Positions 1 through 64,000 of a stretch of DNA of 64,000 nt are shown here, piece after piece (positions within the stretch are counted from its first letter, which is position 1; each line of letters opens with the position of its first letter). The notes beneath the pieces are model-generated. The model saw nothing but the letters and a program-made list of their open reading frames with translations. It searched no databases and was not told the origin of the DNA. The stretch is from Pseudomonadota bacterium. Its GTDB lineage: Bacteria; Pseudomonadota; Alphaproteobacteria; Sphingomonadales; Sphingomonadaceae. Both the position numbers and the translations under genes were made by a program. The stretch spans positions 110,993-174,992 of the forward strand of contig JAKPAG010000098.1 of assembly GCA_029779535.1 (NCBI GenBank). Reading direction: 5' to 3'.

Positions 1-1
1 G

Positions 2-580
2 CCGCTAGGGGTGGATCTGGCGCGATTTGCCAGTCCTGCCGCAGCGCCTGTCCTGCCGGTTAGGGCCCTTTACGCTGGGGTTTGGTCGCGGCGCAAAGGC
101 TGCGATCAGTTCGCTGCCTTGCTTGAGGCAGAGCCCGACCTCGACCTGCTCCATGTCGGCACGGTCGGCGATCTGCCGCTGCTGGAGCATCCCCGCTTCA
201 AGTCGGTCGGCCATCAGCCGCAAGCCCGGTTGGCTGAACTAATGCGGGACAGGCACCTGTTCCTGTTCCCAAGTCGCGACGATGGATTCGGCATGGTCAT
301 GGCCGAGGCGCTGGCCAGCGGGATGCATGTGGTGGCCAGCGACGCCAGTGGCGGCCCTGACCTGGCTGACATGGTTGGCAGTGAATTCGTGGCCGTATTC
401 CCCGCCGGGGAGAGCGCAGCGTTCCACGCCGCAGTGCGGGGGCAGATCAAGGCGATCGCGGCCGCCGCCGCAGCCGGGCCAATCGCGGTCCCGCCCGAGC
501 GCCTCGCGAACCTTTCGTGGCAGGCCTATGGTGAGCGTTACGATGCCATGCTGCGCCGCCTGCTAGATGCCCGGCAATGA
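2..580 (+). CDS. glycosyltransferase family 4/1, C-terminal part
   Basis: The reading frame is open to the left edge, so the gene starts outside the window; the GTG at position 11 is only the first internal start codon. The visible part is the C-terminal nucleotide-sugar-binding half of a GT-B glycosyltransferase. It has a YAGVWSRRKG strand-loop, then FLFPSRDDGFGMVMAEALASGMHVVAS, which is the usual E-x7-E type donor-binding region (here FGMVMAEALASG) of family 4 enzymes. Such enzymes transfer a sugar from an activated donor to a growing polysaccharide or lipid acceptor on the cytoplasmic face. The stop overlaps the next start by four bases (ATGA), so it is translationally coupled to the following gene in a surface-glycan operon. 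The sugar and acceptor cannot be told from sequence. Confidence 0.85.
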   Translation, partial: PLGVDLARFASPAAAPVLPVRALYAGVWSRRKGCDQFAALLEAEPDLDLLHVGTVGDLPLLEHPRFKSVGHQPQARLAELMRDRHLFLFPSRDDGFGMVMAEALASGMHVVASDASGGPDLADMVGSEFVAVFPAGESAAFHAAVRGQIKAIAAAAAAGPIAVPPERLANLSWQAYGERYDAMLRRLLDARQ

Positions 581-1539
581 AAGCCCTGGTCATCTGCGCC
601 TACATGGGGCCGCTGCCAAGCCTGATGCCGTTGTGGATCAGGACGGCCGCGCATAATCCGCAGGTCGATTTCCTGATCGTGAGCGACCAGGCCGAGCCCG
701 AAGGTCTTCCCGCGAACGTCCGGTTCCAGCATGCCACGCTGGCTGCGCTAGCCGAGCACTGGAGCGCGCTGCTGGGGTTTGAGGTGGCCTTGACGTCGCC
801 GTACAAGCTGAATGATTTCAAATCGTTGTTCTGGTCTCTGGTGCCAGAACTCGATCGCTATGACTATTGGGGATATTGCGATCTTGATGTCCTGTTCGGG
901 GACCTTGCGCCATTGCTGGACCAGCGCCTTGGTCGTTACGACATGATCCTGTCCGAAGGGCACTTGCGGTTCCTGCGCAATGACGATCGCACGCGCCAGG
1001 CGTTTCGCGCCGTGCGCCAGCCGCGCGGCTGGCGCGACATCCTGACCGATCCGGTCAATTTCGGCATGGATGAACACTGGGGCATCAATCAGGTGTTCAG
1101 GGCGCCCGATCGCGGCTGGTTTGCCAATTCGGCCTTGATCGCGGACATTCACCCCTCGTTCCGGCAGATGCGGCGGTTGCCGCATCTGCCAAACCACCGG
1201 ATCCAGGCCTTCTACTGGCAGGACGGGCGAATCTATCGAGAATTCATCGCTGCGGATGAGCGGCGCACCGAGGAATACCTGTATATCCACCTCCAGAAGC
1301 GCACCGTGCCGATCGATCCGGCCAGCGCCGATGCGGCAGCGTTCAATATCGATCCGGGCGGCATCGCCCCGCGCCGCCCGGGGGATGAGGCGGAGCGGTC
1401 GATGCGTCGGCGCAACCCCTGGCATTGGCCCAATTCCGCCGAGGCACGCATCCTGATCAGGCAACTGCGCAGCCGGATGTTTGGCGGCACTGATGTGTTC
1501 GAGCCCAAGGACCGCCCATCTCCAGAATCGGGAGCCTGA
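577..1539 (+). CDS. DUF6625-type protein of a polysaccharide cluster
   Basis: A 320-residue protein without signal peptide. The motifs YKLNDFKSLF and WGYCDLDVLFGDL resemble a family (DUF6625) commonly found among capsule and lipopolysaccharide genes. The D-x-D in CDLD resembles the metal/nucleotide-sugar site of GT-A glycosyltransferases, so a glycosyltransferase role is likely but unproven. The start overlaps the stop of the preceding glycosyltransferase (ATGA), and an acyltransferase follows after three bases. Function beyond glycan assembly or decoration is inference from context. Confidence 0.7.
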   Translation: MKALVICAYMGPLPSLMPLWIRTAAHNPQVDFLIVSDQAEPEGLPANVRFQHATLAALAEHWSALLGFEVALTSPYKLNDFKSLFWSLVPELDRYDYWGYCDLDVLFGDLAPLLDQRLGRYDMILSEGHLRFLRNDDRTRQAFRAVRQPRGWRDILTDPVNFGMDEHWGINQVFRAPDRGWFANSALIADIHPSFRQMRRLPHLPNHRIQAFYWQDGRIYREFIAADERRTEEYLYIHLQKRTVPIDPASADAAAFNIDPGGIAPRRPGDEAERSMRRRNPWHWPNSAEARILIRQLRSRMFGGTDVFEPKDRPSPESGA

Positions 1540-1542
1540 GCC

Positions 1543-2625
1543 ATGCCCTATCGCCCGGCGCATCCATTGTCCGCCGCCGGATCGAGCAGGATCGATATGC
1601 TGCGCCTTGCGCTGGTTGGGCAGGTGCTGCTGGGGCACTATGCGATGATCGCTTACCCACGGTTCCCCGATCTTGATTTCGGGCGGGCAGCAGATGTCTA
1701 CGTTGGGCTGTTTCGCCTTGTTTCCAGATTCGGATCGCAGGCGGCATTCGTCTTTGTCTGCATCAGCGGTTATTTCCTGGTGCCGCGCCTGCTCGCAACA
1801 GCGCTCAAGGTTGCGGGGGCCGAGCCGATCGGGGCGTTCCTGCTGGGGCGGTTGAAGCGCATCTATCCCACCCTGGTCGCCGCGTTGGTCCTGACGCTGG
1901 TCTGCGATGCCGCCGGAATCTGGGGGCTTGGGGCTGAACCGTTCTATCGCCGCTTTGGCGTTTATGATGCGGTGGCGGCGCTTAACTGGCGCACGGGGCT
2001 GGGCAATCTGCTGTCATTGCAGCCAACCTGGTCCGACGCGTTCGGCACGAATGGACCGTTGTGGACGCTGGGCTATATCGTCCAGTTCTATTGCATTGGC
2101 GCCTTGCTGGCCGAAGCCCTGCGCCGCGGGCGGCGCACGGGTCTGGCGTTGGCCCTGGTGATCATCGCGCTGGGCCTCGCGTTTGCGCAGGCCTGGTTGC
2201 TGGTGCTGGCCTGCTGGCTGAGCTGCGCGTTGGTTCGCTGGATCAAGCCGGCCGGGCGCAGGCAGGCCTGGTTTGAACTGCTGCTGGGGCTTGGCCTGTT
2301 CGTTGCCGCCAATCGCCTTCCGGTCAACCTGGGGATCATGGCCTGCGGGATCAGCGGGTGCCTTTGGTTGCACGCGCTTAACAGCGATCTGCCGGTCAGG
2401 CGCCTGGTGCAGCTGCCGCCGGCGCTGCAACGGCTGAACGCGGCCAGTTTTGGCATCTATGCTTTCCACTTTCCGCTTGCGGTCCTCGCCTATGCTGCGA
2501 TTGCGCCGCATGTTGATACTGCGGGCCTGCTGTTTCGGGTGGCCTGGCCGGTGATCGCCGCAGCGCCGGTGATCGTGCTGGCATTCCAGTGGCAAGACCT
2601 GGTGCAGCGCCGGTTTGGAGCGTGA
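1543..2625 (+). CDS. acyltransferase 3 family membrane protein
   Basis: A 360-residue integral membrane protein with about ten hydrophobic segments, of the acyltransferase 3 type (OafA/NodX-like). These proteins move acetyl or similar groups from the cytoplasm onto sugars of surface polysaccharides. The N-terminal block IDMLRLALVGQVLLGHYAMIAYPRF holds the early R and H residues typical of the family (R-x8-H). It lies in the same operon as the flanking glycosyltransferases, three bases after the previous stop and ten before the next start, so O-acylation of the same glycan is the likely role. Confidence 0.8.
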   Translation: MPYRPAHPLSAAGSSRIDMLRLALVGQVLLGHYAMIAYPRFPDLDFGRAADVYVGLFRLVSRFGSQAAFVFVCISGYFLVPRLLATALKVAGAEPIGAFLLGRLKRIYPTLVAALVLTLVCDAAGIWGLGAEPFYRRFGVYDAVAALNWRTGLGNLLSLQPTWSDAFGTNGPLWTLGYIVQFYCIGALLAEALRRGRRTGLALALVIIALGLAFAQAWLLVLACWLSCALVRWIKPAGRRQAWFELLLGLGLFVAANRLPVNLGIMACGISGCLWLHALNSDLPVRRLVQLPPALQRLNAASFGIYAFHFPLAVLAYAAIAPHVDTAGLLFRVAWPVIAAAPVIVLAFQWQDLVQRRFGA

Positions 2626-2634
2626 GGGACGATA

Positions 2635-3633
2635 ATGGGCAGCGCGCCTAAGATTTCCGTGATGATGGCTGTCCGCAACGGCGAAAAGTTCCTGCAGGAA
2701 GCGCTGGACAGCGTCCTTTCTCAAGAGGGCGTGGATTTTGAGTTCGTCGCGGTCGATGACGGCAGCACCGATGGTACAGTCGCCATCCTTGAAGCCTGCC
2801 GCGACCCGCGCCTGCGGATTGTCCGCAACACCAACCACGGGCTGGTGAACGCTCTGAACCTTGGCTTCGCCTCGGTTCGGGGTGACTATATCGCGCGGAT
2901 GGATTCGGATGATGTCTGCTTGCCGGGACGCCTGGCCAAGCAGTCAGCCTTGCTCGACGCCAATCCGGATGTCGATATGGTGCACGCCTCGGCGCGGATC
3001 ATCGACGATTCAGGCAAGGGCAGCCGGATCATCATGGCGACGCCTGGCACGCAGGATGATTATCGGGCCGTTCTGACGGATGAAGTCCCCGGCAAGCCGA
3101 TCATCAATCCGACCGTGATGATCCGCCGCAGCTCGCTCGCCCAGACCGGCGGCTATCGCGACAGTCCTTCGTGTGAAGACCACGAGTTCTGGCTGCGGGT
3201 GCTGGATAGCTGGAAATTCATGGCAATCCCTGAAGTGCTGCTGCTCTACCGCCAGCATCTGGGCGGCATTTCGCGGGTCAACTCGCGCGAACAGGCGACC
3301 TCGCACGTAATGAACTGCGTCGCCTATCGGATCCGGCGCGAAACCGGGATTGACCTGTTTGACGAAGATCCCGCCACTTACCATGCGCTGCGAACCCAGC
3401 TTGGGCTGCGGGCGGATGCGATCATGCCCACGATCGTGGCGGTCCACGCGCTGCGCCGCCATGTCAAATTGCGGCGCTGGGGGCAGGCGTGGCACAGCCT
3501 GGTCACGGTAGTCCGCAACAAGGGGCTGCCCCTGCTGCGCGATCAGGGAGTCCGTAGCGAATTGCAGCGCCTACAGCGCGAAGCGATGGCCGAATACAAG
3601 GCCGTTCTTGCCCGTGCGGCGAAGCAAGGCTAG
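2635..3633 (+). CDS. glycosyltransferase family 2
   Basis: A 332-residue GT-A type glycosyltransferase. The N-terminus ISVMMAVRNGEKFLQEALDSVLSQ is the classic GT2 opening. VAVDDGSTDGT gives the first nucleotide-binding Asp, and YIARMDSDDVCLPGRL holds the D-x-D metal site. CEDHEFWLRV matches the catalytic-base ED region. About 100 C-terminal residues are helical and basic. It probably adds one sugar to the glycan built by this operon. Upstream spacing to the acyltransferase is ten bases. Confidence 0.88.
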   Translation: MGSAPKISVMMAVRNGEKFLQEALDSVLSQEGVDFEFVAVDDGSTDGTVAILEACRDPRLRIVRNTNHGLVNALNLGFASVRGDYIARMDSDDVCLPGRLAKQSALLDANPDVDMVHASARIIDDSGKGSRIIMATPGTQDDYRAVLTDEVPGKPIINPTVMIRRSSLAQTGGYRDSPSCEDHEFWLRVLDSWKFMAIPEVLLLYRQHLGGISRVNSREQATSHVMNCVAYRIRRETGIDLFDEDPATYHALRTQLGLRADAIMPTIVAVHALRRHVKLRRWGQAWHSLVTVVRNKGLPLLRDQGVRSELQRLQREAMAEYKAVLARAAKQG

Positions 3634-3642
3634 CATCGCGGC

Positions 3643-3912
3643 ATGGTGTTTTCATTAGTCATCGGGATTCTGGCCGCGTGCTATGGTGCAAGCCGGATCA
3701 TGTTGCGGGTGGGGCTGTTTCCCGGAAACGCGAACGGACTGCGCGCCGCACATTTTTCTGCGGCATTTGCCGTTCTGCTGCTGGACGTGCTGCTCAAGCA
3801 AACCCTGGGCGGATTTTCGGCGCGTGCGGCGGTGTGGGTCCTGGCAGTCCAGCTGGGCTGGTACCTGCTCGACCTCAAGCGCGGCCGCATCCCTGCCGCT
3901 GCTTCAGGGTAA
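3643..3912 (+). CDS. small membrane protein, unknown function
   Basis: An 89-residue hydrophobic protein with three predicted membrane segments (about residues 3-20, 35-52 and 62-76). It starts ten bases after the GT2 gene and looks like the last gene of the polysaccharide operon. Its last nine bases overlap the end of the convergent gene on the other strand. I do not recognise a family. Confidence 0.6.
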   Translation: MVFSLVIGILAACYGASRIMLRVGLFPGNANGLRAAHFSAAFAVLLLDVLLKQTLGGFSARAAVWVLAVQLGWYLLDLKRGRIPAAASG

Positions 3913-4503
3913 CAGGTACCAGGCCACGCGGGGCAGGAAGTTCAATTTGCCGCTGCGCTGCACTTTGGTGATGCCCGTGACGCGATATTCCATCATGGTG
4001 AAGGTCACGCCCAGATCGGCGTAAACCATGAGCTTTCCGCCCGGAATGTAGTTCTGCCGGGTCGGTGGGCCCAGCCGGTTGAGAAGGGTATCCTCGTCTG
4101 TGCCCAGGCCAATGCCGAGCACATCCGGACAGCCCACGCTGCCCACGCCGGGGCCGGAGCAGCTGATTGTTTCCGTCCTGCCCGCAGCGTTGAACTGGAC
4201 AGTCGTCTTGAGGTCGCCCCCTTCGTTGTATTGCCAGCGCATGTCATTATCCAGCCGCGCGGCTGGCTGGCCGCGCAGGTAGATCACCTCCTCGCGCGGG
4301 GCGTCGATCATCAACGGCCCCATCATCAAGGAGGCGATGCGGAAGCGATGGGTCGTGTAAAGTGCGACCGCCAGCAGCAGGATCGTCATGCTGGCAAGGA
4401 TCAGCCGCCCGATTCCGGGCGATTGCCAGCCGGATTGCTGCTTGCGCCGCCGCTTGCGCCGCTCCGACTTTTGCTCGGCCTGGGCCGCAGCATCCTCGCT
4501 CAT
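3904..4503 (-). CDS. membrane-anchored hypothetical protein
   Basis: The ORF track starts at 4797, but the sequence before MSEDAAAQ is not protein-like, and the chosen ATG at 4503 gives 199 residues. Layout: a charged N-terminus rich in Lys and Arg (residues 10-25, RRKRRRKQQ), one membrane segment (about 34-50), then a roughly 145-residue periplasmic part. The periplasmic part carries short motifs such as GIGLGTDEDTLLNRLGPPTRQ, reminiscent of small outer-envelope or BamE-like folds. That likeness is weak. It ends convergently with the small membrane protein gene, overlapping it by nine bases. Confidence 0.6.
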   Translation of the reverse strand: MSEDAAAQAEQKSERRKRRRKQQSGWQSPGIGRLILASMTILLLAVALYTTHRFRIASLMMGPLMIDAPREEVIYLRGQPAARLDNDMRWQYNEGGDLKTTVQFNAAGRTETISCSGPGVGSVGCPDVLGIGLGTDEDTLLNRLGPPTRQNYIPGGKLMVYADLGVTFTMMEYRVTGITKVQRSGKLNFLPRVAWYLLP

Positions 4504-4579
4504 GTCCGTGCGCCCCACATATTCGGCATTTCGAAACGCGGTATCTAACCCAACCGCGCGTATCGTCAATCGCCTGCCG

Positions 4580-5449
4580 TCAACGCGTCGGCACTGGGGC
4601 ATCACCGGTGTAGTCGTAGAAGCCACGACCGGTCTTGCGGCCCAGCCATCCGGCTTCGACGTATTTGACCAGCAGCGGGGCAGGGCGATACTTGCTGTCG
4701 CCGGTGGTGTTGTAAAGCACCTTGACGATGTCGAGGCAGGTGTCGAGCCCGACGAAATCCGCCAGTTCCAGAGGCCCCATCGGATGGTTGAGGCCAAGGC
4801 GGCAGCCCTTGTCGATATCGGCGATGCTGGCAGTGCCCTGGCCCAGCACGAACACGGCCTCGTTGATCATCGGCAGCAGGATGCGGTTGACGACGAAGCC
4901 CGGCTCGTCCTCGGCCTGGACGACCTGCTTGCCCAGGCTTTCCGCGAAGGCGCGCGTGCGGGCCACAGTATCGGCGCCGGTCGCGAGGCCCGGGATCACC
5001 TCGATCAGGCCCATCACCGGAACGGGATTGAAAAAGTGCAGGCCGATGAAGCGCTTGGGATCGGGCGAGCTGGTCGCCATGCGGGTGATCGGGATCGAAC
5101 TGGTGTTCGACGCCATGATCGCGTCCTCGCGCAGCACCTTGCCGGCCGCTTCGAAGATCTTGCGCTTGATTTCTTCCTTCTCGGTCGCCGCCTCGATGAT
5201 CAGGTCGGCTTCGGTGAACAGGGCATAGTCACCCACCGGGGTGATGCGCGCCAGGGTGGCCTCGGCTTCGGCCGGAGTCAGCTTTTCGCGGGAAACCAGG
5301 CGGGTCAGCGCCTTGTCGATATTGGCCTTGGCCTTTTCCGCCAGGGCCACGTCGATGTCGGACAGCAGAACCTTCATGCCGCACTGGGCCACCTGCTGGG
5401 TGATACCCGAACCCATCTGGCCCGCGCCGATAACCGCCACTGTCCGCAT
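4580..5449 (-). CDS. 3-hydroxybutyryl-CoA/3-hydroxyacyl-CoA dehydrogenase
   Basis: A 289-residue NAD-dependent dehydrogenase oxidising L-3-hydroxyacyl-CoA to 3-ketoacyl-CoA. The N-terminal Rossmann motif is GAGQMGSGITQQ, followed by an acidic SDID that favours NAD. ASNTSSIPIT and GLHFFNPVPVMGLIEV carry the catalytic Ser and His of the family, and EPGFVVNRI begins the C-terminal helical dimerisation domain (GPLELADFVGLD). The ATG at 5449 is preceded by GGGAATGGGAC, so it is preferred over the ORF-track start at 5476. The next gene upstream (adenosyltransferase) ends 62 bases away and is co-oriented. A role in butanoate, polyhydroxybutyrate or fatty-acid metabolism is general to the family. Confidence 0.9.
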   Translation of the reverse strand: MRTVAVIGAGQMGSGITQQVAQCGMKVLLSDIDVALAEKAKANIDKALTRLVSREKLTPAEAEATLARITPVGDYALFTEADLIIEAATEKEEIKRKIFEAAGKVLREDAIMASNTSSIPITRMATSSPDPKRFIGLHFFNPVPVMGLIEVIPGLATGADTVARTRAFAESLGKQVVQAEDEPGFVVNRILLPMINEAVFVLGQGTASIADIDKGCRLGLNHPMGPLELADFVGLDTCLDIVKVLYNTTGDSKYRPAPLLVKYVEAGWLGRKTGRGFYDYTGDAPVPTR

Positions 5450-5511
5450 GTCCCATTCCCTTCGCACTTGCAGCAAACGCGAGGCTGACTAGCGGGGGAA
5501 ACCGCGCTTGG

Positions 5512-6081
5512 CTAGCGATTCTGGCCCGGCACCCACAGGACTTCGCTGCCCGCCGCGATGTTCAGGGCACGGGCCAGCACGAACAGGTAGTCGGACAGAC
5601 GGTTGATATAGGCCAGGGCCGCCGGATTGACGGGTTCCTGCGCGGCCAGCGCGGTCATCGCGCGTTCGGCGCGGCGGGTGGTGGCGCGGGCCACGTGGGT
5701 GTGGGCCGCGGCGGGATTGCCCCCGGGCAGGATAAAGCTGGTCAGCGGCGGCAGCGGGGCGTTGACCCGGTCGATCTCCGCCTCCAGCCAGGCGGCCTGT
5801 TCGGGCACGATCCGCAGGGTCATTTCCCCGGGGGTAAAGTCCTCTCCCGGGGTGGCCAGATCGGCGCCCAGGTCGAACAGATCGTTCTGGATCCGAACCA
5901 GCGCAGCGCGGTGCTCAAACGTATCTAGCGCGGACACCACCACACCTAGCGCGCTGTTCGCCTCATCGACCGCGCCGATCGCTTCCATCCGCGCGGCATG
6001 CTTGGGACAACGCGAACCATCGACCAGTCCGGTCGTGCCATCGTCACCCGTGCGGGTGTAGATCTTGTTCAGCTTGACCAT
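5512..6081 (-). CDS. cob(I)alamin adenosyltransferase, PduO/MMAB type
   Basis: A 189-residue enzyme that transfers adenosyl from ATP to cob(I)alamin to make coenzyme B12. The ATP-binding N-terminus KIYTRTGDDGTTGL and the later ATTRRAERA are signatures of the PduO family. The length matches single-domain members. It lies four bases from the HIG1-like gene and shares its direction, so it belongs to a short operon with that gene and the glutamyl-Q tRNA synthetase. Confidence 0.92.
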   Translation of the reverse strand: MVKLNKIYTRTGDDGTTGLVDGSRCPKHAARMEAIGAVDEANSALGVVVSALDTFEHRAALVRIQNDLFDLGADLATPGEDFTPGEMTLRIVPEQAAWLEAEIDRVNAPLPPLTSFILPGGNPAAAHTHVARATTRRAERAMTALAAQEPVNPAALAYINRLSDYLFVLARALNIAAGSEVLWVPGQNR

Positions 6082-6085
6082 GGGA

Positions 6086-6316
6086 TCACCGGCTGGCGAA
6101 CAGCAGCATGGCCACCACCATCACCGCGGCGCCCTGCCACAGGATGCGGGCCATCATCATCTTGTTCTGCTTGAGCTGCATTTCGCTCGGGCCGGTGGCG
6201 TCGCCGCGTTCAAGGTCCTCGCGGGTGCTTTGCATGAAGGCGGAGATGCCGCGGCCCAGGCTGACGAGGACCATGGCCATGGCGATGACCAGGACAGGGA
6301 TCAGGAACATGTTCAT
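6086..6316 (-). CDS. HIG1-domain-like twin-transmembrane protein
   Basis: A 76-residue protein with two hydrophobic helices (about residues 3-22 and 57-73) joined by a charged loop. QLKQNKMMMARILWQ resembles the QNKMM...R-x2-QG signature of HIG1/twin-transmembrane proteins common in sphingomonads. Mitochondrial HIG1 proteins modulate cytochrome oxidase; a like role here is inference. The ORF track merges it into a longer frame, but the ATG at 6316, five bases after the GluQ-RS stop, gives the sensible start. Confidence 0.75.
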   Translation of the reverse strand: MNMFLIPVLVIAMAMVLVSLGRGISAFMQSTREDLERGDATGPSEMQLKQNKMMMARILWQGAAVMVVAMLLFASR

Positions 6317-6321
6317 GGGGC

Positions 6322-7161
6322 TCACCCTACGCCCTTGCCGAATGAAAGGCCAGTGGGCAGCCGCCCGGCGCGCAAGGCGGCGGCGAGAGCGGGCCCGTCT
6401 TCCCCGGCGCGGCGCAGGTCGGCGAGGGCGGGGGAGCCGCGGCGCTTGGCCAGCTTGCGCCCGTCCGCCTCGAGGAGCAGCAGGTGGTGGTGCCAGACCG
6501 GCACCGGCAGGCCGAGCAGCGCCTGGAGCAAGCGGTGGATGTGGCTGGCGGCAAACAGGTCCAGCCCGCGCGTGACCAGCGTGATCCCGTCCGCCGCATC
6601 GTCGAGCGTGGCGGCCAGGTGGTAGCTCGCCGGGGCCTCCTTGCGCAGCAGCACCACGTCGCCAAACTGCTCGGGCCGGCAGACCTGCGGCCCGGCGAGC
6701 TCGTCCAGCCATTCGAGCGGTCCGGCCTGCTGGGCCGCGCGGGCCATGTCGAGCCGCCAGGCGACCGGCGCGTCCGGCGGGGCGCTGCGGCCCCGGCAGG
6801 TGCCGGGATATATCGGTCCGTCCGGCCCGAATTCGCGTGCCTGTTCAGCCACTTGCGCGCGGGTGCAGGTGCAGGGATAGAGCAGCCCCATGGCCTTGAG
6901 CCGCTCCCCCGCCGCGGCGTAGCTCGCCAGCCGTTCCGACTGGAACACCACCGGCCCGTCCCAGGCCAGCCCCAGCCATTCGAGGTCCGCCAGTATTTCC
7001 GGCACCAGGTCCGCCCGGCTGCGGGTGCCATCAATGTCCTCGATCCGCACCGCGAATTCGCCGCCGCGCTCCCGCGCCAGGTCGTGCGCGACGATCGCCG
7101 CATGGGCATGGCCCAGGTGGAGCAGGCCATTGGGGCTGGGGGCAAAGCGGGTGCGGATCAT
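6322..7161 (-). CDS. gluQ: glutamyl-Q tRNA(Asp) synthetase
   Basis: A 279-residue truncated GluRS paralogue that loads glutamate onto queuosine in the tRNA-Asp anticodon. FAPSPNGLLHLGHAHAA contains the HIGH-type motif (HLGH), KLAKRRGS is the KMSKS-type loop, and YPCTCTRAQ with YPGTC gives the Cys residues of the zinc site. The anticodon-binding domain of full GluRS is absent, as expected for this family. The ATG at 7161 starts directly at the core fold; an ATG at 7170 would add three residues. It is co-oriented with the HIG1-like gene. Confidence 0.92.
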   Translation of the reverse strand: MIRTRFAPSPNGLLHLGHAHAAIVAHDLARERGGEFAVRIEDIDGTRSRADLVPEILADLEWLGLAWDGPVVFQSERLASYAAAGERLKAMGLLYPCTCTRAQVAEQAREFGPDGPIYPGTCRGRSAPPDAPVAWRLDMARAAQQAGPLEWLDELAGPQVCRPEQFGDVVLLRKEAPASYHLAATLDDAADGITLVTRGLDLFAASHIHRLLQALLGLPVPVWHHHLLLLEADGRKLAKRRGSPALADLRRAGEDGPALAAALRAGRLPTGLSFGKGVG

Positions 7162-7280
7162 CGCGCCCATGCATCCTGTGGATTGCGCCCCGGCGCAAGT
7201 CTTGACGCGGGCGCTGCGGCGTTGTTCCATGCGGCCATGGATTGTCGCCGAACCGTCATATCGGCCTGCAACAAGAGGTC

Positions 7281-7889
7281 ATGCTCAAGGCGGAGCTGAT
7301 CGAGCGCGCGGCCCGGTTCCGCAGCGCAGAGGAGGACCCCCTCCGTCACCTGTCCGATTGTCCTGCGCTGGTCCTGAACGCGGATTATACCCCGCTCAGC
7401 TACTATCCGCTCAGTGTCTGGCCGTGGCAGACCGCGATCAAGGCGGTGTTCCTCGAACGGGTCGACATCGTCGCCACCTATGACCGCGAGGTCCATTCGC
7501 CCACCTGGTCGATGGCGATCCCTTCGGTCATCGCGCTGCGCCAGTATGTGAAACCCAGCGAGTTTCCGGCCTTCACCCGCTTCAACCTGTTCCTGCGCGA
7601 TCGGTTCACCTGCCAGTATTGCGGCAGCCCGCACCAGCTGACCTTCGATCACGTGGTGCCGCGCCGGCTGGGCGGGCAGACCAGCTGGGAAAACGTCGCC
7701 ACGGCCTGCGCACCGTGCAACCTGAAGAAGGGCGGGCGCACGCCAAAACAGGCCGGAATGCCGCTGCTGGTCCAGCCGATCCGCCCGACCAACTGGCAAT
7801 TGCAGGAACGCGGCCGGGGCTTTCCCCCGAACCACCTGCACGAAACCTGGCGCGACTGGCTTTACTGGGACGTCGAGCTGGAGAGCTGA
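7281..7889 (+). CDS. HNH endonuclease family protein
   Basis: A 202-residue protein. CQYCG...LTFDHVVPRRLGG...NVATACAPCNLKKGG is a complete HNH/McrA-type site: two CxxC pairs for structural zinc around the DH-x3-R core. The N-terminal half (LNADYTPLSYYPLSVWPWQTAIK) is characteristic of a conserved stand-alone bacterial HNH family. The ORF track begins at a TTG at 7242, but the ATG at 7281 has AAGAGG six bases upstream and is chosen. It is transcribed divergently from gluQ, and its cellular role is not established. Confidence 0.85.
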   Translation: MLKAELIERAARFRSAEEDPLRHLSDCPALVLNADYTPLSYYPLSVWPWQTAIKAVFLERVDIVATYDREVHSPTWSMAIPSVIALRQYVKPSEFPAFTRFNLFLRDRFTCQYCGSPHQLTFDHVVPRRLGGQTSWENVATACAPCNLKKGGRTPKQAGMPLLVQPIRPTNWQLQERGRGFPPNHLHETWRDWLYWDVELES

Positions 7890-7919
7890 CCGCCGCCGTC
7901 AGAACGCCGAGCTGTGCGG

Positions 7920-8483
7920 TCAGGGCAGGCCAACGAACCCCATTGGCGAGGCCTTGAACTTGGCGGTCGGCGCGCCTTGCGCCAGCACGAACGCGCCCCC
8001 CGCCAGCGGGATGACCCGGTTGACGAAGTCGCTCATCGTGTCCTTCCACTTGGCGGAAATGTACAGTTCGCAAAGCTGGTCCTTGGTCTCCAGCTTGGTT
8101 TCGAAAGTAACCGTTCCGGTTACGTCGGTGGTATAACGCGACGGAGCCATGCACCCGCCCGCGCCGGTGCCGATCCCGACATCGTTGCGCCGGGTTGAAA
8201 ATACCACCGCGCTGGACGAGCGCGAGGTCTGGACCAGTTCGAACACGATCATGTCGTCGACCACGCAGGTCCCCTTGTCCAGGTCCGTCGAATTGATCAC
8301 CTGGGTGCCCTTGTAGCGTGTGAAGGGCATCAGCGTGTCGATCGTGCTTTCCGCCTGGACGATCCGCGCGCGGTTGCAATCGCCTTCGTAAACCACGTTC
8401 TGCGCCTGTGCGGCCGATGTCGCGGCAAGGCCAGCCAGGGCCAGCAGGCCGCTTGCGATACGGATTGTTGCCATTGTCGTCAT
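7920..8483 (-). CDS. exported hypothetical protein of the kinase/FHA/Hsp70 gene run
   Basis: A 187-residue protein with a clear Sec signal peptide (IASGLLALAGLAATSAAQAQ, cleavage near residue 28). The mature part has five or so Cys residues (GDCNRARI, GTCVVDD, GGCMAPS, QLCEL), which could form disulfides, and is predicted to be beta-rich. I recognise no family. It starts ten bases after the stop of the Hsp70-like gene and is co-oriented with the seven genes upstream, so it is likely the last gene of that operon. It may be an envelope component, or a partner of the kinase's Cys-rich outer domain. Both ideas are inference. Confidence 0.65.
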   Translation of the reverse strand: MTTMATIRIASGLLALAGLAATSAAQAQNVVYEGDCNRARIVQAESTIDTLMPFTRYKGTQVINSTDLDKGTCVVDDMIVFELVQTSRSSSAVVFSTRRNDVGIGTGAGGCMAPSRYTTDVTGTVTFETKLETKDQLCELYISAKWKDTMSDFVNRVIPLAGGAFVLAQGAPTAKFKASPMGFVGLP

Positions 8484-8493
8484 TCCCCCTGTG

Positions 8494-10014
8494 TCAGACG
8501 TCCATCGTGTTGATGCGCAGCCCCGCCAGGGCCTTGCGCTGCCGTTCCAGGTCGCGCCCGCCCCCGGTCAGGTCCTCGAACGCGAAGGGGACCACCGCCT
8601 GGCTGGCGGCGTCCACCACTTTCACGCCCAGCGTACCATCCTGGTTATAGCGGACCACGATTTCGATCATGTCGCGCCCGACCAGGTGCTTGGGCTGGAT
8701 CGCGATCCGGCCGACCGGATCGAGCAGTGTGGCATCGTCGAGATACTGGCAGATCCGCGCGGCAAAGCCGGCCGCGCCGCCCTGGGCGGGGCGGACCAGC
8801 GCGGAACCCGATGCGGGCAGGGCCATGTTCTTGTCGATCACCCGTTCGAACGCCTGCCCGGCTTCCTCCTGGATGCCGATGTTGTAGCCGGTCACGCTCG
8901 ACATGCGAACGTTGGAGACGAACTGCGCGCCGCCGCCGTCGCCGCGGGCAAAGCTGTGGGCATAAAGCGCCGCGCCCATCGCCACGCTGGCCAGGGGCTG
9001 GTCCTCGGCCAGGCTGGTGCGTTCCGGATCGAGCCGCGCCCGCCAGAAATCGCGCACCTGCCGGTTGCGGCAGGCCCCGCCGATCAGCACGAAGCGCTGC
9101 ACATCGCCCAGTTCCAGCCCCAGCCCGCGCAGGGTGCGCTGCACCACCAGCTCACTGCGCTTCAGCAGGGTTTCGGCGCGCTGGTCATAGTCCGCCGGAT
9201 CCAGCGTCCAGCGCAGGAACCTTCCGTCGACATAGGTATCGTTGGCCGGCCAGCGCGCGCCGGTCTGGCCCAGCGCGATCTTGGTCGCTTCGGCCAGCGC
9301 GGCGATCCGCTCGTCGTTCAGCGCGCCCGGTCTGGGGGCGGTGCTGAAGGCGGCGCGGAAATCGTCACGAAAGCGCTGTTCGATGATCCGGTCGAAATCG
9401 TAGCCGCCCAGGTCCGTCAGCCCGGACTTGGCCAGGATATGCACCTGATCACCAGTGCAGGTCAGCACCGACAGGTCGAACGTGCCGCCGCCGATGTCAT
9501 AGATCACCACGATCTCTTCATCGTTCAGCACGTGCCGGTTGGTGAACTGCAGGGCCGCCGCGATCGGTTCGTCCAGCAGGGCGATCACCTCGATCCCGGC
9601 GATGTCCGCGGCCGATAGCAGCGCCCGGCGCTGCTGGTCGGTAAAGTGGGCGGGCACCGTCAGCACGCAGGAATCGACCGCCTGCCCGGTGTAGATTTCA
9701 ACATCGCCGCGCACCTTCTTGAGCAGCAGGGCGGCAAACATCTCGCTGTAGAGCGGCTCCTCGCCCAGCCGGGCCAGCACGTGGCTGGTGCCGAAATGGC
9801 GCTTGAAGTTGGACACCAGCGTGGCGCCGGGGTTTTCGTGACCGAGCTTTTCCGCAAAGCTGCCGATCAGCGCCCGGTCGCCGTGCAGCAGTACCCGGCT
9901 GGGGGTGGCCTGGCTGCGCGGATCGGCCGCGTCAGGCACCAGGATGGGATCGCCTTCCACCCCGATGAACGCGGCCAGCGTGCTCGATGATCCCAGATCA
10001 ATCCCGATCTTCAT
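8494..10014 (-). CDS. Hsp70-like (actin-fold) ATPase
   Basis: A 506-residue Hsp70-family protein. The ATPase motifs are intact: IDLGSSSTLAAF (phosphate 1), YDIGGGTFDLSVL (phosphate 2), and FVLIGGACRNRQV (adenosine). It differs from DnaK: there is no EEVD-type or lid extension, and the region after the ATPase domain is only about 150 residues and does not look like a DnaK substrate domain. It belongs to the divergent Hsp70 group found beside signalling genes. The ORF-track extension to 10119 is rejected because ATG at 10014 begins exactly at the MKIGIDLG strand. It follows the PP2C gene after 43 bases and precedes the exported protein by ten. A role in remodelling the neighbouring proteins is inference. 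Confidence 0.88.
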   Translation of the reverse strand: MKIGIDLGSSSTLAAFIGVEGDPILVPDAADPRSQATPSRVLLHGDRALIGSFAEKLGHENPGATLVSNFKRHFGTSHVLARLGEEPLYSEMFAALLLKKVRGDVEIYTGQAVDSCVLTVPAHFTDQQRRALLSAADIAGIEVIALLDEPIAAALQFTNRHVLNDEEIVVIYDIGGGTFDLSVLTCTGDQVHILAKSGLTDLGGYDFDRIIEQRFRDDFRAAFSTAPRPGALNDERIAALAEATKIALGQTGARWPANDTYVDGRFLRWTLDPADYDQRAETLLKRSELVVQRTLRGLGLELGDVQRFVLIGGACRNRQVRDFWRARLDPERTSLAEDQPLASVAMGAALYAHSFARGDGGGAQFVSNVRMSSVTGYNIGIQEEAGQAFERVIDKNMALPASGSALVRPAQGGAAGFAARICQYLDDATLLDPVGRIAIQPKHLVGRDMIEIVVRYNQDGTLGVKVVDAASQAVVPFAFEDLTGGGRDLERQRKALAGLRINTMDV

Positions 10015-10057
10015 GCCTGCCCGTCCTGCCCCGACACCGTCTTGCCGTCTCCCCTGT

Positions 10058-10801
10058 TCATACCGCCAGCACCTGCACCGACACGTTGTCCGTGCTGCCG
10101 GCCGCAACCGCCAGTTCAACCAGGTAGCGCGCCGGATCGTCGCGGCACACGGCCTTGGCCATTTCGGCCTGCAATTCGGCCGGGCGATGGCATTGCAGCA
10201 TCCCGTCGCTGCAGGTCATCAGCCAGTCGCCCGGTTGCAGGCGCGCCTCGAAGAAATCGGGCTTCACATCGGCGGTCACGCCGACCGCGCGGGTCAGCAT
10301 GTTCCTGGCGTTGCTTTCCGCCGCTTCCTCCGCGGTGATCAGGCCGCTGTCGATCTGGGCCTGGACCAGGCTGTGATCGGTGGTGATCTGCACCAGCCGT
10401 CCATCGCGGAACAGATAGGCGCGCGAATCCCCGATGTTGGCAATCAGCGCGCGGCCTTGGCGGATCACCACCACGACCAGGGTGCAGCCCATGCCGTGCA
10501 GGCGCGGATCGTCCTGGGCCTGGCCGAACAGGCGGCGGTTCTGTTCGCGGATCGCGCCGTCGATCAGGCCGGACAGGGCGGCGCTGTCGGCAATCTCGCC
10601 GGCCAGCTGGTCCTCCAGCAGTTCGGCCACGCCGAACACGGTGCGCTGGCTGGCCACTTCGCCGCCGTTGTGCCCGCCCATGCCATCGGCCAGGATCGCC
10701 AGCCCCAGCGGCGCGTTGGCATAGACGCAGTCCTGGTTTTCGGACCGGGTGTTACCGATATCGGTGTGCGACCAGATGCGCAGCTGCATGGCGCCGCTCA
10801 C
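10058..10801 (-). CDS. PP2C-family Ser/Thr protein phosphatase
   Basis: A 247-residue cytosolic PP2C/Stp1-like phosphatase with all metal-site motifs: SENQD, LADGMGGHNGGEVAS, NIGDSRAYLF, TDHSLVQ, CSDGML, and GSTDNVSV. It should remove phosphate from Ser/Thr, the obvious counterpart to the kinase at the head of this gene run. The first codon is a GTG overlapping the upstream TGA (GTGA), with an alternative ATG at 10789. Length is typical for bacterial stand-alone PP2C. Confidence 0.93.
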   Translation of the reverse strand: MSGAMQLRIWSHTDIGNTRSENQDCVYANAPLGLAILADGMGGHNGGEVASQRTVFGVAELLEDQLAGEIADSAALSGLIDGAIREQNRRLFGQAQDDPRLHGMGCTLVVVVIRQGRALIANIGDSRAYLFRDGRLVQITTDHSLVQAQIDSGLITAEEAAESNARNMLTRAVGVTADVKPDFFEARLQPGDWLMTCSDGMLQCHRPAELQAEMAKAVCRDDPARYLVELAVAAGSTDNVSVQVLAV

Positions 10802-12462
10802 CGCTTGGCCAACATGTCGAACTTGCGTTCGAGCAGGGTAACCCCCTTGAGCCGGGTTTCGACGCTGGCCTGTTCCACGGCCAGGCGGCGGCGCTGTTCT
10901 TCCATCGCTTCGGCCTGGTTCTGCGACCTGGCGCGGACCGAATGTTCGATTTCGGCGTTGATCGCGGGGATCAGCTCGCGCACGTGGGCGCTGATCTGGC
11001 CCACCCAGTCGCGGGCGCTGTCGTTGAACATGCGGCGTCCCTCGTTGTCGAGCGATTCGCGCGCCTTGCGCAGGTCGCGCTCGCGCTCCTCGATCCGCTT
11101 GGCCGGGATGCGGCGGCGCAGGTCGATGAAGCCATAGACCAGCATCACCGCCACCAGGATCGCGGTAAGGAAGGTCAGGTAGGACCGGAACCGTTTCACC
11201 ACCGGCGCGATCTCGTTGATGAAGGCCAGCAGGCTGCCTTCGGGCGCGTCGGGCGAAGTGGCGACCAGGGTCAGCGGGGCGAGGATCCCGACCAGCACCA
11301 TGATCATCCCGGTATAGTCACGCAGGGCGATGAAATACTGCATCGGCCCGTCCTTGGTCACTTCCCCGTTGAACTTGCGCTGGATGTGGAAATGGGATTC
11401 CAGCACCAGGCCGGGGTTGAGCGGCGGGGCGTGCAGCGCCTTGGGATTGATCGGGGCATAGCCTTCGGCGGTCAGCAGCCCGTTGATCTGGTTGATCGAC
11501 AGATCGCTGGCTTCCTTGATGAAGCTGACGTCGTCGGCCATCTTGTCCTGCATCTGCTTGCGCAGGCGGGCCACGAAGTCATCGGTGAACTGCTCCTCGA
11601 TCTCGGTTTCGGTGGTTTCCGTCTTCGAGGCCAGCTCGATCAGCCGCATGTGATCGGCATCCAGCGCGCCCGACAGGCGTTCGGCCAGGATCTGGAATTC
11701 GCCTTTCTTGACGCGGTTGAGCTCGTCGTACTTGGTCTTGAAGGCGCGCTCAGCGTCCTGCAGGTTGCGTTGCAGGATGTTGCGGATCCGCCCGTTCAGG
11801 TCGGACCCGCCGCCCGGGCCGCCGCCAATCCGGCGCCGCGCTGCGGCATCGTCGCTCAGCAGTTGCTTGCGCAGTTCCAGCGATTTCAGCTCGTCGGCCA
11901 CGATCTGGCGGGCATAGCTGCCGATCCGCCCCAGCGATGCCTCGGTCGCGGCGCGCTGCGCTTCGGGCAGGACCTCGTTGAGCCATGCCTTGATCGCGTC
12001 TGCCGCCTCGGCCGGGCTGGGCGTCTTGACGGTCAGGCGGGTGGAGCGGGCCAGGTCGCGCACCGGCTTTTCCGCCGCTTCGGCTTCGGCCGCCTCGCAC
12101 AGCACGAACAGCGCGCGGGCCGGGGCGCTTTGCCCCTGGGTGACCTGGCGGACGGCATCGGGCAGGGCGGCGCATTCCGCCAGCGTCAGCACCGCCGCGG
12201 CGGCGGCGGGCAGGATCACGTCGTCCGACAGGGTGCTGCTGGCCGCCGTGGTCACGATCCGCACCTGCGCGCCCAGTACGGCTGGCAGGCCGCTGGCGAG
12301 GTGGGCCGCGCCCGGCGAAAGGTGCACTTCGCTGGTGCCCGCGCCATGCCCGTCGATCTTGCGCAGCGCCTGCAGCGCGACGTCGAAGAACCCTGCGCGC
12401 GATGATGCGCCCAGTTCCCGCTGCGCCCCTTCCAGCGCGTCGCGCAATACTGCCACGCTCAT
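10798..12462 (-). CDS. two-TM membrane protein with coiled-coil flanks, unknown family
   Basis: A 554-residue protein. Residues 1-150 look alpha/beta (strands such as QVRIVTTAAS and ARALFVLCEA), with no obvious Walker A. Residues 160-320 are helical and charged, including a GGGPGGGS linker near 213-220. Two membrane segments lie at about 385-402 and 428-446, joined by a 25-residue loop, and a basic coiled coil fills 450-554. The plan recalls dynamin-like or septal membrane-remodelling proteins, but without a recognisable GTPase site, so no function is claimed. ATGA and GTGA overlaps with the FHA and PP2C genes imply tight co-expression. Both termini are probably cytoplasmic. Confidence 0.75.
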   Translation of the reverse strand: MSVAVLRDALEGAQRELGASSRAGFFDVALQALRKIDGHGAGTSEVHLSPGAAHLASGLPAVLGAQVRIVTTAASSTLSDDVILPAAAAAVLTLAECAALPDAVRQVTQGQSAPARALFVLCEAAEAEAAEKPVRDLARSTRLTVKTPSPAEAADAIKAWLNEVLPEAQRAATEASLGRIGSYARQIVADELKSLELRKQLLSDDAAARRRIGGGPGGGSDLNGRIRNILQRNLQDAERAFKTKYDELNRVKKGEFQILAERLSGALDADHMRLIELASKTETTETEIEEQFTDDFVARLRKQMQDKMADDVSFIKEASDLSINQINGLLTAEGYAPINPKALHAPPLNPGLVLESHFHIQRKFNGEVTKDGPMQYFIALRDYTGMIMVLVGILAPLTLVATSPDAPEGSLLAFINEIAPVVKRFRSYLTFLTAILVAVMLVYGFIDLRRRIPAKRIEERERDLRKARESLDNEGRRMFNDSARDWVGQISAHVRELIPAINAEIEHSVRARSQNQAEAMEEQRRRLAVEQASVETRLKGVTLLERKFDMLAKR

Positions 12463-13133
12463 TTGTAAGGCGCCTTGATGATCACGGTGCGGTTGAATTC
12501 GTCATCGCTCGCCGCCGCCGCCGCGCGCGGCGCCGGGGCGTTGCCCGCGCTGAGGTGGAATACGAAGCGGCAATCGCCAAAACGCAGCCGCTCGCCCCCG
12601 TTCAGCGCGACGCGGCCGGTGATCCGGCCCGGCGCATCGCCCACGAACACCCCGTTGGTGCTGGGCTTGGCCCCGGTTTCGCCGATGTCGAACAGATGCA
12701 CGCTGGGCGGCGGGCCGGGCACCACTTCGATCACCGCGTGATTCTTGCTGACGAAATTGTCGTCCAGCACGATCGGATTGCCCATCTGGCGCGGTTCGCG
12801 GCCGATGATGTTGAGCCCGGTCTGCAAGGGGATGCGGCGCGGGGCGGGGCCGCCCACGGCTTCAAGATAGCATTCCAGCCCAGCCGCTGCGGCGCGCGGT
12901 GATGCGGCGGGGCGCTCTGCCGGGCGCGCGCGGTCCGGGGCGGCGCCGTCCTGGCCGCGCGCGGCCAGGAACGTCTCGATTTCGGCCAGGCGGCGGGCAT
13001 AGACATCGGCCAGCATCCGCGTCGGGGCGGTCTTGGCCAGGTTGGCGAAATAGCGCTGCTTTTCGCGCGCGCGCTCAACCAGCTGCGGCTCGGACGCAGT
13101 GGCGTCGAGTTCAAGCAGATCCAGAATATTCAT
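12459..13133 (-). CDS. FHA-domain protein with J-like N-terminus
   Basis: A 224-residue protein. Residues 95-200 are an FHA domain: LNIIGREP, then NFVSKNHAVIEV (the S-x2-H pair), then STNGVFVGD (the TNG turn), all needed to bind phosphothreonine peptides. Residues 1-60 (ILDLLELDATASEPQLVERAREKQRYFA) look like the first two helices of a J-domain but lack HPD. A Pro/Ala/Arg-rich linker joins the two. FHA proteins dock on phosphorylated kinases or substrates, which fits the kinase and PP2C in the same operon. The ATG at 13133 is chosen over the ORF-track start, which adds 16 unlikely residues. The stop overlaps the next start (ATGA). Confidence 0.88.
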   Translation of the reverse strand: MNILDLLELDATASEPQLVERAREKQRYFANLAKTAPTRMLADVYARRLAEIETFLAARGQDGAAPDRARPAERPAASPRAAAAGLECYLEAVGGPAPRRIPLQTGLNIIGREPRQMGNPIVLDDNFVSKNHAVIEVVPGPPPSVHLFDIGETGAKPSTNGVFVGDAPGRITGRVALNGGERLRFGDCRFVFHLSAGNAPAPRAAAAASDDEFNRTVIIKAPYK

Positions 13134-13234
13134 AAGCCCCGATCCGACAACATTCGTCTTCTTTACCCTGTCATGCTGCACGTGGCGGTCAGCCGGTGCA
13201 ATGGCTTAGTGCCGGTCATCCCGCGCCGCGATGG

Positions 13235-15166
13235 TCAACCGCCACCCAGCATGTTGCTGGCCCGTTCGGCGCAGCGCTCGGCGGCATCGGCGGATTTCGA
13301 GGCTTCGTCGGCATAGCCCTTGGCATCGGACACGGCCTCGGTCACCTGGTCGGCCAGCTTCTTCATTTCGTCGAGCAGGCGTTCGGCGTCGTGCTTGGTC
13401 GAAAGCACATCGTCGCGGGCGCGGCCCGCCTCGATCGCCCGGTCGCGGGCCTGGTCGGCATATTCCTTGGCGTCCTGTTCGTGGCGGTCGGCGGTGTCGG
13501 CGGCAACCTTGGCCTGCTTTTCGAACTCGGCGGCCTGCCGGGCGGATGCTTCGGCCTCGGTCGCCTTCTGGCAGGCCTTGGCGGCGCATTCATCGGCCTG
13601 CTGCGCGTCGCGCTGGGCCTTTTCTGCGGCGGCCTGGGCTTCCTGCGCTTCCTTCTTGGCCTCGTTGGCGTAGGTTTCGGCCTGCTTTTCGTGGACCTTG
13701 GCTTCCTCGGAGGCCTGTTCGGCCTCGCGCAGCGCGTTCTTCGCGCGTTCGCTGGCGGCCTGGGCCTCGTTCATTTCCTCGCGCGCCTTTTCGGCGGCGG
13801 CCTGGGCTTCCTTGGCTTCGGTGGATGCCTTCTCGCTCGCTTCGCGCGCCTCGCGCGCTTCGCTCGCGGCGGTTTCGGCGGCCACTTCGGCCTCGTTCGC
13901 CTTGGCCTGGGCCTTCTGGCTGAACTGTTCGGCCTCGTTGGCTTCGGTGGTGGCCTTGTTGGCCGCCTGTTCGGCGGCCTTGGCATCCTGTTCGGCGTCC
14001 TGCTTGGCTTTTTCGGCCGCCTTGGCGTCGGCTTCAGCGGCCTGCTTGGCCTTTTCGGCGGCCTGGGCGTCTGCTTCCGCGTCCTGCCTGGCCTTTTCGG
14101 CGGCCTTCGTGTCTGCTTCCGCCTCCTGCTTGGCCTTTTCGGTGGCCTGGGCGTCTGCTTCCGCGTCCTGCTTGGCCTTTTCGGCGGCCTGGGCGTCTTG
14201 TTCCGCGTCCTGTTTGGCCTTTTCGGCGGCCTGGGCGTCTGCTTCGGCGTCCTGTTTGGCCTTTTCGGCGGCCTGGGCGTCTGCTTCCGCGTCCTGCTTG
14301 GCCTTTTCGGCAGCCTGGGCGTCGCTTTCGGCGTCCTGCCTGGCCTTTTCGCTGGCCTGGGCATCGGCTTCGGCGTCCTGCTTGGCCTTTTCGCTGGCCT
14401 GGGCATCGCTTTCGGCGTCGACCTTGGCCTTTTCGGTGGCCTGGGCGTCGCTTTCGGCGTCCTGCCTGGCCTTTTCAGTGGCCTGGGCATCCTGCTGGGC
14501 GTCGCTCTTGGCCTTTTCCGCGGCCTGGGCGTCCTGCTGGGCGTCGGTCTTGGCCTTTTCGGCGGCCTGAGCGTCCTGCTGGGCGTCGGTCTTGGCTTTT
14601 TCGGCGGCCTGGGCGTCGGCTTCGGCGTCCTGCCGGGCCTTTTCGGTTGCCTGGGCGTCCTGCGCGGCGTCGGTCTTGGACTTTTCGGCGGCCTGGGCGT
14701 CGCTTTCGGCGTCCTGCTTGGCCTTTTCCGTTGCCTGGGCGTCGGCGTCGGCGTCCTGTTTCGATTTCTCGGTTGCCTGGGCGTCGGCCTCGGCATCCTG
14801 GCGGGCCTTTTCGGCCTGGGCGGCGGCTTCCTGCGCCTGGGTGGCGGCGGTGGTCGCCTCGGTCAGCTGGGCATTGGCGCGTTCGCTGGCGGCTTCGATT
14901 TCCTGGTATTCGCGCATCGCGCCGCTTTTCAGCCGCTCGGTTTCCGAGGCGTCCTGGCGCGCATCGAGCGCGGCCTGCTTGGCCTGCTCCACGCTGGAAT
15001 TGGAATCCTGCATCAAGGCGGCAAGCAGTTCCGCCTCGGTTTCGAATTGCGACAGCGTCTGGTCGAGCACCGGCAGTTCGGCCAGGATCCGCTGCTTGAC
15101 CGTTTCGGCTTCAGCCAGGATTTCCTGAAGCTGGCGCAGGATTTCAGTTGGATCGGGGTCTGCCAT
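13235..15166 (-). CDS. long coiled-coil repeat protein A
   Basis: A 643-residue acidic, Ala-rich protein with no signal peptide or membrane segment. Residues 1-117 form a helical head. Residues 118-397 are about 20 tandem copies of a 14-residue unit of the form AEKAKQDAEADAQA, exactly two heptads, so a continuous coiled-coil rod is expected. Residues 400-600 continue as less regular helix (EAQAAAEKA type), and the tail ends in SNMLGGG. The repeat recalls the helical domain of TolA, but the protein lacks TolA's membrane anchor. It sits 47 bases after its paralogue B and 101 bases before the FHA gene. A structural or scaffold role is inferred. The Ser/Thr-containing units (TEK, SEK, KTDA) could be phosphorylation sites. 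Confidence 0.85.
   Translation of the reverse strand: MADPDPTEILRQLQEILAEAETVKQRILAELPVLDQTLSQFETEAELLAALMQDSNSSVEQAKQAALDARQDASETERLKSGAMREYQEIEAASERANAQLTEATTAATQAQEAAAQAEKARQDAEADAQATEKSKQDADADAQATEKAKQDAESDAQAAEKSKTDAAQDAQATEKARQDAEADAQAAEKAKTDAQQDAQAAEKAKTDAQQDAQAAEKAKSDAQQDAQATEKARQDAESDAQATEKAKVDAESDAQASEKAKQDAEADAQASEKARQDAESDAQAAEKAKQDAEADAQAAEKAKQDAEADAQAAEKAKQDAEQDAQAAEKAKQDAEADAQATEKAKQEAEADTKAAEKARQDAEADAQAAEKAKQAAEADAKAAEKAKQDAEQDAKAAEQAANKATTEANEAEQFSQKAQAKANEAEVAAETAASEAREAREASEKASTEAKEAQAAAEKAREEMNEAQAASERAKNALREAEQASEEAKVHEKQAETYANEAKKEAQEAQAAAEKAQRDAQQADECAAKACQKATEAEASARQAAEFEKQAKVAADTADRHEQDAKEYADQARDRAIEAGRARDDVLSTKHDAERLLDEMKKLADQVTEAVSDAKGYADEASKSADAAERCAERASNMLGGG
13976..14815 (-). 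repeat. 42-bp tandem repeat in coiled-coil gene A (about 20 units)
   Basis: The DNA repeats in steps of 42 bases (for example ttttcggcggcctgggcgtc recurs), coding for the 14-residue unit. About 20 units are seen, with third-position drift between them, so the array is old enough to have diverged yet keeps exact length phase. Copy number could vary by recombination between units. Confidence 0.85.
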
Positions 15167-15213
15167 TCATTGCTCCACCACGCTGCCGCCTGATCGGGCC
15201 GCAGGACGCGTCA

Positions 15214-17169
15214 TTACTGGATGTAGTCCATGCCGCCGCCGCCGCCGCCGTAATCGCGCCGCCGCCGTTCCTCGCGGACCATGTCCATGGTGCTTTCCGT
15301 CATGTCCGCTGCCGAACAGGCGTCGAGTTCGTCCATGCCTGCTTCCATCGCGTGCGAACTGGCTTCCATCACCGCGTCGGCGGCTTCGTCGGCCAGGTCC
15401 TGCGCATCGCTGTGCAGGTCCTCGATCTCCTCCAGCGTGCGGTGCGCCGGCTCGACATAGCCGCGCGCTTCGTCCGCGCTGGAGGTGGCCTGGGTTTCCG
15501 CCTGTCCGGCCTGGGCCTTGGATTCGCCTGCCGCGCGTTCCTGGCTCTCGGCTTCCTTGGAATTTGCGTTGGCCTGGGCTTCTGCCTCCTCGGCCTCGCT
15601 CGCGCATTTTTCGGCGCGCTGCATGGCATCCCGGGCCTTGCCCATCGCCACTTCGGCTTCCCATTGGTGCATCGCGGCCTTCTGCGAGGCAACCGTTGCT
15701 TCGAACCGGTTGTCGGCGGCGCGCTGCGCGGCCTGGATGGCTTCGCGCACTTCCTGCCGCGCCTTTTCGGCGGCCTGCAGGGTTTCCTCGGCCTCCTGCT
15801 TGGCCTTGTCCGATGCTTCGGCCGCGACCGCGCGCGATGCTTCCGCCTTGTCGCTGGCCGCCTTGGCCTCGTTCATCTCGGTCTTGGCGGTTTCGGAGTG
15901 GCTGGCCGCTTCCTTGGCCTTGGCGGCGGCCTTCATTGCGAGTTGTTCCGCTTCGGCATGGGCCGCCTGGGCCTTGGCCGATTGCTGCGCGGCGACCTGT
16001 GCGTCGGTTTCGGCGGCGCTGCGCGACCGATCCGCCGCCTGGGCATCGCCTTCGGCATCGCGGGCGGACTTTTCCGAAGCCTGCGCGCTTTGCAGGGCCT
16101 GCAGCCTGGCCTTGTCGGCGGCCTGGGCATTCTGCTGGGCATCCTGCATGGCCTTGTCGGCGGCCTGGGCATCCTGCTGGGCGTTCTGCTTGGCCTTTTC
16201 GGCAGCTTCGGCATCCTGCTGGGCGTCCTGCTTGGCCTTTTCGGCCGCCTTGGCATCGCCTTCGGCGTCCTGCTTGGCCTTTTCGGCGGCGCGGGCGTCG
16301 CTTTCGGCGGCCTGCTTGGCCTTTTCCGCACCCTGGGCGTCCTGCTCTGCCGCCTGCCGCGCCCTGTCGGTGGACTGGGCATCGCTGGCTGCGGCCTGGC
16401 GGGCCGTTTCTGCGGCCCGGGCGTCGGCATCGGCACCCTGGCGGGCCTTGTCCGTGGCCTGGGCATCGCCGGCGGCATTGGCGCGGGCCTTGTCCGCGCC
16501 TTGCGCATCGGCCAGGGCGTCCTGGCGGGCCTTTTCGGCGGTCTGGGCGTCAGCTTCGGCGTCCTGGCGGGCCTTTTCGGCGGCCTGGGCGTCGGCTTCG
16601 GCATCCTGGCGGGCCTTGTCCGCGGCCTGGGCGTCCTGTTCGGCGTCCAGCCGGGCCTTTTCGCTGGCCTGGGCATCGGCTTCGGCATCCTGGCGCGATT
16701 TGTCGGCGGCCTGGGCATCGGCCTCGGCATCCAGCCGGGCGCGTTCGGACGCCAGTTGATCCTGCTGGGCGTCGGTGCGCGATTTTTCGGCGGCCAGGGC
16801 ATCGCTGGCGGCGTCCTGCTTGGCCTTTTCGGTGGCCTGGGCATCCTGCAGCGCGGCCTGCGACTTGGCCTCGGCCTCGGCGCGTTCCTGCTGGGCGCGT
16901 TCGGCCGTGCCGGTGATTTCGGTCAGCGCGGCGGTGGCGCGCTCGGAAAACCCGGTGATTTCGGCCGCGTCCTGCGCCACGTCGGTCTTGGCGCGTTCGG
17001 CGGTGAAGGCTTCCTGCCGGGTCAGGGTCAGGTTGCGCTTGATCGCGACAAAGCGCGTCGCGAATTCGCCCTGCAATTCGGCGCTCTTGAACGCGGTGAT
17101 GTCGTCCTGGATCGCGTTGAGCGCCGCGAGCAGCGTTTTCGCTTCTTCCAGCTGCTCGGTCAGGCTCAT
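15214..17169 (-). CDS. long coiled-coil repeat protein B
   Basis: A 651-residue paralogue of protein A with the same plan: a helical head (1-98), about 21 units of a 14-residue repeat of the form ADKARQDAEADAQA (99-392), an irregular helical part (393-600), and a short tail. The tail is distinct: RREERRRRDYGGGGGGMDYIQ, a basic patch followed by Gly-rich residues and aromatics, a possible docking tail. No signal peptide or membrane segment. The units are more varied than in A (DKAMQDAQQNAQA, DRARQAAEQDAQG). It begins 44 bases after the kinase stop. It is likely to pair with A as a rod or scaffold; this is inference. Confidence 0.85.
   Translation of the reverse strand: MSLTEQLEEAKTLLAALNAIQDDITAFKSAELQGEFATRFVAIKRNLTLTRQEAFTAERAKTDVAQDAAEITGFSERATAALTEITGTAERAQQERAEAEAKSQAALQDAQATEKAKQDAASDALAAEKSRTDAQQDQLASERARLDAEADAQAADKSRQDAEADAQASEKARLDAEQDAQAADKARQDAEADAQAAEKARQDAEADAQTAEKARQDALADAQGADKARANAAGDAQATDKARQGADADARAAETARQAAASDAQSTDRARQAAEQDAQGAEKAKQAAESDARAAEKAKQDAEGDAKAAEKAKQDAQQDAEAAEKAKQNAQQDAQAADKAMQDAQQNAQAADKARLQALQSAQASEKSARDAEGDAQAADRSRSAAETDAQVAAQQSAKAQAAHAEAEQLAMKAAAKAKEAASHSETAKTEMNEAKAASDKAEASRAVAAEASDKAKQEAEETLQAAEKARQEVREAIQAAQRAADNRFEATVASQKAAMHQWEAEVAMGKARDAMQRAEKCASEAEEAEAQANANSKEAESQERAAGESKAQAGQAETQATSSADEARGYVEPAHRTLEEIEDLHSDAQDLADEAADAVMEASSHAMEAGMDELDACSAADMTESTMDMVREERRRRDYGGGGGGMDYIQ
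15994..16875 (-). repeat. 42-bp tandem repeat in coiled-coil gene B (about 21 units)
   Basis: Same 42-base period as the array in gene A, coding for 14-residue heptad pairs. Units differ more from each other than in A. The near-equal number of units in the two genes suggests matched rod length, or a shared origin by gene duplication. Confidence 0.82.
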
Positions 17170-17213
17170 CGCCGAAGCTCCTTCAGATCAGGCCGCTTGA
17201 TCCAGGCTTGCCA

Positions 17214-18950
17214 TCAGTTGCAGACCTGCTTGCACTGCCGGACCGTCCGCGAGGTCGGGCCGTCCGTGTAAGAGCAGGACGCGCTGACCCGGGCGAAGCA
17301 GATGTTGCCGCCGCACTGGCCATCGGGCACCGCCGAATAGCTGACCATCGAACCCGATCCGCAGGCCCGCCGCGCCGCATCGGCGGCCTTGCCCTGCGGG
17401 ATCGAGCCGCTGGACGGGTACGAGATTTCACCCGCCGAAACGCTGGCAGTGCGCGAACGGCCGCCTTGCACCGGCTGTTCGACATCGGTGCAGACTTCGC
17501 GGCAGACCTTGGCCTTTTCCTTCTCGGGCGCGGCGACGGCCTTGACCGGTTCCGCTTCCGGTTTCGGCTTGGCCTTGTCGGTCTTGTCGGTCTTGTCGGT
17601 CTTGTCGGTCTTGTCCGGCTTGGCCGCATCCAGCGCGGAACCGCTGCTTTCGCTGGCGAGGTCGGTTGGCACGGCTTGCGGACCATCGCCGCCTCCGCCG
17701 CCCAGCCACAGGCCGATCGCGATCAGCGCGGCCACGATCAGGCCAGCCGGCAGCAGCCACTTGGGCAGGCCGGACTTTGCAGGGCCTTCGTCAGGCGCGG
17801 CAAATTCCGCTTCGTCGACGCTCTTGATGAAGATCGGGCCGGTGCCGGCTTCGGGCGGGGGCGGCACGTTGGCGGAATAGAACGCGGTGCCATCGTCGGC
17901 CCCGCCGCTGCCGCCGCCGGCCGGGGCGATGAACTGGGTGGCATCGTCAGCCACTGGTGGGCGTGCGATCGGCTGGGTGTCTTCCGGCGCGGGGGAGCGT
18001 GCCCCGGGGGCGAAGGCTTCGAAGCCCGGTTCGCCAAAGAAGCCGAGCAGTTCCGACGCCTTCTGGATGCGGTCCTTGGCATTGGCGACCAGGCAGCGCT
18101 TGACCACCGTGCGGTAGGGTTCCGACAGGCTGTCGATCTCGGCCGGCAATTCGGGCGCCAGGATCGCCGACATGATCTGTTCGGCGGTGGTATCGGCCCC
18201 GCGCTTGCCGAACGGGGTTGCGTCGGTCAGCAGCTCGTGGACCATGACGCCGTAGCCCCACAGGTCGACGTTCGACTGGATCTTGCCGTTGACCCCGAAC
18301 TTCTTGGGGTTGAACTGTTCGGGCGCCATATATTCGATGGTCCCGACCAGCATCGACGAACTGCGGGTATCCCCGCTGGCCAGGTTCTTGCTGATCCCGA
18401 AGTCGGAAATCTTGGCGGTCAATTCGCCGTTGCGTTCAACCAGCAGGATGTTCTGCGCCTTGAGATCGCGGTGGATGATCCCGTGGGCGTGCAGGTATTC
18501 CAGCCCGTGCAGCACCTGGCGCAGGAACTTGGGCAGCAGCGGCGAGCCGGGATTGGCGCGGGCAAAGCCCTTGAGGTCGCCGGCGTTGGCATATTCCATC
18601 ACGCCGATCTGGAGTTCTTCTGTTTCGCCCAGCGCGTTGGCCTGTTCCAGCAGGACCACGTCGTAATAGCGCAGCAGGTTGGGATGTTCGAGCTGGATCG
18701 CCTTGCGGATTTCGGACAGCACCGAATACTGGTCGTTGCCCGACTGGCTGAAGACCTTCAGCGCCACCTCGCGGTTGAGCAGGGTGTCGTGCGCGCGGAA
18801 CACGCGCGCGAAGCCGCCCTTGCCCAGCAGGTCCTTTGCCGGATCGTACTCGTACCGGTCCCGAATTCGCACCATGCCCCGCCACCAACCCCTGCAAGTG
18901 ATCCACAGCAGCAGCGCCGCGACTGCGCCATACAAGGGATAAACCCGCAT
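17214..18950 (-). CDS. transmembrane Ser/Thr protein kinase
   Basis: A 578-residue eukaryotic-like kinase. Kinase domain at about 30-295: LGKGGFARVF (Gly loop), VALKVF (Lys), IIHRDLKAQNILL (catalytic loop), ISDFGISKNL (DFG), GTIEYMAPEQF (activation end); all catalytic residues are present. A Pro/Ala linker follows, then one strong membrane segment (WLLPAGLIVAALIAIGLWLGG, about 405-425). Outside it lie a DKT repeat and a Cys-rich domain of about 100 residues (CREVCTD, RACGSG, GQCGGNICF, CKQVCN). That outer domain suggests an envelope sensor. The 18950 start adds another hydrophobic stretch (AAALLLW region); the internal ATG at 18875, preceded by GGCGGGG, may be the true start and gives normal PknB-like topology. 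It heads the operon with coiled-coil, FHA, PP2C and Hsp70-like genes. Confidence 0.92.
   Translation of the reverse strand: MRVYPLYGAVAALLLWITCRGWWRGMVRIRDRYEYDPAKDLLGKGGFARVFRAHDTLLNREVALKVFSQSGNDQYSVLSEIRKAIQLEHPNLLRYYDVVLLEQANALGETEELQIGVMEYANAGDLKGFARANPGSPLLPKFLRQVLHGLEYLHAHGIIHRDLKAQNILLVERNGELTAKISDFGISKNLASGDTRSSSMLVGTIEYMAPEQFNPKKFGVNGKIQSNVDLWGYGVMVHELLTDATPFGKRGADTTAEQIMSAILAPELPAEIDSLSEPYRTVVKRCLVANAKDRIQKASELLGFFGEPGFEAFAPGARSPAPEDTQPIARPPVADDATQFIAPAGGGSGGADDGTAFYSANVPPPPEAGTGPIFIKSVDEAEFAAPDEGPAKSGLPKWLLPAGLIVAALIAIGLWLGGGGGDGPQAVPTDLASESSGSALDAAKPDKTDKTDKTDKTDKAKPKPEAEPVKAVAAPEKEKAKVCREVCTDVEQPVQGGRSRTASVSAGEISYPSSGSIPQGKAADAARRACGSGSMVSYSAVPDGQCGGNICFARVSASCSYTDGPTSRTVRQCKQVCN
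17572..17616 (-). repeat. 9-bp tandem repeat (five units) in the kinase linker
   Basis: Units of gtcttgtcg (last and first slightly changed) repeat without interruption and code for DKT repeats just outside the predicted membrane segment. As a perfect in-frame short repeat it can change length by slippage without breaking the gene. Confidence 0.8.
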
Positions 18951-18995
18951 AATTGCAAGCAGTCCATGGCGCGTGGTGCGACTTTACCAATTCGG

Positions 18996-19013
18996 GACAG
19001 GTGCGCACCTGTC
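18996..19013. promoter_or_regulatory. 18-bp perfect palindrome, likely operator
   Basis: GACAGGTGCGCACCTGTC is a perfect palindrome. It lies 46 bases upstream of the kinase ORF start and about 100 upstream of the aldehyde dehydrogenase remnant. Its half-site ACAGGTG recurs near the start of the adjacent LuxR-type gene. It may have served the lost dehydrogenase, the kinase operon, or both. Confidence 0.5.
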
Positions 19014-19110
19014 GCGTTGCCCCCTTCTGCGGCCCATCTCGCCCATGCTTGCCCCTTGATGGACCCCGCGCCGATCTGTGCAAGTTCTCGGCAAAACCGG
19101 ATCGTAGAGG

Positions 19111-19229
19111 ATGACCATGGCGGATATGCGATGCTGATCGGCGGCAAGCTGGTTGGCGCGGACCAGCGCTTTGACGTGCTGAACCCGGCGATGGAACAGG
19201 GGGGTCAGGCGGCGCCCGCCCCGACATAG
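19111..19229 (+). pseudogene. aldehyde dehydrogenase N-terminal remnant, frameshifted and truncated
   Basis: A TAGAGG site precedes ATGACCATGGCGGATATGCG, which as it stands stops after eight codons. Restoring one T (GAT TAT) gives MTMADYAMLIGGKLVGADQRFDVLNPA, a typical aldehyde dehydrogenase start (xxLIGGKxV...FDVxNPAT). Reading then ends after about 15 more codons at a TAG, where the end of the LuxR gene begins. So the gene has a one-base deletion near its start and lacks about 90 percent of its length. Only the ORF track's long shadow frame 17208-19229 hints at it. Confidence 0.7.
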
Positions 19230-19984
19230 CCCAGCCCCGCGGCCAGCTGGATCGACTGGGCGCGGCCCGTTGCGCCCAGCTTGGCCGCGGCATTGCGCAA
19301 GTGGAACCGTACGGTCGAGACCGACACGTCGAGGATGATGCCGATTTCGCTGTCGGTCTTGCCGGCGGCGGCCCAGCGCAGGCACTGCACTTCGCGCCGG
19401 GTCAGGGTTTGCGGCACGGTGGCGTTGCGCGGCCGTCCGCGCGCCTCGTTGTGGGTGGCGACCAGCCGGGTGGCGAGCGCCTGCATGTGTTCGGCCTGTT
19501 CGGCAAAGACCCGTTCCACCCCGATCGCCTCGCTGGAACACCACACCAGCGCGCCGACCAGCCCGCGCGGCAGGTGGACCGGCGTGATGATCGCATCGCC
19601 CAGCATCGGGTGGGCCAGCAAGCCGCGGCAGTCGATCCCGCTCAGCAGGCCGGTGTCGCGCCAGGTTGCCAGCCGCCCTTGCGTATAGAAGAACGGCTCG
19701 GCCATCAGCCGTGCGGCGGTCAGCAGCGGGGCGTGCAGCGCCAGCGAACGGTCCAGCCAGTAACGGTGGCCGGGATCGATCCAGCGGAAGGTGGTTTCGG
19801 CATAGGGGCGCCCGGCCTCGTCCGCCATGGGCTGGGGGTCGCCCAGATCGGCCTGGGCGGCGATGAACGGCAGACCGATCGCTTCGCCCAGCGCGTGGAC
19901 GGCGCTGACCAGCGCGGGTAGCTGGGCCCAGCAACGTGCGCGATGATCGTCCAGTTTCAGATCCCTTCCCGATCTACCTGCCAC
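19205..19984 (-). CDS. LuxR-type transcriptional regulator
   Basis: A roughly 259-residue protein with an N-terminal alpha/beta domain of the autoinducer-binding type (WIDPGHRYWLDRSLALHAPLL) and a C-terminal LuxR helix-turn-helix (LTRREVQCLRWAAAGKTDSEIGIIL, then VSTVRFHLRNAAAKLGA). No LuxI-type synthase is visible, so it is an orphan; the ligand is unknown. The start is uncertain: GTG at 19984 or CTG at 19960 (preceded by GGAAGG) are possible, and the ORF-track start at 20116 overlaps the receptor's leader. It is divergent from the TonB receptor at 20095 and likely controls it. Confidence 0.82.
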   Translation of the reverse strand: MAGRSGRDLKLDDHRARCWAQLPALVSAVHALGEAIGLPFIAAQADLGDPQPMADEAGRPYAETTFRWIDPGHRYWLDRSLALHAPLLTAARLMAEPFFYTQGRLATWRDTGLLSGIDCRGLLAHPMLGDAIITPVHLPRGLVGALVWCSSEAIGVERVFAEQAEHMQALATRLVATHNEARGRPRNATVPQTLTRREVQCLRWAAAGKTDSEIGIILDVSVSTVRFHLRNAAAKLGATGRAQSIQLAAGLGYVGAGAA

Positions 19985-19995
19985 AGGTGACAGGT
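19983..19995. promoter_or_regulatory. ACAGGTG-ACAGGT direct repeat near the LuxR start
   Basis: Two half-sites matching the palindrome at 18996-19013 sit side by side in the spacer between the LuxR-type gene and the TonB receptor. This may be an autoregulatory or receptor-controlling site. It is a short motif, so it is suggestive only. Confidence 0.35.
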
Positions 19996-20094
19996 TGCCG
20001 CTACGCCACGAATTGCGTCCATTCAACCCAAGCCTGGTCCGGGGCGTCGCCGCGTGCGCGCTCCGTACCGGAGCATAACAAGGGAGGTTGGATA

Positions 20095-22545
20095 ATGAAG
20101 GCAATTCGCATGGCATTGCTGCTGGGCACCACCAGCAGCCTGTTCCTGGCGCTGCCGGTCAGCGCGGCAGAGGCAGCCGACGCGCCCGAGGCGCAGGCCC
20201 CGGAAGGCGAAATCATCGTGACTGCCCAGCGCCGCGCGGAATCGCTCAACGATGTCGGCATGGCGGTGCAGGCGGTCAGCGGGGAAACGCTGGAAAACCT
20301 GCGCGTGACCGACGTGCGCGACCTGACCGCGGTGGCCCCCAGCTTCACCGTTTCGCAAAGCTACCAGGGCGTGCCGACCTATACCCTGCGCGGGATCGGG
20401 TTCAACACGATCAACCTTTCGGCGACCTCGACCGTCGGCACCTATGTTGATGAAGTGGCCTATGCCTACCCGATCATGAACACCGGGCCGGTGATGGACC
20501 TGGAACGCGTCGAAGTGCTGAAGGGGCCGCAGGGCACGCTCTATGGCCGCAACACCACCGCCGGCCTGATCAACTTCATCACCGCCAAGCCGACCAACCA
20601 GTTCGAAGGCTCGGTCTCGGCCGACTTCGGCAACTACAAGACCTGGAACCTGGGCGGGCACCTGTCTGGCCCGCTGGGCGAAGGCATCGCGGCGCGCATC
20701 GCGGTGCGCAGCGAACAATCGGACAAGGGCTGGCAGGTCAGCAATTCACGCGGCGACCGGCAGGGCAAGGTCGACAAGCTGGGCGTGCGCGGCGCGCTTG
20801 CGCTCGATCCGGCCGAAGGCACCCATTTCGACGTTTCGGCGTTCTGGTGGCGCAACCGTTCGGATACGGTGGCCGGGCAGGGCATCGGCTTTACCCCGGC
20901 GACCGATCCGGTGACCGGCACCAGCCTGTCGCGCCTGTTCAACGCGCCGGGGCTGGGGAGCTACATCGCCGGCAATTTCCCGACCAAGGCCACCCAGGCT
21001 GACTGGGCGGGCGAAGCCGCCCGCTCGGCTGACATCGGCACGGGCCTGGGGATGAAGGGACCGCTGGCCGAAAATAACCGGTTCTGGGGTCTGAAGCTGC
21101 GCTGGGACCAGGAACTGGGCGATGCCGCCAAGCTGGTTTCGCTGACCAGCTACAACGATTTCAAGCGCGATGCCCTGTCCGACTGGAGCGGCGCCCCGTT
21201 TGAAGTGCTGCTGCAGAAGACCGACGGGCGGATCAAGAGCTTCACCCAGGAAGTTCACGTCGAAGGCGAGGCGGGCAAGGTCAACTGGCTGGTCGGTGGC
21301 TACTATGCCAACGACCGGATCATCGACGCCAACCGCACCATGCTGGGGCAGAACGCCAACGTCGGCCTGATCCGCTACTTCGGTTCCACCCTGCTGGCCA
21401 CGCCGTTCAATTCGGGCGGCTACACCGCCACGCAGATGGCGCAGTCTTTCCGTTCGTACGAGGATTACGGCCGCATCCGCACCCGCACGTGGAGCCTGTT
21501 CGGCAATGCCGACGCGCAGCTGACCGACCAGCTCAAGCTGACGGCCGGGGTCCGCTACACCGAGGATCGCCAGCGCTACAACGGCTGCTCGCGCGATACC
21601 AACGGCAACATGCTGCCCAACGTCAACGTGGTGAACCGCGCGCTCTACTACCAGACCTATGGCGTGTTCGCGGCGCCGATCGTGCAGGGCCAGTGCAACA
21701 CCTTCAACCCGGCCACCGGCACTTTCGGCGAAGTCCAATCGGTGCTGGATGAAAACAACGTCGCCTGGCGCTTCGCGCTCGACTGGACGCCCAGCGACGA
21801 CACGCTGGTCTATGCCTCGGTCTCGCGCGGGTACAAGTCGGGGACAACGCCGATCAACGCCGCGAACCTGGCCCGCCAGAATGCGCCGGTGACCCAGGAA
21901 AAGCTGACCGCCTACGAAGTGGGCGTGAAGGCCAGCCTGGCCGATCGCAAGGTCCAGGCGAATGTTTCGGGGTTCTACTATGACTACCGCGACAAGCAGA
22001 TCAGCACCTACTTTGCCGATCCGATCTACACCGCGCTGTCGCGGCTCGACAACGTCCCGAAGTCGGAAGCCTACGGGGTTGAAGGCGAACTGGTGCTGCG
22101 CCCGGTCAAGGGCGTGACGCTGACCGGCAACGCGCTGTGGCTGAAGACCCGGATCAACAGCTACAACGGCACCAATGCCGCCGGCCAGCCGCAGAATTTC
22201 GATGGCTCCGAATTCATCTATAGCCCGAAGTTCCAGGCCAGCATGACCCTGGTCTACGATACCCCGGTGACGGACAACCTGGATCTGACCGGCGCGTTCA
22301 GCCTGCGCTATCAGAGCAAGTCGAACACGATCTTCGAGAACCTCGCGCTCTACAAGATCGATGCCTATGCCGTGGCCAATGCCAGCCTGGGGGTGCGCAG
22401 TGCCAGCGGCTGGTCCGCGTCGATCTGGGCGAAGAACCTGTTCGACAAGTACTACTGGTCGGCCGTGGCCAGCAACGCCAACGTCGTGGTGCGGTTCCCG
22501 AACCCGCCGCGCACCTATGGCGTGACGCTCGGCTTCGACTTCTAA
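20095..22545 (+). CDS. TonB-dependent receptor
   Basis: An 816-residue outer-membrane receptor. Signal peptide MALLLGTTSSLFLALPVSAAEA, then the TonB-box-like EGEIIVTAQRR, the plug domain (LRGIGFNTIN, VLKGPQGTLYGRNTTAGLINFITAKPT), and a 22-strand barrel ending in LGFDF, with the terminal Phe needed for outer-membrane assembly. The family imports large or scarce substrates with energy from TonB-ExbBD. The ATG at 20095 has AGGGAGG upstream. It is followed after 20 bases by the MpaB-family gene and is probably controlled by the divergent LuxR regulator. The substrate is unknown. Confidence 0.93.
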   Translation: MKAIRMALLLGTTSSLFLALPVSAAEAADAPEAQAPEGEIIVTAQRRAESLNDVGMAVQAVSGETLENLRVTDVRDLTAVAPSFTVSQSYQGVPTYTLRGIGFNTINLSATSTVGTYVDEVAYAYPIMNTGPVMDLERVEVLKGPQGTLYGRNTTAGLINFITAKPTNQFEGSVSADFGNYKTWNLGGHLSGPLGEGIAARIAVRSEQSDKGWQVSNSRGDRQGKVDKLGVRGALALDPAEGTHFDVSAFWWRNRSDTVAGQGIGFTPATDPVTGTSLSRLFNAPGLGSYIAGNFPTKATQADWAGEAARSADIGTGLGMKGPLAENNRFWGLKLRWDQELGDAAKLVSLTSYNDFKRDALSDWSGAPFEVLLQKTDGRIKSFTQEVHVEGEAGKVNWLVGGYYANDRIIDANRTMLGQNANVGLIRYFGSTLLATPFNSGGYTATQMAQSFRSYEDYGRIRTRTWSLFGNADAQLTDQLKLTAGVRYTEDRQRYNGCSRDTNGNMLPNVNVVNRALYYQTYGVFAAPIVQGQCNTFNPATGTFGEVQSVLDENNVAWRFALDWTPSDDTLVYASVSRGYKSGTTPINAANLARQNAPVTQEKLTAYEVGVKASLADRKVQANVSGFYYDYRDKQISTYFADPIYTALSRLDNVPKSEAYGVEGELVLRPVKGVTLTGNALWLKTRINSYNGTNAAGQPQNFDGSEFIYSPKFQASMTLVYDTPVTDNLDLTGAFSLRYQSKSNTIFENLALYKIDAYAVANASLGVRSASGWSASIWAKNLFDKYYWSAVASNANVVVRFPNPPRTYGVTLGFDF

Positions 22546-22565
22546 AACCGGAACAGGGGGCGGCA

Positions 22566-23456
22566 ATGCAGGATAGCTACCAGGGTCAGACGATCAATTT
22601 CGCCAGTCCCGCGGGCGAAACGGCCTTGCTTGCCCCTGATTCCCTGCAGTGGCGGATCTACAAGAACCAGATCGCGCTGGGGATCGGCGGGATTGCGGCA
22701 GTGCTGCTGGAATTCGCCGATCCGCGCATCCGCAGCGGGGTGTGGGATCATTCGACCTACAAGGCCGATCCGATCGGGCGTTCGCGCCGGACCGGCACGG
22801 TCGCCCTGCTGGCCTGCTATGGCCCGGCCAGCCAGGCGCGCGCGGTGATCGGCATGGTCAACCGCATGCACGGCAAGGTGAAGGGCGAAACCCCGGCTGG
22901 CGAAAAGTACCGTGCGCTCGATCCGGCCCTGCTCGATTGGGTCGCGGCGACGGCGTCCTATGGTTTCCTGACCGCCTATCACCGCTTCGTCGCGCCGCTG
23001 CCCCTGGCCGAGCAGAACCGCTTCCTGCGCGATAGCGCCGCGATCGGCCGCGAATTCGGTGCGCGCCGCACGCCGCAATCGGTGGCCGATTTCATGGCCA
23101 TGCTCGAAGAACTGGAACCCCGGTTCGAACCGCACCCGATCATCTTCGAATTCCTCGACATCATCGAATCCGGCAAGGCCGCGCCCAGCATCCCGCGCTT
23201 CCTGCACCGGGCCGTGGCCCGCGCGGCCGTGTCGCTACTGCCCGAGCATGTGCGCGAGCGGCTGCAACTGGGCCGCCGCTATGACCTGGGCCGGGTCGAC
23301 CGGCTGGCACTGCGCCTCGCCGGGCGGCTGGCGGATCGCCACAAGGACCTGTCCAGCCCGCCCTGCCAGGCGGCGGTGCGCCTGGGCCTGCCCGCCGATT
23401 TCCTCTATCGCAGCCAGGCGGAACAGACCCGCCTGCTGGCCGCCGCAGCGCGCTAA
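22566..23456 (+). CDS. MpaB/DUF2236-family oxygenase-like protein
   Basis: A 296-residue protein of the DUF2236 family, which includes the fungal MpaB oxygenase and relatives of latex-clearing protein. Visible traits: LLEFADPRIRSGVWDHSTYKADPIGRSRRT and the FLTAYHRFVAPLPLAEQNRF block with conserved His and Arg. Members bind heme and cleave or oxidise isoprenoid-type substrates in a few known cases. It starts 20 bases after the TonB receptor, suggesting uptake followed by oxidation of the same compound. Substrate not inferable. Confidence 0.75.
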   Translation: MQDSYQGQTINFASPAGETALLAPDSLQWRIYKNQIALGIGGIAAVLLEFADPRIRSGVWDHSTYKADPIGRSRRTGTVALLACYGPASQARAVIGMVNRMHGKVKGETPAGEKYRALDPALLDWVAATASYGFLTAYHRFVAPLPLAEQNRFLRDSAAIGREFGARRTPQSVADFMAMLEELEPRFEPHPIIFEFLDIIESGKAAPSIPRFLHRAVARAAVSLLPEHVRERLQLGRRYDLGRVDRLALRLAGRLADRHKDLSSPPCQAAVRLGLPADFLYRSQAEQTRLLAAAAR

Positions 23457-23521
23457 TCACTTGATCGCCATCGTCAGGGGTGATTGAACCTCGGGCAGGT
23501 TCGCAGCCCTGGAGGACAAAG

Positions 23522-24064
23522 TTGATTCGGCGTGTGTTTGCAGTGCTTCCCGCGTCCCTGCTGGGCATCGGCGGGGCCTTCGCGGCTCAGGCCGAAGTGC
23601 CGATCAGGGTGTCCGCCGTGCAATCCAGCGAAGAAGCCCATGCCCAGATCAACCGGCTGGCGCTGTCGGGCGCGATCACGCTGTTTAACGGGACCGATGA
23701 TGGCGCCCGCGTCATGGTCCGGCCGGTCACCGGGATCCGCCAGTCCAGTGGCTGCATGACCGACTTCGCCGCGATCAAGGCGACCAGGCTGGCCGGGTGG
23801 ACCTCGGCGGCGGACCACATGACGGTCTACTGGAGCGACGTGGACGAGCTGGAACTGGAGCCGCAGGCGGTCCGTTTTCATGCGTCATGGGTTGGGCAGG
23901 ACAAGGCCAGGCTGCTGATCCCTGACGGCGCGGCAAGATCCGCAGTCTGGGAGGCGCTGAACGTGCTGGTCAGCAATTGCGGCGGCGCGGCGGCTCGCAA
24001 ACGCGGACCTGCGCCGGGCGCTCTGGATAATGGCGAAACCACTCCCGCTATTGACGGCTGGTGA
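23522..24064 (+). CDS. exported hypothetical protein
   Basis: The best start is a TTG at 23522 with TGGAGG eight bases upstream; the ORF track extends to 23480 through non-protein-like sequence. The 180-residue product has a signal peptide (FAVLPASLLGIGGAFAAQA) and no recognised domain. The mature part shows a Cys in SSGCMTDF and another in VSNCGGA. It is 65 bases after the MpaB-family gene and convergent with the alcohol dehydrogenase; a 14-base palindrome (TGACCGGCCGGTCA) spans the junction. Confidence 0.6.
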   Translation: MIRRVFAVLPASLLGIGGAFAAQAEVPIRVSAVQSSEEAHAQINRLALSGAITLFNGTDDGARVMVRPVTGIRQSSGCMTDFAAIKATRLAGWTSAADHMTVYWSDVDELELEPQAVRFHASWVGQDKARLLIPDGAARSAVWEALNVLVSNCGGAAARKRGPAPGALDNGETTPAIDGW

Positions 24065-24082
24065 GCGGGCCTGACCGGCCGG

Positions 24083-25183
24083 TCAATCGAACCGCAGGAC
24101 GACGCGCAGCGCATCCCCGCTCTGCATCAGGGCAAAGCCTTCGTTCGCCTGGGCGAAGGGCAGGCGGTGGCTCGCCAGGCTGGCCAGGTCCAGCTGCCCG
24201 GCGGCAAACAGGTCAAGCAGGCCGGGCAGCTCGCTGCGGGTCTTCATGTTGCCCAGGAACGATCCCTTGACCGTGCGGCCCAGCTGAAGGGCGAAGGTGT
24301 CAACCGGCATGGCCACGCCGTCCGGCGGCACACCCAGCACGGTGCAGCACCCGCAGCCGACCCGCGTCGCCGCCAGCGCCTGGCGCATCAGTTCGGCATG
24401 GCCCACGCACTCGAAGGCGTGATCGACCCCGCCGCCGGACAGCTGCTGGATCGCGGCGATGGGATCGGGGCAGGTTGAAGGATCGATGAAATGGGTCAGG
24501 CCGAATGGCCGGGCCTGCGCGCCGCGCTGCGGGTTGGTATCCAGCCCGATGATCTGGCGGGCGCCCGCCAGCCGCGCGCCTTGCACCACGTTGAGGCCAA
24601 TCCCGCCCAGCCCGAATATGGCCACGCTCTGTCCCGGCTGGACCCGGGCGGTATGGGTCACGGCGCCAACCCCGGTCGCCACCGCGCAGCCGATCAGGCA
24701 GGCCAGCTCGAACGGCACGTCGCGGCGGATTTTCGCGACATTGCTCTCCTTGACCAGCACAAACCGGGCCAGGCTGCCGACCCCCGAATAGGTCGATACC
24801 GGCTGGCCGTTCAGCGTGAAGCAGTCCTGCGGCTGGCCCAGCGTTGCCAGGAAAGCCTCGCACAGGTTGGTCTGGCCCGAGCGGCAATTGCCGCAGGTGC
24901 CGCATTCGCCAATCGTCAGCGGGATCGCATGATCACCCACCGCCACGCTGGTTACCGCGCTGCCCACTTCACGAACGATCCCGGCGCCTTCGTGGCCCAC
25001 GATCACCGGAAAGGGGAAAGGCGCGCTGCTGCCGTCCAGCTGGTGCAGGTCGCTGTGGCACAGCCCGCTGGCCATGATCTCGATCACCACCTCGTCGGCG
25101 CGGGGATCGCGCAGTGTCACCAGTTCGCGCCGCATGGGCTGGCCCGGGGCGTGGCAGACCATGGCTTCGAGCTGGCGGCTCAT
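24083..25183 (-). CDS. zinc-dependent alcohol dehydrogenase (MDR)
   Basis: A 366-residue medium-chain dehydrogenase. Catalytic zinc ligands appear in GLCHSDLHQLDG and GHEGAG; the structural zinc loop GECGTCGNCRSGQTNLC has four Cys; GLGGIGLNVVQGARLAGA binds NAD. It resembles the long-chain/aromatic or NDMA-type alcohol dehydrogenases that oxidise alcohols to aldehydes or ketones. ATG at 25183 (the ORF track starts at 25264). It is divergent from the ferredoxin-P450 operon, and the TetR-type operator at 25330 may serve both, so it may oxidise the P450 product. Confidence 0.9.
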   Translation of the reverse strand: MSRQLEAMVCHAPGQPMRRELVTLRDPRADEVVIEIMASGLCHSDLHQLDGSSAPFPFPVIVGHEGAGIVREVGSAVTSVAVGDHAIPLTIGECGTCGNCRSGQTNLCEAFLATLGQPQDCFTLNGQPVSTYSGVGSLARFVLVKESNVAKIRRDVPFELACLIGCAVATGVGAVTHTARVQPGQSVAIFGLGGIGLNVVQGARLAGARQIIGLDTNPQRGAQARPFGLTHFIDPSTCPDPIAAIQQLSGGGVDHAFECVGHAELMRQALAATRVGCGCCTVLGVPPDGVAMPVDTFALQLGRTVKGSFLGNMKTRSELPGLLDLFAAGQLDLASLASHRLPFAQANEGFALMQSGDALRVVLRFD

Positions 25184-25329
25184 GCAATGTCTCCTGAAAG
25201 TCCGGCCTGTCCTATCACGAAATCGCCGCGTGTTTGCCCCATCGTTCCTATCCCGTTGCGCCATTTTTCACGCATCGCGCCCGAACGACGCGCAGCTGGC
25301 AATTCCCGCTTGTGAGTGGTCGTCCGGCA

Positions 25330-25347
25330 TGTAAGTGTCAACTTACA
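25330..25347. promoter_or_regulatory. TetR-type operator: TGTAAGT-N4-ACTTACA
   Basis: A perfect inverted repeat with 7-base arms, 41 bases upstream of the ferredoxin start and between two divergent genes. The same TRAGT-N4-ACTYA pattern recurs at other promoters of the catabolic island, so it is the best copy of a shared operator, most simply bound by the TetR at 27294. Confidence 0.7.
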
Positions 25348-25387
25348 AGAACGGGCGATCCTTGCCCGGCAAGGATGGGAGCAGGCG

Positions 25388-25600
25388 GTGAGAGTGCTGG
25401 TCGACATTTCCCGTTGCCAGGGTCATGCCCGCTGCGAGGACATCTGCCCCGAAGTGTTCGCGACTGATGCGATTGAAGGCAAGTGCGTGATCGCCGATCC
25501 GCAGGTCCCGCCAGGGCTGGAGGACAAAGTGCGCCTCGCCGTGCGCAATTGCCCCGAAGGCGCGCTGCGGGTGGCGGGAGACGGAAAGGGCGGGGCATGA
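25388..25600 (+). CDS. ferredoxin, [3Fe-4S] type, P450 partner
   Basis: A 70-residue ferredoxin. DISRCQGHARCEDICPEVF and RNCPEGAL give three or four Cys ligands with His in place of the second Cys (C-x2-H-x2-C-x3-CP), the mark of 3Fe-4S ferredoxins that feed electrons to bacterial P450s. Start GTG at 25388, with GGGAG upstream. Its stop overlaps the P450 start (ATGA), so the two are made together. No ferredoxin reductase is seen in the window. Confidence 0.92.
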   Translation: MRVLVDISRCQGHARCEDICPEVFATDAIEGKCVIADPQVPPGLEDKVRLAVRNCPEGALRVAGDGKGGA

Positions 25601-26823
25601 CCCTGCAGTTCCAGCCGCCGCCGCCCGATCACGTTGCACCCGAACGGATGGTCGAGTTCGATTTCTTCCATATCCCGCCAGGTGTCGGCGATCCTGCCGA
25701 AATCTGGCACGATCTGGTCCGGCGCGGTGTGCCGGAGATTTTCTACACCCCTCGCAATGGCGGGCACTGGGTGTTCCTCGACTATGCCGACATCGTCGAG
25801 GCCTACCGCGATTACAGCATCTTCTCGACCTACCAGACCCCGGTTCCGCCGATCGAGCCGTTTCCCGTAGTCCAGCCGCAGGCCGTCGATCCGCCCGCAC
25901 ACAACACCTTCCGCCGCCTGCTGGCGCCGATGTTCACGCCGATTGCGGTGCGCGGGATGACCGATGAACTGCGCCGCCGCGCGGACCAGCTGATCGAGCC
26001 GCTGGCGGAGCGGGGCCACTGCGATTTCATTGGTGACTTTGCCGAACGCTTTCCCACCGGCACGTTCCTCTACCTGTTCGGCCTGCCGGAATCCCGGCTG
26101 GATGAATTCCTCGCGCTGGCCAACACCTTCTTCCGCTCGACCGACCCGGCCGCGCGGGCAGGCAACATCACGGCCATCTACGCCGTGCTGGACCAGTTGT
26201 TCCGCGACAAGCAGGCCAATCCGGGCGATGACATCGCCTCTGCGATTGTCACCGCGCGCAACGAGGCGGGCGAGCCGCACGACTGGACCGACGTGCTCAA
26301 TTGCGGGTTCCTGCTGTTCGTTGCCGGGCTCGACACGGTGACCAACACCCTGGCCTATATCTGGCGTTACCTGGCGACGACGCCGGCGGCGCAGCAGCAT
26401 TTCCGGGACCAGCTGGACGATCCCGACGCGTTCCTGCGCGCGATCGAGGAACTGATGCGGATCAACGCGGTGTCCAACCTGTTCCGCCGGGTGACGCATG
26501 ACTGCGAATTTCGCGGCGTCCAGCTGCGCCGCAACGACCGCGTGGTGCTGCCCAACACCGTGGCCAACCGCGATCCCCGCGTGTTCGCCGATCCGCAGAC
26601 GATCGACCTTGATCGCGCGGTCAACGTTCACGTCACTTTCGGGGTGGGGCCGCATCGCTGCGTCGGCTCGCACCTTGCCAAGCGCGAGGTCATGGTGGCG
26701 TTGCAGGAATGGCTGCGCCGCATCCCGCCGTTCGAACTCGACCCGGACCAGCCTGCCGGCTCGGTGTTCGGCGGTTCGGTGATGGGCTTTACCAGCCTGC
26801 GCCTGCGCTGGGACCGGCGCTGA
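25597..26823 (+). CDS. cytochrome P450
   Basis: A 408-residue soluble bacterial P450. FVAGLDTVTNTL is the I-helix oxygen-activation motif, IEELMR supplies ExxR, and FGVGPHRCVGSHLAKRE is the heme loop, with Cys at about 355. It hydroxylates an unactivated carbon using electrons from the overlapping ferredoxin. The TetR operator upstream and the nearby dehydrogenases and Baeyer-Villiger enzyme suggest it makes the first attack on a cyclic or terpenoid-like substrate; the substrate is not known. Confidence 0.94.
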   Translation: MTLQFQPPPPDHVAPERMVEFDFFHIPPGVGDPAEIWHDLVRRGVPEIFYTPRNGGHWVFLDYADIVEAYRDYSIFSTYQTPVPPIEPFPVVQPQAVDPPAHNTFRRLLAPMFTPIAVRGMTDELRRRADQLIEPLAERGHCDFIGDFAERFPTGTFLYLFGLPESRLDEFLALANTFFRSTDPAARAGNITAIYAVLDQLFRDKQANPGDDIASAIVTARNEAGEPHDWTDVLNCGFLLFVAGLDTVTNTLAYIWRYLATTPAAQQHFRDQLDDPDAFLRAIEELMRINAVSNLFRRVTHDCEFRGVQLRRNDRVVLPNTVANRDPRVFADPQTIDLDRAVNVHVTFGVGPHRCVGSHLAKREVMVALQEWLRRIPPFELDPDQPAGSVFGGSVMGFTSLRLRWDRR

Positions 26824-26858
26824 TTCCTTCTTTCCCCCTCGAAACCAAGGATACCCCG

Positions 26859-27290
26859 ATGACCCAGGAACGCCCGACCGGATCGAACCACGGCATGACC
26901 TATGCCTTCGCCAAGACCTTTGTCCGCGATCTGGAGGCGATGGGGCGGTTCTATGAAGCGGTGCTGGGGGTGATCCCGCTGTTCCGCCACGCCGATGAAA
27001 TGCTGGGCCGACCGATCGAGGAAATCGGCTATATGGCCAGCTATCCGGGCGGCCCTTCGCTGACCCTGATCAGCTATACCGATGGCAATCCGCCCGCCAC
27101 GGGCGAGGCGGTGCAGGGCTTCATCACCACCGACCTTGATGCCGCTTGCGCGCGGGCGCTGGCGCACGGCGGCAGCGTGCCCCAGCCAATCCACGAAGTG
27201 CCCGATTTCGGGGTCAGGGTGGCCTTCATCCTCGATCCCGAAGGGCACATCTGCGAAGTGGTGGAAATGACCGGCGCTGCCGCCGGCTGA
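26859..27290 (+). CDS. VOC/glyoxalase-fold protein
   Basis: A 143-residue vicinal-oxygen-chelate protein: FVRDLEAMGRFYEAVLGV opens the first beta-alpha-beta-beta-beta unit and VAFILDPEGHICEVVEM closes the second, with metal-ligand candidates His/Glu in the usual places. Such proteins isomerise, cleave or bind small metabolites. It follows the P450 by 35 bases in the same direction, so it likely belongs to the same operon. It ends three bases before the convergent TetR stop. Confidence 0.85.
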   Translation: MTQERPTGSNHGMTYAFAKTFVRDLEAMGRFYEAVLGVIPLFRHADEMLGRPIEEIGYMASYPGGPSLTLISYTDGNPPATGEAVQGFITTDLDAACARALAHGGSVPQPIHEVPDFGVRVAFILDPEGHICEVVEMTGAAAG

Positions 27291-27293
27291 TCG

Positions 27294-27947
27294 TCAGTCC
27301 GCAAGGTTGCGGGCGATCGCCGCGTCGGTCAGCCCCAGCCCGCGGCAGCAGAACCACAGCGCCTGGCGCACCAGCGCCTCGCCATCGTCGGCATAGGGGC
27401 GCGAGGCCGGGTCGAGCAGTTCGATCGAATTCATCATCGTCCCGATGTGTTCGACGAACATGTTGACGTTCTCGATCTTGATCGGTTCGCCCACCAGGTC
27501 GCCAGCAGCGCGGGCGGCGGCGTGGGCGGCTTCGATCTGGCGCATCGAGCGGCGCTGCGCCCGGCGATAGATCAGGCTGGCGAAATAGCCATCGCCCGCC
27601 AGGCTGGCGAGCGTCAGCCGGTAGCCGGCCTGGCCCGGCCCGTGCGGGTCGAGCACGATGCTGCGGAAATAGCGGTGCAGCGCGGTGACCAGCCCCCTGG
27701 TGCTGGCTTCCATCACGCCGACCTGCGCGTAATTCTGGTCCTGTTCGCGAAAGATCTGGCGCAGCACCGCGCGGTAGAGCGCCAGCTTGGACGGGTAGTG
27801 GCGATAGACCAGCGCTTCGGACACCCCGGCCTCGCGCGCGATCTGCAGCGTCTTGGCGCCATGATAGCCCTGGACGGAAAAGACCCGTCGGGCCGCCGCC
27901 AGGATGAGGTCGCGGCGCTCGCTGCCGGGGATGCGCTTCTTCGTCAT
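27294..27947 (-). CDS. TetR-family repressor of the catabolic island
   Basis: A 217-residue TetR. The N-terminal helix-turn-helix is RDLILAAARRVFSVQGYHGAKTLQIAREAGVSEALVYRHYPSKLALYRAV. The ligand domain is all-helical and specific to this protein. A likely operator, TAAGC-GCTC-ACTTA, begins two bases before its start codon, implying autorepression. The same pattern is found at four other promoters here. It probably releases DNA when the island's substrate or an intermediate binds. Confidence 0.93.
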   Translation of the reverse strand: MTKKRIPGSERRDLILAAARRVFSVQGYHGAKTLQIAREAGVSEALVYRHYPSKLALYRAVLRQIFREQDQNYAQVGVMEASTRGLVTALHRYFRSIVLDPHGPGQAGYRLTLASLAGDGYFASLIYRRAQRRSMRQIEAAHAAARAAGDLVGEPIKIENVNMFVEHIGTMMNSIELLDPASRPYADDGEALVRQALWFCCRGLGLTDAAIARNLAD

Positions 27948-27948
27948 G

Positions 27949-28000
27949 ATAAGCGCTCACTTACGCGCGTGAACACTCACGTCAACGCCTGGGCGCTTAT
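27949..28000. promoter_or_regulatory. TetR gene control region with nested inverted repeats
   Basis: It contains TAAGC-GCTC-ACTTA (27950-27963), CGTGA-ACAC-TCACG (27968-27981), and an outer pair ATAAGCGC/GCGCTTAT (27949-27956 and 27993-28000). The first matches the island operator with one change. The layout suggests two repressor dimers or tight autoregulation. Confidence 0.5.
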
Positions 28001-28061
28001 ATTCGCAGCGATGGCGGGGCGGTGAAGCACTTACTTCATCGCCCCGTCACTCACCTCCGGG

Positions 28062-29120
28062 TCAGGCTGCGAGCGGGGTCAGCGGCTCGGTCGGCATGTG
28101 GGTGGGGAAGCCGTGATCGTAGGTCCGGGTCAGCAGGCCGATGAAGGCGGGGTCATACATCGGATCGCTCGGCACCTCGAACGTGATCCCGCGCTGGCGC
28201 AGGTCGGCGATGAACACGTCGAACACGCGTTCGTGGGTCAGGTCGTCCTTGTGGTCGAGCGTGACCTTGAGTTCGTCCAGATCCATGAACACCTGGGCGT
28301 TCCAGTGGAACAGGTAGCGCGATTCGATCGCCGGAATCTGCTGGATCACCTGGCCTTCGGTCATGATCCGCCAGCCGCCGGCATGGTCCGGATCGGTCTC
28401 GATGGTCGAGGTGATGTCCAGCCCGGCCGGGCGGCGCATCGCCTCGGGTCCGTTGGCCTGGGCGGTGTGGTACATCATCTCGTTTTCGACCACCACCGCG
28501 CGGCCCCACATCGGCGCCTCGATGGTCTGGTAGGGGTTGCCGGGGCCTTCGGGCCAGTAATGGAAGCCGCCGCCGACGCTGCCCTTGTAATACCAGGCGA
28601 TGACCTGCGCCTTCTTGGCCTGCCAGGGCTTGAACAGCGTGGACTTGCACATGGTGTTGAGCAGCCAGGGCGGGGTGTTGTCCATGTCGACCCCGCGGAA
28701 CCGGGTGCCGTCGATATGCGGCATCCCGCCCATCGGGCAGGGGCCCTGCAGGTTGAACAGCATCGATTCCGGCTGGGCATATTTCGCGCCCCAGTAGCCC
28801 CGCGCCAGGTCAAGGAACCGCTTGTTGAAGAAGCAGTCCTCAAGCTCGGGATAGAGGCTGGTCGAACCCTTCGCGAAATAGCCGCGGAACACGGGCGAGA
28901 GGAACATGTCCCAGGTCGGCTTGAACCCTTCCGGCACCGAGCCGGAGGTGGTGGCGATCACTTCCTCGGGCGTCTTGAAGTGCTGGGCCAGGATCAGCGT
29001 CCACGGCCCTTCGCGGTTGATCACTGCGACCATCCGTTCGAACTGGTCGGCGCTGTAGGCGTCTTCGATGATCTGGGGGGCGGCGACGGGCCGGAACTTG
29101 GCGAGCAGGTCGATGTCCAT
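28062..29120 (-). CDS. putative Fe(II)/2-oxoglutarate-type oxygenase
   Basis: A 352-residue protein without signal peptide; no named family recognised. GGMPHIDGTRF gives an H-x-D (H135, D137) and MMYHTAQANGPE gives a later His (H218), with Arg soon after (R229/R230). The spacing fits the 2-His-1-carboxylate site of the phytanoyl-CoA-hydroxylase-like fold. It lies four bases upstream of nothing else in its direction but directly after the MDR gene (stop at 29124), so the two are co-transcribed from the operator at 30178. A second oxygenation step in the pathway is plausible. Confidence 0.6.
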   Translation of the reverse strand: MDIDLLAKFRPVAAPQIIEDAYSADQFERMVAVINREGPWTLILAQHFKTPEEVIATTSGSVPEGFKPTWDMFLSPVFRGYFAKGSTSLYPELEDCFFNKRFLDLARGYWGAKYAQPESMLFNLQGPCPMGGMPHIDGTRFRGVDMDNTPPWLLNTMCKSTLFKPWQAKKAQVIAWYYKGSVGGGFHYWPEGPGNPYQTIEAPMWGRAVVVENEMMYHTAQANGPEAMRRPAGLDITSTIETDPDHAGGWRIMTEGQVIQQIPAIESRYLFHWNAQVFMDLDELKVTLDHKDDLTHERVFDVFIADLRQRGITFEVPSDPMYDPAFIGLLTRTYDHGFPTHMPTEPLTPLAA

Positions 29121-29123
29121 GGC

Positions 29124-30113
29124 TTACCTTTCGAGCGTGGGATTGATTTCAAGCAGGATCTTGCCGCGCACGTGCCCGGCGGCGACCAGCCGCTGCGCCT
29201 CGCCGGCCTGGTCCAGCGGCATGACGGTGATTTCGGGCGCGCGGATCCGCCCGGCGGCCAGCGCTTCGACCAGCCCGGCGAGCTGGCGCGGCTGACTTTC
29301 GAAATCGGACACGGTCGGGATCACGGTCACTTCCGCCGCAGCGGCCCGGGCCGGATCATAGGGTGTTTCATCCGCGATCAGCGTGCCGATCGGGCAGATG
29401 ATCCCGCCGCGCTTCAGCGTTTCGATCGTATCAACGAACGTACCCTGACCGACCGTATCGACGATCAGGTCCACCCCGTCCGGCGCCCAAGCGCGGATCG
29501 CCTCGACCACGCCGCCGGCGCGGTAGTCGATCACGTGATCTGCACCCAGTGCGCGGACATAGTCGAAATTGCGCGGCGAGCAGGTTGCGGCGACTTCGGC
29601 CCCGGCCATTTTCGCCAGCTGGACCGCGAAGCTGCCGGTGCCGCCCGCACCGCCGTTCACCACCACGCGCTTGCCCGGCCCGGCCTGGCCCAGGTCCAGC
29701 ACAGCCTTCCATGCGGTCATCCCGGCGGTGGGCAGGGTCGCGGCCTGTTGCAGCGTGACGCTGTCGGGCAGGGGGATCACCCGTTCGGCCGCGCTGCGAA
29801 CATATTCGGCATAGGATCCGCGCTCGCCCAGGCCCTGGTTGCCGGGCGTGACCACCCGGTCACCCACGTTCAGGCCGGTTACCCCTTCGCCCACCTCTGC
29901 CACCACGCCTGCCGCGTCAAAGCCGACCACGAAGGGGAACTGGTACTGGAAATACTGCGCCAGCCAGCCTTCGCGGCTTTTCCAGTCGGCCGGGTTGACG
30001 CTGGCATAGCCGACCTGGACCACAACCTGCCCCTGCGTGGCCACTGGGCGCTCGATCTCGGCCAAGTGCAGCACTTCAGGACCGCCGAAACGGTCAAGCA
30101 CCATTGCTTTCAT
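29124..30113 (-). CDS. MDR-family quinone oxidoreductase-like protein
   Basis: A 329-residue zinc-less medium-chain reductase: MVLDRFGGPEVLHLAEIERP, then FPFVVGFDAAGVVAEVG, then GGAGGTGSFAVQLAKMAGAEV for NADPH. Such enzymes reduce quinones or the double bond of enones. ATG at 30113 is preferred over the ORF-track start at 30188, which would run through the operator. It is divergent from the SDR at 30232 and shares its control region. Confidence 0.88.
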   Translation of the reverse strand: MKAMVLDRFGGPEVLHLAEIERPVATQGQVVVQVGYASVNPADWKSREGWLAQYFQYQFPFVVGFDAAGVVAEVGEGVTGLNVGDRVVTPGNQGLGERGSYAEYVRSAAERVIPLPDSVTLQQAATLPTAGMTAWKAVLDLGQAGPGKRVVVNGGAGGTGSFAVQLAKMAGAEVAATCSPRNFDYVRALGADHVIDYRAGGVVEAIRAWAPDGVDLIVDTVGQGTFVDTIETLKRGGIICPIGTLIADETPYDPARAAAAEVTVIPTVSDFESQPRQLAGLVEALAAGRIRAPEITVMPLDQAGEAQRLVAAGHVRGKILLEINPTLER

Positions 30114-30177
30114 CACCGGAATCACTCCCCACGGGTCTTGCTGTTGATTGACACCAAGCCTAACTCTCCTATTGAAG

Positions 30178-30191
30178 TAAGTAAACACTCA
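30178..30191. promoter_or_regulatory. TetR-type operator in a divergent promoter
   Basis: TAAGT-AAAC-ACTCA sits midway between the MDR start (30113) and the SDR start (30232). It matches the island operator TRAGT-N4-ACTYA and would control both divergent operons. Confidence 0.6.
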
Positions 30192-30231
30192 TTAGTTGGC
30201 CCGACAAGATTCGGGCAAGGGGAGGCAGGCA

Positions 30232-31128
30232 GTGGACAAGGATCGCAAACTGGCGGGCAAGGTCGCGCTGGTCACCGGCAGCAGCCGCGGCATCGGCCGC
30301 GCAATTGCGCAGCGGCTGGCCAGCGCGGGGGCGACGGTGGTGGTCACCGGGCGGTCGGCCACGGCGCCGGCATCGGGCAAGCGGTTTGGCCAGGATCAGG
30401 TCGTGCCCGGCACCCTGGCGGAAACCGTGGCGCTGATCGAGGCGGCTGGCGGCAAGGCGCTGGCGCTGGCCGCGGACCTCGAAGATCCGGCCCAGCGCGA
30501 CAGCCTGGTCGACCGCGCGGCGGACCTGGCCGGGGGGCTCGACGTCCTGGTCAACAACGCGGGCTTTGCCGACTATGCCCGGGTTGAGGACATGACGCTG
30601 GACACCTTCGACCGGACGGTCGAACACTATGTCCGGGTGCCGTTCCGCCTGGCGCAGGACGCGATCCGGCACATGCGCAAGGGCGGGGCGGGGTGGATCG
30701 TCAACGTCGGTTCGATCACCGCCTATCCGCCGGTGCGGCCCTATCTCGACTATGCCAAGCAGGGCGGCGACGTGATCTACGCCTCGGTCAAGGCGGCGCT
30801 GCACCGCATGACCCAGGGATTGGCGGCAGAAATGGTCGATGCGAACATCGCGGTCAACGCGGTCGGCCCCAGCACGGCAATCCGCACCCCCGGCGCCGAA
30901 GCGCTCATCCCGGCGGACTATCCGTGCGAGGACGTGGCCTATCTCGCCGAAACCGTGCTGGCGATGTGCCACCTGCCCGCGGCCGAGCGCACCGGGCTGG
31001 TCGCCTTCTCGATGCATTTCCCGCACGCGCTGTCGCTGCCGGTCTACAGCCTCGACGGCACGCAGTTACTGCCCCCGGCCGAATTGCCGATCTATTCCCA
31101 TCCTGCCACCAGCCACGACGGATTGTGA
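30232..31128 (+). CDS. short-chain dehydrogenase/reductase
   Basis: A 298-residue [16 protein letters not shown] for the cofactor, NNAGFADYA, catalytic Ser in NVGSITAYP, and Y-x3-K in [13 protein letters not shown] at 30232 has GGGGAGG seven bases upstream; the ORF-track TTG at 30196 is rejected. It heads a tight five-gene operon and probably interconverts an alcohol and ketone. The insert [21 protein letters not shown] after the second strand is longer than in classical SDRs. Confidence 0.88.
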
Positions 31129-31133
31129 GCGCC

Positions 31134-31478
31134 ATGGACCAGACCATCTACATCGTCGACGATATCGTCGCCGCGCCCGGCAAGGGGCGCGAATTGCTCG
31201 AACTCTATCGCAGCGCCTATGCGCCAGGCGCGAGGGCGCGCGGCATGGTGCTGGACCGCGAAATCGTTGCGCCGCCGATGTGGCTCGACGAATTGTCCAA
31301 CCGCCTGCTGATCACCTGGACCGTGCAAGGCGCGCCAGGCTGGTGGGGGCAGGGCGTGCAATCGCGCTATGACCCCGCGGTTGCGGAGTTCTGGCAGCAG
31401 GCGGATGGCCTGATTGCGCAGCGGGCCCGCTATTTCGGCGCGGCCGAAGCCGATGTGGAGGGGATCAGCCATGTTTGA
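31134..31478 (+). CDS. small Dabb/NIPSNAP-like protein
   Basis: A 114-residue protein, YIVDDIVAAPGKGRELLELYRSAYAPGARARGM, resembling one half of a dimeric alpha/beta barrel. The ATG at 31134 is used; a GTG at 31125 overlaps the SDR stop (GTGA) and is equally possible. It overlaps the next gene by eight bases. Proteins of this fold often bind or cyclise small molecules; no function is claimed. Confidence 0.65.
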   Translation: MDQTIYIVDDIVAAPGKGRELLELYRSAYAPGARARGMVLDREIVAPPMWLDELSNRLLITWTVQGAPGWWGQGVQSRYDPAVAEFWQQADGLIAQRARYFGAAEADVEGISHV

Positions 31479-32082
31479 TCTGGTCTGCCTGATCGACCTG
31501 TCCGAACCGGCCCGCGCCGGGCTTGCCGCCAGCCTCAAGGCGCTGGGCGGCTCGGCTGCCCCGGTGATGGAAGGCAATTTCAACGGCGGCGATCTGGCCG
31601 CGCGCTTCAGCTATACCGACGAGGCAACCTACCGCGCCGCGCGCCCCGCGATCGACGCCGCGCTGGCCGAGGCCGGGGCGACCCGCTGCAACTGGGCCTG
31701 CTTCGAACGCGGGCAGGGCGGCGCTGCCGCACCCGGGCTGGCGGACGGCGTGTGGCGCGGCCTGCTGCTGTGCGCCGACCGGCCGCAGGCCGAAGCCCGG
31801 CTGGACCAGTTCGAAGCCGAAATGGTGCTCATGCCCAAGTATATCCCGGCGATCCGCAACTGGCGCTTCAGCCGCGCGCTCGAAAGCGGCGGGGACCTCA
31901 AGTGGACCCATGTCTGGGAACAGGAATATGCCGACATCGGCGGGCTGATGGGCCCCTACATGCTGCACCCCTACCACTGGGCGCTGATCGACCGCTGGTT
32001 CGATCCGGAATGCCCGGACTGGATCGTCAACGTGACCCTGTGCCACAGCTTCGCCGCGCTGGGCGAAGCCGCGCTGAGCTGA
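31471..32082 (+). CDS. Dabb-domain protein
   Basis: A 203-residue protein whose C-terminal half, DLKWTHVWEQEYADIGGLMGPYMLHPYHWALIDRWF, resembles the stress-responsive alpha/beta-barrel (Dabb) domain; the N-terminal half looks like a second, diverged copy. It overlaps the previous small Dabb-like gene by eight bases and precedes the esterase by 13. The tandem arrangement suggests they work together, possibly on the product of the Baeyer-Villiger or SDR step. Function unknown. Confidence 0.65.
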   Translation: MFDLVCLIDLSEPARAGLAASLKALGGSAAPVMEGNFNGGDLAARFSYTDEATYRAARPAIDAALAEAGATRCNWACFERGQGGAAAPGLADGVWRGLLLCADRPQAEARLDQFEAEMVLMPKYIPAIRNWRFSRALESGGDLKWTHVWEQEYADIGGLMGPYMLHPYHWALIDRWFDPECPDWIVNVTLCHSFAALGEAALS

Positions 32083-32095
32083 GCGAGGCCCGATC

Positions 32096-33034
32096 ATGCC
32101 CGTAGATCCGCAAATCGAAGCCATGCTTGCCGCCGCGCCGCCCTGGCCGGGGGTGCGCGGCATGGACCTTGCCGCCCTGCGCCAGGCCGTGCGCGACAGT
32201 TCGGTCATGCTGCCGCGGGCAGAGGACGCGCCGGTTGCGGAAATTGCCGACCGCACCATCGCCGGGCCGGGCGGGCCGCTGGCCCTGCGGGTTTACACGC
32301 CTGAAGGCACCGGACCGTTCCCGATGGTGGTCTATTGCCACGGCGGCGGCTATGTGGTCGGCGACCTTGATACGCAGGACATGATCGCCCGCGCGCTCTG
32401 TAGCTGGAGTGGCGTGGTGGTGGTGTCGGTCGATTACCGGCTGGCTCCCGAGCACCCGTTCCCCGCCGCGCCCGACGATACCTTTGCCGCGCTGGAATGG
32501 GTCGCGGCCCATGCTGCCGAGATTGGCGGCCGGGCCGACCGGCTGGCCTTGGCGGGCGACAGCGCCGGGGGCAACCTGGTTGCCGCCGCCGCACTACGGG
32601 CGCGGGACCGAGGCGGTCCGGCGCTGCGTGCGCTGGTGAACATCTATGGTTCGTGCAACTACCCGTCCGAGCAGACCGCTTCGGCCCGGGAATATGCCGA
32701 TGGCCCGATCCTCAAGCAGCACGACATCAACTGGTTCTACGAACAATACCTGAGCGATCCCGCGCGCGAGCAGCACGATCCCCAGGCCGCTCCGGTGCGC
32801 GCCGCCAGCCACGCCGGGCTGCCGCCGACCTTCGTTGGCACGGCTGAATGCGATCCCTCGCGCGATGATGCCGAGCTGTTCGGCGCGAAAGTGGCCGCCG
32901 CCGGGGTCGAGGTGGAAGTGAAACGCTATCCCGGCATGGTCCACGGCTTTGCCTCGTGGGTCGGCTTCCTGCCCGGCGCGCGCGCCGTGCTGCAGGATGC
33001 CGCCGCCTTCCTCAAACGCCATCTGGAGAGTTGA
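32096..33034 (+). CDS. alpha/beta hydrolase, hormone-sensitive-lipase family esterase
   Basis: A 312-residue esterase: YCHGGGYVVGD is the HGGG oxyanion motif, LALAGDSAGGNLV has the nucleophile Ser, AECDPSRDDAEL the Asp, and GMVHGFASW the His, a complete triad. It hydrolyses short acyl esters or lactones. In this operon, with a Baeyer-Villiger monooxygenase nearby, opening of the lactone/ester made by that enzyme is the natural role. It ends two bases before the next SDR start. Confidence 0.9.
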   Translation: MPVDPQIEAMLAAAPPWPGVRGMDLAALRQAVRDSSVMLPRAEDAPVAEIADRTIAGPGGPLALRVYTPEGTGPFPMVVYCHGGGYVVGDLDTQDMIARALCSWSGVVVVSVDYRLAPEHPFPAAPDDTFAALEWVAAHAAEIGGRADRLALAGDSAGGNLVAAAALRARDRGGPALRALVNIYGSCNYPSEQTASAREYADGPILKQHDINWFYEQYLSDPAREQHDPQAAPVRAASHAGLPPTFVGTAECDPSRDDAELFGAKVAAAGVEVEVKRYPGMVHGFASWVGFLPGARAVLQDAAAFLKRHLES

Positions 33035-33035
33035 G

Positions 33036-33887
33036 ATGCCCGGTGCTGCTGAACTGTTCGCGTCCGGGGTTGCGGTGATCACCGGCGCAGGGGCCGGGAT
33101 CGGCGCGGGGCTGGCGCGCCGCGCCGGCGAACTGGGCATGACCGTGGTGGTCACCGACATCGACCTTGCCCGCGCCCAAGCCGTCGCAGGCGAAATCGTT
33201 GCTGCCGGGGGCACGGCTGATGCGCTGCGGGTCGATGTCTCGCGCGCCGAAGAGCTCGACCGGCTGGCCGAAACGGTCCACGCCCGCCACGGCGACGTCC
33301 GCCTGCTGGTCAACAACGCCGGGATCGAGACGATCGGCTACACCTGGGAAATCCCGGCCGAACGCTGGGACGCCACGCTCAACATCAATATCCACGGCGT
33401 GGTCCACGGTGTGCGCGCCTTTGCCCCGCAGATGCTGGCCAGCGGCCAACAGGCGTGGATCGCCAACCTGGCGTCGATGGGCGCGCTCAGCGTGATGCCG
33501 TGCCAGACCGCCTACATCATGACCAAGCACGCGGTGCAGTCGTTCAGCGAATGCCTCTATCTCGAAATGCAGCTCAAGCAGGCACCGATCCACGTCTGCT
33601 CGGTCCTGCCGGGCATGCTCAAGACCAGCATCTTCGAGGAAAGCGCAGGCGCGGGCGAACCGCCCTCCGCCGCAGGCCATCGCCGCAAGATGTTCGAAAT
33701 GATGCGCGAATACGGCATGGATCTGGCCGAAGGCTGCGCGCTGATCCTTGACCAGATCGCCGAAGGGCGGTTCTGGATCCACACTCAGCCCGAAATGTCG
33801 ATGCCCGCGCTGGAAAGCCGGATCGAATTCTTCCGCAGCCAGCAGCCCCCCGTGCTGAACGAGGCGGTCCGCGACTTGGTCGATTGA
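33036..33887 (+). CDS. short-chain dehydrogenase/reductase
   Basis: A 283-residue SDR: ITGAGAGIGAGLA, VVVTDID (Asp favours NAD), NNAGIETIG, Ser in NLASMGALS, Y-x3-K in AYIMTKHAV. It resembles alcohol dehydrogenases from catabolic clusters. It is the last gene of the operon that starts at 30232 and is convergent with the Baeyer-Villiger gene across a stem-loop. Confidence 0.9.
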   Translation: MPGAAELFASGVAVITGAGAGIGAGLARRAGELGMTVVVTDIDLARAQAVAGEIVAAGGTADALRVDVSRAEELDRLAETVHARHGDVRLLVNNAGIETIGYTWEIPAERWDATLNINIHGVVHGVRAFAPQMLASGQQAWIANLASMGALSVMPCQTAYIMTKHAVQSFSECLYLEMQLKQAPIHVCSVLPGMLKTSIFEESAGAGEPPSAAGHRRKMFEMMREYGMDLAEGCALILDQIAEGRFWIHTQPEMSMPALESRIEFFRSQQPPVLNEAVRDLVD

Positions 33888-33901
33888 CGTCAGGAAAAGG
33901 A

Positions 33902-33936
33902 CCGGCGGGACAAGGAGGGGAATGGCGTCCCGCCGG
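33902..33936. terminator. stem-loop between convergent genes
   Basis: CCGGCGGGAC (33902-33911) pairs perfectly with GTCCCGCCGG (33927-33936) around a 15-base loop. There is no T-tract, so it may be a weak bidirectional terminator between the SDR and the monooxygenase genes. Confidence 0.5.
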
Positions 33937-33944
33937 ACCGGGCT

Positions 33945-35867
33945 TCAGCGATGGAGCAGGTAGCTGCCTTCCGCCGGGGCTCGGGTTTCGTTGAAGAAAT
34001 CGACCAGGCGCCACGGCCAGGACAGGAAGATGCGGCGCTTGCTGTTCATATAGTAGCTGCTGGCGCGCGGGTGCGACCAGATCATCTGCGGCATCCGCGC
34101 CTCGACCTTGCGGTTCCAGTCATCGTAGGCCTGCTGTGTCACTTCGAAGGCCTTCGCCTTGCCTTCCGTGACCCGGTCGAGCGCTTCGATGATCCAGTTG
34201 ACCTGGCATTCCGAGATCAGGTTCTGGCCGGCGGCATGGTTGGGCGCGCTGTTGGGGCCGACGGTGTGGAAGTAGTTGGGATAACCGGGAATGCACATCC
34301 CCATGTAGGAGCGCGCGTCCTCCTCGCCCCATTCCGCGCCGAGATCGCGCCCGCCCACGCCCTTGACCGTCAGGTTGCCCAGCATCTTCGCCACATTGAA
34401 GCCGGTGGCGCAGACGATTATGTCGCATTCGAACACCGAGCCGTCCTTCGCCTCGATCCCGTTCGGCAGGATTCGCGCGATGCCCTGGTTCTCCAGGTGG
34501 ACATTGGGCCGCAGCAGCGCGTCGAACCACCCGTTGTCGAGCACGATCCGCTTGGAAAAGATCGGGAAATCGGGGGTCAGCTTGGCGATCAGGTCGGGCC
34601 GCTGGGCGAACTTCTGCTGCATGTAGGACAAGGCATACTGGCGCGTCATCTCGTTGAGTTCGGACACGGCCAGATCGTTGCCGGCCCAGGCCGGGTCCTG
34701 CAGCACGTTGGCGAACAGCCCGTCGGCCGCTGCCCAGTAGACCTTGAAGCGGAACCATTCCTTGAAAGTGGGAATGTGCTTGAGCGCCCACTTCATCCCT
34801 TCGTCCACCGCGTGCGCGATCTCGGGGTTGAAGATCACCCAGTGCGGCGTGCGCTGATAGACGTTGAGCGCCGCAACTTCGGGCGCGATCGCGCCAACCA
34901 GCTGGGCCGCGCTGGCGGCGGTGCCAATCACGGCAACGCGCTTGCCCGCAAGGTCAAGGTCCTCGGGCCAGGCAGCGGTGTGGACCACCGGGCCATTGAA
35001 GTCAGCCAGACCCGGGATGTCGGGCCATTTGAAGCGGTTGACCGGGCCGTGCCCGTTGATCACGGCGTTGACCACCAGCTCCTCGGCCGTGCCATCCTTG
35101 CCGCGCACGGTGACCCGCCAGGTGCTCGTCTTCTCGTCATAGACCAGCGTTTCGACCGTGGTATCGAACCGGACCTTGCGGCGCAGGTCGTACTTGTCGG
35201 CCACTTCGACCATGTAGCGCTGCATGTCGGCGCCCTGCGGGTGATAGTGCTGCCAGTCGGGCCAGATTTCCCAGCTGAAGCTGTAGAAATGGCTGGGCGT
35301 ATCGACCCCGACACCGGGATAGCGGTTTTCGTACCAGGTGCCGCCGACCTCGGGGTTCTTTTCGATCACCACATAGTCGTAACCGGCCTCGGCCAGCTTG
35401 GTCGCGGCGGCCATGCCGGTCATCCCGGCGCCGATCACCAGCACCTTGAACCCGGCAGGGCGGGGGGCGCGGCCGACTACCTGCGAACGGTCGATCCACG
35501 GGCGGAAGCCGCACTGGTCGAAGGCCAGTTCGATGAATTCGCGCTCCACCGGCTCGCCCACCATCACGCTCATGATCCGCTGGAACAGCACATCGTCGGG
35601 CGCCTTGCCGGCAAGGGGCGCGCGGCCGATCAGCACGTCGCGCAGCCTGGCGCGCAATTCGTCCGCCAACTCGGGGGGAATGGCGGTCGGCTCGGGCGCG
35701 AAGACCGGACGGATGTGCGGCGCAAAGCGATCGAGCATGGCCGCATCGCCCGACAGGTGGACGTAGACCGCCAGCAGCGTCGGCACGTTCGCCTCGGCCA
35801 GCGCCCTGCCCAGTTCTGCCGAATCCGGCAGGGGCAACTGCGCGGCTGGATCAAGATTCGCTGACAT
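33945..35867 (-). CDS. Baeyer-Villiger-type flavin monooxygenase
   Basis: A 640-residue FAD/NADPH monooxygenase. About 130 extra N-terminal residues precede VLVIGAGMTGMAAATKLAEAGYDYVVIEKN (FAD site). The fingerprint FNGPVVHTAAWP matches FxGxxxHxxxW(P/D), and RVAVIGTAASAAQL binds NADPH. Such enzymes insert oxygen beside a ketone to give an ester or lactone. The N-terminal extension is shared by a subset of BVMOs acting on bulky cyclic ketones. ATG at 35867, with GGGAG upstream. The operator TGAGT-AAAG-ACTTA lies 23 bases upstream. Confidence 0.9.
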   Translation of the reverse strand: MSANLDPAAQLPLPDSAELGRALAEANVPTLLAVYVHLSGDAAMLDRFAPHIRPVFAPEPTAIPPELADELRARLRDVLIGRAPLAGKAPDDVLFQRIMSVMVGEPVEREFIELAFDQCGFRPWIDRSQVVGRAPRPAGFKVLVIGAGMTGMAAATKLAEAGYDYVVIEKNPEVGGTWYENRYPGVGVDTPSHFYSFSWEIWPDWQHYHPQGADMQRYMVEVADKYDLRRKVRFDTTVETLVYDEKTSTWRVTVRGKDGTAEELVVNAVINGHGPVNRFKWPDIPGLADFNGPVVHTAAWPEDLDLAGKRVAVIGTAASAAQLVGAIAPEVAALNVYQRTPHWVIFNPEIAHAVDEGMKWALKHIPTFKEWFRFKVYWAAADGLFANVLQDPAWAGNDLAVSELNEMTRQYALSYMQQKFAQRPDLIAKLTPDFPIFSKRIVLDNGWFDALLRPNVHLENQGIARILPNGIEAKDGSVFECDIIVCATGFNVAKMLGNLTVKGVGGRDLGAEWGEEDARSYMGMCIPGYPNYFHTVGPNSAPNHAAGQNLISECQVNWIIEALDRVTEGKAKAFEVTQQAYDDWNRKVEARMPQMIWSHPRASSYYMNSKRRIFLSWPWRLVDFFNETRAPAEGSYLLHR

Positions 35868-35889
35868 CCGGTACTCCCGACTCAAGTTG

Positions 35890-35903
35890 TGAGTAAAGAC
35901 TTA
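35890..35903. promoter_or_regulatory. TetR-type operator before the monooxygenase
   Basis: TGAGT-AAAG-ACTTA, in the 300-base divergent spacer between the monooxygenase and the TonB receptor. It matches the island operator. Confidence 0.6.
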
Positions 35904-35997
35904 CATAAGTTTCCCGGAAGCTCAAGGCCCCGGACGGCGCAAACCTGCACGCTGCCGCTTTCTTGCCCTCGCCCGTTGACCGAGGGAACGTTATGTG

Positions 35998-36011
35998 TAA
36001 GTATCCACTAA
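35998..36011. promoter_or_regulatory. TetR-type operator before the TonB receptor
   Basis: TAAGT-ATCC-ACTAA, second site in the same divergent spacer, 157 bases before the receptor start. The right half differs by one base from the better copies (ACTAA rather than ACTYA). Confidence 0.5.
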
Positions 36012-36167
36012 CTAATAAGCGGTCCGGTTGCCGGGACTCGCGTGGAGGAGAGGATGGCTGCATCGGGCCGCGTGCGCGCGGGACCGATGCCCTGCCCGCA
36101 TCGCCAGGCGCCGGTTGAACAGGTCCGAACAAGACTGGTTTGAACTGCAATTCGGGGAGGATTGATC

Positions 36168-38615
36168 ATGCGCCTTGTTACGCTTCACCGTCTGGCCGTG
36201 CTGGCATGCGGCGCTTCGGCGCTGGCATGGGGCGGGGCTGCCTTGGCCGCCGAGGGCGACCCCGCGAGCAGCGACGATACCGATATCATCGTGACGGCAA
36301 CCCGCGATGCCCGCAGCCTGCAGGACGTGGCCATGCAGGTGAACGTCGCCAGCGGTGAACAGATCGAGAAGCTGAACCTGTTCGACGTCAAGGACATCGC
36401 CCAGCTGGCGCCTGGGCTTGACCTGAACAACAACGATCCGCGCAAGAACACCACCACGCTGCGCGGCATCTCGTTCGACCCTGACCAGGGCACCAGCCCA
36501 GCGGTCGAGGTCTATTATAACGAAGTGCCGGCCGATGCGCAGACGGTCTACACCGCGATGTATGACATCGCCCAGATCGAAGTGCTGCGCGGGCCGCAGG
36601 GCCTGCTGCGCGGGCTGTCCGCCCCGGCCGGATCGATCACCATCGCCACCCGCAAGCCCGGGTTCGACGGTATCGACGGTTATGCCCAGGCCAGCTTTAC
36701 CGACCGTGCCGGCGTGAACGTGCAGGGCGGGATGACCCTGCCCTTGTCCGATACCCTGTCGGTGCGCGTTGCGGGCCTGTATGACGGCAACCGGGTCAAC
36801 CACGTGCGCAACCTGACGCAGGGGGGCGAGCGCGGCCGCAACAACACCAGCAGCGGCCGGATTACACTGGGGTTCAAGCCGAACGCCGATTTCTCGGCCT
36901 ATCTCAGCTACCAGTATCTCTATTCGGACGCCAAGTCGTTCCAGCAGGTGGTCGGAACGGGGAACACGCCGCAGCGCGTCTATGCCGAACTGTTCGGCAC
37001 GCCGCAAATCTTCCTGCCCCCCTCGTTCGGCGGCGGTCCCTTCGCCACCAATACGGCGGTACGTTCGGGGCCGCCCCTGGCGGCTGATGCCTATGCCGCG
37101 GTGACCGACGGTGGCTACCGCATCCGCAACCGCACCCATATCGTCAACCTTTCGGCCGACTATGACCTGGGGCCAGCCACCCTGTCGTTCGTTGGCGCGC
37201 ACCAGTACAGCAAGGTGGTGACCGACCGCGACCAGGATTTCGGCAACTCTGTCCCGGGCTACAACCAGGCCAGCCATGTCGAGGTGCCGAGCAAGTTCGA
37301 CACGCAGGAACTGCGCCTCTATTCGAACAACAAGGAAGGCCTGGGCTGGAGCGTCAGCGCATTCCACTACAATCGCACCGGCGATGTCCTTAACGACATG
37401 TCGAACGACCTGTTCGTCTACAACACCGATCCAGCCGGCTTTGTGAAAGCGCCGCTGGGGCCGGGCGGATCGTTCATTACCGTGCCGAACAAGTTGCCGC
37501 TGTTCGTCCACGTGGTGGTGCCGGTGCGCACCAGCACCTGGTCGTTCGCGGGCAACCTGCGCTATAACAGCGGTCCGCTGCGGATCGAGGCGGGCCTGCG
37601 CTATTCGGTGCGCAAGAATATCCAGACCACCCAGATCACCACCACCGGTTTCCAGAACAGCGGACCGAACGAGGTGATCCCGGCCAACCTGCAGAATACC
37701 ACCACCAAGCCTTGGACCGGCGGCGCCAACATCAGCTACGATCTGTCGCCGGACCTGACGGTCTACGCTGCCTACGGCCATTCCTACCGCGCCCCGACCA
37801 CCGGGGTATCGCTGCCGCAGGGCATCACGGCGGACCTGGTCCGCACCCAGCCGGAAAAGACCGATGCCTTCGAACTGGGGTTGAAGGGCAAGCTGGCCGG
37901 CCGGATCAACTACAGCGTGGCTGGCTTCTACCAGAAGTTCGACGGCTATATCCGCCGCTTCGAACAGATCTACTGGAAATCGGCCGCCGATCCGCAAGGG
38001 CAGGGCATCTTCGGCTTCAACTACAACGGCGATGCCGAAGTGAAGGGCATCGAAGCCTCGATCGACGGGCGCGCGACCGAAAACTGGGACTTCGGCCTGA
38101 GCGCGTCCTACGCCCGGGCGCGCTACAAGAACGCGCTGCTGCCCTGCAATGACTATGCGGGCACCGGCACGCCCAACCAGAACGGCGCGCCCAAGGTCAC
38201 CGGGACCGGCAATGTCAGCTATTGCACCAGCAACGGGCGCATTTCCGACACCCCCGACTTCGGCCTGACCGCGAACACCGAAATCCGCTTCCCGACCGGA
38301 TCGCTGACCCCCTATGTCGCGGCGATGCTGTCATACCGGCCCGGGTTCTTCTCGCAGACGGTGCAGTACGACTACCAGTCGCGCACCCAGCTCAATGCCT
38401 TCGTCGGGGTGCGCGGGCCGGATGACAAGTGGTCGATCACGGCATTCGCCCGCAACCTGCTGAACCAGCAGCGGATCACCAACATCTCGCTTGGCACCTG
38501 GGCGATCAACTCGATCCTTGCCGGGGTTGGCGGGGGCACCTACGATTCCGGCTACCGGAGCGTGAACGTGACCAATCCCCGCGAATTCGGAGCCACGCTG
38601 GCGATCAAGTTCTGA
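36168..38615 (+). CDS. TonB-dependent receptor of the catabolic island
   Basis: An 815-residue outer-membrane receptor: signal peptide LAVLACGASALAWGGAALAAEG, TonB-box-like DIIVTATRD, plug domain (LRGISFDPDQG, VLRGPQGLLRGLSAPAGSITIATRKPG), barrel ending in LAIKF. The plug's usual YGRN is here LRGLSAP, a small departure. ATG at 36168 with GGGGAGG seven bases upstream. The operator at 35998 ties it to the P450/monooxygenase genes, so it probably imports their substrate. Confidence 0.93.
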   Translation: MRLVTLHRLAVLACGASALAWGGAALAAEGDPASSDDTDIIVTATRDARSLQDVAMQVNVASGEQIEKLNLFDVKDIAQLAPGLDLNNNDPRKNTTTLRGISFDPDQGTSPAVEVYYNEVPADAQTVYTAMYDIAQIEVLRGPQGLLRGLSAPAGSITIATRKPGFDGIDGYAQASFTDRAGVNVQGGMTLPLSDTLSVRVAGLYDGNRVNHVRNLTQGGERGRNNTSSGRITLGFKPNADFSAYLSYQYLYSDAKSFQQVVGTGNTPQRVYAELFGTPQIFLPPSFGGGPFATNTAVRSGPPLAADAYAAVTDGGYRIRNRTHIVNLSADYDLGPATLSFVGAHQYSKVVTDRDQDFGNSVPGYNQASHVEVPSKFDTQELRLYSNNKEGLGWSVSAFHYNRTGDVLNDMSNDLFVYNTDPAGFVKAPLGPGGSFITVPNKLPLFVHVVVPVRTSTWSFAGNLRYNSGPLRIEAGLRYSVRKNIQTTQITTTGFQNSGPNEVIPANLQNTTTKPWTGGANISYDLSPDLTVYAAYGHSYRAPTTGVSLPQGITADLVRTQPEKTDAFELGLKGKLAGRINYSVAGFYQKFDGYIRRFEQIYWKSAADPQGQGIFGFNYNGDAEVKGIEASIDGRATENWDFGLSASYARARYKNALLPCNDYAGTGTPNQNGAPKVTGTGNVSYCTSNGRISDTPDFGLTANTEIRFPTGSLTPYVAAMLSYRPGFFSQTVQYDYQSRTQLNAFVGVRGPDDKWSITAFARNLLNQQRITNISLGTWAINSILAGVGGGTYDSGYRSVNVTNPREFGATLAIKF

Positions 38616-38636
38616 ACAGGGTATTCTGACAGGGCA

Positions 38637-38675
38637 GGGGCTCCGGACCATGGTTCGGAGCCCCTTTCCTGTTTT
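38637..38675 (+). terminator. strong intrinsic terminator
   Basis: GGGGCTCCGGACC pairs with GGTTCGGAGCCCC (13 pairs, one G-T wobble), followed by TTTCCTGTTTT. It lies 21 bases after the TonB receptor stop and before the convergent phoD gene. Confidence 0.8.
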
Positions 38676-38751
38676 GTGCCAATGCTGATCCGGCGCGTTT
38701 CCCGGCGGCAAGGACTTCGCGGAAGCCGACCGCGCCGGCAGGTGGACAAGC

Positions 38752-40431
38752 TCAGCCGAGGCGGTCCAGCGCCAGGGTGGTTCCTGACCGGTTGATCCGC
38801 CACTGGCTGAGCACGGACGTACCGGCTTGCGGTCGCAGCACCGTGTCCACCGCCACGAACGTCGCGCGGGCCGCATCGCGCCGCAATTCCAGCCGCACGA
38901 AGCCCTGGTGCAGGTTGTCGGTCCACAGCACTTCGGGGTTGTGCTCGGCCAGCGCCGCGTCGAGCCGGCGCGCGGTGGCCGGATCGAACCCGCTTTCCAC
39001 GAAATCGCCCGGCGAGGAGATCCCGGCGGTGCCCAGTTCGATCCCCATCGGCTGCCCGCTGGCATCGGCCAGGCGATTGGCCCAGAAGCTGTGGCTGTCG
39101 CCGGTCAGGAAGATCAGGTCGCTGACCCCGGCGCTGCGCGCCTGGGCATACAGCCGTTCGCGCGCCCATTCATAGCCGTCCCAGGTGTCGGTGTAGAACG
39201 GCAGGTTCCACTTGCCCTTCCAGGCCAGGTCCTGCGCGGCGGGCAGTGGTTTGGCCTGCTTGGCCGGATCGGGGATCAGCCCCAGCGCGACCACATCCGG
39301 CACGCGGGTGCGGGCGATCGGCATGGGATTGCCGATCAGCCGCCACGGCTGGCCCAGTTCGCGCGAACGCGCCCAGGCCTGGGCCAGGTCCGCTTCAAGC
39401 TCGGGGGCGAGCATGGTGCGGCCCGGCGCGCCGATCGCGTCGCGCTCCATCGCGGCGGCATCGGCGAAGCTGGCGATCGTCTTGCGGTAGGGTTCGTAAT
39501 CGATCTGGAGCGCCCGCGCGGTGTGGCGCGTTTCCAGCGTGGACAGGGTGGCCAGATCGCCGAACGCCCAGGTCCGCCAGAACTGCATCCGACTGCGCCC
39601 GGGCACCGGCTCGCGCACCGGCATCCATTCGAAATAGGCCTGGATCGAGGCGGCGCGGCGCGCGGCCCAATCACCTTCCTTGTCCGGCTGGTGGTTCTGC
39701 GCCCCGCCGGTCCACGGATTGTTGGCGCTTTCGTGATCGTCCCAGCAGGCCAGCAGGGGCTTGGCCGCGTGCATCGCCTGGGCGCCGGCGTCGGTCTTGT
39801 ACTGGGCATGGCGGGTCCGGTAATCTGCCAGCGAGACGATCTCGTGCGCGGGCTGGTGGACCCGGCCGAGCCGCCGGGAAATGTCGCCGCCCCAGCCATC
39901 GGCGCCATATTCGTAGATGTAGTCGCCGGTGTGCAGCACGAAATCGACCGCCGGATCGCGCGCGATTGCGCCGTAGGCCGTGAAGTAGCCGAAGGCATAG
40001 TTGGAGCACGAGGCGAGTGCGATGCCCAGCCGGTCAAGCGCGCCGACCGGCAAGGTGCGGGTCTGGCCCACCGGCGATACCGCGCCGCCCAGCCGGAAGC
40101 GATAGAAATAGCGCCCGCCCGGCGCCAGCCCTTCGGCCAGCGGCTTGACGGTGAAATCGCGGTCCGGGCCGGTGGCAAAGGTGCCGCTGCGCACGATCCG
40201 CGCGAACCGCGCGTCGCTCGCCACTTCCCAGGTCACCTCGACCGGAGCGGAGGCCGTTACCCGCGTCCACAGCACCACGCTGGTGGCATCGGGATCGCCG
40301 CTGGCCACGCCGTGGCGAAACACCGGATCAACCAGCGTTGCGCCGCGCGCAGGCAAGGCCGCGAGGGCAGCCGTGGCCGACAGTGCGGCCAGGGTGGTGC
40401 GGCGGGAAACGGGCAAATGGCTGGTCATCAT
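38752..40431 (-). CDS. phoD: alkaline phosphatase D family protein
   Basis: A 559-residue exported phosphatase. Twin-arginine signal SRRTTLAALSATAALAALPARG at the N-terminus. An N-terminal beta domain (VLWTRVTASAPVEVTWEVA) leads into the metallophosphatase core: LHTGDYIYEYG, CWDDHESANN, LTGDSHSFWANRL carry the iron/calcium ligands. It releases phosphate from diesters and phospholipids or nucleic acids outside the cytoplasmic membrane. ATG at 40431. It lies 116 bases downstream of the TonB receptor gene, with a hairpin in between, and is probably phosphate-controlled along with it. Confidence 0.92.
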   Translation of the reverse strand: MMTSHLPVSRRTTLAALSATAALAALPARGATLVDPVFRHGVASGDPDATSVVLWTRVTASAPVEVTWEVASDARFARIVRSGTFATGPDRDFTVKPLAEGLAPGGRYFYRFRLGGAVSPVGQTRTLPVGALDRLGIALASCSNYAFGYFTAYGAIARDPAVDFVLHTGDYIYEYGADGWGGDISRRLGRVHQPAHEIVSLADYRTRHAQYKTDAGAQAMHAAKPLLACWDDHESANNPWTGGAQNHQPDKEGDWAARRAASIQAYFEWMPVREPVPGRSRMQFWRTWAFGDLATLSTLETRHTARALQIDYEPYRKTIASFADAAAMERDAIGAPGRTMLAPELEADLAQAWARSRELGQPWRLIGNPMPIARTRVPDVVALGLIPDPAKQAKPLPAAQDLAWKGKWNLPFYTDTWDGYEWARERLYAQARSAGVSDLIFLTGDSHSFWANRLADASGQPMGIELGTAGISSPGDFVESGFDPATARRLDAALAEHNPEVLWTDNLHQGFVRLELRRDAARATFVAVDTVLRPQAGTSVLSQWRINRSGTTLALDRLG

Positions 40432-40490
40432 GCGATCCTGTGGGCGGAAGCTGGAGATGGTATGGCATGGTTCGGGTCCGGGCCGAAAGG

Positions 40491-40524
40491 AAGGGGGTGG
40501 CCGCGACCTGGCGACCACCCCTTT
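40491..40524 (-). terminator. stem-loop between the receptor gene and phoD
   Basis: AAGGGGTGGTCGC pairs with GCGGCCACCCCCTT on the minus strand (small bulges), followed by CCTTTC. It may act as a partial terminator that lowers phoD expression relative to the receptor, or as an RNA-stability element. Confidence 0.5.
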
Positions 40525-40547
40525 CAGGGAGGGACCCTAAGTCAGGT

Positions 40548-42812
40548 TCAGAAGCCCACCTTGAGCGTGGCGAAGAACTGCTGCGGCGCGGCCACCAGCA
40601 GGGTCTGGCGATCCCCGCTGTTGCCGGTGCCGCCCGAGTTGATCGTGCCCAGGTAGCGCTTGTCCAGCAGGTTCGTGGCGTTGAGCTGCACTTCGATCGT
40701 GTCGGTCAGGCGGTAGCCGATCGACGCGTCGACGATCGCCCGGCCCGGCACCGACTGGTCGTTGGTATAGGTGAAGTAGCGCTTCGACATGTAGTTGACG
40801 CCGATCCGGCCGAACAACGCCCCGCGATCGTAGCTCAGTTCGCCGCGCAGCATGTGCTTGGGCGCATCGACCACCGTCTTGCCCTTGATCGCAGCCAGCA
40901 GCGTGCCCGACAGGTTGTACACGTCGTTGCGATACGTCGCATCGGTGTAGCTGTAGGACGCGAACAGGCCGAAGCCGCCACCCAGTTTGAGATCGCCAAC
41001 CGCTTCGAACCCGATCGAGCGCACCGCGCCGACGTTCTGCAGCACCGAGGGGCTGCCGACGATGCTGGGGCCGCTGGCGGCCGACAGCAGGCGGTCGTGG
41101 AAGTTGACCAGGTAGGCGCCGATCACGCCGTTGAACACCGGGCTGTTGTAGCGCGCTCCCAGTTCATAGGTGTCCGAGGATTCCGGCTTCAGCGTGCCGA
41201 GGATCCCGTTGAACCCGGTCTGGTTGGTCGAGAACGGCCCGGTGGTGGTGGCCGAAGCGAACGCGCGGGTCGCCTGCGAGAAGCTGGCGAACATTTCCGT
41301 GTTGCCGCCCAGCGCCAGGTTCAGGCCCACGGTCGGCTGGAACCAGTCGGTCGCGTCGATCTTGCCCTGCGGGAAGCTGGACGAAACGACGGCGGTGGCC
41401 TTGTTCTTTACCTGGAAACCCTTCCAGCCCAGGTTGAGCTTGAGCTTGCCCAGGTCGATCCGGTCCTCGACGAAGTACTGCAGCGTCTCGGTGTCGAAAT
41501 CGAATTCCCACTGGGTGAAGAACGGGTTCGTCGGATAGCGGCGGAACGAGCGGCCCGGATTGGTCCGGCTGTCGAGGCCATAGAAGCGGCGCGCCTGGTT
41601 GAACTGGTTGGTTTCATACCAGCCACCAACCGACAGGGTGTTGATGCCGCGCTTCCAGTTGATCCGGCCGAACAGCCCGCCGCGATCGATCTTGTATTCG
41701 GTGGTGCGGATCGAGATCGGCACGCCGTTGGGGCTGGGGACATAGGGCGTGGCCCACAGGCCCATGCCGCGGTTGTGGTGGTAATAGGCGCGCAGCGCCA
41801 TATCCAGCCCTTCGCCCAGCGGTGCCTTCAGCCCGATCGCGGCAACGGTGTCCTTGCGCAGGCCCGAAGCGTCGTAATAGGCATCGTCAACCGTCTTGAT
41901 GTTGCCCGGATAGACCGTGCCGGCCGCCGCATTCGAAATCGGTGCGCCGGTTTCGCCGCGGTTGTTGCCGATGTCGGCAATGCGGATCGCCAGCGCGTAA
42001 TCGTCGGCGATGTTGTCCCAGCCATAGCCCAGCCGGCCCAGCATCTCGAGCGACATGTCCTGGTAGTCCTGCTCGCGCCGGTCGGAATAGCTGAACCAGC
42101 CGTCCAGCACCGCTTCGCCCAGCGGCAGCACCGCCTTGGCGTTGATCATGTGCTGGTCCTGGGTGCCGTGCCCGCGATACTTGTCGGTCGCGCCGTAGCC
42201 ATAGGACACGAAGCCGCGCAGGCCATCCGCGCTGCCGGCATTCAGGCGCACGAAGCCGCGCATCGTGTTGTCGCTGCCATAGGTGCCGCTGGCCTGGCCG
42301 CCCAGCCGGTCGAGCGGATCGATCGAGAAGGTTTCGACTGTGCCGCCCAGATTGTTGGTCGATTGCGTGCCCAGCGCGCCGGCGCCCTGGGTAACGCGGA
42401 CCGAGCCGATGTTTTCCGGGCTGATCACGCGGCTGATGTGCAGGCCGTTGTGGTTGCCATAGGTCATGTCGCCCAGCGGAATGCCGTCGAAATTGAAGCC
42501 CAGCTGGTTCTGGTTGAAGCTGCGGATGGTGACGCGGGTCGACCATTCGTAGTTGCCGAAGGCATCGGCCGACTGGACGTTGACGCTGGGCAGCTTCTCG
42601 ATCGCGCGGATCGGGCTGGTGCCGGGCAGCATCACCGCGATGTCGCGTTGGCCCACTTCCTGGACCTGCTTGGTTTCGCCGCGGCCCAGCACGACGATTT
42701 CGGCTTCGCCCGAAGCCTCGGCGGCATCGGCCCCGGCAGCGGGTTCGGCGGCCAGCGCCGCGTGCGGCAGCAGGGCGGAAGAAGCAAGCAGGACGGCAAT
42801 CAAGTTACGCAT
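40548..42812 (-). CDS. TonB-dependent receptor, probably phosphate-regulated
   Basis: A 754-residue receptor: signal peptide LIAVLLASSALLPHAALAAEP, then AEIVVLGRGETKQVQEV, plug domain (IRSFNQNQLGFNFDGIPLGD, VTQGAGALGTQSTNNLGGTVETFS), barrel ending in ATLKVGF. The plug region GTQSTNNLGG is not the classic YGRN form and is seen in a subset of receptors. Its promoter faces that of ppk, with mirror-placed CTGTAACAT sites, and it precedes phoD, so an organophosphate-type substrate is likely. This is inference. Confidence 0.92.
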   Translation of the reverse strand: MRNLIAVLLASSALLPHAALAAEPAAGADAAEASGEAEIVVLGRGETKQVQEVGQRDIAVMLPGTSPIRAIEKLPSVNVQSADAFGNYEWSTRVTIRSFNQNQLGFNFDGIPLGDMTYGNHNGLHISRVISPENIGSVRVTQGAGALGTQSTNNLGGTVETFSIDPLDRLGGQASGTYGSDNTMRGFVRLNAGSADGLRGFVSYGYGATDKYRGHGTQDQHMINAKAVLPLGEAVLDGWFSYSDRREQDYQDMSLEMLGRLGYGWDNIADDYALAIRIADIGNNRGETGAPISNAAAGTVYPGNIKTVDDAYYDASGLRKDTVAAIGLKAPLGEGLDMALRAYYHHNRGMGLWATPYVPSPNGVPISIRTTEYKIDRGGLFGRINWKRGINTLSVGGWYETNQFNQARRFYGLDSRTNPGRSFRRYPTNPFFTQWEFDFDTETLQYFVEDRIDLGKLKLNLGWKGFQVKNKATAVVSSSFPQGKIDATDWFQPTVGLNLALGGNTEMFASFSQATRAFASATTTGPFSTNQTGFNGILGTLKPESSDTYELGARYNSPVFNGVIGAYLVNFHDRLLSAASGPSIVGSPSVLQNVGAVRSIGFEAVGDLKLGGGFGLFASYSYTDATYRNDVYNLSGTLLAAIKGKTVVDAPKHMLRGELSYDRGALFGRIGVNYMSKRYFTYTNDQSVPGRAIVDASIGYRLTDTIEVQLNATNLLDKRYLGTINSGGTGNSGDRQTLLVAAPQQFFATLKVGF

Positions 42813-42856
42813 TGGACCCCCATTCAGGTTTGGTTCGGGGGGCGGTTACGGGGTGC

Positions 42857-42865
42857 ATGTTACAG
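42857..42865 (-). promoter_or_regulatory. Pho-box-like half-site toward the TonB receptor
   Basis: CTGTAACAT on the minus strand, 45 bases upstream of the receptor start. The same 9-mer stands 43 bases before ppk on the other strand. A weaker half (ATCGCAC) lies 11 bases upstream. Confidence 0.5.
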
Positions 42866-42950
42866 CCCGGTGCGATTCGCCTGATGCTCTGTCGACACCG
42901 GCGCGACACGGCATTGACAGCAGGCACCGAGCCGCGATCTGGCGCGCAGC

Positions 42951-42979
42951 GTCACATGGCTGTAACATTGACCGTCAAC
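42951..42979 (+). promoter_or_regulatory. Pho-box-like direct repeat before ppk
   Basis: GTCACAT-GGCT-GTAACAT: two 7-mers with a 4-base spacer, the 11-base periodicity of PhoB sites, followed by a third GTCAAC 12 bases on. It ends 31 bases before the ppk start. Confidence 0.55.
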
Positions 42980-43010
42980 CGCAGCGGGCGTGATCGGGCA
43001 GGCGGGGACA

Positions 43011-45188
43011 ATGGGCGAGACAACGGTATATGTCGGTAATCATTCGCCGGCGCAGCTTGCCTCGCGGTACTTCAACCGCGAGCTGAGCTGGCTGGCCTTC
43101 AACCAGCGCGTGCTGGCCGAGGCCGACAATCCCCACTATCCCCTGCTTGAACGGCTTCGGTTCCTGTCGATCTCGGGCAGCAACCTTGATGAATTCCTGA
43201 TGGTCCGGTTCGCCGGGCTGGTCGGGCAGGCCAAGCGCCGGATCGAGCAGACCTCGATCGATGGGCTGACCCCGTCCCAGCAACTGGCCGCGATCAACGA
43301 AGCGGTGCTCAGGCTTGACCAGGCTCAGCAAACGGCCTGGCAGGACCTGCGCCGCCTGCTGGCCGAAGCCGGCATCCGCGTGATTGCCGGCGCGCAGCTG
43401 GACAACGACCTGGATGAGGCCCAGCGCGAATGGCTGCGCGATTACGTGGCCGAACACATCCTGCCGATCATCACGCCGCAGGCGATCGATCCGGCCCACC
43501 CGTTTCCCTTCATTGCCAACCAGGGCATCGGTGTGATGTTCGCGCTGCGCCGCGATGCGGACCTGACCGCGATCATGGAAATGGTCCTGATCCCACAGGC
43601 GCTGCCGCGCTTCGTGCGCATTCCCGGCAATGGCGCCTGCTATGTCAGCATCGAGGACCTGCTGCACTTTGCCGCCGATCTGCTGTTTCCCGGTTTCACC
43701 ATCCAGGGGCACGGCGTGTTCCGCGTGCTGCGCGACAGCGACCTCGAGATCGAGGAGGATGCCGAGGACCTGGTCCGCTACTTCCGCACCGCAATCCAGC
43801 GCCGGCGGCGCGGCTCGGTGGTGGTGCTGCAGATGCAGGGGAGGTTCGATCCCGCCGTGGAAGAGCTGCTGCGCCGCCAGCTGGCGCTGGACCGCGCCCT
43901 GGTGATGCACACCTCCGGCCTGATCGGGTTCGGCGGCCTGGCCGCGATCGTCGAGGAGGACCGGCCCGACCTGAAGTTCCCGCCATACAGCCCGCGCTAT
44001 CCGGAACGCATCCTGGAACACGATGGGGACTGCTTTTCCGCGATCCGCGAAAAGGACATCATCATCCACCACCCCTACGAAAGCTTCGAGGTGGTGGTCG
44101 ATTTCCTGCGCCAGGCGGCCGAGGATCCCGACGTCGTCTCGATCAAGCAGACGCTATACCGCGCCGGCAAGCAATCGGCCGTGGTCGCGGCGCTGATCGC
44201 CGCGGCCGAAGCGGGCAAGTCGGTCACGGCAGTGGTCGAACTCAAGGCCCGGTTCGACGAGGAACAGAACCTGCTCTGGGCCAGCCAGCTCGAACGCGCC
44301 GGGGTCCAGGTGATCTATGGCTTCGTTGACTGGAAGACCCATGCCAAGGTGTCGATGGTGGTCCGCCGCGAAGGCGACGGCTATCGCACCTACTGCCATT
44401 TCGGCACCGGCAACTATCATCCGCTGACCGCGCGGATCTATACCGATCTCAGCTTCTTTACCGCCGATCCGCGCGCCGGGCGCGATGCAGCCAAGCTGTT
44501 CAACTTCATCACCGGCTATGTCGAACCCAAGCAGACCGAATTGCTGTCGATCTCGCCGCTCACGCTGCGCGCCCGGCTGTATGGCTGCATCGAACAGGAA
44601 CGATTGAACGCGCAGGCGTGCAAGCCCGCGGCGATCTGGGCCAAGCTTAATTCGCTGACCGATCCCGACCTGATCGAACAGCTTTATGCCGCCAGCGCGG
44701 CGGGGGTGGAAATCAACCTGGTGGTGCGGGGGATCTGCTGCCTCAAGCCCGGGGTCGCGGGGATGTCGGAACACATCACGGTCAAGTCGAGCATCGGCCG
44801 GTTCCTTGAACACAGCCGGATCTGGGCTTTTGCCAACGGCGCCGTTCTGCCCAACCGCAAGGCGCGGGTGTTCATTTCCTCGGCCGATGGCATGTCGCGC
44901 AATTTCGACCGGCGGGTCGAAGTGCTGGTCCCGATCGAAAATGCCACGGTGCATGACCAGGTGCTTGACCAGGTGATGATGGCCAACCTGCTCGACAGCG
45001 AGCAGAGCTGGGCGCTTGAGGCCGATGGCAGCTACCACCGCATTGCCAGCGCCGAACAGCCGTTCAACCTGCACCGCTACTTCATGATCAACCCGTCGCT
45101 ATCCGGGCGCGGCGCAGCGCTGGGCGATGGGCAGCAGGTGCCCAAGCTGGCGCTGCGGCGCAGTCACGCTGACGGCCGGGGGGCATAG
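43011..45188 (+). CDS. ppk: polyphosphate kinase 1
   Basis: A 725-residue PPK1 that reversibly makes inorganic polyphosphate from ATP. N-domain RYFNRELSWLAFNQRVL; head domain; then CHFGTGNYHPLTARIYTDLSFF with the catalytic His that is autophosphorylated, and a second His/Arg block, KARVFISSADGMSRNFDRRVEVLVPI. Length is normal for the family. ATG at 43011 follows GGCGGGGACA. The Pho-box-like repeat upstream agrees with its known control by phosphate starvation in many bacteria. Confidence 0.96.
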   Translation: MGETTVYVGNHSPAQLASRYFNRELSWLAFNQRVLAEADNPHYPLLERLRFLSISGSNLDEFLMVRFAGLVGQAKRRIEQTSIDGLTPSQQLAAINEAVLRLDQAQQTAWQDLRRLLAEAGIRVIAGAQLDNDLDEAQREWLRDYVAEHILPIITPQAIDPAHPFPFIANQGIGVMFALRRDADLTAIMEMVLIPQALPRFVRIPGNGACYVSIEDLLHFAADLLFPGFTIQGHGVFRVLRDSDLEIEEDAEDLVRYFRTAIQRRRRGSVVVLQMQGRFDPAVEELLRRQLALDRALVMHTSGLIGFGGLAAIVEEDRPDLKFPPYSPRYPERILEHDGDCFSAIREKDIIIHHPYESFEVVVDFLRQAAEDPDVVSIKQTLYRAGKQSAVVAALIAAAEAGKSVTAVVELKARFDEEQNLLWASQLERAGVQVIYGFVDWKTHAKVSMVVRREGDGYRTYCHFGTGNYHPLTARIYTDLSFFTADPRAGRDAAKLFNFITGYVEPKQTELLSISPLTLRARLYGCIEQERLNAQACKPAAIWAKLNSLTDPDLIEQLYAASAAGVEINLVVRGICCLKPGVAGMSEHITVKSSIGRFLEHSRIWAFANGAVLPNRKARVFISSADGMSRNFDRRVEVLVPIENATVHDQVLDQVMMANLLDSEQSWALEADGSYHRIASAEQPFNLHRYFMINPSLSGRGAALGDGQQVPKLALRRSHADGRGA

Positions 45189-45231
45189 CAACCCCGCCGG
45201 CTGGCCGCCTGCGGCCGCTATCCCGAACAGT

Positions 45232-46962
45232 TCACGGCGCGACTGCCAGTGCGCCGGGCCGGCGCGGATCTGCCGCGCCGAGATAAAGTCCGCCGTCGAT
45301 CAGGATCGACTGGGCGCTGCCCATGGTCTCGTCCGAAGTGATCGGATGGCCCATCGCGCTGAGCAGCCGGACCGTGTCGGGGTTGAAATTGGGCTCCACC
45401 CGCAGCTTGTCGCTGGCGTCCTGGAAGATGCGCGGCTGGTGGGTCGCCTCCTCGACGTTCAGCTTGAAATCGACGACGTTGACGATCACCTGCAGCACGG
45501 TGTCGATAATGGTGCTGCCGCCGGGCGTTCCGGTAATCAGCCAGGGCTTGCCGTCCTTCATCACGATGGTCGGCATCATGGTGGACAGCATCCGCTTGCC
45601 CGGCGCCATCGCATTGGGCGGCAGCGGCTTGCCCTCGGCCAGGGCCTTGGCCGCCTGGACGTGGCTGAAGTTGTTCATCTGGTTGTTGAGCAGGATGCCG
45701 GTGCCGGCAATCATCACGCCCGAGCCAAAGTCCGCGCCCAGCGTGTAGGTGGTGGACACCACCATGCCATTCGCGTCCGCTACCGAAAAATGCGTGGTCG
45801 ACGGGCTTTCGAACCGCCAGGGATCGCCGGCGCCCAGTGCTTCGGCGGGTTTTGCCTTGTCCGGATCGATCAACCTGGCCCGCTCCTGCGCATAGGATTT
45901 GGAGATGAAGCCGGACAGCGGGACCTTGGCGAAATCGGTGTCGCCCAGCACCTTGTAACGATCGGCATAGCCCAGCTTCATCGTTTCCGAGAGCAGGTGC
46001 AGGGTCCTGGCCGAACCCAGCCCGCTGCTCTTGAGGTCGAAATTTTCCAGGATGTTGAGCATGTTGAGCAGAGTGGCCCCGCCCGCGCTGGCCGGCGGCG
46101 CGGTGACGATGTCCAGCCCGCGATAAGTGCCGCGCAGCGGTTTGCGCTCAACCGCCCGGTAATCGGCCAGGTCCTGCAGCGTGATGATCCCGCCGTTCGC
46201 CTTCATGTCGGCGGCAAACTTTTCCGCGACCGGGCCCTTGTAGAACCCGTCCGCCCCGCGTTTCGCAATCTGGCCAAGCGTCCAGGCAAGGTCAGGCTGT
46301 TTCAACACTTCGCCTGCGCGGTACAGCGACCCATCCGGCTTGTAATAGGCGCTGCGCGCCGCCTTGCTGGTCGACAGACGGTCCTTGCCCCAGCTGAACA
46401 CGAAGGCTTCATCCGGCGTCAGCGCCACGCCGTCGCGCGCCAGGGCAATCGCCGGGGCCACCACTTGCGCCCAGGGCAACTTGCCAAAGCGCTTGTGCGC
46501 CATGAACAGGCCCGCGACCGTGCCCGGCACCGATGGCGCGATATAGCCCCGGCTTGCCACGTCGGCTTCCTTGCCCTGGTTGTCGAGGAACATGGGCAGG
46601 GTCGCCGCCTTGGGCGCGACCGAGCGGAAATCGAAGAAGATGTCCTGCCCGCTCTGGCTGTCATGGACCAGCATGAACCCGTCGCCGCCGATATTGCCGG
46701 CGCGCGGTAGCGTCACCGCCAGGGCAAAGCCCATCGCCACCGCCGCGTCCACGGCGTTGCCGCCGCGCCGGATCATGTCCGCGCCGACCCGGCTGGCGAT
46801 GGCGTTCTGCGAAACCACCATGCCCTTTTCCCCGACCACCGGGGAATGGATGCTGGGGTATTCGAGCAACTGCTTCTTCTGCGCGGCCAGCGGCGAGGCC
46901 AGCATGGCCGCCAGGCCGATGCCCAGCATGGCCTTGCGCATGATCCCGAACAGTCCCTGCAT
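45232..46962 (-). CDS. ggt: gamma-glutamyltransferase
   Basis: A 576-residue exported N-terminal-nucleophile hydrolase. Signal peptide AMLGIGLAAMLASPLAAQ. The autocatalytic cleavage site is at STTHFSVADANG, where the Thr becomes the nucleophile of the small subunit. Other marks: GGNAVDAAVAMGFALAVTLP, GNIGGDGF, and GSTIIDTVLQVIVNV. It splits gamma-glutamyl bonds, for instance of glutathione or gamma-glutamyl peptides, in the periplasm. The start (TGATG) touches the stop of the DadA-like gene, so they are translationally coupled. The ORF-track GTG at 46965 adds only one residue. Confidence 0.93.
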   Translation of the reverse strand: MQGLFGIMRKAMLGIGLAAMLASPLAAQKKQLLEYPSIHSPVVGEKGMVVSQNAIASRVGADMIRRGGNAVDAAVAMGFALAVTLPRAGNIGGDGFMLVHDSQSGQDIFFDFRSVAPKAATLPMFLDNQGKEADVASRGYIAPSVPGTVAGLFMAHKRFGKLPWAQVVAPAIALARDGVALTPDEAFVFSWGKDRLSTSKAARSAYYKPDGSLYRAGEVLKQPDLAWTLGQIAKRGADGFYKGPVAEKFAADMKANGGIITLQDLADYRAVERKPLRGTYRGLDIVTAPPASAGGATLLNMLNILENFDLKSSGLGSARTLHLLSETMKLGYADRYKVLGDTDFAKVPLSGFISKSYAQERARLIDPDKAKPAEALGAGDPWRFESPSTTHFSVADANGMVVSTTYTLGADFGSGVMIAGTGILLNNQMNNFSHVQAAKALAEGKPLPPNAMAPGKRMLSTMMPTIVMKDGKPWLITGTPGGSTIIDTVLQVIVNVVDFKLNVEEATHQPRIFQDASDKLRVEPNFNPDTVRLLSAMGHPITSDETMGSAQSILIDGGLYLGAADPRRPGALAVAP

Positions 46963-48230
46963 CACGCAACCTTCTCCATTATCACTTTGGCCAGCCGTTC
47001 GGCGGAGCCCATCGCATGGGTCCAGCCCAGCATGCCATGGCCGATGTTGACCGCACAGCGCGCCGATACCCGTTCGATCCGCGGCAGGCAGTTGGCCGTC
47101 ATCGGCCTGATTCCTGCCCAGCCGGGGCCGATCCGGTCATAATCCGCCACGCCGGGCAAGCTGGCCTGCGCGCCCTGTCGCAGGCGTTCAAGAGCCGCTG
47201 GATCCACCGCGGCCGACCTCGCGCCGATTTCCGCCAGGCCCGCGACGCGAACCTTGTCGCCCAGGCGGCACAGCACGATCTTGCGCGCGACATCGGTCAC
47301 GCTGACGCGCAGTTCGGCCGGGCCGGCCGGCGCGGTGAACGAATAGCCCTTGATCGGCATCAGCACGCCGCGCAGGCCGAACCGCCGCGCCAGCCCAGCC
47401 GCGCCGATGCCTGCGCAGATGACGATCTGGTCCGCCGCGATCCGCTCGCCCGTGCTGGTCCGCACCCAGGCTTCGCCGCGTTCCTCGCCCAGGTCCTGCA
47501 CCGTGGTGCCCAGGCGCAGCACTGTCCCATAGTCCGCCGCCAGCAGCGCGGCCAGTTTGGCGCAGAACCGGTGCGGATCGCCCACTTCGTCGCCGGGAGT
47601 GTAGATGGCCCCGGCGAAGGGACCATGGCCGGCCAGCGCGGGTTCCAGCTGCACGGCTTCGGCCGGGGTCAGCACCTCCTGCCGGGCGCCCAGCGCGGCT
47701 TTGGCGGCCACCACCTGGCGCGCCGCGGCCAGGCTTTCGGCGTTGGCGTGAAGGTGCACCTTGCCCGCGGCCGCATGGCTGAAATCAAGCGGGTGGCGCT
47801 CCAGCAGCGCATGCAGCGCGGCCTGCGATTCCAGCCCCAGCCGCAGGGCCTCCAGGGTGTTGGCCATGAACCGGCTCGCGCTGGTGTTGCGCAGGAACCG
47901 CAGCAACCAGCCCAGGTGATCGGGATCGAGTGACGGTTTGAAGCGAACCGCCGGATCGAGCCCCAGCAGCACCGCCGGCACGTGGCGCAGCAAGGCCGGA
48001 CTGGCCAGCGCATCGCTGTAGGCATAGCTGAGCTGCGCGCCGTTCGCGAACGAGGCTTCGCAGCCCGGCGCCGCGCGGCTCTCGATCACTGTCACGGCCA
48101 GGCCCCGGCGGGCCAGGGCATAGGCGCTCGCCAGGCCGACCACGCCGGCGCCGATCACGATCGCCGAGCGCGCCGGGCCTCGCGCCGCCTGGCATGCCAT
48201 TTCGCCATGGTTGGACCGTGTCATGTGCAT
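46962..48230 (-). CDS. D-amino-acid dehydrogenase-like FAD oxidoreductase
   Basis: A 422-residue flavoprotein of the DadA type: IVIGAGVVGLASAYALARRGLAVTVIESR binds FAD; GAQLSYAYSDALASPALL matches the DadA family; GYSFTAP and GHGMLGWTHAMGSAERLA near the end form the second FAD contact. It deaminates D-amino acids, passing electrons to quinone. The start may be 48230, 48224 or 48200, since all are ATG in frame. It is coupled to ggt downstream and preceded by a LysR gene in the same direction, so gamma-glutamyl release and D-amino-acid oxidation may be joined. Confidence 0.85.
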   Translation of the reverse strand: MHMTRSNHGEMACQAARGPARSAIVIGAGVVGLASAYALARRGLAVTVIESRAAPGCEASFANGAQLSYAYSDALASPALLRHVPAVLLGLDPAVRFKPSLDPDHLGWLLRFLRNTSASRFMANTLEALRLGLESQAALHALLERHPLDFSHAAAGKVHLHANAESLAAARQVVAAKAALGARQEVLTPAEAVQLEPALAGHGPFAGAIYTPGDEVGDPHRFCAKLAALLAADYGTVLRLGTTVQDLGEERGEAWVRTSTGERIAADQIVICAGIGAAGLARRFGLRGVLMPIKGYSFTAPAGPAELRVSVTDVARKIVLCRLGDKVRVAGLAEIGARSAAVDPAALERLRQGAQASLPGVADYDRIGPGWAGIRPMTANCLPRIERVSARCAVNIGHGMLGWTHAMGSAERLAKVIMEKVA

Positions 48231-48307
48231 CGCGCCAGACTAGGCGGCGGGCCGATCGTGACAAGGCAGGGCGCCAAGCCAAGTTGGGTCCTGCCCATAG
48301 CTTGCGG

Positions 48308-49213
48308 TTATGCCCGCAGCGGCCGCTGCACGTCCGCGCGCAACACGGCCTTGACCTGGTCGACCAGGCGGCTCGCCAGTTTCGACAGCGGGCGATCCTC
48401 GAGCCAGGCGGCGTGGACCCCGAATTCCAGCGGCGGGGCAAGCGGGATGACCTCGATCTGCGGGGTGGCCGTCGCCCGGGCGGTGAACTCATCGACGATC
48501 GCCACGCCGGACCCTTTGCGCACCAGCGCGGCGGCGACGTAATAGGTATCGACCGCCGCGACTTCGCGCAATTCGACCTGCGCACCGGCGTGGGCCGCCG
48601 CGACGATCGCGCCGATCGGTCCGCTGCTCGACACGCCGATCAACTCGCAGCCGGCAAGGTCGGTCATGGCCATGCTGTCTCGGTGCTTGTCGAACCGGCC
48701 GCGCGGGGCGATCAGCACCAGCTTGCCGGTGGCCAGCTTGCGCAGGGTCAGGCGGGGATGGGCAGGGGGATCATAGCCGAAGGCGATGTCGCATTCCCGC
48801 TCGTAGAGTGACCGCAGCACGTCGCTGTGGTGAATGGTCTTGAGGTCGAAAGTGACTTCCGGATTGCGCAAGCGGAAGTCGGCAATCGCCTGGGGCAGCA
48901 CTTCCAGACCGAGTGCCGGGACGATGCCGATGCGCAAGTGCCCGGCACCGGAATTGCGCAGGTTGTTGGCGGTCTGCTGCAACGATGTGACGCGGTGAAA
49001 CACCTCGTCGACCTCGCGGAACAGGGCGTGGGCCTCGTCGGTTGGCACCAGGCGGCCGCGCACCAGATCGAACAGCCGGATGCCCAGCTGGCTCTCGGTA
49101 TGGCGCAAAACCTTGCTGACCGCCGGCTGCGAGACGTTGAGCGCCCGCGCCGCCGAACTGATCGAACCGTTGGCGTAAACCGCGTGGAAAATCTCGATCT
49201 GCCTCAGCCGCAT
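48308..49213 (-). CDS. LysR-family regulator
   Basis: A 301-residue LysR: RQIEIFHAVYANGSISSAARALNVSQPAVSKVLRHTESQLGIRLFDLVRGRLVPT is the winged helix-turn-helix, followed by a two-lobed effector domain (LRIGIVPALGLEVLPQAIADFR). It is co-oriented with the DadA-like and ggt genes (77 bases before) and with the TonB receptor (43 bases after the receptor's stop). It most likely controls this amino-acid module. Confidence 0.92.
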   Translation of the reverse strand: MRLRQIEIFHAVYANGSISSAARALNVSQPAVSKVLRHTESQLGIRLFDLVRGRLVPTDEAHALFREVDEVFHRVTSLQQTANNLRNSGAGHLRIGIVPALGLEVLPQAIADFRLRNPEVTFDLKTIHHSDVLRSLYERECDIAFGYDPPAHPRLTLRKLATGKLVLIAPRGRFDKHRDSMAMTDLAGCELIGVSSSGPIGAIVAAAHAGAQVELREVAAVDTYYVAAALVRKGSGVAIVDEFTARATATPQIEVIPLAPPLEFGVHAAWLEDRPLSKLASRLVDQVKAVLRADVQRPLRA

Positions 49214-49256
49214 GGGGGCAGCCTATCGCGGGCTAGCCCATGCGGCCAGATGCAGG

Positions 49257-52256
49257 TCAAAATTCCTTCGACAGTTCGAAGTAGATGAACCGCCCGGTCG
49301 GATCGGCCAGCGCACCGTTGAAGCCATAGTTCGACGAGGTCAGCGGCGGCGCCTTGTCGAACAGGTTACGCGCACCGACCTTGAAGCGGGTGCCGGCCAG
49401 CGCTCCGGCGTCCTTGGGCACGCGGTACTGCACGTAGCCGCCCACCGTGGTGAAGCTCGGCACTTCATAGAACGACCCGTTGACCAGCGCCGTGCCGGTA
49501 TCGAAGACCGAACCGACATAGTTGACCTGCACGCCCGCGCTGAACCCGCCGGCGCGCCACGTCATGTTACCGTTCAGGCGCCACTGCGGGTTGCCGTTCT
49601 GCCGGACCTGGTCCCCGGCCTGGGTGATGTTGATCCCGGTGCCCAGCTTGCCCGCGGCATTGGCCGCGATCAGCGTGGCCTGGAGGTCCGAGGCGGATTG
49701 TTCCCACTTGATCAGCTTGGATGCGACCAGATCGAAGCTGAAGCGGCCCAGCGGCGTCTTGCCGGTTTCGAGGCTCAGCGCAAAGTCGATCCCGCGCAGC
49801 TTGCGCGGGCCAAGATTGAAATAGTCATCCTTGACGTAGGAAATGTCGCCGACCACCTGCGTGCCGACCGGGGCGAGACGAACCACGTTGGCGTTGGTCC
49901 GGCCGCTCAGCCGTTCAAGATAGTCGAACAGGATCTGGTTCTGCGCCCCTTGCAGGCCGATCACGCCCATTTCATTGAGCGCCCAGTAATCGACCGTCAG
50001 AGTGACGTTGCGGTGCGGCTGGAACACCACCCCGGCTGAAATCGTTTCGGCATCTTCGGGCTTCAGGTTCTGGTTGCCCGAACGCACTTCCAGCGTGCTC
50101 ACCCCGGTGCAGGTGGTTGCGTTGATCCGGCACTGCGCCCAGTCGGTCCGGGTGTTGGCCACCTGCGTCCCGGCGCTGTAGAACTGCGCCAGGTTGGGCG
50201 CACGGTAGCTTTGCGACCAGGACGAGCGGAACTTCAGCGCGTCGAATACCGACCAGACGCCGGCCACCTTGGGCTTCAGCACGTTGCCGAAATCCGAATA
50301 ATGCTCGTCGCGCGCCGCCAGTTGCAGGTCGAGCGACTGGATCAGCGGCACGTTCATGTCATCGGAAATCACCGGCACGGCCAGTTCGATGAAGGCCGCC
50401 GCCACGGTACGGTGGGCCTTCACGTCGGGCGCCGGGCTGGCCCCCATGATGTCGGTGCCATAAGTGATGCCGGTGACGATGTCCTTGTAGGTGATCGTCC
50501 CGTCAAGCCGCGCATCGCGGTCATCCTGGTAGGTTTCGCGGCGCAGTTCCACGCCGCTGGCAAAGCCGACCCCGCCGCCCGGCAGCTGCAGCAGCGAGGG
50601 GTTGGAAATGCGCGCGTCCCAGGTCGCGAGCGAGGTCTTGCCGATGCGGTGCACCCCGACCAGGAAGGAATTGATCGTTGCCGCCGAATTGGCCGTGGCA
50701 TCGCCCAGCGAATAGCTGGTCTGGGTGCCGCCGTTGAACGGGTTGTAGGCATCGGGTGTCGACCGCGCCAGCGCCTGCTGGAACAGCGTGTTGCTGATCG
50801 CGTTCTTGGTGAAGTCGTCGGTCTTCGCCCAGGAATAGGTCGCGGCGCTTTCCCACTTGAAGTTGCCAAAGCTGCCGCGCAGGCCCAGCAAGCCGCGCAC
50901 CATGTTGTCCGTCACCTGGAACACGCGCGGCCCGGTATCGACCGGGCGGTAAGTGGTAATGCGCAGCGGCAGGCCCGTGGTCGGCACGCCGGTCAGGCCG
51001 GCCAGCCGGTTGGGATTGGCCACCCCGTCTATGGTGGTCGGCCCGAACGGGTTCCAGTAATTGTTCGCCGGGATCGAGATCACGGCGCTGGAAATCGGCG
51101 CCGATTGTTCGCGCTGCCCTTCCAGCTTGGCATGGTAATAGCCGGCTTCGCCGAACAGCTCGATCCCGCCCAGATCCTGCTTGAAGGTGCCGAACAGGTT
51201 GATTCGGTCCAGCCCGCCGCGGATCGTGCGATCCGGGTTCTCGTCATAGCGCAGCACGCGGTCGGTCGCGCCGGTGATCGTGCCGGACCGCAGACACAGG
51301 TTGCCGTTGATCACGGTGCTGGAACAGCCTGCCGCCGTGTTGGACGTGGGTTCGATGTGGAACACGCCCGAACTGGTCAGCGTCGCCGTGCCCTGGCGCA
51401 CGGTCGTCACCGGGATGGTGGTAAAGCTGCCCCACGGCGACGAGGTCGAGCGGTTGTCGAACCCTGTGTCGCCTTCCCACGGCGTACCGACCAGTGCAGG
51501 CATGTGGTTTTCGCTGGCCGAGAACGGGCGTTCGCTGGCGAATAGCGGGGTGCGGTGGGTGTAGCTGCCGAACAGCATGAAATGCCCGCCCGACTTGGTC
51601 TTGACCCCGGCCTTGCCGGCAATCGTCGTTTCGCTCGTGCCATCGGCAAAGCCATAGCGCCCGTCGAACTTGAGCCCGGTGTAGCGATCGTCGAGCACGA
51701 CGTTGACCACGCCCGCCACCGCATCCGCGCCATAGATCGCTGCCGCGCCGTCGCGCAGCACTTCCATCCGCCGGATCGCGCCGACCGGGATGGAGTTGGT
51801 GTTGGCGGTCTGCACCGGCACGAAATTCTCGGTCTGGGTGCCGGGGGTCAGGATCATCCGGCGGCCGTTGACCAGGACCAGCGTGTTGCCGGTGCCGACG
51901 CTGCGCAGGTTGATCGACGCATTGTCGCCGCGCGCGTCGTTGAGGTTGCCGGTCGTCCGCGATTCCTGGAACTGGACGTCACCGGCCTGCGGGATCGAGC
52001 GAAACAGATCGTCGCCCGAAACGCTGCCGTTGGCGGCAATGCGATCTTCGCCAACCACGGTAACCGGCAGCGCGCCGGCGATCTTGGCGCTTTCGATCCG
52101 GCTGCCGACGACCGTGATTTCCCGGTTCTGCCCGGCATCTTCGGCGCCCGGCGGATATGACCCGGCGGTCTGGGCAAGGGCCACTTGCGGGACTGCGATG
52201 AAGGTGGATGCGCCTGCAAGCAGCACTGCACGCATGGCTGTGGCGGACATTTTCAT
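49257..52256 (-). CDS. large TonB-dependent receptor
   Basis: A 999-residue receptor: signal peptide AVLLAGASTFIAVPQVALAQ, TonB-box-like EITVVGSRIE, plug with LRSVGTGNTLVLVNGRRMI and MEVLRDGAAAIYGADAVAGVVNVVLDD (the long-form plug of the peptide/oligomer-type receptors), barrel ending in FELSKEF. Its length and the VLVNGRR/YGADAVAGV signature place it in the group of large receptors common in Caulobacter and sphingomonads, often for peptides or saccharides. The neighbours (ggt, DadA-like, D-aminoacylase) suggest a peptide or modified amino-acid substrate. Confidence 0.92.
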   Translation of the reverse strand: MKMSATAMRAVLLAGASTFIAVPQVALAQTAGSYPPGAEDAGQNREITVVGSRIESAKIAGALPVTVVGEDRIAANGSVSGDDLFRSIPQAGDVQFQESRTTGNLNDARGDNASINLRSVGTGNTLVLVNGRRMILTPGTQTENFVPVQTANTNSIPVGAIRRMEVLRDGAAAIYGADAVAGVVNVVLDDRYTGLKFDGRYGFADGTSETTIAGKAGVKTKSGGHFMLFGSYTHRTPLFASERPFSASENHMPALVGTPWEGDTGFDNRSTSSPWGSFTTIPVTTVRQGTATLTSSGVFHIEPTSNTAAGCSSTVINGNLCLRSGTITGATDRVLRYDENPDRTIRGGLDRINLFGTFKQDLGGIELFGEAGYYHAKLEGQREQSAPISSAVISIPANNYWNPFGPTTIDGVANPNRLAGLTGVPTTGLPLRITTYRPVDTGPRVFQVTDNMVRGLLGLRGSFGNFKWESAATYSWAKTDDFTKNAISNTLFQQALARSTPDAYNPFNGGTQTSYSLGDATANSAATINSFLVGVHRIGKTSLATWDARISNPSLLQLPGGGVGFASGVELRRETYQDDRDARLDGTITYKDIVTGITYGTDIMGASPAPDVKAHRTVAAAFIELAVPVISDDMNVPLIQSLDLQLAARDEHYSDFGNVLKPKVAGVWSVFDALKFRSSWSQSYRAPNLAQFYSAGTQVANTRTDWAQCRINATTCTGVSTLEVRSGNQNLKPEDAETISAGVVFQPHRNVTLTVDYWALNEMGVIGLQGAQNQILFDYLERLSGRTNANVVRLAPVGTQVVGDISYVKDDYFNLGPRKLRGIDFALSLETGKTPLGRFSFDLVASKLIKWEQSASDLQATLIAANAAGKLGTGINITQAGDQVRQNGNPQWRLNGNMTWRAGGFSAGVQVNYVGSVFDTGTALVNGSFYEVPSFTTVGGYVQYRVPKDAGALAGTRFKVGARNLFDKAPPLTSSNYGFNGALADPTGRFIYFELSKEF

Positions 52257-52340
52257 TCGCTATTCCCCCCTGATTCACGACCGGTTGGTTCGCGAGTGAG
52301 ACTATTTTGCAGCAAATGTGTCGCGGCGATAGTCACTCAC

Positions 52341-52356
52341 GTTACAAATTTGTGAC
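52341..52356. promoter_or_regulatory. 16-bp near-palindrome in a divergent promoter
   Basis: GTTACAAATTTGTGAC has all but one base pair complementary (T-G). It lies between the TonB receptor (start 52256) and the D-aminoacylase (start 52521), preceded by ACTCAC. A likely operator; its protein is unknown. The rest of the 264-base spacer shows only GAGTGAGACTAT...ATAGTCACTCAC, a looser inverted pair. Confidence 0.4.
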
Positions 52357-52520
52357 GCAAGCATAGCGTTGGGTTATGGACTGTGTCGCGAATGCGGCGA
52401 TTTCAGGTGATGTCCATCGTGCGTCGCGGCGGCGGGACGTCGCAATCCGCCATCCGGCGATTGCCCCGAGCGGCGCATGGATGCGATAGGTTCCCGAACT
52501 GAAGGCCGGCAGGGGGAACG

Positions 52521-54110
52521 ATGCGCATTCGATCGATTGCTTGGGGCATTGCTCTGCCCGTCCTGGCCCTTGCTTCGACCAGCGGTGCGGACGCTCCACC
52601 GGCCGCAGGTCCGGCGGACTTTGACGTCCTGATCCGTGGCGGCACCGTCTATACCGGCGATGCTCCGCCCTTTGTCGGCGACGTTGCCGTCAAAGGCGAT
52701 CGCATCGCCTATGTTGGCCCCAGGGCTGCCGGCAGCGCGGCGCGGTCGATCGATGCCAGCGGGATGATCGTGGCGCCGGGGTTCATCGATCCGCACACCC
52801 ATGCGGATAGCGCACTGCGCTCGGATAATCCGGTGGCGCGGCTGGTCTTGCCGTTCCTGACCCAGGGGGTGACCACCGCGTTCATTGGCGTCGACGGATA
52901 TGGCAGCGCGGATGTTGCCCAGACCCTCGACCGCAGCCGCGATACCGGGATCAACTATGCCACCTATGTCGGGTTCGGGGCTGTGCGCACCGCCGTGATC
53001 GGCAATGCCCAGCGTGCGCCCGATGCGCCCGAGCTGGCCCGGATGCAGGGGCTCGTCGCGGCAGCCATGTGCCAGGGCGCGCTGGGTCTTTCGACGGGCC
53101 TGTTCTATGCGCCGCAAAGCTTCGCGCGGCAGGATGAAGTGATCAGCCTGGCCAGGGTCGCAGCGGCGGCAGGCGGGGTCTACGACAGCCATTTGCGCGA
53201 CGAATCCAGCTATTCGATCGGCTTGCTGGGGGCGGTCGATGAAGCGATCGCGATCGGCCAGGAGGCGAAGATTCCCGTCCATATCGCCCATATCAAGGCG
53301 CTGGGCGTCGATGTGCAGGGCAAGGCCCCCCAGGTGATAGCGCGGATCGAGGCCGCCCGCGCCAAGGGGCAGGTGATCACCGCCGACCAGTATCCATGGG
53401 CGGCATCGGGCACGGGCCTGTCTGCCGCGCTGATCCCGCGCTGGGCGCAGGATGGTGGACGCGCTGCCATGCTCAGCCGGTTCGCGGATGCGCAACTGTC
53501 GGCCAGGCTACGCTCAGAAGCGGCGGAAAACCTGCGCCGCCGGGGCGGAGCAGAGGCCATCCTGATCACCGTTGGTCCCGGCTGGGCGCAGGGCAAGACA
53601 CTCGCTGAACTGGCGCGGGAACGCTCGGTCGATCCGGTCTCGGCGACGATCGACCTGCTCAAGGTCGCGGAAGTCAGCATCGCCTCGTTCAACCAGGACG
53701 AAGGTGACATCGCGGCCTTCATGCAGCGGGACTGGGTCGTCACCAGCAGCGATGCCTCGCAGGGACACCCGCGCTATTACGCCTCGTTCTCGCGCAAGTA
53801 TGCGACCTATGTGAGCGAGCGCGGGGTGATCGACCTTCGTACCTTCATTGCTTCCAGCACCATCCGCACGGCGCGGATGTTCGACCTTGCCGGCCGGGGC
53901 GAACTGCGCAGCGGCAATTTAGCCGATGTCGTGGTGTTCGACCCGGTCCGCTTCGCTCCCCGCGCGGACTATACCCACCCGGCACGGTTCGGCACCGGCA
54001 TGATCGCCGTGATCGTCAATGGCCAGATCGCGATCGAGAACGGACAGCCGACCGGCGAGGCTGCCGGGCGTCCGCTCGAACGACAGCCTCGCACCGCCGC
54101 GTGTCAATGA
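52521..54110 (+). CDS. N-acyl-D-amino-acid deacylase-like amidohydrolase
   Basis: A 529-residue exported amidohydrolase. Signal peptide SIAWGIALPVLALASTSGADA; beta strand VLIRGGTVYTGDAPPFVGDVAVKGDRIAYVG; FIDPHTHAD is the metal H-x-H; YDSHLRDE and HIAHIKALG supply more ligands; VTSSDASQGHP carries the catalytic Asp. It removes acyl groups from N-acyl-D-amino acids. It is divergent from the TonB receptor and complements the D-amino-acid dehydrogenase in the same block. It ends convergently near the hydrolase remnant. Confidence 0.88.
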   Translation: MRIRSIAWGIALPVLALASTSGADAPPAAGPADFDVLIRGGTVYTGDAPPFVGDVAVKGDRIAYVGPRAAGSAARSIDASGMIVAPGFIDPHTHADSALRSDNPVARLVLPFLTQGVTTAFIGVDGYGSADVAQTLDRSRDTGINYATYVGFGAVRTAVIGNAQRAPDAPELARMQGLVAAAMCQGALGLSTGLFYAPQSFARQDEVISLARVAAAAGGVYDSHLRDESSYSIGLLGAVDEAIAIGQEAKIPVHIAHIKALGVDVQGKAPQVIARIEAARAKGQVITADQYPWAASGTGLSAALIPRWAQDGGRAAMLSRFADAQLSARLRSEAAENLRRRGGAEAILITVGPGWAQGKTLAELARERSVDPVSATIDLLKVAEVSIASFNQDEGDIAAFMQRDWVVTSSDASQGHPRYYASFSRKYATYVSERGVIDLRTFIASSTIRTARMFDLAGRGELRSGNLADVVVFDPVRFAPRADYTHPARFGTGMIAVIVNGQIAIENGQPTGEAAGRPLERQPRTAACQ

Positions 54111-54151
54111 TTGCCGGTCAATGGCGCAGGCGATGAGACGCTGGTCGCGAC

Positions 54152-54722
54152 CTATTCCCCGCCCGCGCTCAGATAGTTCGCGACACCGGCGAGCGACATC
54201 AGCGTCGATCTGCGCTTCGGCGAGGCCCGGTTGCTGAAAGTAGTGATGACAGAAACGCCCGCCCGTCTGCTCGGCCAGCTTGGCCCAGCCCGCGCTTGGT
54301 CGCTGCGGTTCGCGCGGGCCGACGACCGTGCTGACAAGGGCCAGGGCCGGGAACAGATCGGGCCGCATGCGCGCGGCCGCAGCGGCGACCCACGCGCCGA
54401 GGTCGTGTCCGACCAGCACCGCGCGGTCCTCGCCCAAGGCGGCAAGCAGCGCCACGACATCGCTCGCGCTGTGCAGGATGGTGTAGTCCTCGATCCGGTC
54501 CGGCTTTCCGCTCTGGCCGAAGCCGCGAATGTCCGGGGCGACGACCCGAAACCCGGCCTGCGTCAGCGCGGCGATCTGGTGGCGCCATTCGAACCAGGTG
54601 TAGGGGAAGCCGTGCAGCAGGATGACCAGCGGCCCGACCCCTTCATCGACATAGTGGATCGCAAGTCCGTCCGCCTCGACCATGTGGTGCGCGAAGGCGG
54701 CGGGATCGTTGACGTTGCGCAT
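54152..54722 (-). pseudogene. truncated alpha/beta hydrolase (epoxide-hydrolase-like)
   Basis: From ATG at 54722 the frame reads as a normal epoxide hydrolase/haloalkane dehalogenase start: ILLHGFPYTWFEW, APDIRGFGQSGKP, and nucleophile Asp in VGHDLGAWVAAA, then RFCHHYFQQPGLAEAQIDADV. After about 180 residues the family match ends; the same strand in the next frame gives AGVANYLSAGGE and a stop at 54152, while the original frame runs on as the antisense of the amidohydrolase. The cap domain and catalytic His are missing, so the protein should be inactive. Confidence 0.7.
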
Positions 54723-54726
54723 GGTG

Positions 54727-55578
54727 CTATCGAGCCAGACCGAAAAAGCGCATGACTTCGTCGGCAACGAAATCGGGCCGCTCTTCCGGGATCCAGTGCC
54801 CGCAATTCTCGGCCACGCCGCCGGAGACAATGTCCGCCACCCGCGCCCAGCTTTCGAGCGCGGTTGTCCCGCGCCCGCGCGTGGCAGGATCGCCGCCATA
54901 GACGAGGATCGGCATCGCCAACTTGCGGCCCGCTTCGCGGAACGCCGTGTTGTCGGCGATGTCCTGCGGCACGGCACGGTAGTAATTGAACCCTGCGGTC
55001 ATTGCGCCCGGCTGGGAATAGGCCCGGACGTATTCGGCCTGCGCTTCTTCGCTGATCGCATCGGGCGCCGCCCCGCCAAAGCGGTAGAAGAAACGCAGAT
55101 AGGTGTCCTCACGCCCGGCTGTCAGGGCTTCGGGCAATTCCGGCAGCGCATGGAAGCCGAAGTGCCAGCGGCCATGATGCTCGATCGGGCCACCATCGCC
55201 CAGCACCGGCGCATCGAAGATTGCCATCGCGGTGACCCGCTCAGGGAACTGGGCGGCCAACGCGAAGGCTACTGGCCCGCCCCAGTCATGTGCGACAACC
55301 CGAAAGCGGTCGTGCCCCAGCCGGGTCATCAGCTCGGCAATATCGCGCGCCACGGTCAGCTTGTCATAGCCTTCCCCGGGCCGTGCGCTATCGCCCAGGC
55401 CGCGCATGTCAGGCGCGATCAGGGAAAAATGCGGTGCCAGCAGAGGGATCGCGTCGCGCCACATGAACCAGGTCTGCGGCCAGCCGTGCAGTAACACGAC
55501 CGGTTCGCCCGTACCCGCCGTCACATAGTGCAGGCGGACCGCGTCCAGATCGGCGAAATGATGCGTTACGGCTGGCAT
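54727..55578 (-). CDS. alpha/beta hydrolase, epoxide-hydrolase/dehalogenase-like
   Basis: A 283-residue hydrolase with oxyanion motif VVLLHGWPQTWFMWRD, GLGDSARP, nucleophile Asp in VAHDWGGPVAFAL, and catalytic His in ENCGHWIPEE. The fold covers epoxide hydrolases and fluoroacetate-type dehalogenases. ATG at 55578; the ORF track adds 50 unlikely residues from the cupin region. It lies 11 bases after the cupin gene and four before the broken hydrolase, and may be the intact copy of a duplicated pair. Confidence 0.88.
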   Translation of the reverse strand: MPAVTHHFADLDAVRLHYVTAGTGEPVVLLHGWPQTWFMWRDAIPLLAPHFSLIAPDMRGLGDSARPGEGYDKLTVARDIAELMTRLGHDRFRVVAHDWGGPVAFALAAQFPERVTAMAIFDAPVLGDGGPIEHHGRWHFGFHALPELPEALTAGREDTYLRFFYRFGGAAPDAISEEAQAEYVRAYSQPGAMTAGFNYYRAVPQDIADNTAFREAGRKLAMPILVYGGDPATRGRGTTALESWARVADIVSGGVAENCGHWIPEERPDFVADEVMRFFGLAR

Positions 55579-55588
55579 CGCCTGTCCC

Positions 55589-56068
55589 TCAGTTGCCGTT
55601 GAAGCTGGTGATATCGACCGGCGCGATGCCTTCGGCCGCGCAGTAATCGGAATAGCGCTTGAGCATCGATTTCCAGTTTTCAACCGCAAGAATGTTGTCG
55701 TTTTCGTCCAGTACGTTCCAGTCGCCAACCACGATGTTGAGCGTGATCACATCCTCGCCGGGTTCGGCCACCGGAGTGTGGACAGACGCGGCGGTTTCAT
55801 AGACGAAGCTGCCCGGCTTCGCGATCCAGTCATGTTCCTTGTACCGCCAGCAGCCCTGCACGGTATAGACGTGGACGGTTCCGGCGTGGTGGTGCTTGGG
55901 CAGCTCCATTCCGGCTGGCGTGCGCAGCAGTGAGGTCCATTCGCCGTTGATCGGGTTCAGCTTGATCAGCTTGATGTGGATCTGGTCCGAATAGGGCAGG
56001 AATGGCACCCACGGCAGGTCTTCAACCTCAATGTAGGCGGTGCCAATGGTGTCGGAATAGAAAGTCAT
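55589..56068 (-). CDS. cupin-fold protein (acetylacetone/2,4'-dihydroxyacetophenone dioxygenase-like)
   Basis: A 159-residue single cupin: LPKHHHAGTVHVYTVQGCWRY has the His-rich metal motif and ASVHTPVAEPGEDVITLNIVVG the second. It resembles the ChrR/2,4'-dihydroxyacetophenone-dioxygenase group that cleaves C-C bonds with a bound metal. It lies between the TauD-type gene and the intact hydrolase and looks like a step in the same pathway. The substrate is unknown. Confidence 0.75.
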   Translation of the reverse strand: MTFYSDTIGTAYIEVEDLPWVPFLPYSDQIHIKLIKLNPINGEWTSLLRTPAGMELPKHHHAGTVHVYTVQGCWRYKEHDWIAKPGSFVYETAASVHTPVAEPGEDVITLNIVVGDWNVLDENDNILAVENWKSMLKRYSDYCAAEGIAPVDITSFNGN

Positions 56069-56104
56069 GCCTGGCTCTCCTCAGAGTGTTTCTTGTCTTG
56101 GTAG

Positions 56105-56953
56105 TCAGAACGGGCGATCGCCCATGATGGTCGCGCGGTTCATCCGGCGAATGCACGGCGGGTAGTCCATCACCGCGTAGTGCTGGGTGCAGCGGTTATC
56201 CCAGATCGCCACCGATCCGGGCGTCCAGCGCCAGCGCAACTGATATTCAGGAATGTTCGTCTGCGAGAGCAGGTAGTTCATCAGGTCGTTTCGGCCCGGC
56301 GATGCATCCTGACCGAAACGGACCCGCTTGGCCGTGTGATGATTGGTGAAATGCGTGGCAAAAGCGCCCAGCATCAGCGATTTTCGGCCAGTCACGGGGT
56401 GGGTGCGCACGACCGGGTGTTCCGGGTCAGGGAATCGATCCTTCATCGCCAGCCGCTCATCGATCGGCTTGGCAGCCATGAACACGGACTCCATACTGTG
56501 CCGGGCGCGCAGATCTGCAATGTCGTCCTTGATGTAGTCAGGCAGGCGATCGTAGGCGAGTTCCATATTGGCCCACATCGTGTCGCCGCCGACTGGCGGG
56601 CATTCGACACAGCGCAGCACCGCGCCCATCGGCGGAATTTCACGCCAGGTGGCATCGTGATGCCAGCTGTTTTCATAGCGTTCAGGCGGGCTTTCGGGCG
56701 ATTTCCAGATGTGGATGATCCCCGGCTCGCCATCGGCGCTGTTCGCCAGCGGGTGATCTTCCAGTTCACCGAACAGGCGCGCCACACCGGCGTGCTGGGC
56801 GTCGGTCATGTCCTGATCGCGGAAGAACAGCACCTTGTGCTTGAGCAGCAACTCATTCAGCTCACCGGCCATGTCGTCATTGGTGGCGGCTTCGGACAGG
56901 CGAATGTCACTGATCTGCGCGCCCAGCGCGCACGTTAGCAATTCAACTTTCAT
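56105..56953 (-). CDS. TauD/TfdA-family 2-oxoglutarate dioxygenase
   Basis: A 282-residue Fe(II)/2OG oxygenase: NSWHHDATW has H98-x-D100; CTQHYAVMDY has distal H258; CIRRMNRATI has the 2OG-binding Arg. KHKVLFFRDQDMTDAQH is the family opening. It hydroxylates a sulfonate, ether, or aromatic-acetate-type compound. It precedes the cupin by 36 bases and follows the MFS gene by 18, in one operon. Confidence 0.92.
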   Translation of the reverse strand: MKVELLTCALGAQISDIRLSEAATNDDMAGELNELLLKHKVLFFRDQDMTDAQHAGVARLFGELEDHPLANSADGEPGIIHIWKSPESPPERYENSWHHDATWREIPPMGAVLRCVECPPVGGDTMWANMELAYDRLPDYIKDDIADLRARHSMESVFMAAKPIDERLAMKDRFPDPEHPVVRTHPVTGRKSLMLGAFATHFTNHHTAKRVRFGQDASPGRNDLMNYLLSQTNIPEYQLRWRWTPGSVAIWDNRCTQHYAVMDYPPCIRRMNRATIMGDRPF

Positions 56954-56971
56954 GCGGGTTCTCCTTGGGAA

Positions 56972-58217
56972 TCAGTGGGGGGAAATTTGGGTGGGGTGCC
57001 GGACTGCGCGCCAGACCATCACCAGTCCGGCAAAGCTGGTCAGGTCCGCGCCCAGCAGGGGGATGGTCCAGCTGGCAGCCGATCCGCTCTCGGCCAGCCG
57101 CTGGCTGACCATGCCGATCGCCAGCGCCAGGCCGCCGATCATCAGGAAGTTCAGCGCCAGCATGTTGATGCCGGTGGAAGTGGCCTTGAGGTGAACCGGC
57201 AGTTCCTGTTCGATCACCGAGAACAACGGCCCATAGATCATGGTCATGAACAGGATCGAGGCGGCCATCCCGGCCAGGAACAGTGGGCTACCGCCCGGCA
57301 TCAGGCGATAGGCGAGGATCAATGGCACCAGCAGGCACAACGTGATCAGGCTGCTGCGCGCGCGGTCCGTGCCGAAACGGCGGTGCGCCCAGTCGGCCAG
57401 CAGGCCTGCTCCCAGCGCACCGGCCAGGCCGAACACGATGAACATCAGCCCGTACAGGCGGTTGGCATCGGCCTTGGGCAGCCCCTTGTCGTCCTGCAGC
57501 CACAACTGTACGAACGGGCTGGTCGCGACATGGGCGTGGAGGAATACCAGCCCCAGCGAGGCCCAGCGCAGGCGCGGATTGGCGCGGAACAGTCCCCACC
57601 ATTCGCCGATCTGGCCTCCCATCGACGACAACTGTTCGCGCGGCACGCGCGCGTCCTGCACCCGCGATACAGCGAACGTCGCCAGCACGTCAATGGCCGC
57701 CATCAGCAGGAAACACCCACGCCAGCCCAGCGCCGGGCCAAGCGTTCCGGCGATCAGGAAGCTGCCCCCGATCCCCAGCGGGATCCCGGCAAAGAACAGT
57801 CCGATGGCTGCAGCCTTGTGGCGGTCGGTCGTGCGGGCCAGGATGATGTTGGTCGCGGTTGGCACCAGGGTTGCCTCGTCCGCTGCCACGAACGGGCGCG
57901 CCACCAGCATGGTCCAGAGCCCCCGGCGCCAGTCCGGCCAGTCCGGTGAACAGGCTCCACACGCCCGCCCCGGCGGTAAGCACCGGGACTCGCCCGATCC
58001 GGTCGGCCAGCAGCCCGGCCGCCAGCGCGGTCACCGCATAGACACTGCTGAAAGCCAGGCCGGCAATCAGCGCGAACTGGCTGCGTGACAGCGACAGGTC
58101 GTGCATGATCTCGCTGGCAAAGCCTGCCACAAGTTGGCGATCGACCTGATTGATGACGTGCAGCAACAGGAAGAACAGCAGCAGCCGCAGCGACAGGCGT
58201 TCCGGTTGGGCGGTCAT
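56972..58217 (-). pseudogene. MFS transporter with one-base frameshift
   Basis: Two ORFs join to one MFS protein. The first (MTAQPERLSLRLLLFFLLLHVINQVDRQ to FTGLAGLAPG) and second (WTMLVARPFVAADEATLVPTATNIILART onward) meet at a run of five G on the coding strand (57920-57924). Removing one G gives LAPGLWTMLVARP and an unbroken 414-residue protein with 12 membrane helices and the GLLADRIGR loop between helices 2 and 3. As read, it is broken after about 100 residues. The cause may be true decay, slippage in the run, or a sequencing error. Confidence 0.8.
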
Positions 58218-58398
58218 GAGCGGCCTTGCCTCGCCCCGATGGGGCCAGCAGGCAGACGCCGGACAGGTCTGGCAAAGCAAGCCAGAGGCATCACACATTC
58301 TCCCGGAATTCTTGTTGTTAGCGCCAATCTAGGCGCTGGCGCATTCGGAGTGGCTATCATTTCGTGACAGTTGATAGATAGTATGCGACATATGGGTA

Positions 58399-59409
58399 AT
58401 GCTCATTGCGACACAGGTGCGCGCCACCGCGCTGCTTGATTTGCCGGCTGTGGCGCTGGAGGCGGGGATCGATCCCTATGGCTCCTTGCGCGATGCGCAG
58501 ATCGACCCGGCCATGCTAAACCGGCCAGATCTCACCTTCCCCGCCGAACGCGTGGCCTGGCTGCTCGACGGCATGGCAGAGCGCCACGCTCTCCCCGACC
58601 TTGGCATCCGCATCGCCATGCGCCGCCGCCTCGCCAACATCGGAGTGGCGGGACTGGTGCTGGCCCAGCAGGCCACCGTGCGCGATGCGCTGGCGATGGT
58701 CGAACGATACCGCCATCTGATGAGCGATTCGCTCAGCCTGCATATCGAAGAGCAAGCGGGCCGCGCCGTCGCCATGCTCGGGCTGGCCATCCCGGGGTCA
58801 GCCCCGCAGCGCCAGTCGCGCGAGCTGGGCCTTGCCGCCTTCGTCCATCTGTTCCGTCTGTTGCTGGGGGAAAGCTGGTGTCCCGATAGCGTCCACTTCA
58901 CCCACGCCGCCCCGCGCAAGACCACGCAGCATCGCCGCTTCTTTGGGTGCCCGGTGCAGTTTGGAAGCCCGTTCGACGGGTTTGAGTTCGATGGGGAAGT
59001 GCTGGACCGGACCAAGCCTGGGGCCGATGCCGCGCTTTCCGCCTATGCGGCCAGCCTGCTCGATGGGCTTGGCGCCCAAACATCTGGAGCGGCGACCGGG
59101 ATCGTCACACGGTTGATCCACACGCTCTTGCCGATGGGGCGGGCTTCGATCGCCAACGTCGCGCGCGCGATGGGTCGTAATGTGCGCACCCTGCAAAGGG
59201 AACTGGCAGCGGAAGGCGCAGAGTTCAGCGTGCTCGTTGCCGATATCAGGGCCGACCTTGCTGTCACGTATCTCAGAGATGCGGTAGTCCCGGTCAAAGC
59301 GATTGCTGAACGCCTGGGCTATTCTTCGTCCACCGCGTTCATCCGTTTTTTTCGCTGCCGGTTTGGATCTCCTCCCGGCACCTGGCGGCTCAACGTGATG
59401 TCCGAGTAG
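58399..59409 (+). CDS. AraC-family regulator
   Basis: A 336-residue AraC protein with the large N-terminal domain of the OruR/ArgR type (LPAVALEAGIDPYGSLRDAQIDPAMLNRPDLTFPAERVAWLL) and two C-terminal helix-turn-helices (SIANVARAMGRNVRTLQRELAAEG; VKAIAERLGYSSSTAFIRFFRCRFGSPPGTWR). It is divergent from the MFS/TauD/cupin/hydrolase operon across 180 bases that hold a GCGCCAATCTAGGCGC element, and should activate it. Confidence 0.9.
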   Translation: MLIATQVRATALLDLPAVALEAGIDPYGSLRDAQIDPAMLNRPDLTFPAERVAWLLDGMAERHALPDLGIRIAMRRRLANIGVAGLVLAQQATVRDALAMVERYRHLMSDSLSLHIEEQAGRAVAMLGLAIPGSAPQRQSRELGLAAFVHLFRLLLGESWCPDSVHFTHAAPRKTTQHRRFFGCPVQFGSPFDGFEFDGEVLDRTKPGADAALSAYAASLLDGLGAQTSGAATGIVTRLIHTLLPMGRASIANVARAMGRNVRTLQRELAAEGAEFSVLVADIRADLAVTYLRDAVVPVKAIAERLGYSSSTAFIRFFRCRFGSPPGTWRLNVMSE

Positions 59410-59494
59410 CCTGGCTCGAAGAGAGCTGTAGCAGCCAGCCCTGCCTGACCCTCGGGAAGTTGGACCAGCTCTCGCCTGAAGAACTGAGACGGGA

Positions 59495-59653
59495 ATGGCC
59501 AAGCTACTCAAACTGAGTTGGCTCAGCCCGACAATCGTCGAAGCCATCAGCGACGGCTTTCAGCCGAAGAGCATCACTCGCACCCGCCTGCTCGAGACCG
59601 AACTGCCGTTGGCCTGGGATGCACAGGATGCTTTGCTCGGCTTCGCCGCCTGA
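59495..59653 (+). pseudogene. site-specific recombinase C-terminal remnant
   Basis: The short frame, absent from the ORF track, reads LLKLSWLSPTIVEAISDGFQPKSITRTRLLETELPLAWDAQDALLGFAA. This is the usual tail of serine recombinases of the phage/integrative-element type (xxLxxLAPDIVEAILDGRQPxxLTxxxLxxxxPLxWxxQ). The catalytic domain is missing. The 85 bases upstream and 211 downstream (59410-59864) show nothing else recognisable. It faces the 3' end of a tRNA gene, where such elements insert. Confidence 0.65.
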
Positions 59654-59864
59654 GTCTCACGGAAACCATCATCACCGCCGCATCCCCCACATGGGCGAGC
59701 AAGTCACGGACAAAGAATTGCGCGCAGTGGGTCCTCAAAATCGGCAGGAACCGAGCGTCTCTCGCCCACGTGCAAATGATCATGCCGCTAAACCGCGCGG
59801 AACTGCGGCATTCCACCGGCGCGGGACGCCCGGAGGCGAAAATCAGTGTTTGCTTCTGACTGAT

Positions 59865-59951
59865 TGGTGCGGTCGAGAAGACTCGAACTTCCACGGGCTT
59901 TCGCCCACAACGACCTCAACGTTGCGCGTCTACCAGTTCCGCCACGACCGC
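59865..59951 (-). tRNA. tRNA-Leu (anticodon GAG)
   Basis: 87 bases read GCGGTCG acceptor, D-arm TGGCGGAACTGGTAGACGCG, anticodon stem CAACG/CGTTG with loop TTGAGGT (anticodon GAG), a long variable arm (GTGGGCGAAAGCCCGT), T-arm GTTCGAGTC, and CGACCGC-A-CCA with the CCA encoded. The long variable arm is right for Leu. Its 3' end points at the recombinase remnant. Confidence 0.97.
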
Positions 59952-60120
59952 TAAATCATCAGGACGGCGAAATCGCTGGGATTCGGGCCGCCCCGGGGGG
60001 GGTAGGAGCGCGCCCTTAGCAAAGGGGCGGGGGGGCTGCAAGCGTTCTAACCGCATTTCGCCGCTGTATAAGCGTTTGCGCGGATTGCGCCGCCGCGCGA
60101 ACGGGCCTTTACCCTGCGGA

Positions 60121-60354
60121 ATGTTGGCTGCGTTGGCTCTTTGCGGCGCGATCGGCAGTCCCGCCGCCGCAATGCCCCCGGTGGTCGCCCCCGCCGGGAT
60201 CGACCCCGCGCGGCAAGGGGGCGCGCGGATCGCGGCAATTGCTACGGTCGTGATCCTTGAACCGGTGACCAATGCCGCGCAGAAAAACAGCCCCGGCCCC
60301 TTGCGCGTGGTCAGCCAGACCCGCGACGGGCGGCACTTCATCGAATATCAATAA
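60121..60354 (+). CDS. small exported hypothetical protein
   Basis: A 77-residue product from ATG at 60121 with a short hydrophobic N-terminus (LAALALCGAIGSPAAA) like a signal peptide, and a tail VVSQTRDGRHFIEYQ. No family recognised. The ORF track starts at 60076, but the hydrophobic start fits 60121. It converges with the zinc-ribbon gene ten bases away. The stretch before it (59952-60120) has long G runs and no gene. Confidence 0.45.
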   Translation: MLAALALCGAIGSPAAAMPPVVAPAGIDPARQGGARIAAIATVVILEPVTNAAQKNSPGPLRVVSQTRDGRHFIEYQ

Positions 60355-60364
60355 GACAGCGGCG

Positions 60365-61345
60365 TCAGCCGGGCTTCCAGCCGAATTCGGCCTTCACCCC
60401 GCTCTTGGGCACGGGCACCAAGGCTTCATAGATCGCGACGTTTTCGCCCGGCGCCAAGACGCGCTTGGCCGGGCGCAGTTCGGCGCGGTGGACGATCCGG
60501 CCGCGCGCATCGCGCAGCACCACCAGGATAGCGGGCACACTGCGCTGGCTTTGCGAAATGTTGGTGACCGAGCCGTTGATCCCGAAGAACCAGGTGCCGT
60601 TGGCGAGCTGGCGGCGATCCTGACGCTTTTCCGGGAAATCGAGCTTCAGGCCGGGCTGGTCTTCGGCAAAGACCGGCTTGGCGAACGGCATCCAGTCCGG
60701 CAGCCCGTACCAGGCGGTGGCGCCAACCGCGCCCAGGGCAACCACCGCGAACAGCAGGGCAGCAATGGTCCACATCCTGGCGGGATTGCGGCGGGGGCGG
60801 AACGGGGGCTCATAGTCGAAAGTCGACGGTGCCTGATCGTAATCCGCGCCATAGGCCGGATCGGCCTCGATCGGCACTGGCGGCAGATCCTCGTCGCCGC
60901 GCAGCGGCGGCGGCGGGATCGGCACGCTGTCGACCTCGGCGTACTCATCCTCGGTCCGGGCGAAGGAAACGGGCGGCGGTGCGGCCGGCTCGGCTTTCTC
61001 CGGCTCAGCGAACGAGACGGGCGGAGCGACGGCGATCCCGGCGTCATCCGGGACCGCGTCCACCCGCGGGGGAGGGGGCGGTGCTTCGGCCGGGGCCTGC
61101 TCAACCGGCGGCGCCTGATCGACCGGCGCGGCCTGGCGATCGGGGGCCTGGCGCGGTTCCGGCTGGGGTTGCGGCGCCACTGCGGGCGCTGCCGCCGGTG
61201 GCGGCGCGGCCCGGGGTTCGATCCGCGGACCTTCCTGGAACCAGCTGTGGCGGCACTTGGCGCAGCGCACGGTGCGGCCGTCCACGCCGACGGCGCTGTC
61301 CGGCACGACATAGCGGGTGGCGCAAGCTGGGCAGGCGATGATCAT
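60365..61345 (-). CDS. MJ0042-type zinc-ribbon membrane protein
   Basis: A 326-residue protein: IIACPACATRYVVPDSAVGVDGRTVRCAKCRHSW is an MJ0042 zinc ribbon at the N-terminus, followed by about 150 residues of Pro/Ala-rich linker, one membrane helix (WTIAALLFAVVALGAVGATAW, about 215-235), and a periplasmic domain of about 100 residues (VTNISQSQRSVPAILVVLRDARGRIVHR). It is common next to ftsEX in alphaproteobacteria; its role is unknown. ATG at 61345. Divergent from ftsE. Confidence 0.85.
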   Translation of the reverse strand: MIIACPACATRYVVPDSAVGVDGRTVRCAKCRHSWFQEGPRIEPRAAPPPAAAPAVAPQPQPEPRQAPDRQAAPVDQAPPVEQAPAEAPPPPPRVDAVPDDAGIAVAPPVSFAEPEKAEPAAPPPVSFARTEDEYAEVDSVPIPPPPLRGDEDLPPVPIEADPAYGADYDQAPSTFDYEPPFRPRRNPARMWTIAALLFAVVALGAVGATAWYGLPDWMPFAKPVFAEDQPGLKLDFPEKRQDRRQLANGTWFFGINGSVTNISQSQRSVPAILVVLRDARGRIVHRAELRPAKRVLAPGENVAIYEALVPVPKSGVKAEFGWKPG

Positions 61346-61485
61346 GATCGCACCGTTAATCATGTTGTGCGCCGCGGCAATAGCCCGACCCGTCGACGGC
61401 CGCGTGGAGAGGCTTTTTTCCACATGGATTGGCCGCTATAGCCCCGCAACGCACATTTGCCGCTGACTGGACCCTGCACCCGCCC

Positions 61486-62214
61486 ATGACCAAGACTGCC
61501 GCCGGGGAAATCGTCCAGTTCGACAACGTCGGCCTGCGTTACGGCACCGACCGCGAGGTGTTGAGCGACGTGTCCTTCACGCTCTATCCCGGCAGCTTCT
61601 ATTTCCTGACCGGCGCCAGCGGTGCGGGCAAGACCTCGCTGCTCAAGCTGCTCTACCTCGCCCAGCGCCCCTCGCGCGGGGCAATCCGCATGTTCGGGAC
61701 CGATGCGATCACGCTGCCGCGCGAACGCCTGCCGATGCTGCGCCGCCGCCTGGGGGTGGTGTTCCAGGACTTCCGGCTGGTGCCGCACCTGTCCGCCTAT
61801 GACAACGTTGCCCTGCCGCTGCGCGTGGCCGGGGTGACCGAGCGGGAACTGGCCAAGCCGGTGGCCGACATGCTGGAATGGGTTGGCCTGGCTGACCGGA
61901 TGCATGCCCAGCCTGCCCAGCTGTCAGGCGGCGAACAGCAGCGCGTGGCGATTGCCCGCGCGGTGATCGGCCGGCCGGAAATGCTGGTTGCTGACGAGCC
62001 GACCGGCAACGTCGATCCGGACATGGCGATCAAGTTGCTGCGATTGTTCGAAGCGATGAACCGCCTGGGCACGACCGTAGTGGTGGCCACCCACGACGTC
62101 CACCTGCTCAAGAAGGTGCCGGATTCGCTGATCATGCGGCTCGACAAGGGGCGGCTCAGCGATCCGACCGGGGCGCTGCGCTATCCGCCGCGTCCGCACG
62201 TGGCGAGGGGGTGA
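61486..62214 (+). CDS. ftsE: cell-division ABC transporter ATP-binding protein FtsE
   Basis: A 242-residue ATPase with [14 protein letters not shown] (Walker A), [16 protein letters not shown] (signature), [12 protein letters not shown] (Walker B), and ATHD. With FtsX it links ATP use to cell-wall hydrolase control at the septum. The ATG at 61486 starts the conserved domain. Its stop overlaps the FtsX GTG start (GTGA). Confidence 0.96.
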
Positions 62215-63158
62215 GCGCCATGCGTCTGTTCTCATCGCAATCGGAAGGTTCCTTTGCCCAGCGCTGGCGCAGCCTGACCGGGCAGGGCGGCAGCGAGTTG
62301 ATCCCGCAGGCGCGCCTTTCGGGGCCGACGCCGTGGGTGATCGCGATCATGGTGGCGCTGACGGTGATTGCCGCGGCGGCCGGGCTGTCGTTCAGCAACA
62401 CGGCGCGCAGCGCTTCGGACGAGCTGGCGGGCGGCGTGACCGTGCAGGTAATCGAAGCCAATCCCGAGCTGCGCGCCCGCCAGGCCGAGGCTGCGGCCCA
62501 GCGCCTGCGACAGACCCCTGGCGTGACCGAGGCCCACGTGGTTGCCCCGGACGAGGTGCAGCGCCTGATCGAACCGTGGCTGGGCGCGCGCGTCGACGGG
62601 GACGATGCGATCCCGGTGCCGGCGCTGGTCGATGCGCGGCTGCGCGACCCGGTCGATGCCGAAGTGCTGGGCGCGCTGCGCCGCTCGGTGCGCGAAGTTG
62701 CGCCGTCGGCCCGGGTCGATGCGCAGTCAAGCTGGCTGAAGCCCGTGTTCGGCGCGATCGATTCGCTGCAATGGCTGTCGCTCGCTTTGGTTGGCCTGCT
62801 CGCCTTCGCCATGTCGGCGGCGGTGCTGCTGGCGGTGCGCACGGCGCTGGGCGCGAACCGCGACACGATCGAGATCGTTCACCTGCTGGGCGGCACCGAC
62901 GTGCAGATCGCCCGGATCTTCCAGCGCTCGATCGGGTTCGAGGCGGTTGGCGGCGGGGCGCTGGGGCTGGGGCTGGGCACGGTCGTGGTGCTGTTCCTGG
63001 GGCAGCGGTTCGCGGATCTTGGCGCCGGGCTGGTGAATAGCGGTGCGCTGGGCTGGCTTGACTGGGTGCTGCTGGCGCTGGTCCCGCTGGCCGGGGTTGC
63101 GCTGGCGATGATCACGGCGCGGATCACGGTGCTACGCACCCTGCGGCGAATGCTGTAG
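62211..63158 (+). CDS. ftsX: cell-division ABC transporter permease FtsX
   Basis: A 315-residue membrane protein with four membrane helices: one near residue 45 (WVIAIMVALTVIAAAAGLSF), then the periplasmic loop, then three in the C-terminal half. The signature RDTIEIVHLLGGTDVQIARIFQRS lies before the last helices. The start is GTG at 62211 overlapping ftsE, or ATG at 62220. Confidence 0.94.
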   Translation: MSAMRLFSSQSEGSFAQRWRSLTGQGGSELIPQARLSGPTPWVIAIMVALTVIAAAAGLSFSNTARSASDELAGGVTVQVIEANPELRARQAEAAAQRLRQTPGVTEAHVVAPDEVQRLIEPWLGARVDGDDAIPVPALVDARLRDPVDAEVLGALRRSVREVAPSARVDAQSSWLKPVFGAIDSLQWLSLALVGLLAFAMSAAVLLAVRTALGANRDTIEIVHLLGGTDVQIARIFQRSIGFEAVGGGALGLGLGTVVVLFLGQRFADLGAGLVNSGALGWLDWVLLALVPLAGVALAMITARITVLRTLRRML

Positions 63159-63162
63159 CGCC

Positions 63163-63693
63163 GTGCTGCGCCGGGTCGCCGCCATTATCCTGATCGCCTG
63201 GGCGCTGGGCTTCGTCTGGTTTTCCATGGCGCTGCCCCAGCCTGCGGGCGAGCAGCGGACCGATGCTGTGGTGGTGCTGACCGGCGGGACCGGGCGCGTG
63301 GTGCGCGGGGTCCAGGTGCTGCGCGAAGGTTATGCCGAACGCCTGTTCGTCTCGGGTGTGGGCAAGCAGGTCAAGCCGCACGAATTCGCCCTGGAATACA
63401 AGGTTCGTTCCGCGCTGATGGCCTGCTGTGTGACCCTGGGGTTCCAGGCGGTCGACACCCGGTCGAACGGGCTGGAAACCGGTGCCTGGGTGCGCGCGCA
63501 GGAGGTGCGCTCGCTGCGCCTGGTGACGAATGACTGGCATATGCGCCGCGCAGTGCTGGAATTGCGGCGCCATTTGCCCCAGGGGGTCGAGGTGGTGGAA
63601 GATGCGGTGCCGACCCAGCCGAGCTGGCGCACTCTGTTTACCGAATATCACAAATTGCTGGCCCGGCGGATTGCCGGGCTGTGGGGAGGCTGA
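63163..63693 (+). CDS. YdcF/DUF218-family membrane protein
   Basis: A 176-residue protein: one N-terminal membrane helix (VAAIILIAWALGFVWFSMAL) and a DUF218 Rossmann-like domain (DAVVVLTGGTGRVVRGVQVLREGYAERLFVSGVG; LRLVTNDWHMRRAVLELRR). The family includes SanA/YdcF, linked to cell-envelope stability. GTG start four bases after ftsX. Confidence 0.85.
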   Translation: MLRRVAAIILIAWALGFVWFSMALPQPAGEQRTDAVVVLTGGTGRVVRGVQVLREGYAERLFVSGVGKQVKPHEFALEYKVRSALMACCVTLGFQAVDTRSNGLETGAWVRAQEVRSLRLVTNDWHMRRAVLELRRHLPQGVEVVEDAVPTQPSWRTLFTEYHKLLARRIAGLWGG

Positions 63694-63698
63694 CCCTC

Positions 63699-64000
63699 GT
63701 GCTGTTGCTGCGCAACCTGGTGTTCTATCCGGTCTTCTACATCGGTTCGATCTGGCACGTGGTCGGATCGGTGCTGCTGGTGTCTTTGGGTTCGCGGCGG
63801 CACTTCCAGAAGCTGGTCGGCGACTGGGCGCGCTGGCACCGCTGGTGCGCGCGGACGATCCTGGGAATCAAGCTCAGGATCGAAGGCGAAATGCCTGATG
63901 GACAAGTGCTTTATGCCATCAAGCACGAAAGCTTCTACGAAGCGATCGACATGCCCGGCCTGTTCCATCTGCCGTCGGTCTTTGCCAAGGCGGAACTGAT
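63699..64000 (+). CDS. plsC: 1-acylglycerol-3-phosphate acyltransferase, N-terminal part
   Basis: Not in the ORF track; runs off the right edge. GTG at 63699 has GGGGAGG eight bases upstream. The visible 100 residues include an N-terminal membrane helix and LYAIKHESFYEAID, the PlsC block with H-x4-E in place of the usual H-x4-D, as often in sphingomonads. It makes phosphatidic acid from lysophosphatidic acid. Likely co-transcribed with ftsEX and the YdcF-like gene. Confidence 0.8.
   Translation, partial: MLLLRNLVFYPVFYIGSIWHVVGSVLLVSLGSRRHFQKLVGDWARWHRWCARTILGIKLRIEGEMPDGQVLYAIKHESFYEAIDMPGLFHLPSVFAKAEL

Follow-up and report, generated by a model that had tools for sequence, protein, structure and literature searches.

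A gene cluster containing eight genes was identified on the minus strand (positions 7920-18875) of a 64,000-nucleotide stretch of DNA from a member of the Sphingomonadaceae; this whole stretch is referred to as the window. The genes encode, in order, a Ser/Thr kinase, two rod proteins, an FHA protein, a two-TM protein (2TM), a PP2C phosphatase, an Hsp70-like ATPase and, last, a protein that is putatively exported. The features are given below, with L numbers denoting loci in other genomes.

17214..18875, minus strand: Ser/Thr kinase, 553 aa (Pfam Pkinase, 7e-47; start by alignment with homologues)
15214..17169, minus strand: rod protein B, 651 aa (period 14; paralogue of rod A)
13235..15166, minus strand: rod protein A, 643 aa (period 14; related rod beside kinase and PP2C genes at L082)
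12459..13133, minus strand: FHA protein (Pfam FHA, 1e-8; homologues at L181 and L187)
10798..12462, minus strand: two-TM protein, 554 aa (L181 homologue at 5363-7039; hydropathy)
10058..10801, minus strand: PP2C phosphatase, 247 aa, Stp1-like (Pfam PP2C_2, 7e-13; NCBIfam Stp1)
8494..10014, minus strand: lid-less Hsp70-like ATPase, 506 aa (Pfam HSP70, 2e-56)
7920..8483, minus strand: last gene, putatively exported protein, 187 aa (no family; the ORF lies 10 bp past the Hsp70 stop)

The eight open reading frames are co-oriented and stand in the order first reported by a sequence-only reading, uninterrupted by internal stops (0 of 8) and with clean translations. That reading had described the junctions as mostly overlapping or short, which was overstated as to overlap: only two of the seven junctions overlap (FHA/2TM and 2TM/PP2C, 4 bp each), whereas the others are gaps of 10-101 bp (Hsp70/exported protein, 10 bp; PP2C/Hsp70, 43 bp; junctions flanking the rods, 44 and 47 bp; rod A/FHA, 101 bp). 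Two of its start positions were replaced by alignment with homologues. The kinase start moved from 18950 to 18875, which gives the N-terminus MVRIRDRYEYD and removes a spurious hydrophobic stretch, and the FHA start moved inward to 13133. The 2TM protein, the rods and the putatively exported protein match no Pfam or NCBIfam family, save for low-complexity matches to rod A.

The GC content of the cluster is that of its flanks. Two plus-strand open frames of 665 and 707 aa (LGGLGVAFGVLLGLFGGLGV-type) lie opposite the rods at 13196-15193 and 15148-17271; they were rejected as genes and judged to be composition artefacts of the Ala-rich rod repeats. Some 330 bp upstream of the kinase gene is a co-oriented gene for a LuxR-type regulator (19205-20116, minus strand), a possible controller of the operon.

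Features of the encoded proteins

The kinase is composed of a kinase domain (about residues 1-280), a disordered linker containing DDATQFIA, one TM segment (about 374-392) and an outer part. The Cys-rich outer domain proposed earlier was confirmed, with eight Cys past the single TM and a CxxxC at both ends (17214-17504, minus strand; aa 458-552). The catalytic motifs were also found intact, as had been claimed: GKGGFARV, VALK, HRDLKAQN and DFG in the kinase, ADGMGG, SDG and TDN in the PP2C, the site residues G-R, S, H and N in the FHA domain, and the ATPase motifs of the Hsp70s of both the window and L181, including GGGTFD in the window. The PP2C scores 221.8 bits against NCBIfam Stp1, below the cut-off of 230.

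The FHA protein contains a helical N-terminal domain of about 60 aa, the FHA domain and a C-terminal tail, EFNRTVIIK, with a conserved Thr. Among the FHA proteins fetched, the N-terminal domain is common only to those of the window, L181 and L187. It has no Pfam match and was predicted by AF2 from a single sequence to form three helices (aa 1-60, pLDDT 90-97). Its helix pattern is like that of a J domain, with a pairwise hhalign P of 0.01 and Foldseek matches to J domains at E of about 1 (neither comparison is significant), but the HPD motif is missing and the loop reads KTAP, ENAP and ANAP. The domain may be J-like and HPD-less, an assignment that is unproven.

Outside the FHA domain the FHA-protein family is divergent, except for the tail end, which reads [D/E/G][F/Y]xxT[V/I]x[hydrophobic] in almost every one of the 17 proteins compared; L188_9 departs from this pattern. 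A hydrophobic +3 residue suits FHA binding. The Thr motif T[QRKE][VILFM][ILVF] was defined after inspection of the data, so that the following statistics are guides only: it is present in 18 of 55 kinase linkers, some of them related, and its count of 25 compares with 5.1 (sd 2.4) in shuffled linkers, with a maximum of 13 in 500 shuffles. A slightly widened form occurs once per rod head, at T7 and T38; it was found in both rods in 0.4% of whole-protein shuffles and 2% of head shuffles.

The rods are paralogues (48% identity over 520 aa). Each has about 20 tandem repeats of 14 residues, which span aa 119-398 in rod A and aa 114-393 in rod B; the latter also has a Gly-rich C-terminal tail. The lag-14 autocorrelation values are 0.49 and 0.40, against 0.15 expected. 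The 2TM protein contains TM segments near 384-402 and 428-446 and long predicted cytoplasmic helices; a structure computed from its single sequence (pLDDT 40) was unusable. The last gene encodes a protein with a hydrophobic, signal-peptide-like start and four Cys.

J-proteins, by means of the HPD motif, are the classical regulators of Hsp70 proteins. Of the residues checked, R167, N170 and T173 of DnaK serve J-docking and D393 lies in the linker; the DnaK and HscC-like rows of the alignment have all four. In the Hsp70s of the window and L181 they are replaced by A, D/E, I/V and S, respectively. R167 is the arginine that faces the HPD, and D393 is its partner at the linker (PMC7289447). The linker of these two proteins is degenerate, reading NVRMSSV (window) and PIELRSV (L181) in place of DVLLLDV, and the helical lid (SBD-alpha) is gone, the sequence ending after an SBD-beta-like part. 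Both proteins (phmmer 6e-97) form a clade of their own with support of 100/100 and long branches. They are like the HscC and DnaK chaperones in the Hsp70 ATPase core and SBD-beta-like domain, but unlike them in the lost lid, the replaced linker and J-docking residues, and the separate clade.

Distribution of the cluster and its relatives

The flank at 4580-7889 contains the genes hbd-PduO-small TM-GluQ-HNH and is conserved in the genus, and therefore the contig belongs to the host genome. In 20 relatives of the same genus this HNH protein shows 79-92% identity, and among plasmid records its closest match, at 79%, is from Sphingomonas, in keeping with the earlier mention of sphingomonads. The cluster directly adjoins this conserved HNH gene, a boundary that rests on tblastn; a tblastx comparison of flanking synteny gave too much noise in this GC-rich DNA to be used. 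The genes had been expected to be kept together in relatives, which failed for close ones and held for distant ones. None of the 20 same-genus neighbourhoods, two of them on contigs that end soon after HNH, carries any of the six non-rod cluster proteins beside HNH, and 2TM was found in no other of about 800 order and phylum genomes searched, but distant genomes keep the set. The cluster is accessory, patchy and probably acquired.

The search for 2TM homologues covered 61 relatives, 401 genomes of the order and 399 of the phylum (overlapping samples), plasmids, genome_contigs and viral contigs, and no true homologue was found in these. Two weak genome matches, within AraC-like and histidine-kinase-like ORFs, and a match between the 2TM profile and ArgJ (E 0.003) were judged to be due to chance. 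The PP2C and FHA queries gave generic PP2Cs or no match on plasmids. The Hsp70 as a query yielded HscC-like and DnaK genes without kinase, PP2C or FHA neighbours.

The window kinase domain shows 66% identity over 274 aa with a kinase on a Variovorax paradoxus megaplasmid, and none of the other recognisable cluster parts was found beside the kinase in that record. An alignment of the two kinases was scanned over 84,980 species genomes; among the matches listed, six Chitinophagales/Bacteroidetes kinases stood at 42-49% and the next at 36% or less. Of 199 genomes sampled from the order to which a Chitinophagales MAG belongs, 34 have the kinase family; it was found in none of the 399 sampled genomes of the window's phylum, the window's own genome apart, and in none of the viral contigs searched. 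In the tree, the window, Chitinophagales and Variovorax kinases form one 68-row clade that is separate from other Hanks kinases and supported at 100/99; its row L166_7 sits on a very long branch. By tree path, the L187 and L181 kinases are nearest to the window kinase among those of Bacteroidota, after that of Variovorax. The outer domain is Cys-rich in the window kinase and FGE/SUMF1 in several Bacteroidota kinases.

The L181 locus lies in genome G982, which was sampled from the order of the Chitinophagales MAG and belongs to a different phylum from the window. It encodes, head to tail, a kinase with FGE, PP2C, FHA, 2TM (5363-7039; phmmer 1.2e-53), Hsp70 and an FGE protein that is putatively exported and has weak matches to ankyrin; the L181 FHA protein matches that of the window at 3e-20 (phmmer). 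A locus in a second MAG of that phylum, L082, contains genes for a kinase with FGE, a PP2C and a rod with the same 14-residue repeat, followed by the contig end, and L187 encodes FHA, a kinase with FGE, FGE and PP2C. The earlier proposal that the genes belong together is upheld for kinase, PP2C, FHA, 2TM and Hsp70, which form one operon in L181, and for kinase, PP2C and rod in L082; however, the set is not fixed, as the rods and the sensor vary.

The full five-gene core is known in two genomes, that of the window and G982. The 2TM protein and the special Hsp70 are both present in these two, and both are absent from eight kinase-family genomes searched for each and from the Variovorax record. 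The 2TM protein was found in 0 of 26 further kinase-family genomes and not on the Variovorax record; the window-type Hsp70 was found in none of 10 further genomes nor on that record (best 189 bits versus 988 in G982), all of which the 2TM search also covered. The 14-residue period of the rods, equal to two heptads, is exactly that of the L082 rod. Rods were detected in only two of six genomes tested, that of the window and G825, and are therefore an optional part of the module. At the limit used, none was found at L181 or in the rest of its genome. The L082 contig breaks inside the repeat rod, and many contigs, among them those of L082, L184, L186 and L172, stop inside a kinase-family cluster or a few genes away from it. 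As at L082, repeats may have interrupted further assemblies and so hidden rods elsewhere.

The kinase family is used far more widely than the eight-gene set, and the partners of many members are an FHA and a MotA/TolQ-like protein. This cassette of one or more kinases, FHA and MotA/TolQ-like protein recurs in many genomes of the order and was identified at L080 (5069-10121), L081, L164, L170-172, L174, L176, L177, L183 and L184. It is apparently a separate phospho-controlled membrane device, as if the device encoded after FHA were exchangeable. Other neighbourhoods were also observed. L188 (6748-16814) contains three family kinases, a MORN and caspase protein (Peptidase_C14, 6.7e-17) and an FHA protein, and is possibly a conflict-system relative. 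In L197 (10754-13845), one or more family kinases, a PP2C and a DnaJ-domain protein with an intact HPD are encoded close together.

Proposed mechanism and alternative explanations

The cluster is best read, at a probability of about 0.45, as a membrane phospho-switch, like the T6SS threonine-phosphorylation pathway, that would control the assembly of a membrane-anchored helical machine with a dedicated Hsp70. This reading is supported by gene linkage, cross-phylum homology, intact catalytic sites, the lost J-docking residues and motif conservation. Neither a name nor a description of such a gene set was found in about 5.4 million open-access papers, in keeping with the earlier statement that no named system has this make-up.

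Known systems share parts with the cluster. The T6SS pathway (PpkA/PppA/Fha) also combines an inner-membrane kinase with an outer domain, a PP2C and an FHA protein in one cluster, and in the Acidovorax T6SS, PpkA phosphorylates Fha at T640, the required phospho-acceptor Thr (PMC12607579). The window operon differs in having no tss genes, another FHA N-domain, an extra lid-less Hsp70, an orphan 2TM protein and rods. The absence of secretion and vWA genes noted earlier was borne out: neither tss families nor vWA, the TerY part of the TerY-P triad, had a match among the eight proteins in Pfam and NCBIfam. The GAP1-N2 conflict systems (Kaur et al. 2020, PMC7159879) are GTPase-centred and occur with vWA, tubulin-like, GrpE or DnaJ parts. 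In subsets of them PP2C is joined by Hsp70, in one case without the peptide-binding domain, or by an active kinase, but Hsp70 and kinase are separate themes there and none of the marker genes is present in the window cluster; no GTPase, including a TRAFAC GTPase with GAP1-N2, was detected among the eight proteins (Pfam). The window kinase scores 98.5 bits against Mad6 of the MADS defence system, where the NCBIfam cut-off is 460. Membership in T6SS, TerY-P, GAP1-N2 and MADS was rejected, at least one defining feature tested being absent in each case.

A contact- or stress-triggered conflict system (defence or death), in which the kinase would sense damage or phage and the 2TM protein and rods would form a pore or arrest device checked by PP2C and Hsp70, is the main alternative, possible but rather unlikely. 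The island is patchy and acquired, the kinase scores with the defence kinases mad6 (2.6e-60) and PD-T4-6, a family kinase adjoins the MORN-caspase protein in L188, and Hsp70s, one form without the peptide-binding domain, are part of described conflict systems (PMC7159879). However, any Hanks kinase is expected to match defence models, the PADLOC matches besides the kinase consist of the generic PP2C only at the limit used, and no nuclease, peptidase or known toxin domain was found among the eight proteins (Pfam). Slightly less likely again is an envelope or cell-shape module, with rods and 2TM as a cortical scaffold tuned by kinase and PP2C during growth. The similar length of the rods, the membrane-anchored helical protein, the envelope-type sensor and the putatively exported last gene product fit such a role, whereas the accessory nature of the cluster, its absence from relatives, the optional rods and the lack of a peptidoglycan or division gene within the operon do not.

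Descent from the T6SS pathway, as a remnant or variant whose target would be a T6SS encoded elsewhere, is very improbable. The kinase/PP2C/FHA logic is the same and the T6SS kinase is also single-TM with an outer domain (PMC12607579), but the FHA protein matches TagH (TIGR03354) at only 0.003 (17.5 bits against a cut-off of 120.25), no T6SS gene is present among the eight, and the T6SS has no 2TM, rod or Hsp70 component. That unrelated genes are merely co-oriented by chance can be given hardly any credence: close relatives do not keep the set, but the L181 operon contains the same five families, with homologous orphan 2TM and Hsp70, which refutes chance for the five-gene core.

Under the phospho-switch reading, an envelope signal would be sensed by the outer domain of the kinase in the first step. 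The kinase would then phosphorylate T313 in its own linker and partners such as the FHA tail at T216 (both numbered from the corrected starts), and perhaps also the rod heads (PDPTEILR, EFATRFVA); these targets are proposed because they share a T-x-hydrophobic-hydrophobic motif. In the third step the phosphorylated kinase would dock the FHA protein, which could be switched by its own phosphorylated tail, by analogy with GarA/OdhI and T6SS Fha. GarA/OdhI proteins dock through the FHA domain on kinase autophosphorylation sites and carry the phospho-acceptor motif ETTSVF (PMC8546545). The GarA/OdhI-PknG system is alike in that kinase autophosphorylation sites recruit an FHA protein that is switched by its own phospho-Thr, but its phospho-motif is N-terminal rather than C-terminal, its targets are metabolic, and it has no chaperone or scaffold. 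In the fourth step the lid-less Hsp70 would be brought in by the N-terminal helical domain of the FHA protein, a route without HPD, and would assemble or disassemble the 2TM-rod complex driven by ATP. PP2C, judged by its family, would reset the switch. The chaperone is inessential to the switch, because the MotA-type relatives have this kinase and FHA but no Hsp70.

A stronger proposal is speculative and considerably less likely than the phospho-switch itself: this Hsp70 would have given up J-domain/HPD control, with a phospho-reader taking it to its target, and a membrane kinase would thereby have direct control over how the Hsp70 assembles or takes apart a membrane-bound rod scaffold. If true, the Hsp70 pair would be an example from nature of a chaperone governed by phosphorylation; in both known cases every J-docking residue checked is lost, the ATPase is kept and an FHA phospho-reader is encoded beside it. 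A switch familiar from T6SS (kinase, PP2C and FHA) that would here be wired to another membrane machine suggests a general plug-in for envelope structures.

Follow-up and report, generated by a model that had tools for sequence, protein, structure and literature searches.

Background

The 64-kb window analysed here (64,000 nucleotides, meaning the whole stretch of DNA) comes from a bacterium whose nearest relatives are Novosphingobium. Within it, the genes for a TonB-dependent receptor and for polyphosphate kinase 1 (ppk1) diverge from an intergenic region of 198 bp. A preliminary description interpreted this region as carrying mirror-image Pho boxes for the two genes, and the question is whether the phosphate regulator PhoB could control both sides, and through which sites. 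A Pho box is made up of a pair of 11-bp direct-repeat units, and more than one box can serve a promoter, as at E. coli ugp (PMC4415409). Our reading, to which we assign a probability of about 0.83 on the basis of sequence comparison, is that two predicted PhoB operators, independent of each other, make this a divergent control region of the Pho regulon; they would activate receptor-PhoD and ppk1, respectively.

Genes at the locus

The genes flanking the intergenic region were identified as follows.

38752-40431, minus strand: PhoD-like phosphatase (Pfam PhoD, 311 bits); the open reading frame extends to 40518
40548-42812, minus strand: TonB-dependent receptor (Pfam plug and barrel domains), start ATG at 42812
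43011-45188, plus strand: polyphosphate kinase 1, ppk1 (NCBIfam equivalogs above cut-off; Pfam), start ATG at 43011

The likely start of the PhoD-like phosphatase is the ATG at 40431. The protein carries a twin-arginine-like signal (SRRTTLAAL) and is related in sequence to the structurally solved PhoD alkaline phosphatase; its gene is probably co-transcribed with that of the receptor. A PDB search with the receptor returned, over the barrel, only siderophore- or metallophore-type relatives, so the substrate is not assignable by homology. Judging from the phosphatases and phosphodiesterases that neighbour the receptor in many relatives, it is probably a phosphate ester. PhoB is encoded in the source genome (C61:141460-142134, 331 bits against a cut-off of 296), together with the pst genes (pstSCA) and several further PhoB-like regulators.

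The neighbourhood was compared in 74 readable loci, source locus included, having an open reading frame directly after the receptor. This gene was a phosphodiesterase, PhoD, PhoD-like or GDPD in 44 of the 74, a count in which one member per cluster was checked in Pfam and the denominator includes some spurious reading frames. The classes were type I phosphodiesterase/nucleotide pyrophosphatase (27/74), PhoD (7/74), glycerophosphodiester phosphodiesterase (5/74) and a shorter PhoD-like phosphatase (5/74).

Some individual genomes depart from the arrangement found here. One of them (G022; L142, L033; G022:C115:35700-41718) carries on one strand the receptor, a type I phosphodiesterase, a Pho box, ppk and a gene assigned by eye as ppx-like. 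This order is the tandem counterpart of the divergent layout, which means that the linkage of receptor and ppk exists in more than one arrangement. In the near-complete genome G024 the receptor-PhoD pair is kept but a ppk1 candidate is absent, and ppk1 likewise went unmatched in several more near-complete genomes of the genus. Genome G074 (contigs C2 and C6) has 17 PstS-like matches, mainly in two clusters; most others in the genus have one.

Direct repeats in the intergenic region

The preliminary description started from a 9-mer, CTGTAACAT, said to stand on opposite strands before the two divergent starts, and this is indeed the case. The 9-mer has two copies only in the window, at 42857-42865 (minus strand, 45 bases from the receptor ATG) and at 42960-42968 (plus strand, 43 bases from the ppk ATG); 0.08 copies are expected per shuffled window, and two copies were seen in 0 of 100 shuffles. 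The 7-4-7 direct repeat described on the ppk side (GTCACAT-GGCT-GTAACAT, 42951-42968) is likewise genuine. Two separate arrays were found between the genes.

42855-42920, minus strand: six-unit array of 11-bp direct repeats, 66 bp (three tandem Pho boxes), facing the receptor; putative PhoB operator
42949-42970, plus strand: two-unit Pho box facing ppk, with units GCGTCACATGG CTGTAACATTG

The units of the six-unit array are, in order, CTGTCAATGCC GTGTCGCGCCG GTGTCGACAGA GCATCAGGCGA ATCGCACCGGG CTGTAACATGC. Two of them, with the cores GCATCAG and ATCGCAC, are weak on their own. Both arrays have the Pho-box layout of seven conserved and four less conserved bases at a period of 11, and each faces its own gene, as in pst promoters, an orientation that is kept at orthologous sites.

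The idea of a single box in mirror image does not hold. The putative operator on the receptor side is the six-unit array, of which the shared 9-mer is the last, promoter-proximal unit. Relatives typically have CTGTAACGC or GTGTAACGC as the proximal unit on the ppk side and CTGCAACAG or TTGCAACAG on the receptor side; as the identity of the 9-mers is not kept, their exact mirror is incidental. One shared or mirrored operator is thereby ruled out, the arrays being 28 bp apart, each facing its own gene, and the 9-mer not conserved. An inverted-repeat reading of GTCACATGGCTGTAAC was also considered. This sequence alone cannot decide between inverted and direct repeats, because GTNAC is self-complementary, and direct repeats are the better reading of the orthologous ppk sites (CTGTCAC...CTGTAAC).

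Comparison with pstS promoters and genome-wide searches

The pstS promoters of 30 related genomes bear 11-bp direct repeats, for example TTGTCATAAAACCGTCAC, and so does the source genome's own pstS (TGTCATCAAACTGTCAC). A full 22-bp pstS matrix including the spacers gave the ppk site only the tenth rank in the window. As this matrix is swayed by A-rich spacers, we used instead a unit matrix of 7 bases that ignores the spacers, built from 25 distinct pstS-promoter sites with the locus itself excluded from training. The unit matrix detects both arrays, whose units resemble the organism's own pst promoter.

Significance was evaluated on 5000 dinucleotide shuffles of the intergenic region. The ppk-side box scored 13.5, a value reached on either strand in 34 of the shuffles, and the six-unit array scored 11.1, which was reached in none of them (0/5000). 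Among periods 9 to 13, the six-unit score is positive at 11 only, with strongly negative scores at 9, 10, 12 and 13; likewise, 11 is the only period in this range that fits at least three units on the receptor side (two on the ppk side). The receptor array is the best six-unit place in the window, all others scoring -10 or less.

Consensus patterns gave results that depended on their stringency. The strict pattern YGTMAY-N5-YGTMAY had 16 matches genome-wide versus 6 in a reversed-pattern control, and pstS, ppk and a DUF47-Pit operon are among the 16. With one mismatch allowed, the loose pattern CNGTMAC-N4-CNGTMAC showed no enrichment genome-wide (31 matches versus 79 in the reversed-pattern control), and within the window CTGTMAC-N4-CTGTMAC with 3 mismatches had an uninformative 9 matches versus 6.7 expected. 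In many relatives (A1; L206, L215, L220-L222, L224), GCGCAATGG at ppk and GTCGCATTGG at pstS lie at an equal distance after the last Pho unit, and are perhaps a common promoter element.

Further Pho-box-like sites were noticed along the way. The pair GCGTCACAAATTTGTAAC at 52337-52358 (minus strand), 81-102 bases before another TonB receptor (49257-52256, minus strand), is the top full-matrix match in the window, yet it is near-palindromic; two close orthologs keep its AAATTTGTAA core and not the GTCAC unit. Elsewhere in the source genome, a divergent promoter (G000:C56:110450-110515; L240-L242) has Pho-box-like repeats on both strands. On one side, three in-phase units CGTCACCGGTGCGTCATCATACCGTCAT precede a response regulator that is PhoB-like but whose receiver domain is poor, and on the other GTGTCACATTCCTGTCAC precedes a small exported protein; the next TonB receptor has its own CGGTCACACTCCTGTCAC.

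Conservation in relatives

Conservation of the receptor array was evaluated on 80 orthologous receptor loci, mostly from Novosphingobium and Sphingomonas and some from Brevundimonas. Period 11 scored best among the five periods in 70 of the 80, and 55 of 80 reached p<0.01 against random windows of the same loci, p values that are conservative because the null windows include true arrays.

In nine relatives ppk is divergent from the receptor, as it is here. The ppk box is clear in seven of these (NTGTCAC-N4-(C/G)TGTAAC, p<0.005), a clear box not being found in L092 and L099, and in an alignment of the divergent relatives many invariant columns coincide with the unit cores. Where ppk is not divergent, a two-unit site precedes the gene at p<0.05 in 22 of 27 Novosphingobium genomes, and at p<0.01 in 11 of 27; in an order-wide sample the corresponding numbers are 7/28 and 5/28, all these counts being of genomes that are kin by descent and not independent, and the 28 possibly including the source genome. 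Most other sphingomonad genera sampled are without a clear ppk box.

The preliminary description had further proposed that the ppk-side repeat is a Pho box and that receptor-PhoD and ppk are part of the response to phosphate starvation. Both proposals are backed by the pstS-derived matrix, the conservation, the gene context and the presence of PhoB in the genome, joint induction at low phosphate being a prediction. Its observation is confirmed and its interpretation is partly supported, being correct in the core and wrong on one mirrored box.

Alternative explanations

Two unrelated copies of a 9-mer might fall into a short intergenic region by chance. A single unit as good as these arises in 2124 of 5000 shuffles and the 9-mer itself is not conserved, but the arrays, unlike single units, are significant and kept in phase, and we regard chance as very improbable. 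The sites could also belong to another regulator of the OmpR/PhoB family that recognises direct repeats with a spacing near 11 bp, for instance a regulator of envelope stress of the ChvI type or the PhoB-like protein on contig C56. Direct repeats of the 11-bp type are used by other OmpR-family regulators too, GTNAC-N6-GTNAC would likewise resemble ChvI-type sites, and the genome has its several other PhoB-like regulators. Against this, the unit matrix derives from pstS promoters and the neighbouring genes are phosphatases, phosphodiesterases and ppk, which leaves another regulator quite unlikely.

A narrower possibility is that PhoB works through the receptor array alone and that ppk1 follows cytoplasmic phosphate as in Caulobacter, where ppk1 is starvation-induced but PhoB-independent (PMC11208175). 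The two divergent relatives in which the box is missing, and the 21 of 28 other sphingomonad genomes with no ppk box even at p<0.05, point the same way. However, in 7/9 divergent relatives the ppk box keeps its place and orientation, and it is found again before ppk in other members of the genus; we consider it unlikely that the receptor side alone has a working operator. Two independent PhoB operators are accordingly the reading we retain.

Predicted regulation and biological meaning

On this reading, ppk1 would be activated, rather than repressed, by phosphorylated PhoB sitting head to tail on the two 11-bp units at 42949-42970. The receptor-PhoD operon would be activated independently, through PhoB bound to the six-unit array at 42855-42920. 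Starved of phosphate, the cell would produce an outer-membrane importer that takes up phosphate esters, the PhoD phosphatase to free phosphate from the imported esters, and the kinase, which stores the recovered phosphate as polyphosphate. Given the separate rows of PhoB-like sites at receptor and ppk, phosphate scavenging and storage are probably switched on together in this Novosphingobium-like bacterium.

The wiring is mostly ordinary, the row of six sites being long and well conserved. It is like the PhoB Pho boxes of E. coli ugp (PMC4415409) in its 11-bp units with seven conserved and four variable bases and in its multi-box promoter. It differs from known Pho boxes in that six units stand before a TonB receptor and two before a divergent ppk1, the unit sequences being degenerate toward CTGTAAC or CTGCAAC. 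For the receptor such control is to be expected, since PhoB of Caulobacter crescentus controls TonB receptors, phosphatases, and a nucleotide pyrophosphatase and phosphodiesterase (PMC11208175). TonB-type importer genes are also grouped with phosphatases and phosphodiesterases in the phosphate utilisation (Pus) loci of Flavobacterium, which are induced by phosphate depletion (PMC8115612); these belong to a different phylum and are largely SusCD-type complexes, whereas here a lone siderophore-like receptor is found. Induction of ppk by starvation is common in bacteria, for instance in Streptomyces lividans at low phosphate (PMC4415409), with a different lineage and regulator. In the literature searched, which excludes most subscription journals, we found no paper on ppk Pho boxes in sphingomonads.

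Unlike in Caulobacter, ppk1 has a conserved predicted Pho box here, and direct PhoB control in Novosphingobium would be a lineage difference within the Alphaproteobacteria. For the difference in unit number between the receptor and ppk sides, our guess is cooperative binding with a different threshold. We propose tentatively, at somewhat less than even odds, that ppk1 has come to be controlled directly by PhoB in Novosphingobium, in contrast to Caulobacter and most other sampled sphingomonad genera. In several species ppk1 would be physically paired with a presumably cooperative six-unit array driving an organic-phosphate receptor, and scavenging and storage would be set by one regulator with two thresholds.

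Through operator conservation and phosphatase neighbours, sphingomonad TonB receptors that have no assigned substrate would be tied to phosphorus acquisition. The locus would also offer a case for what a six-unit PhoB array does beyond a two-unit one, and a concrete case for how the regulation of polyphosphate synthesis has been rewired among the Alphaproteobacteria.
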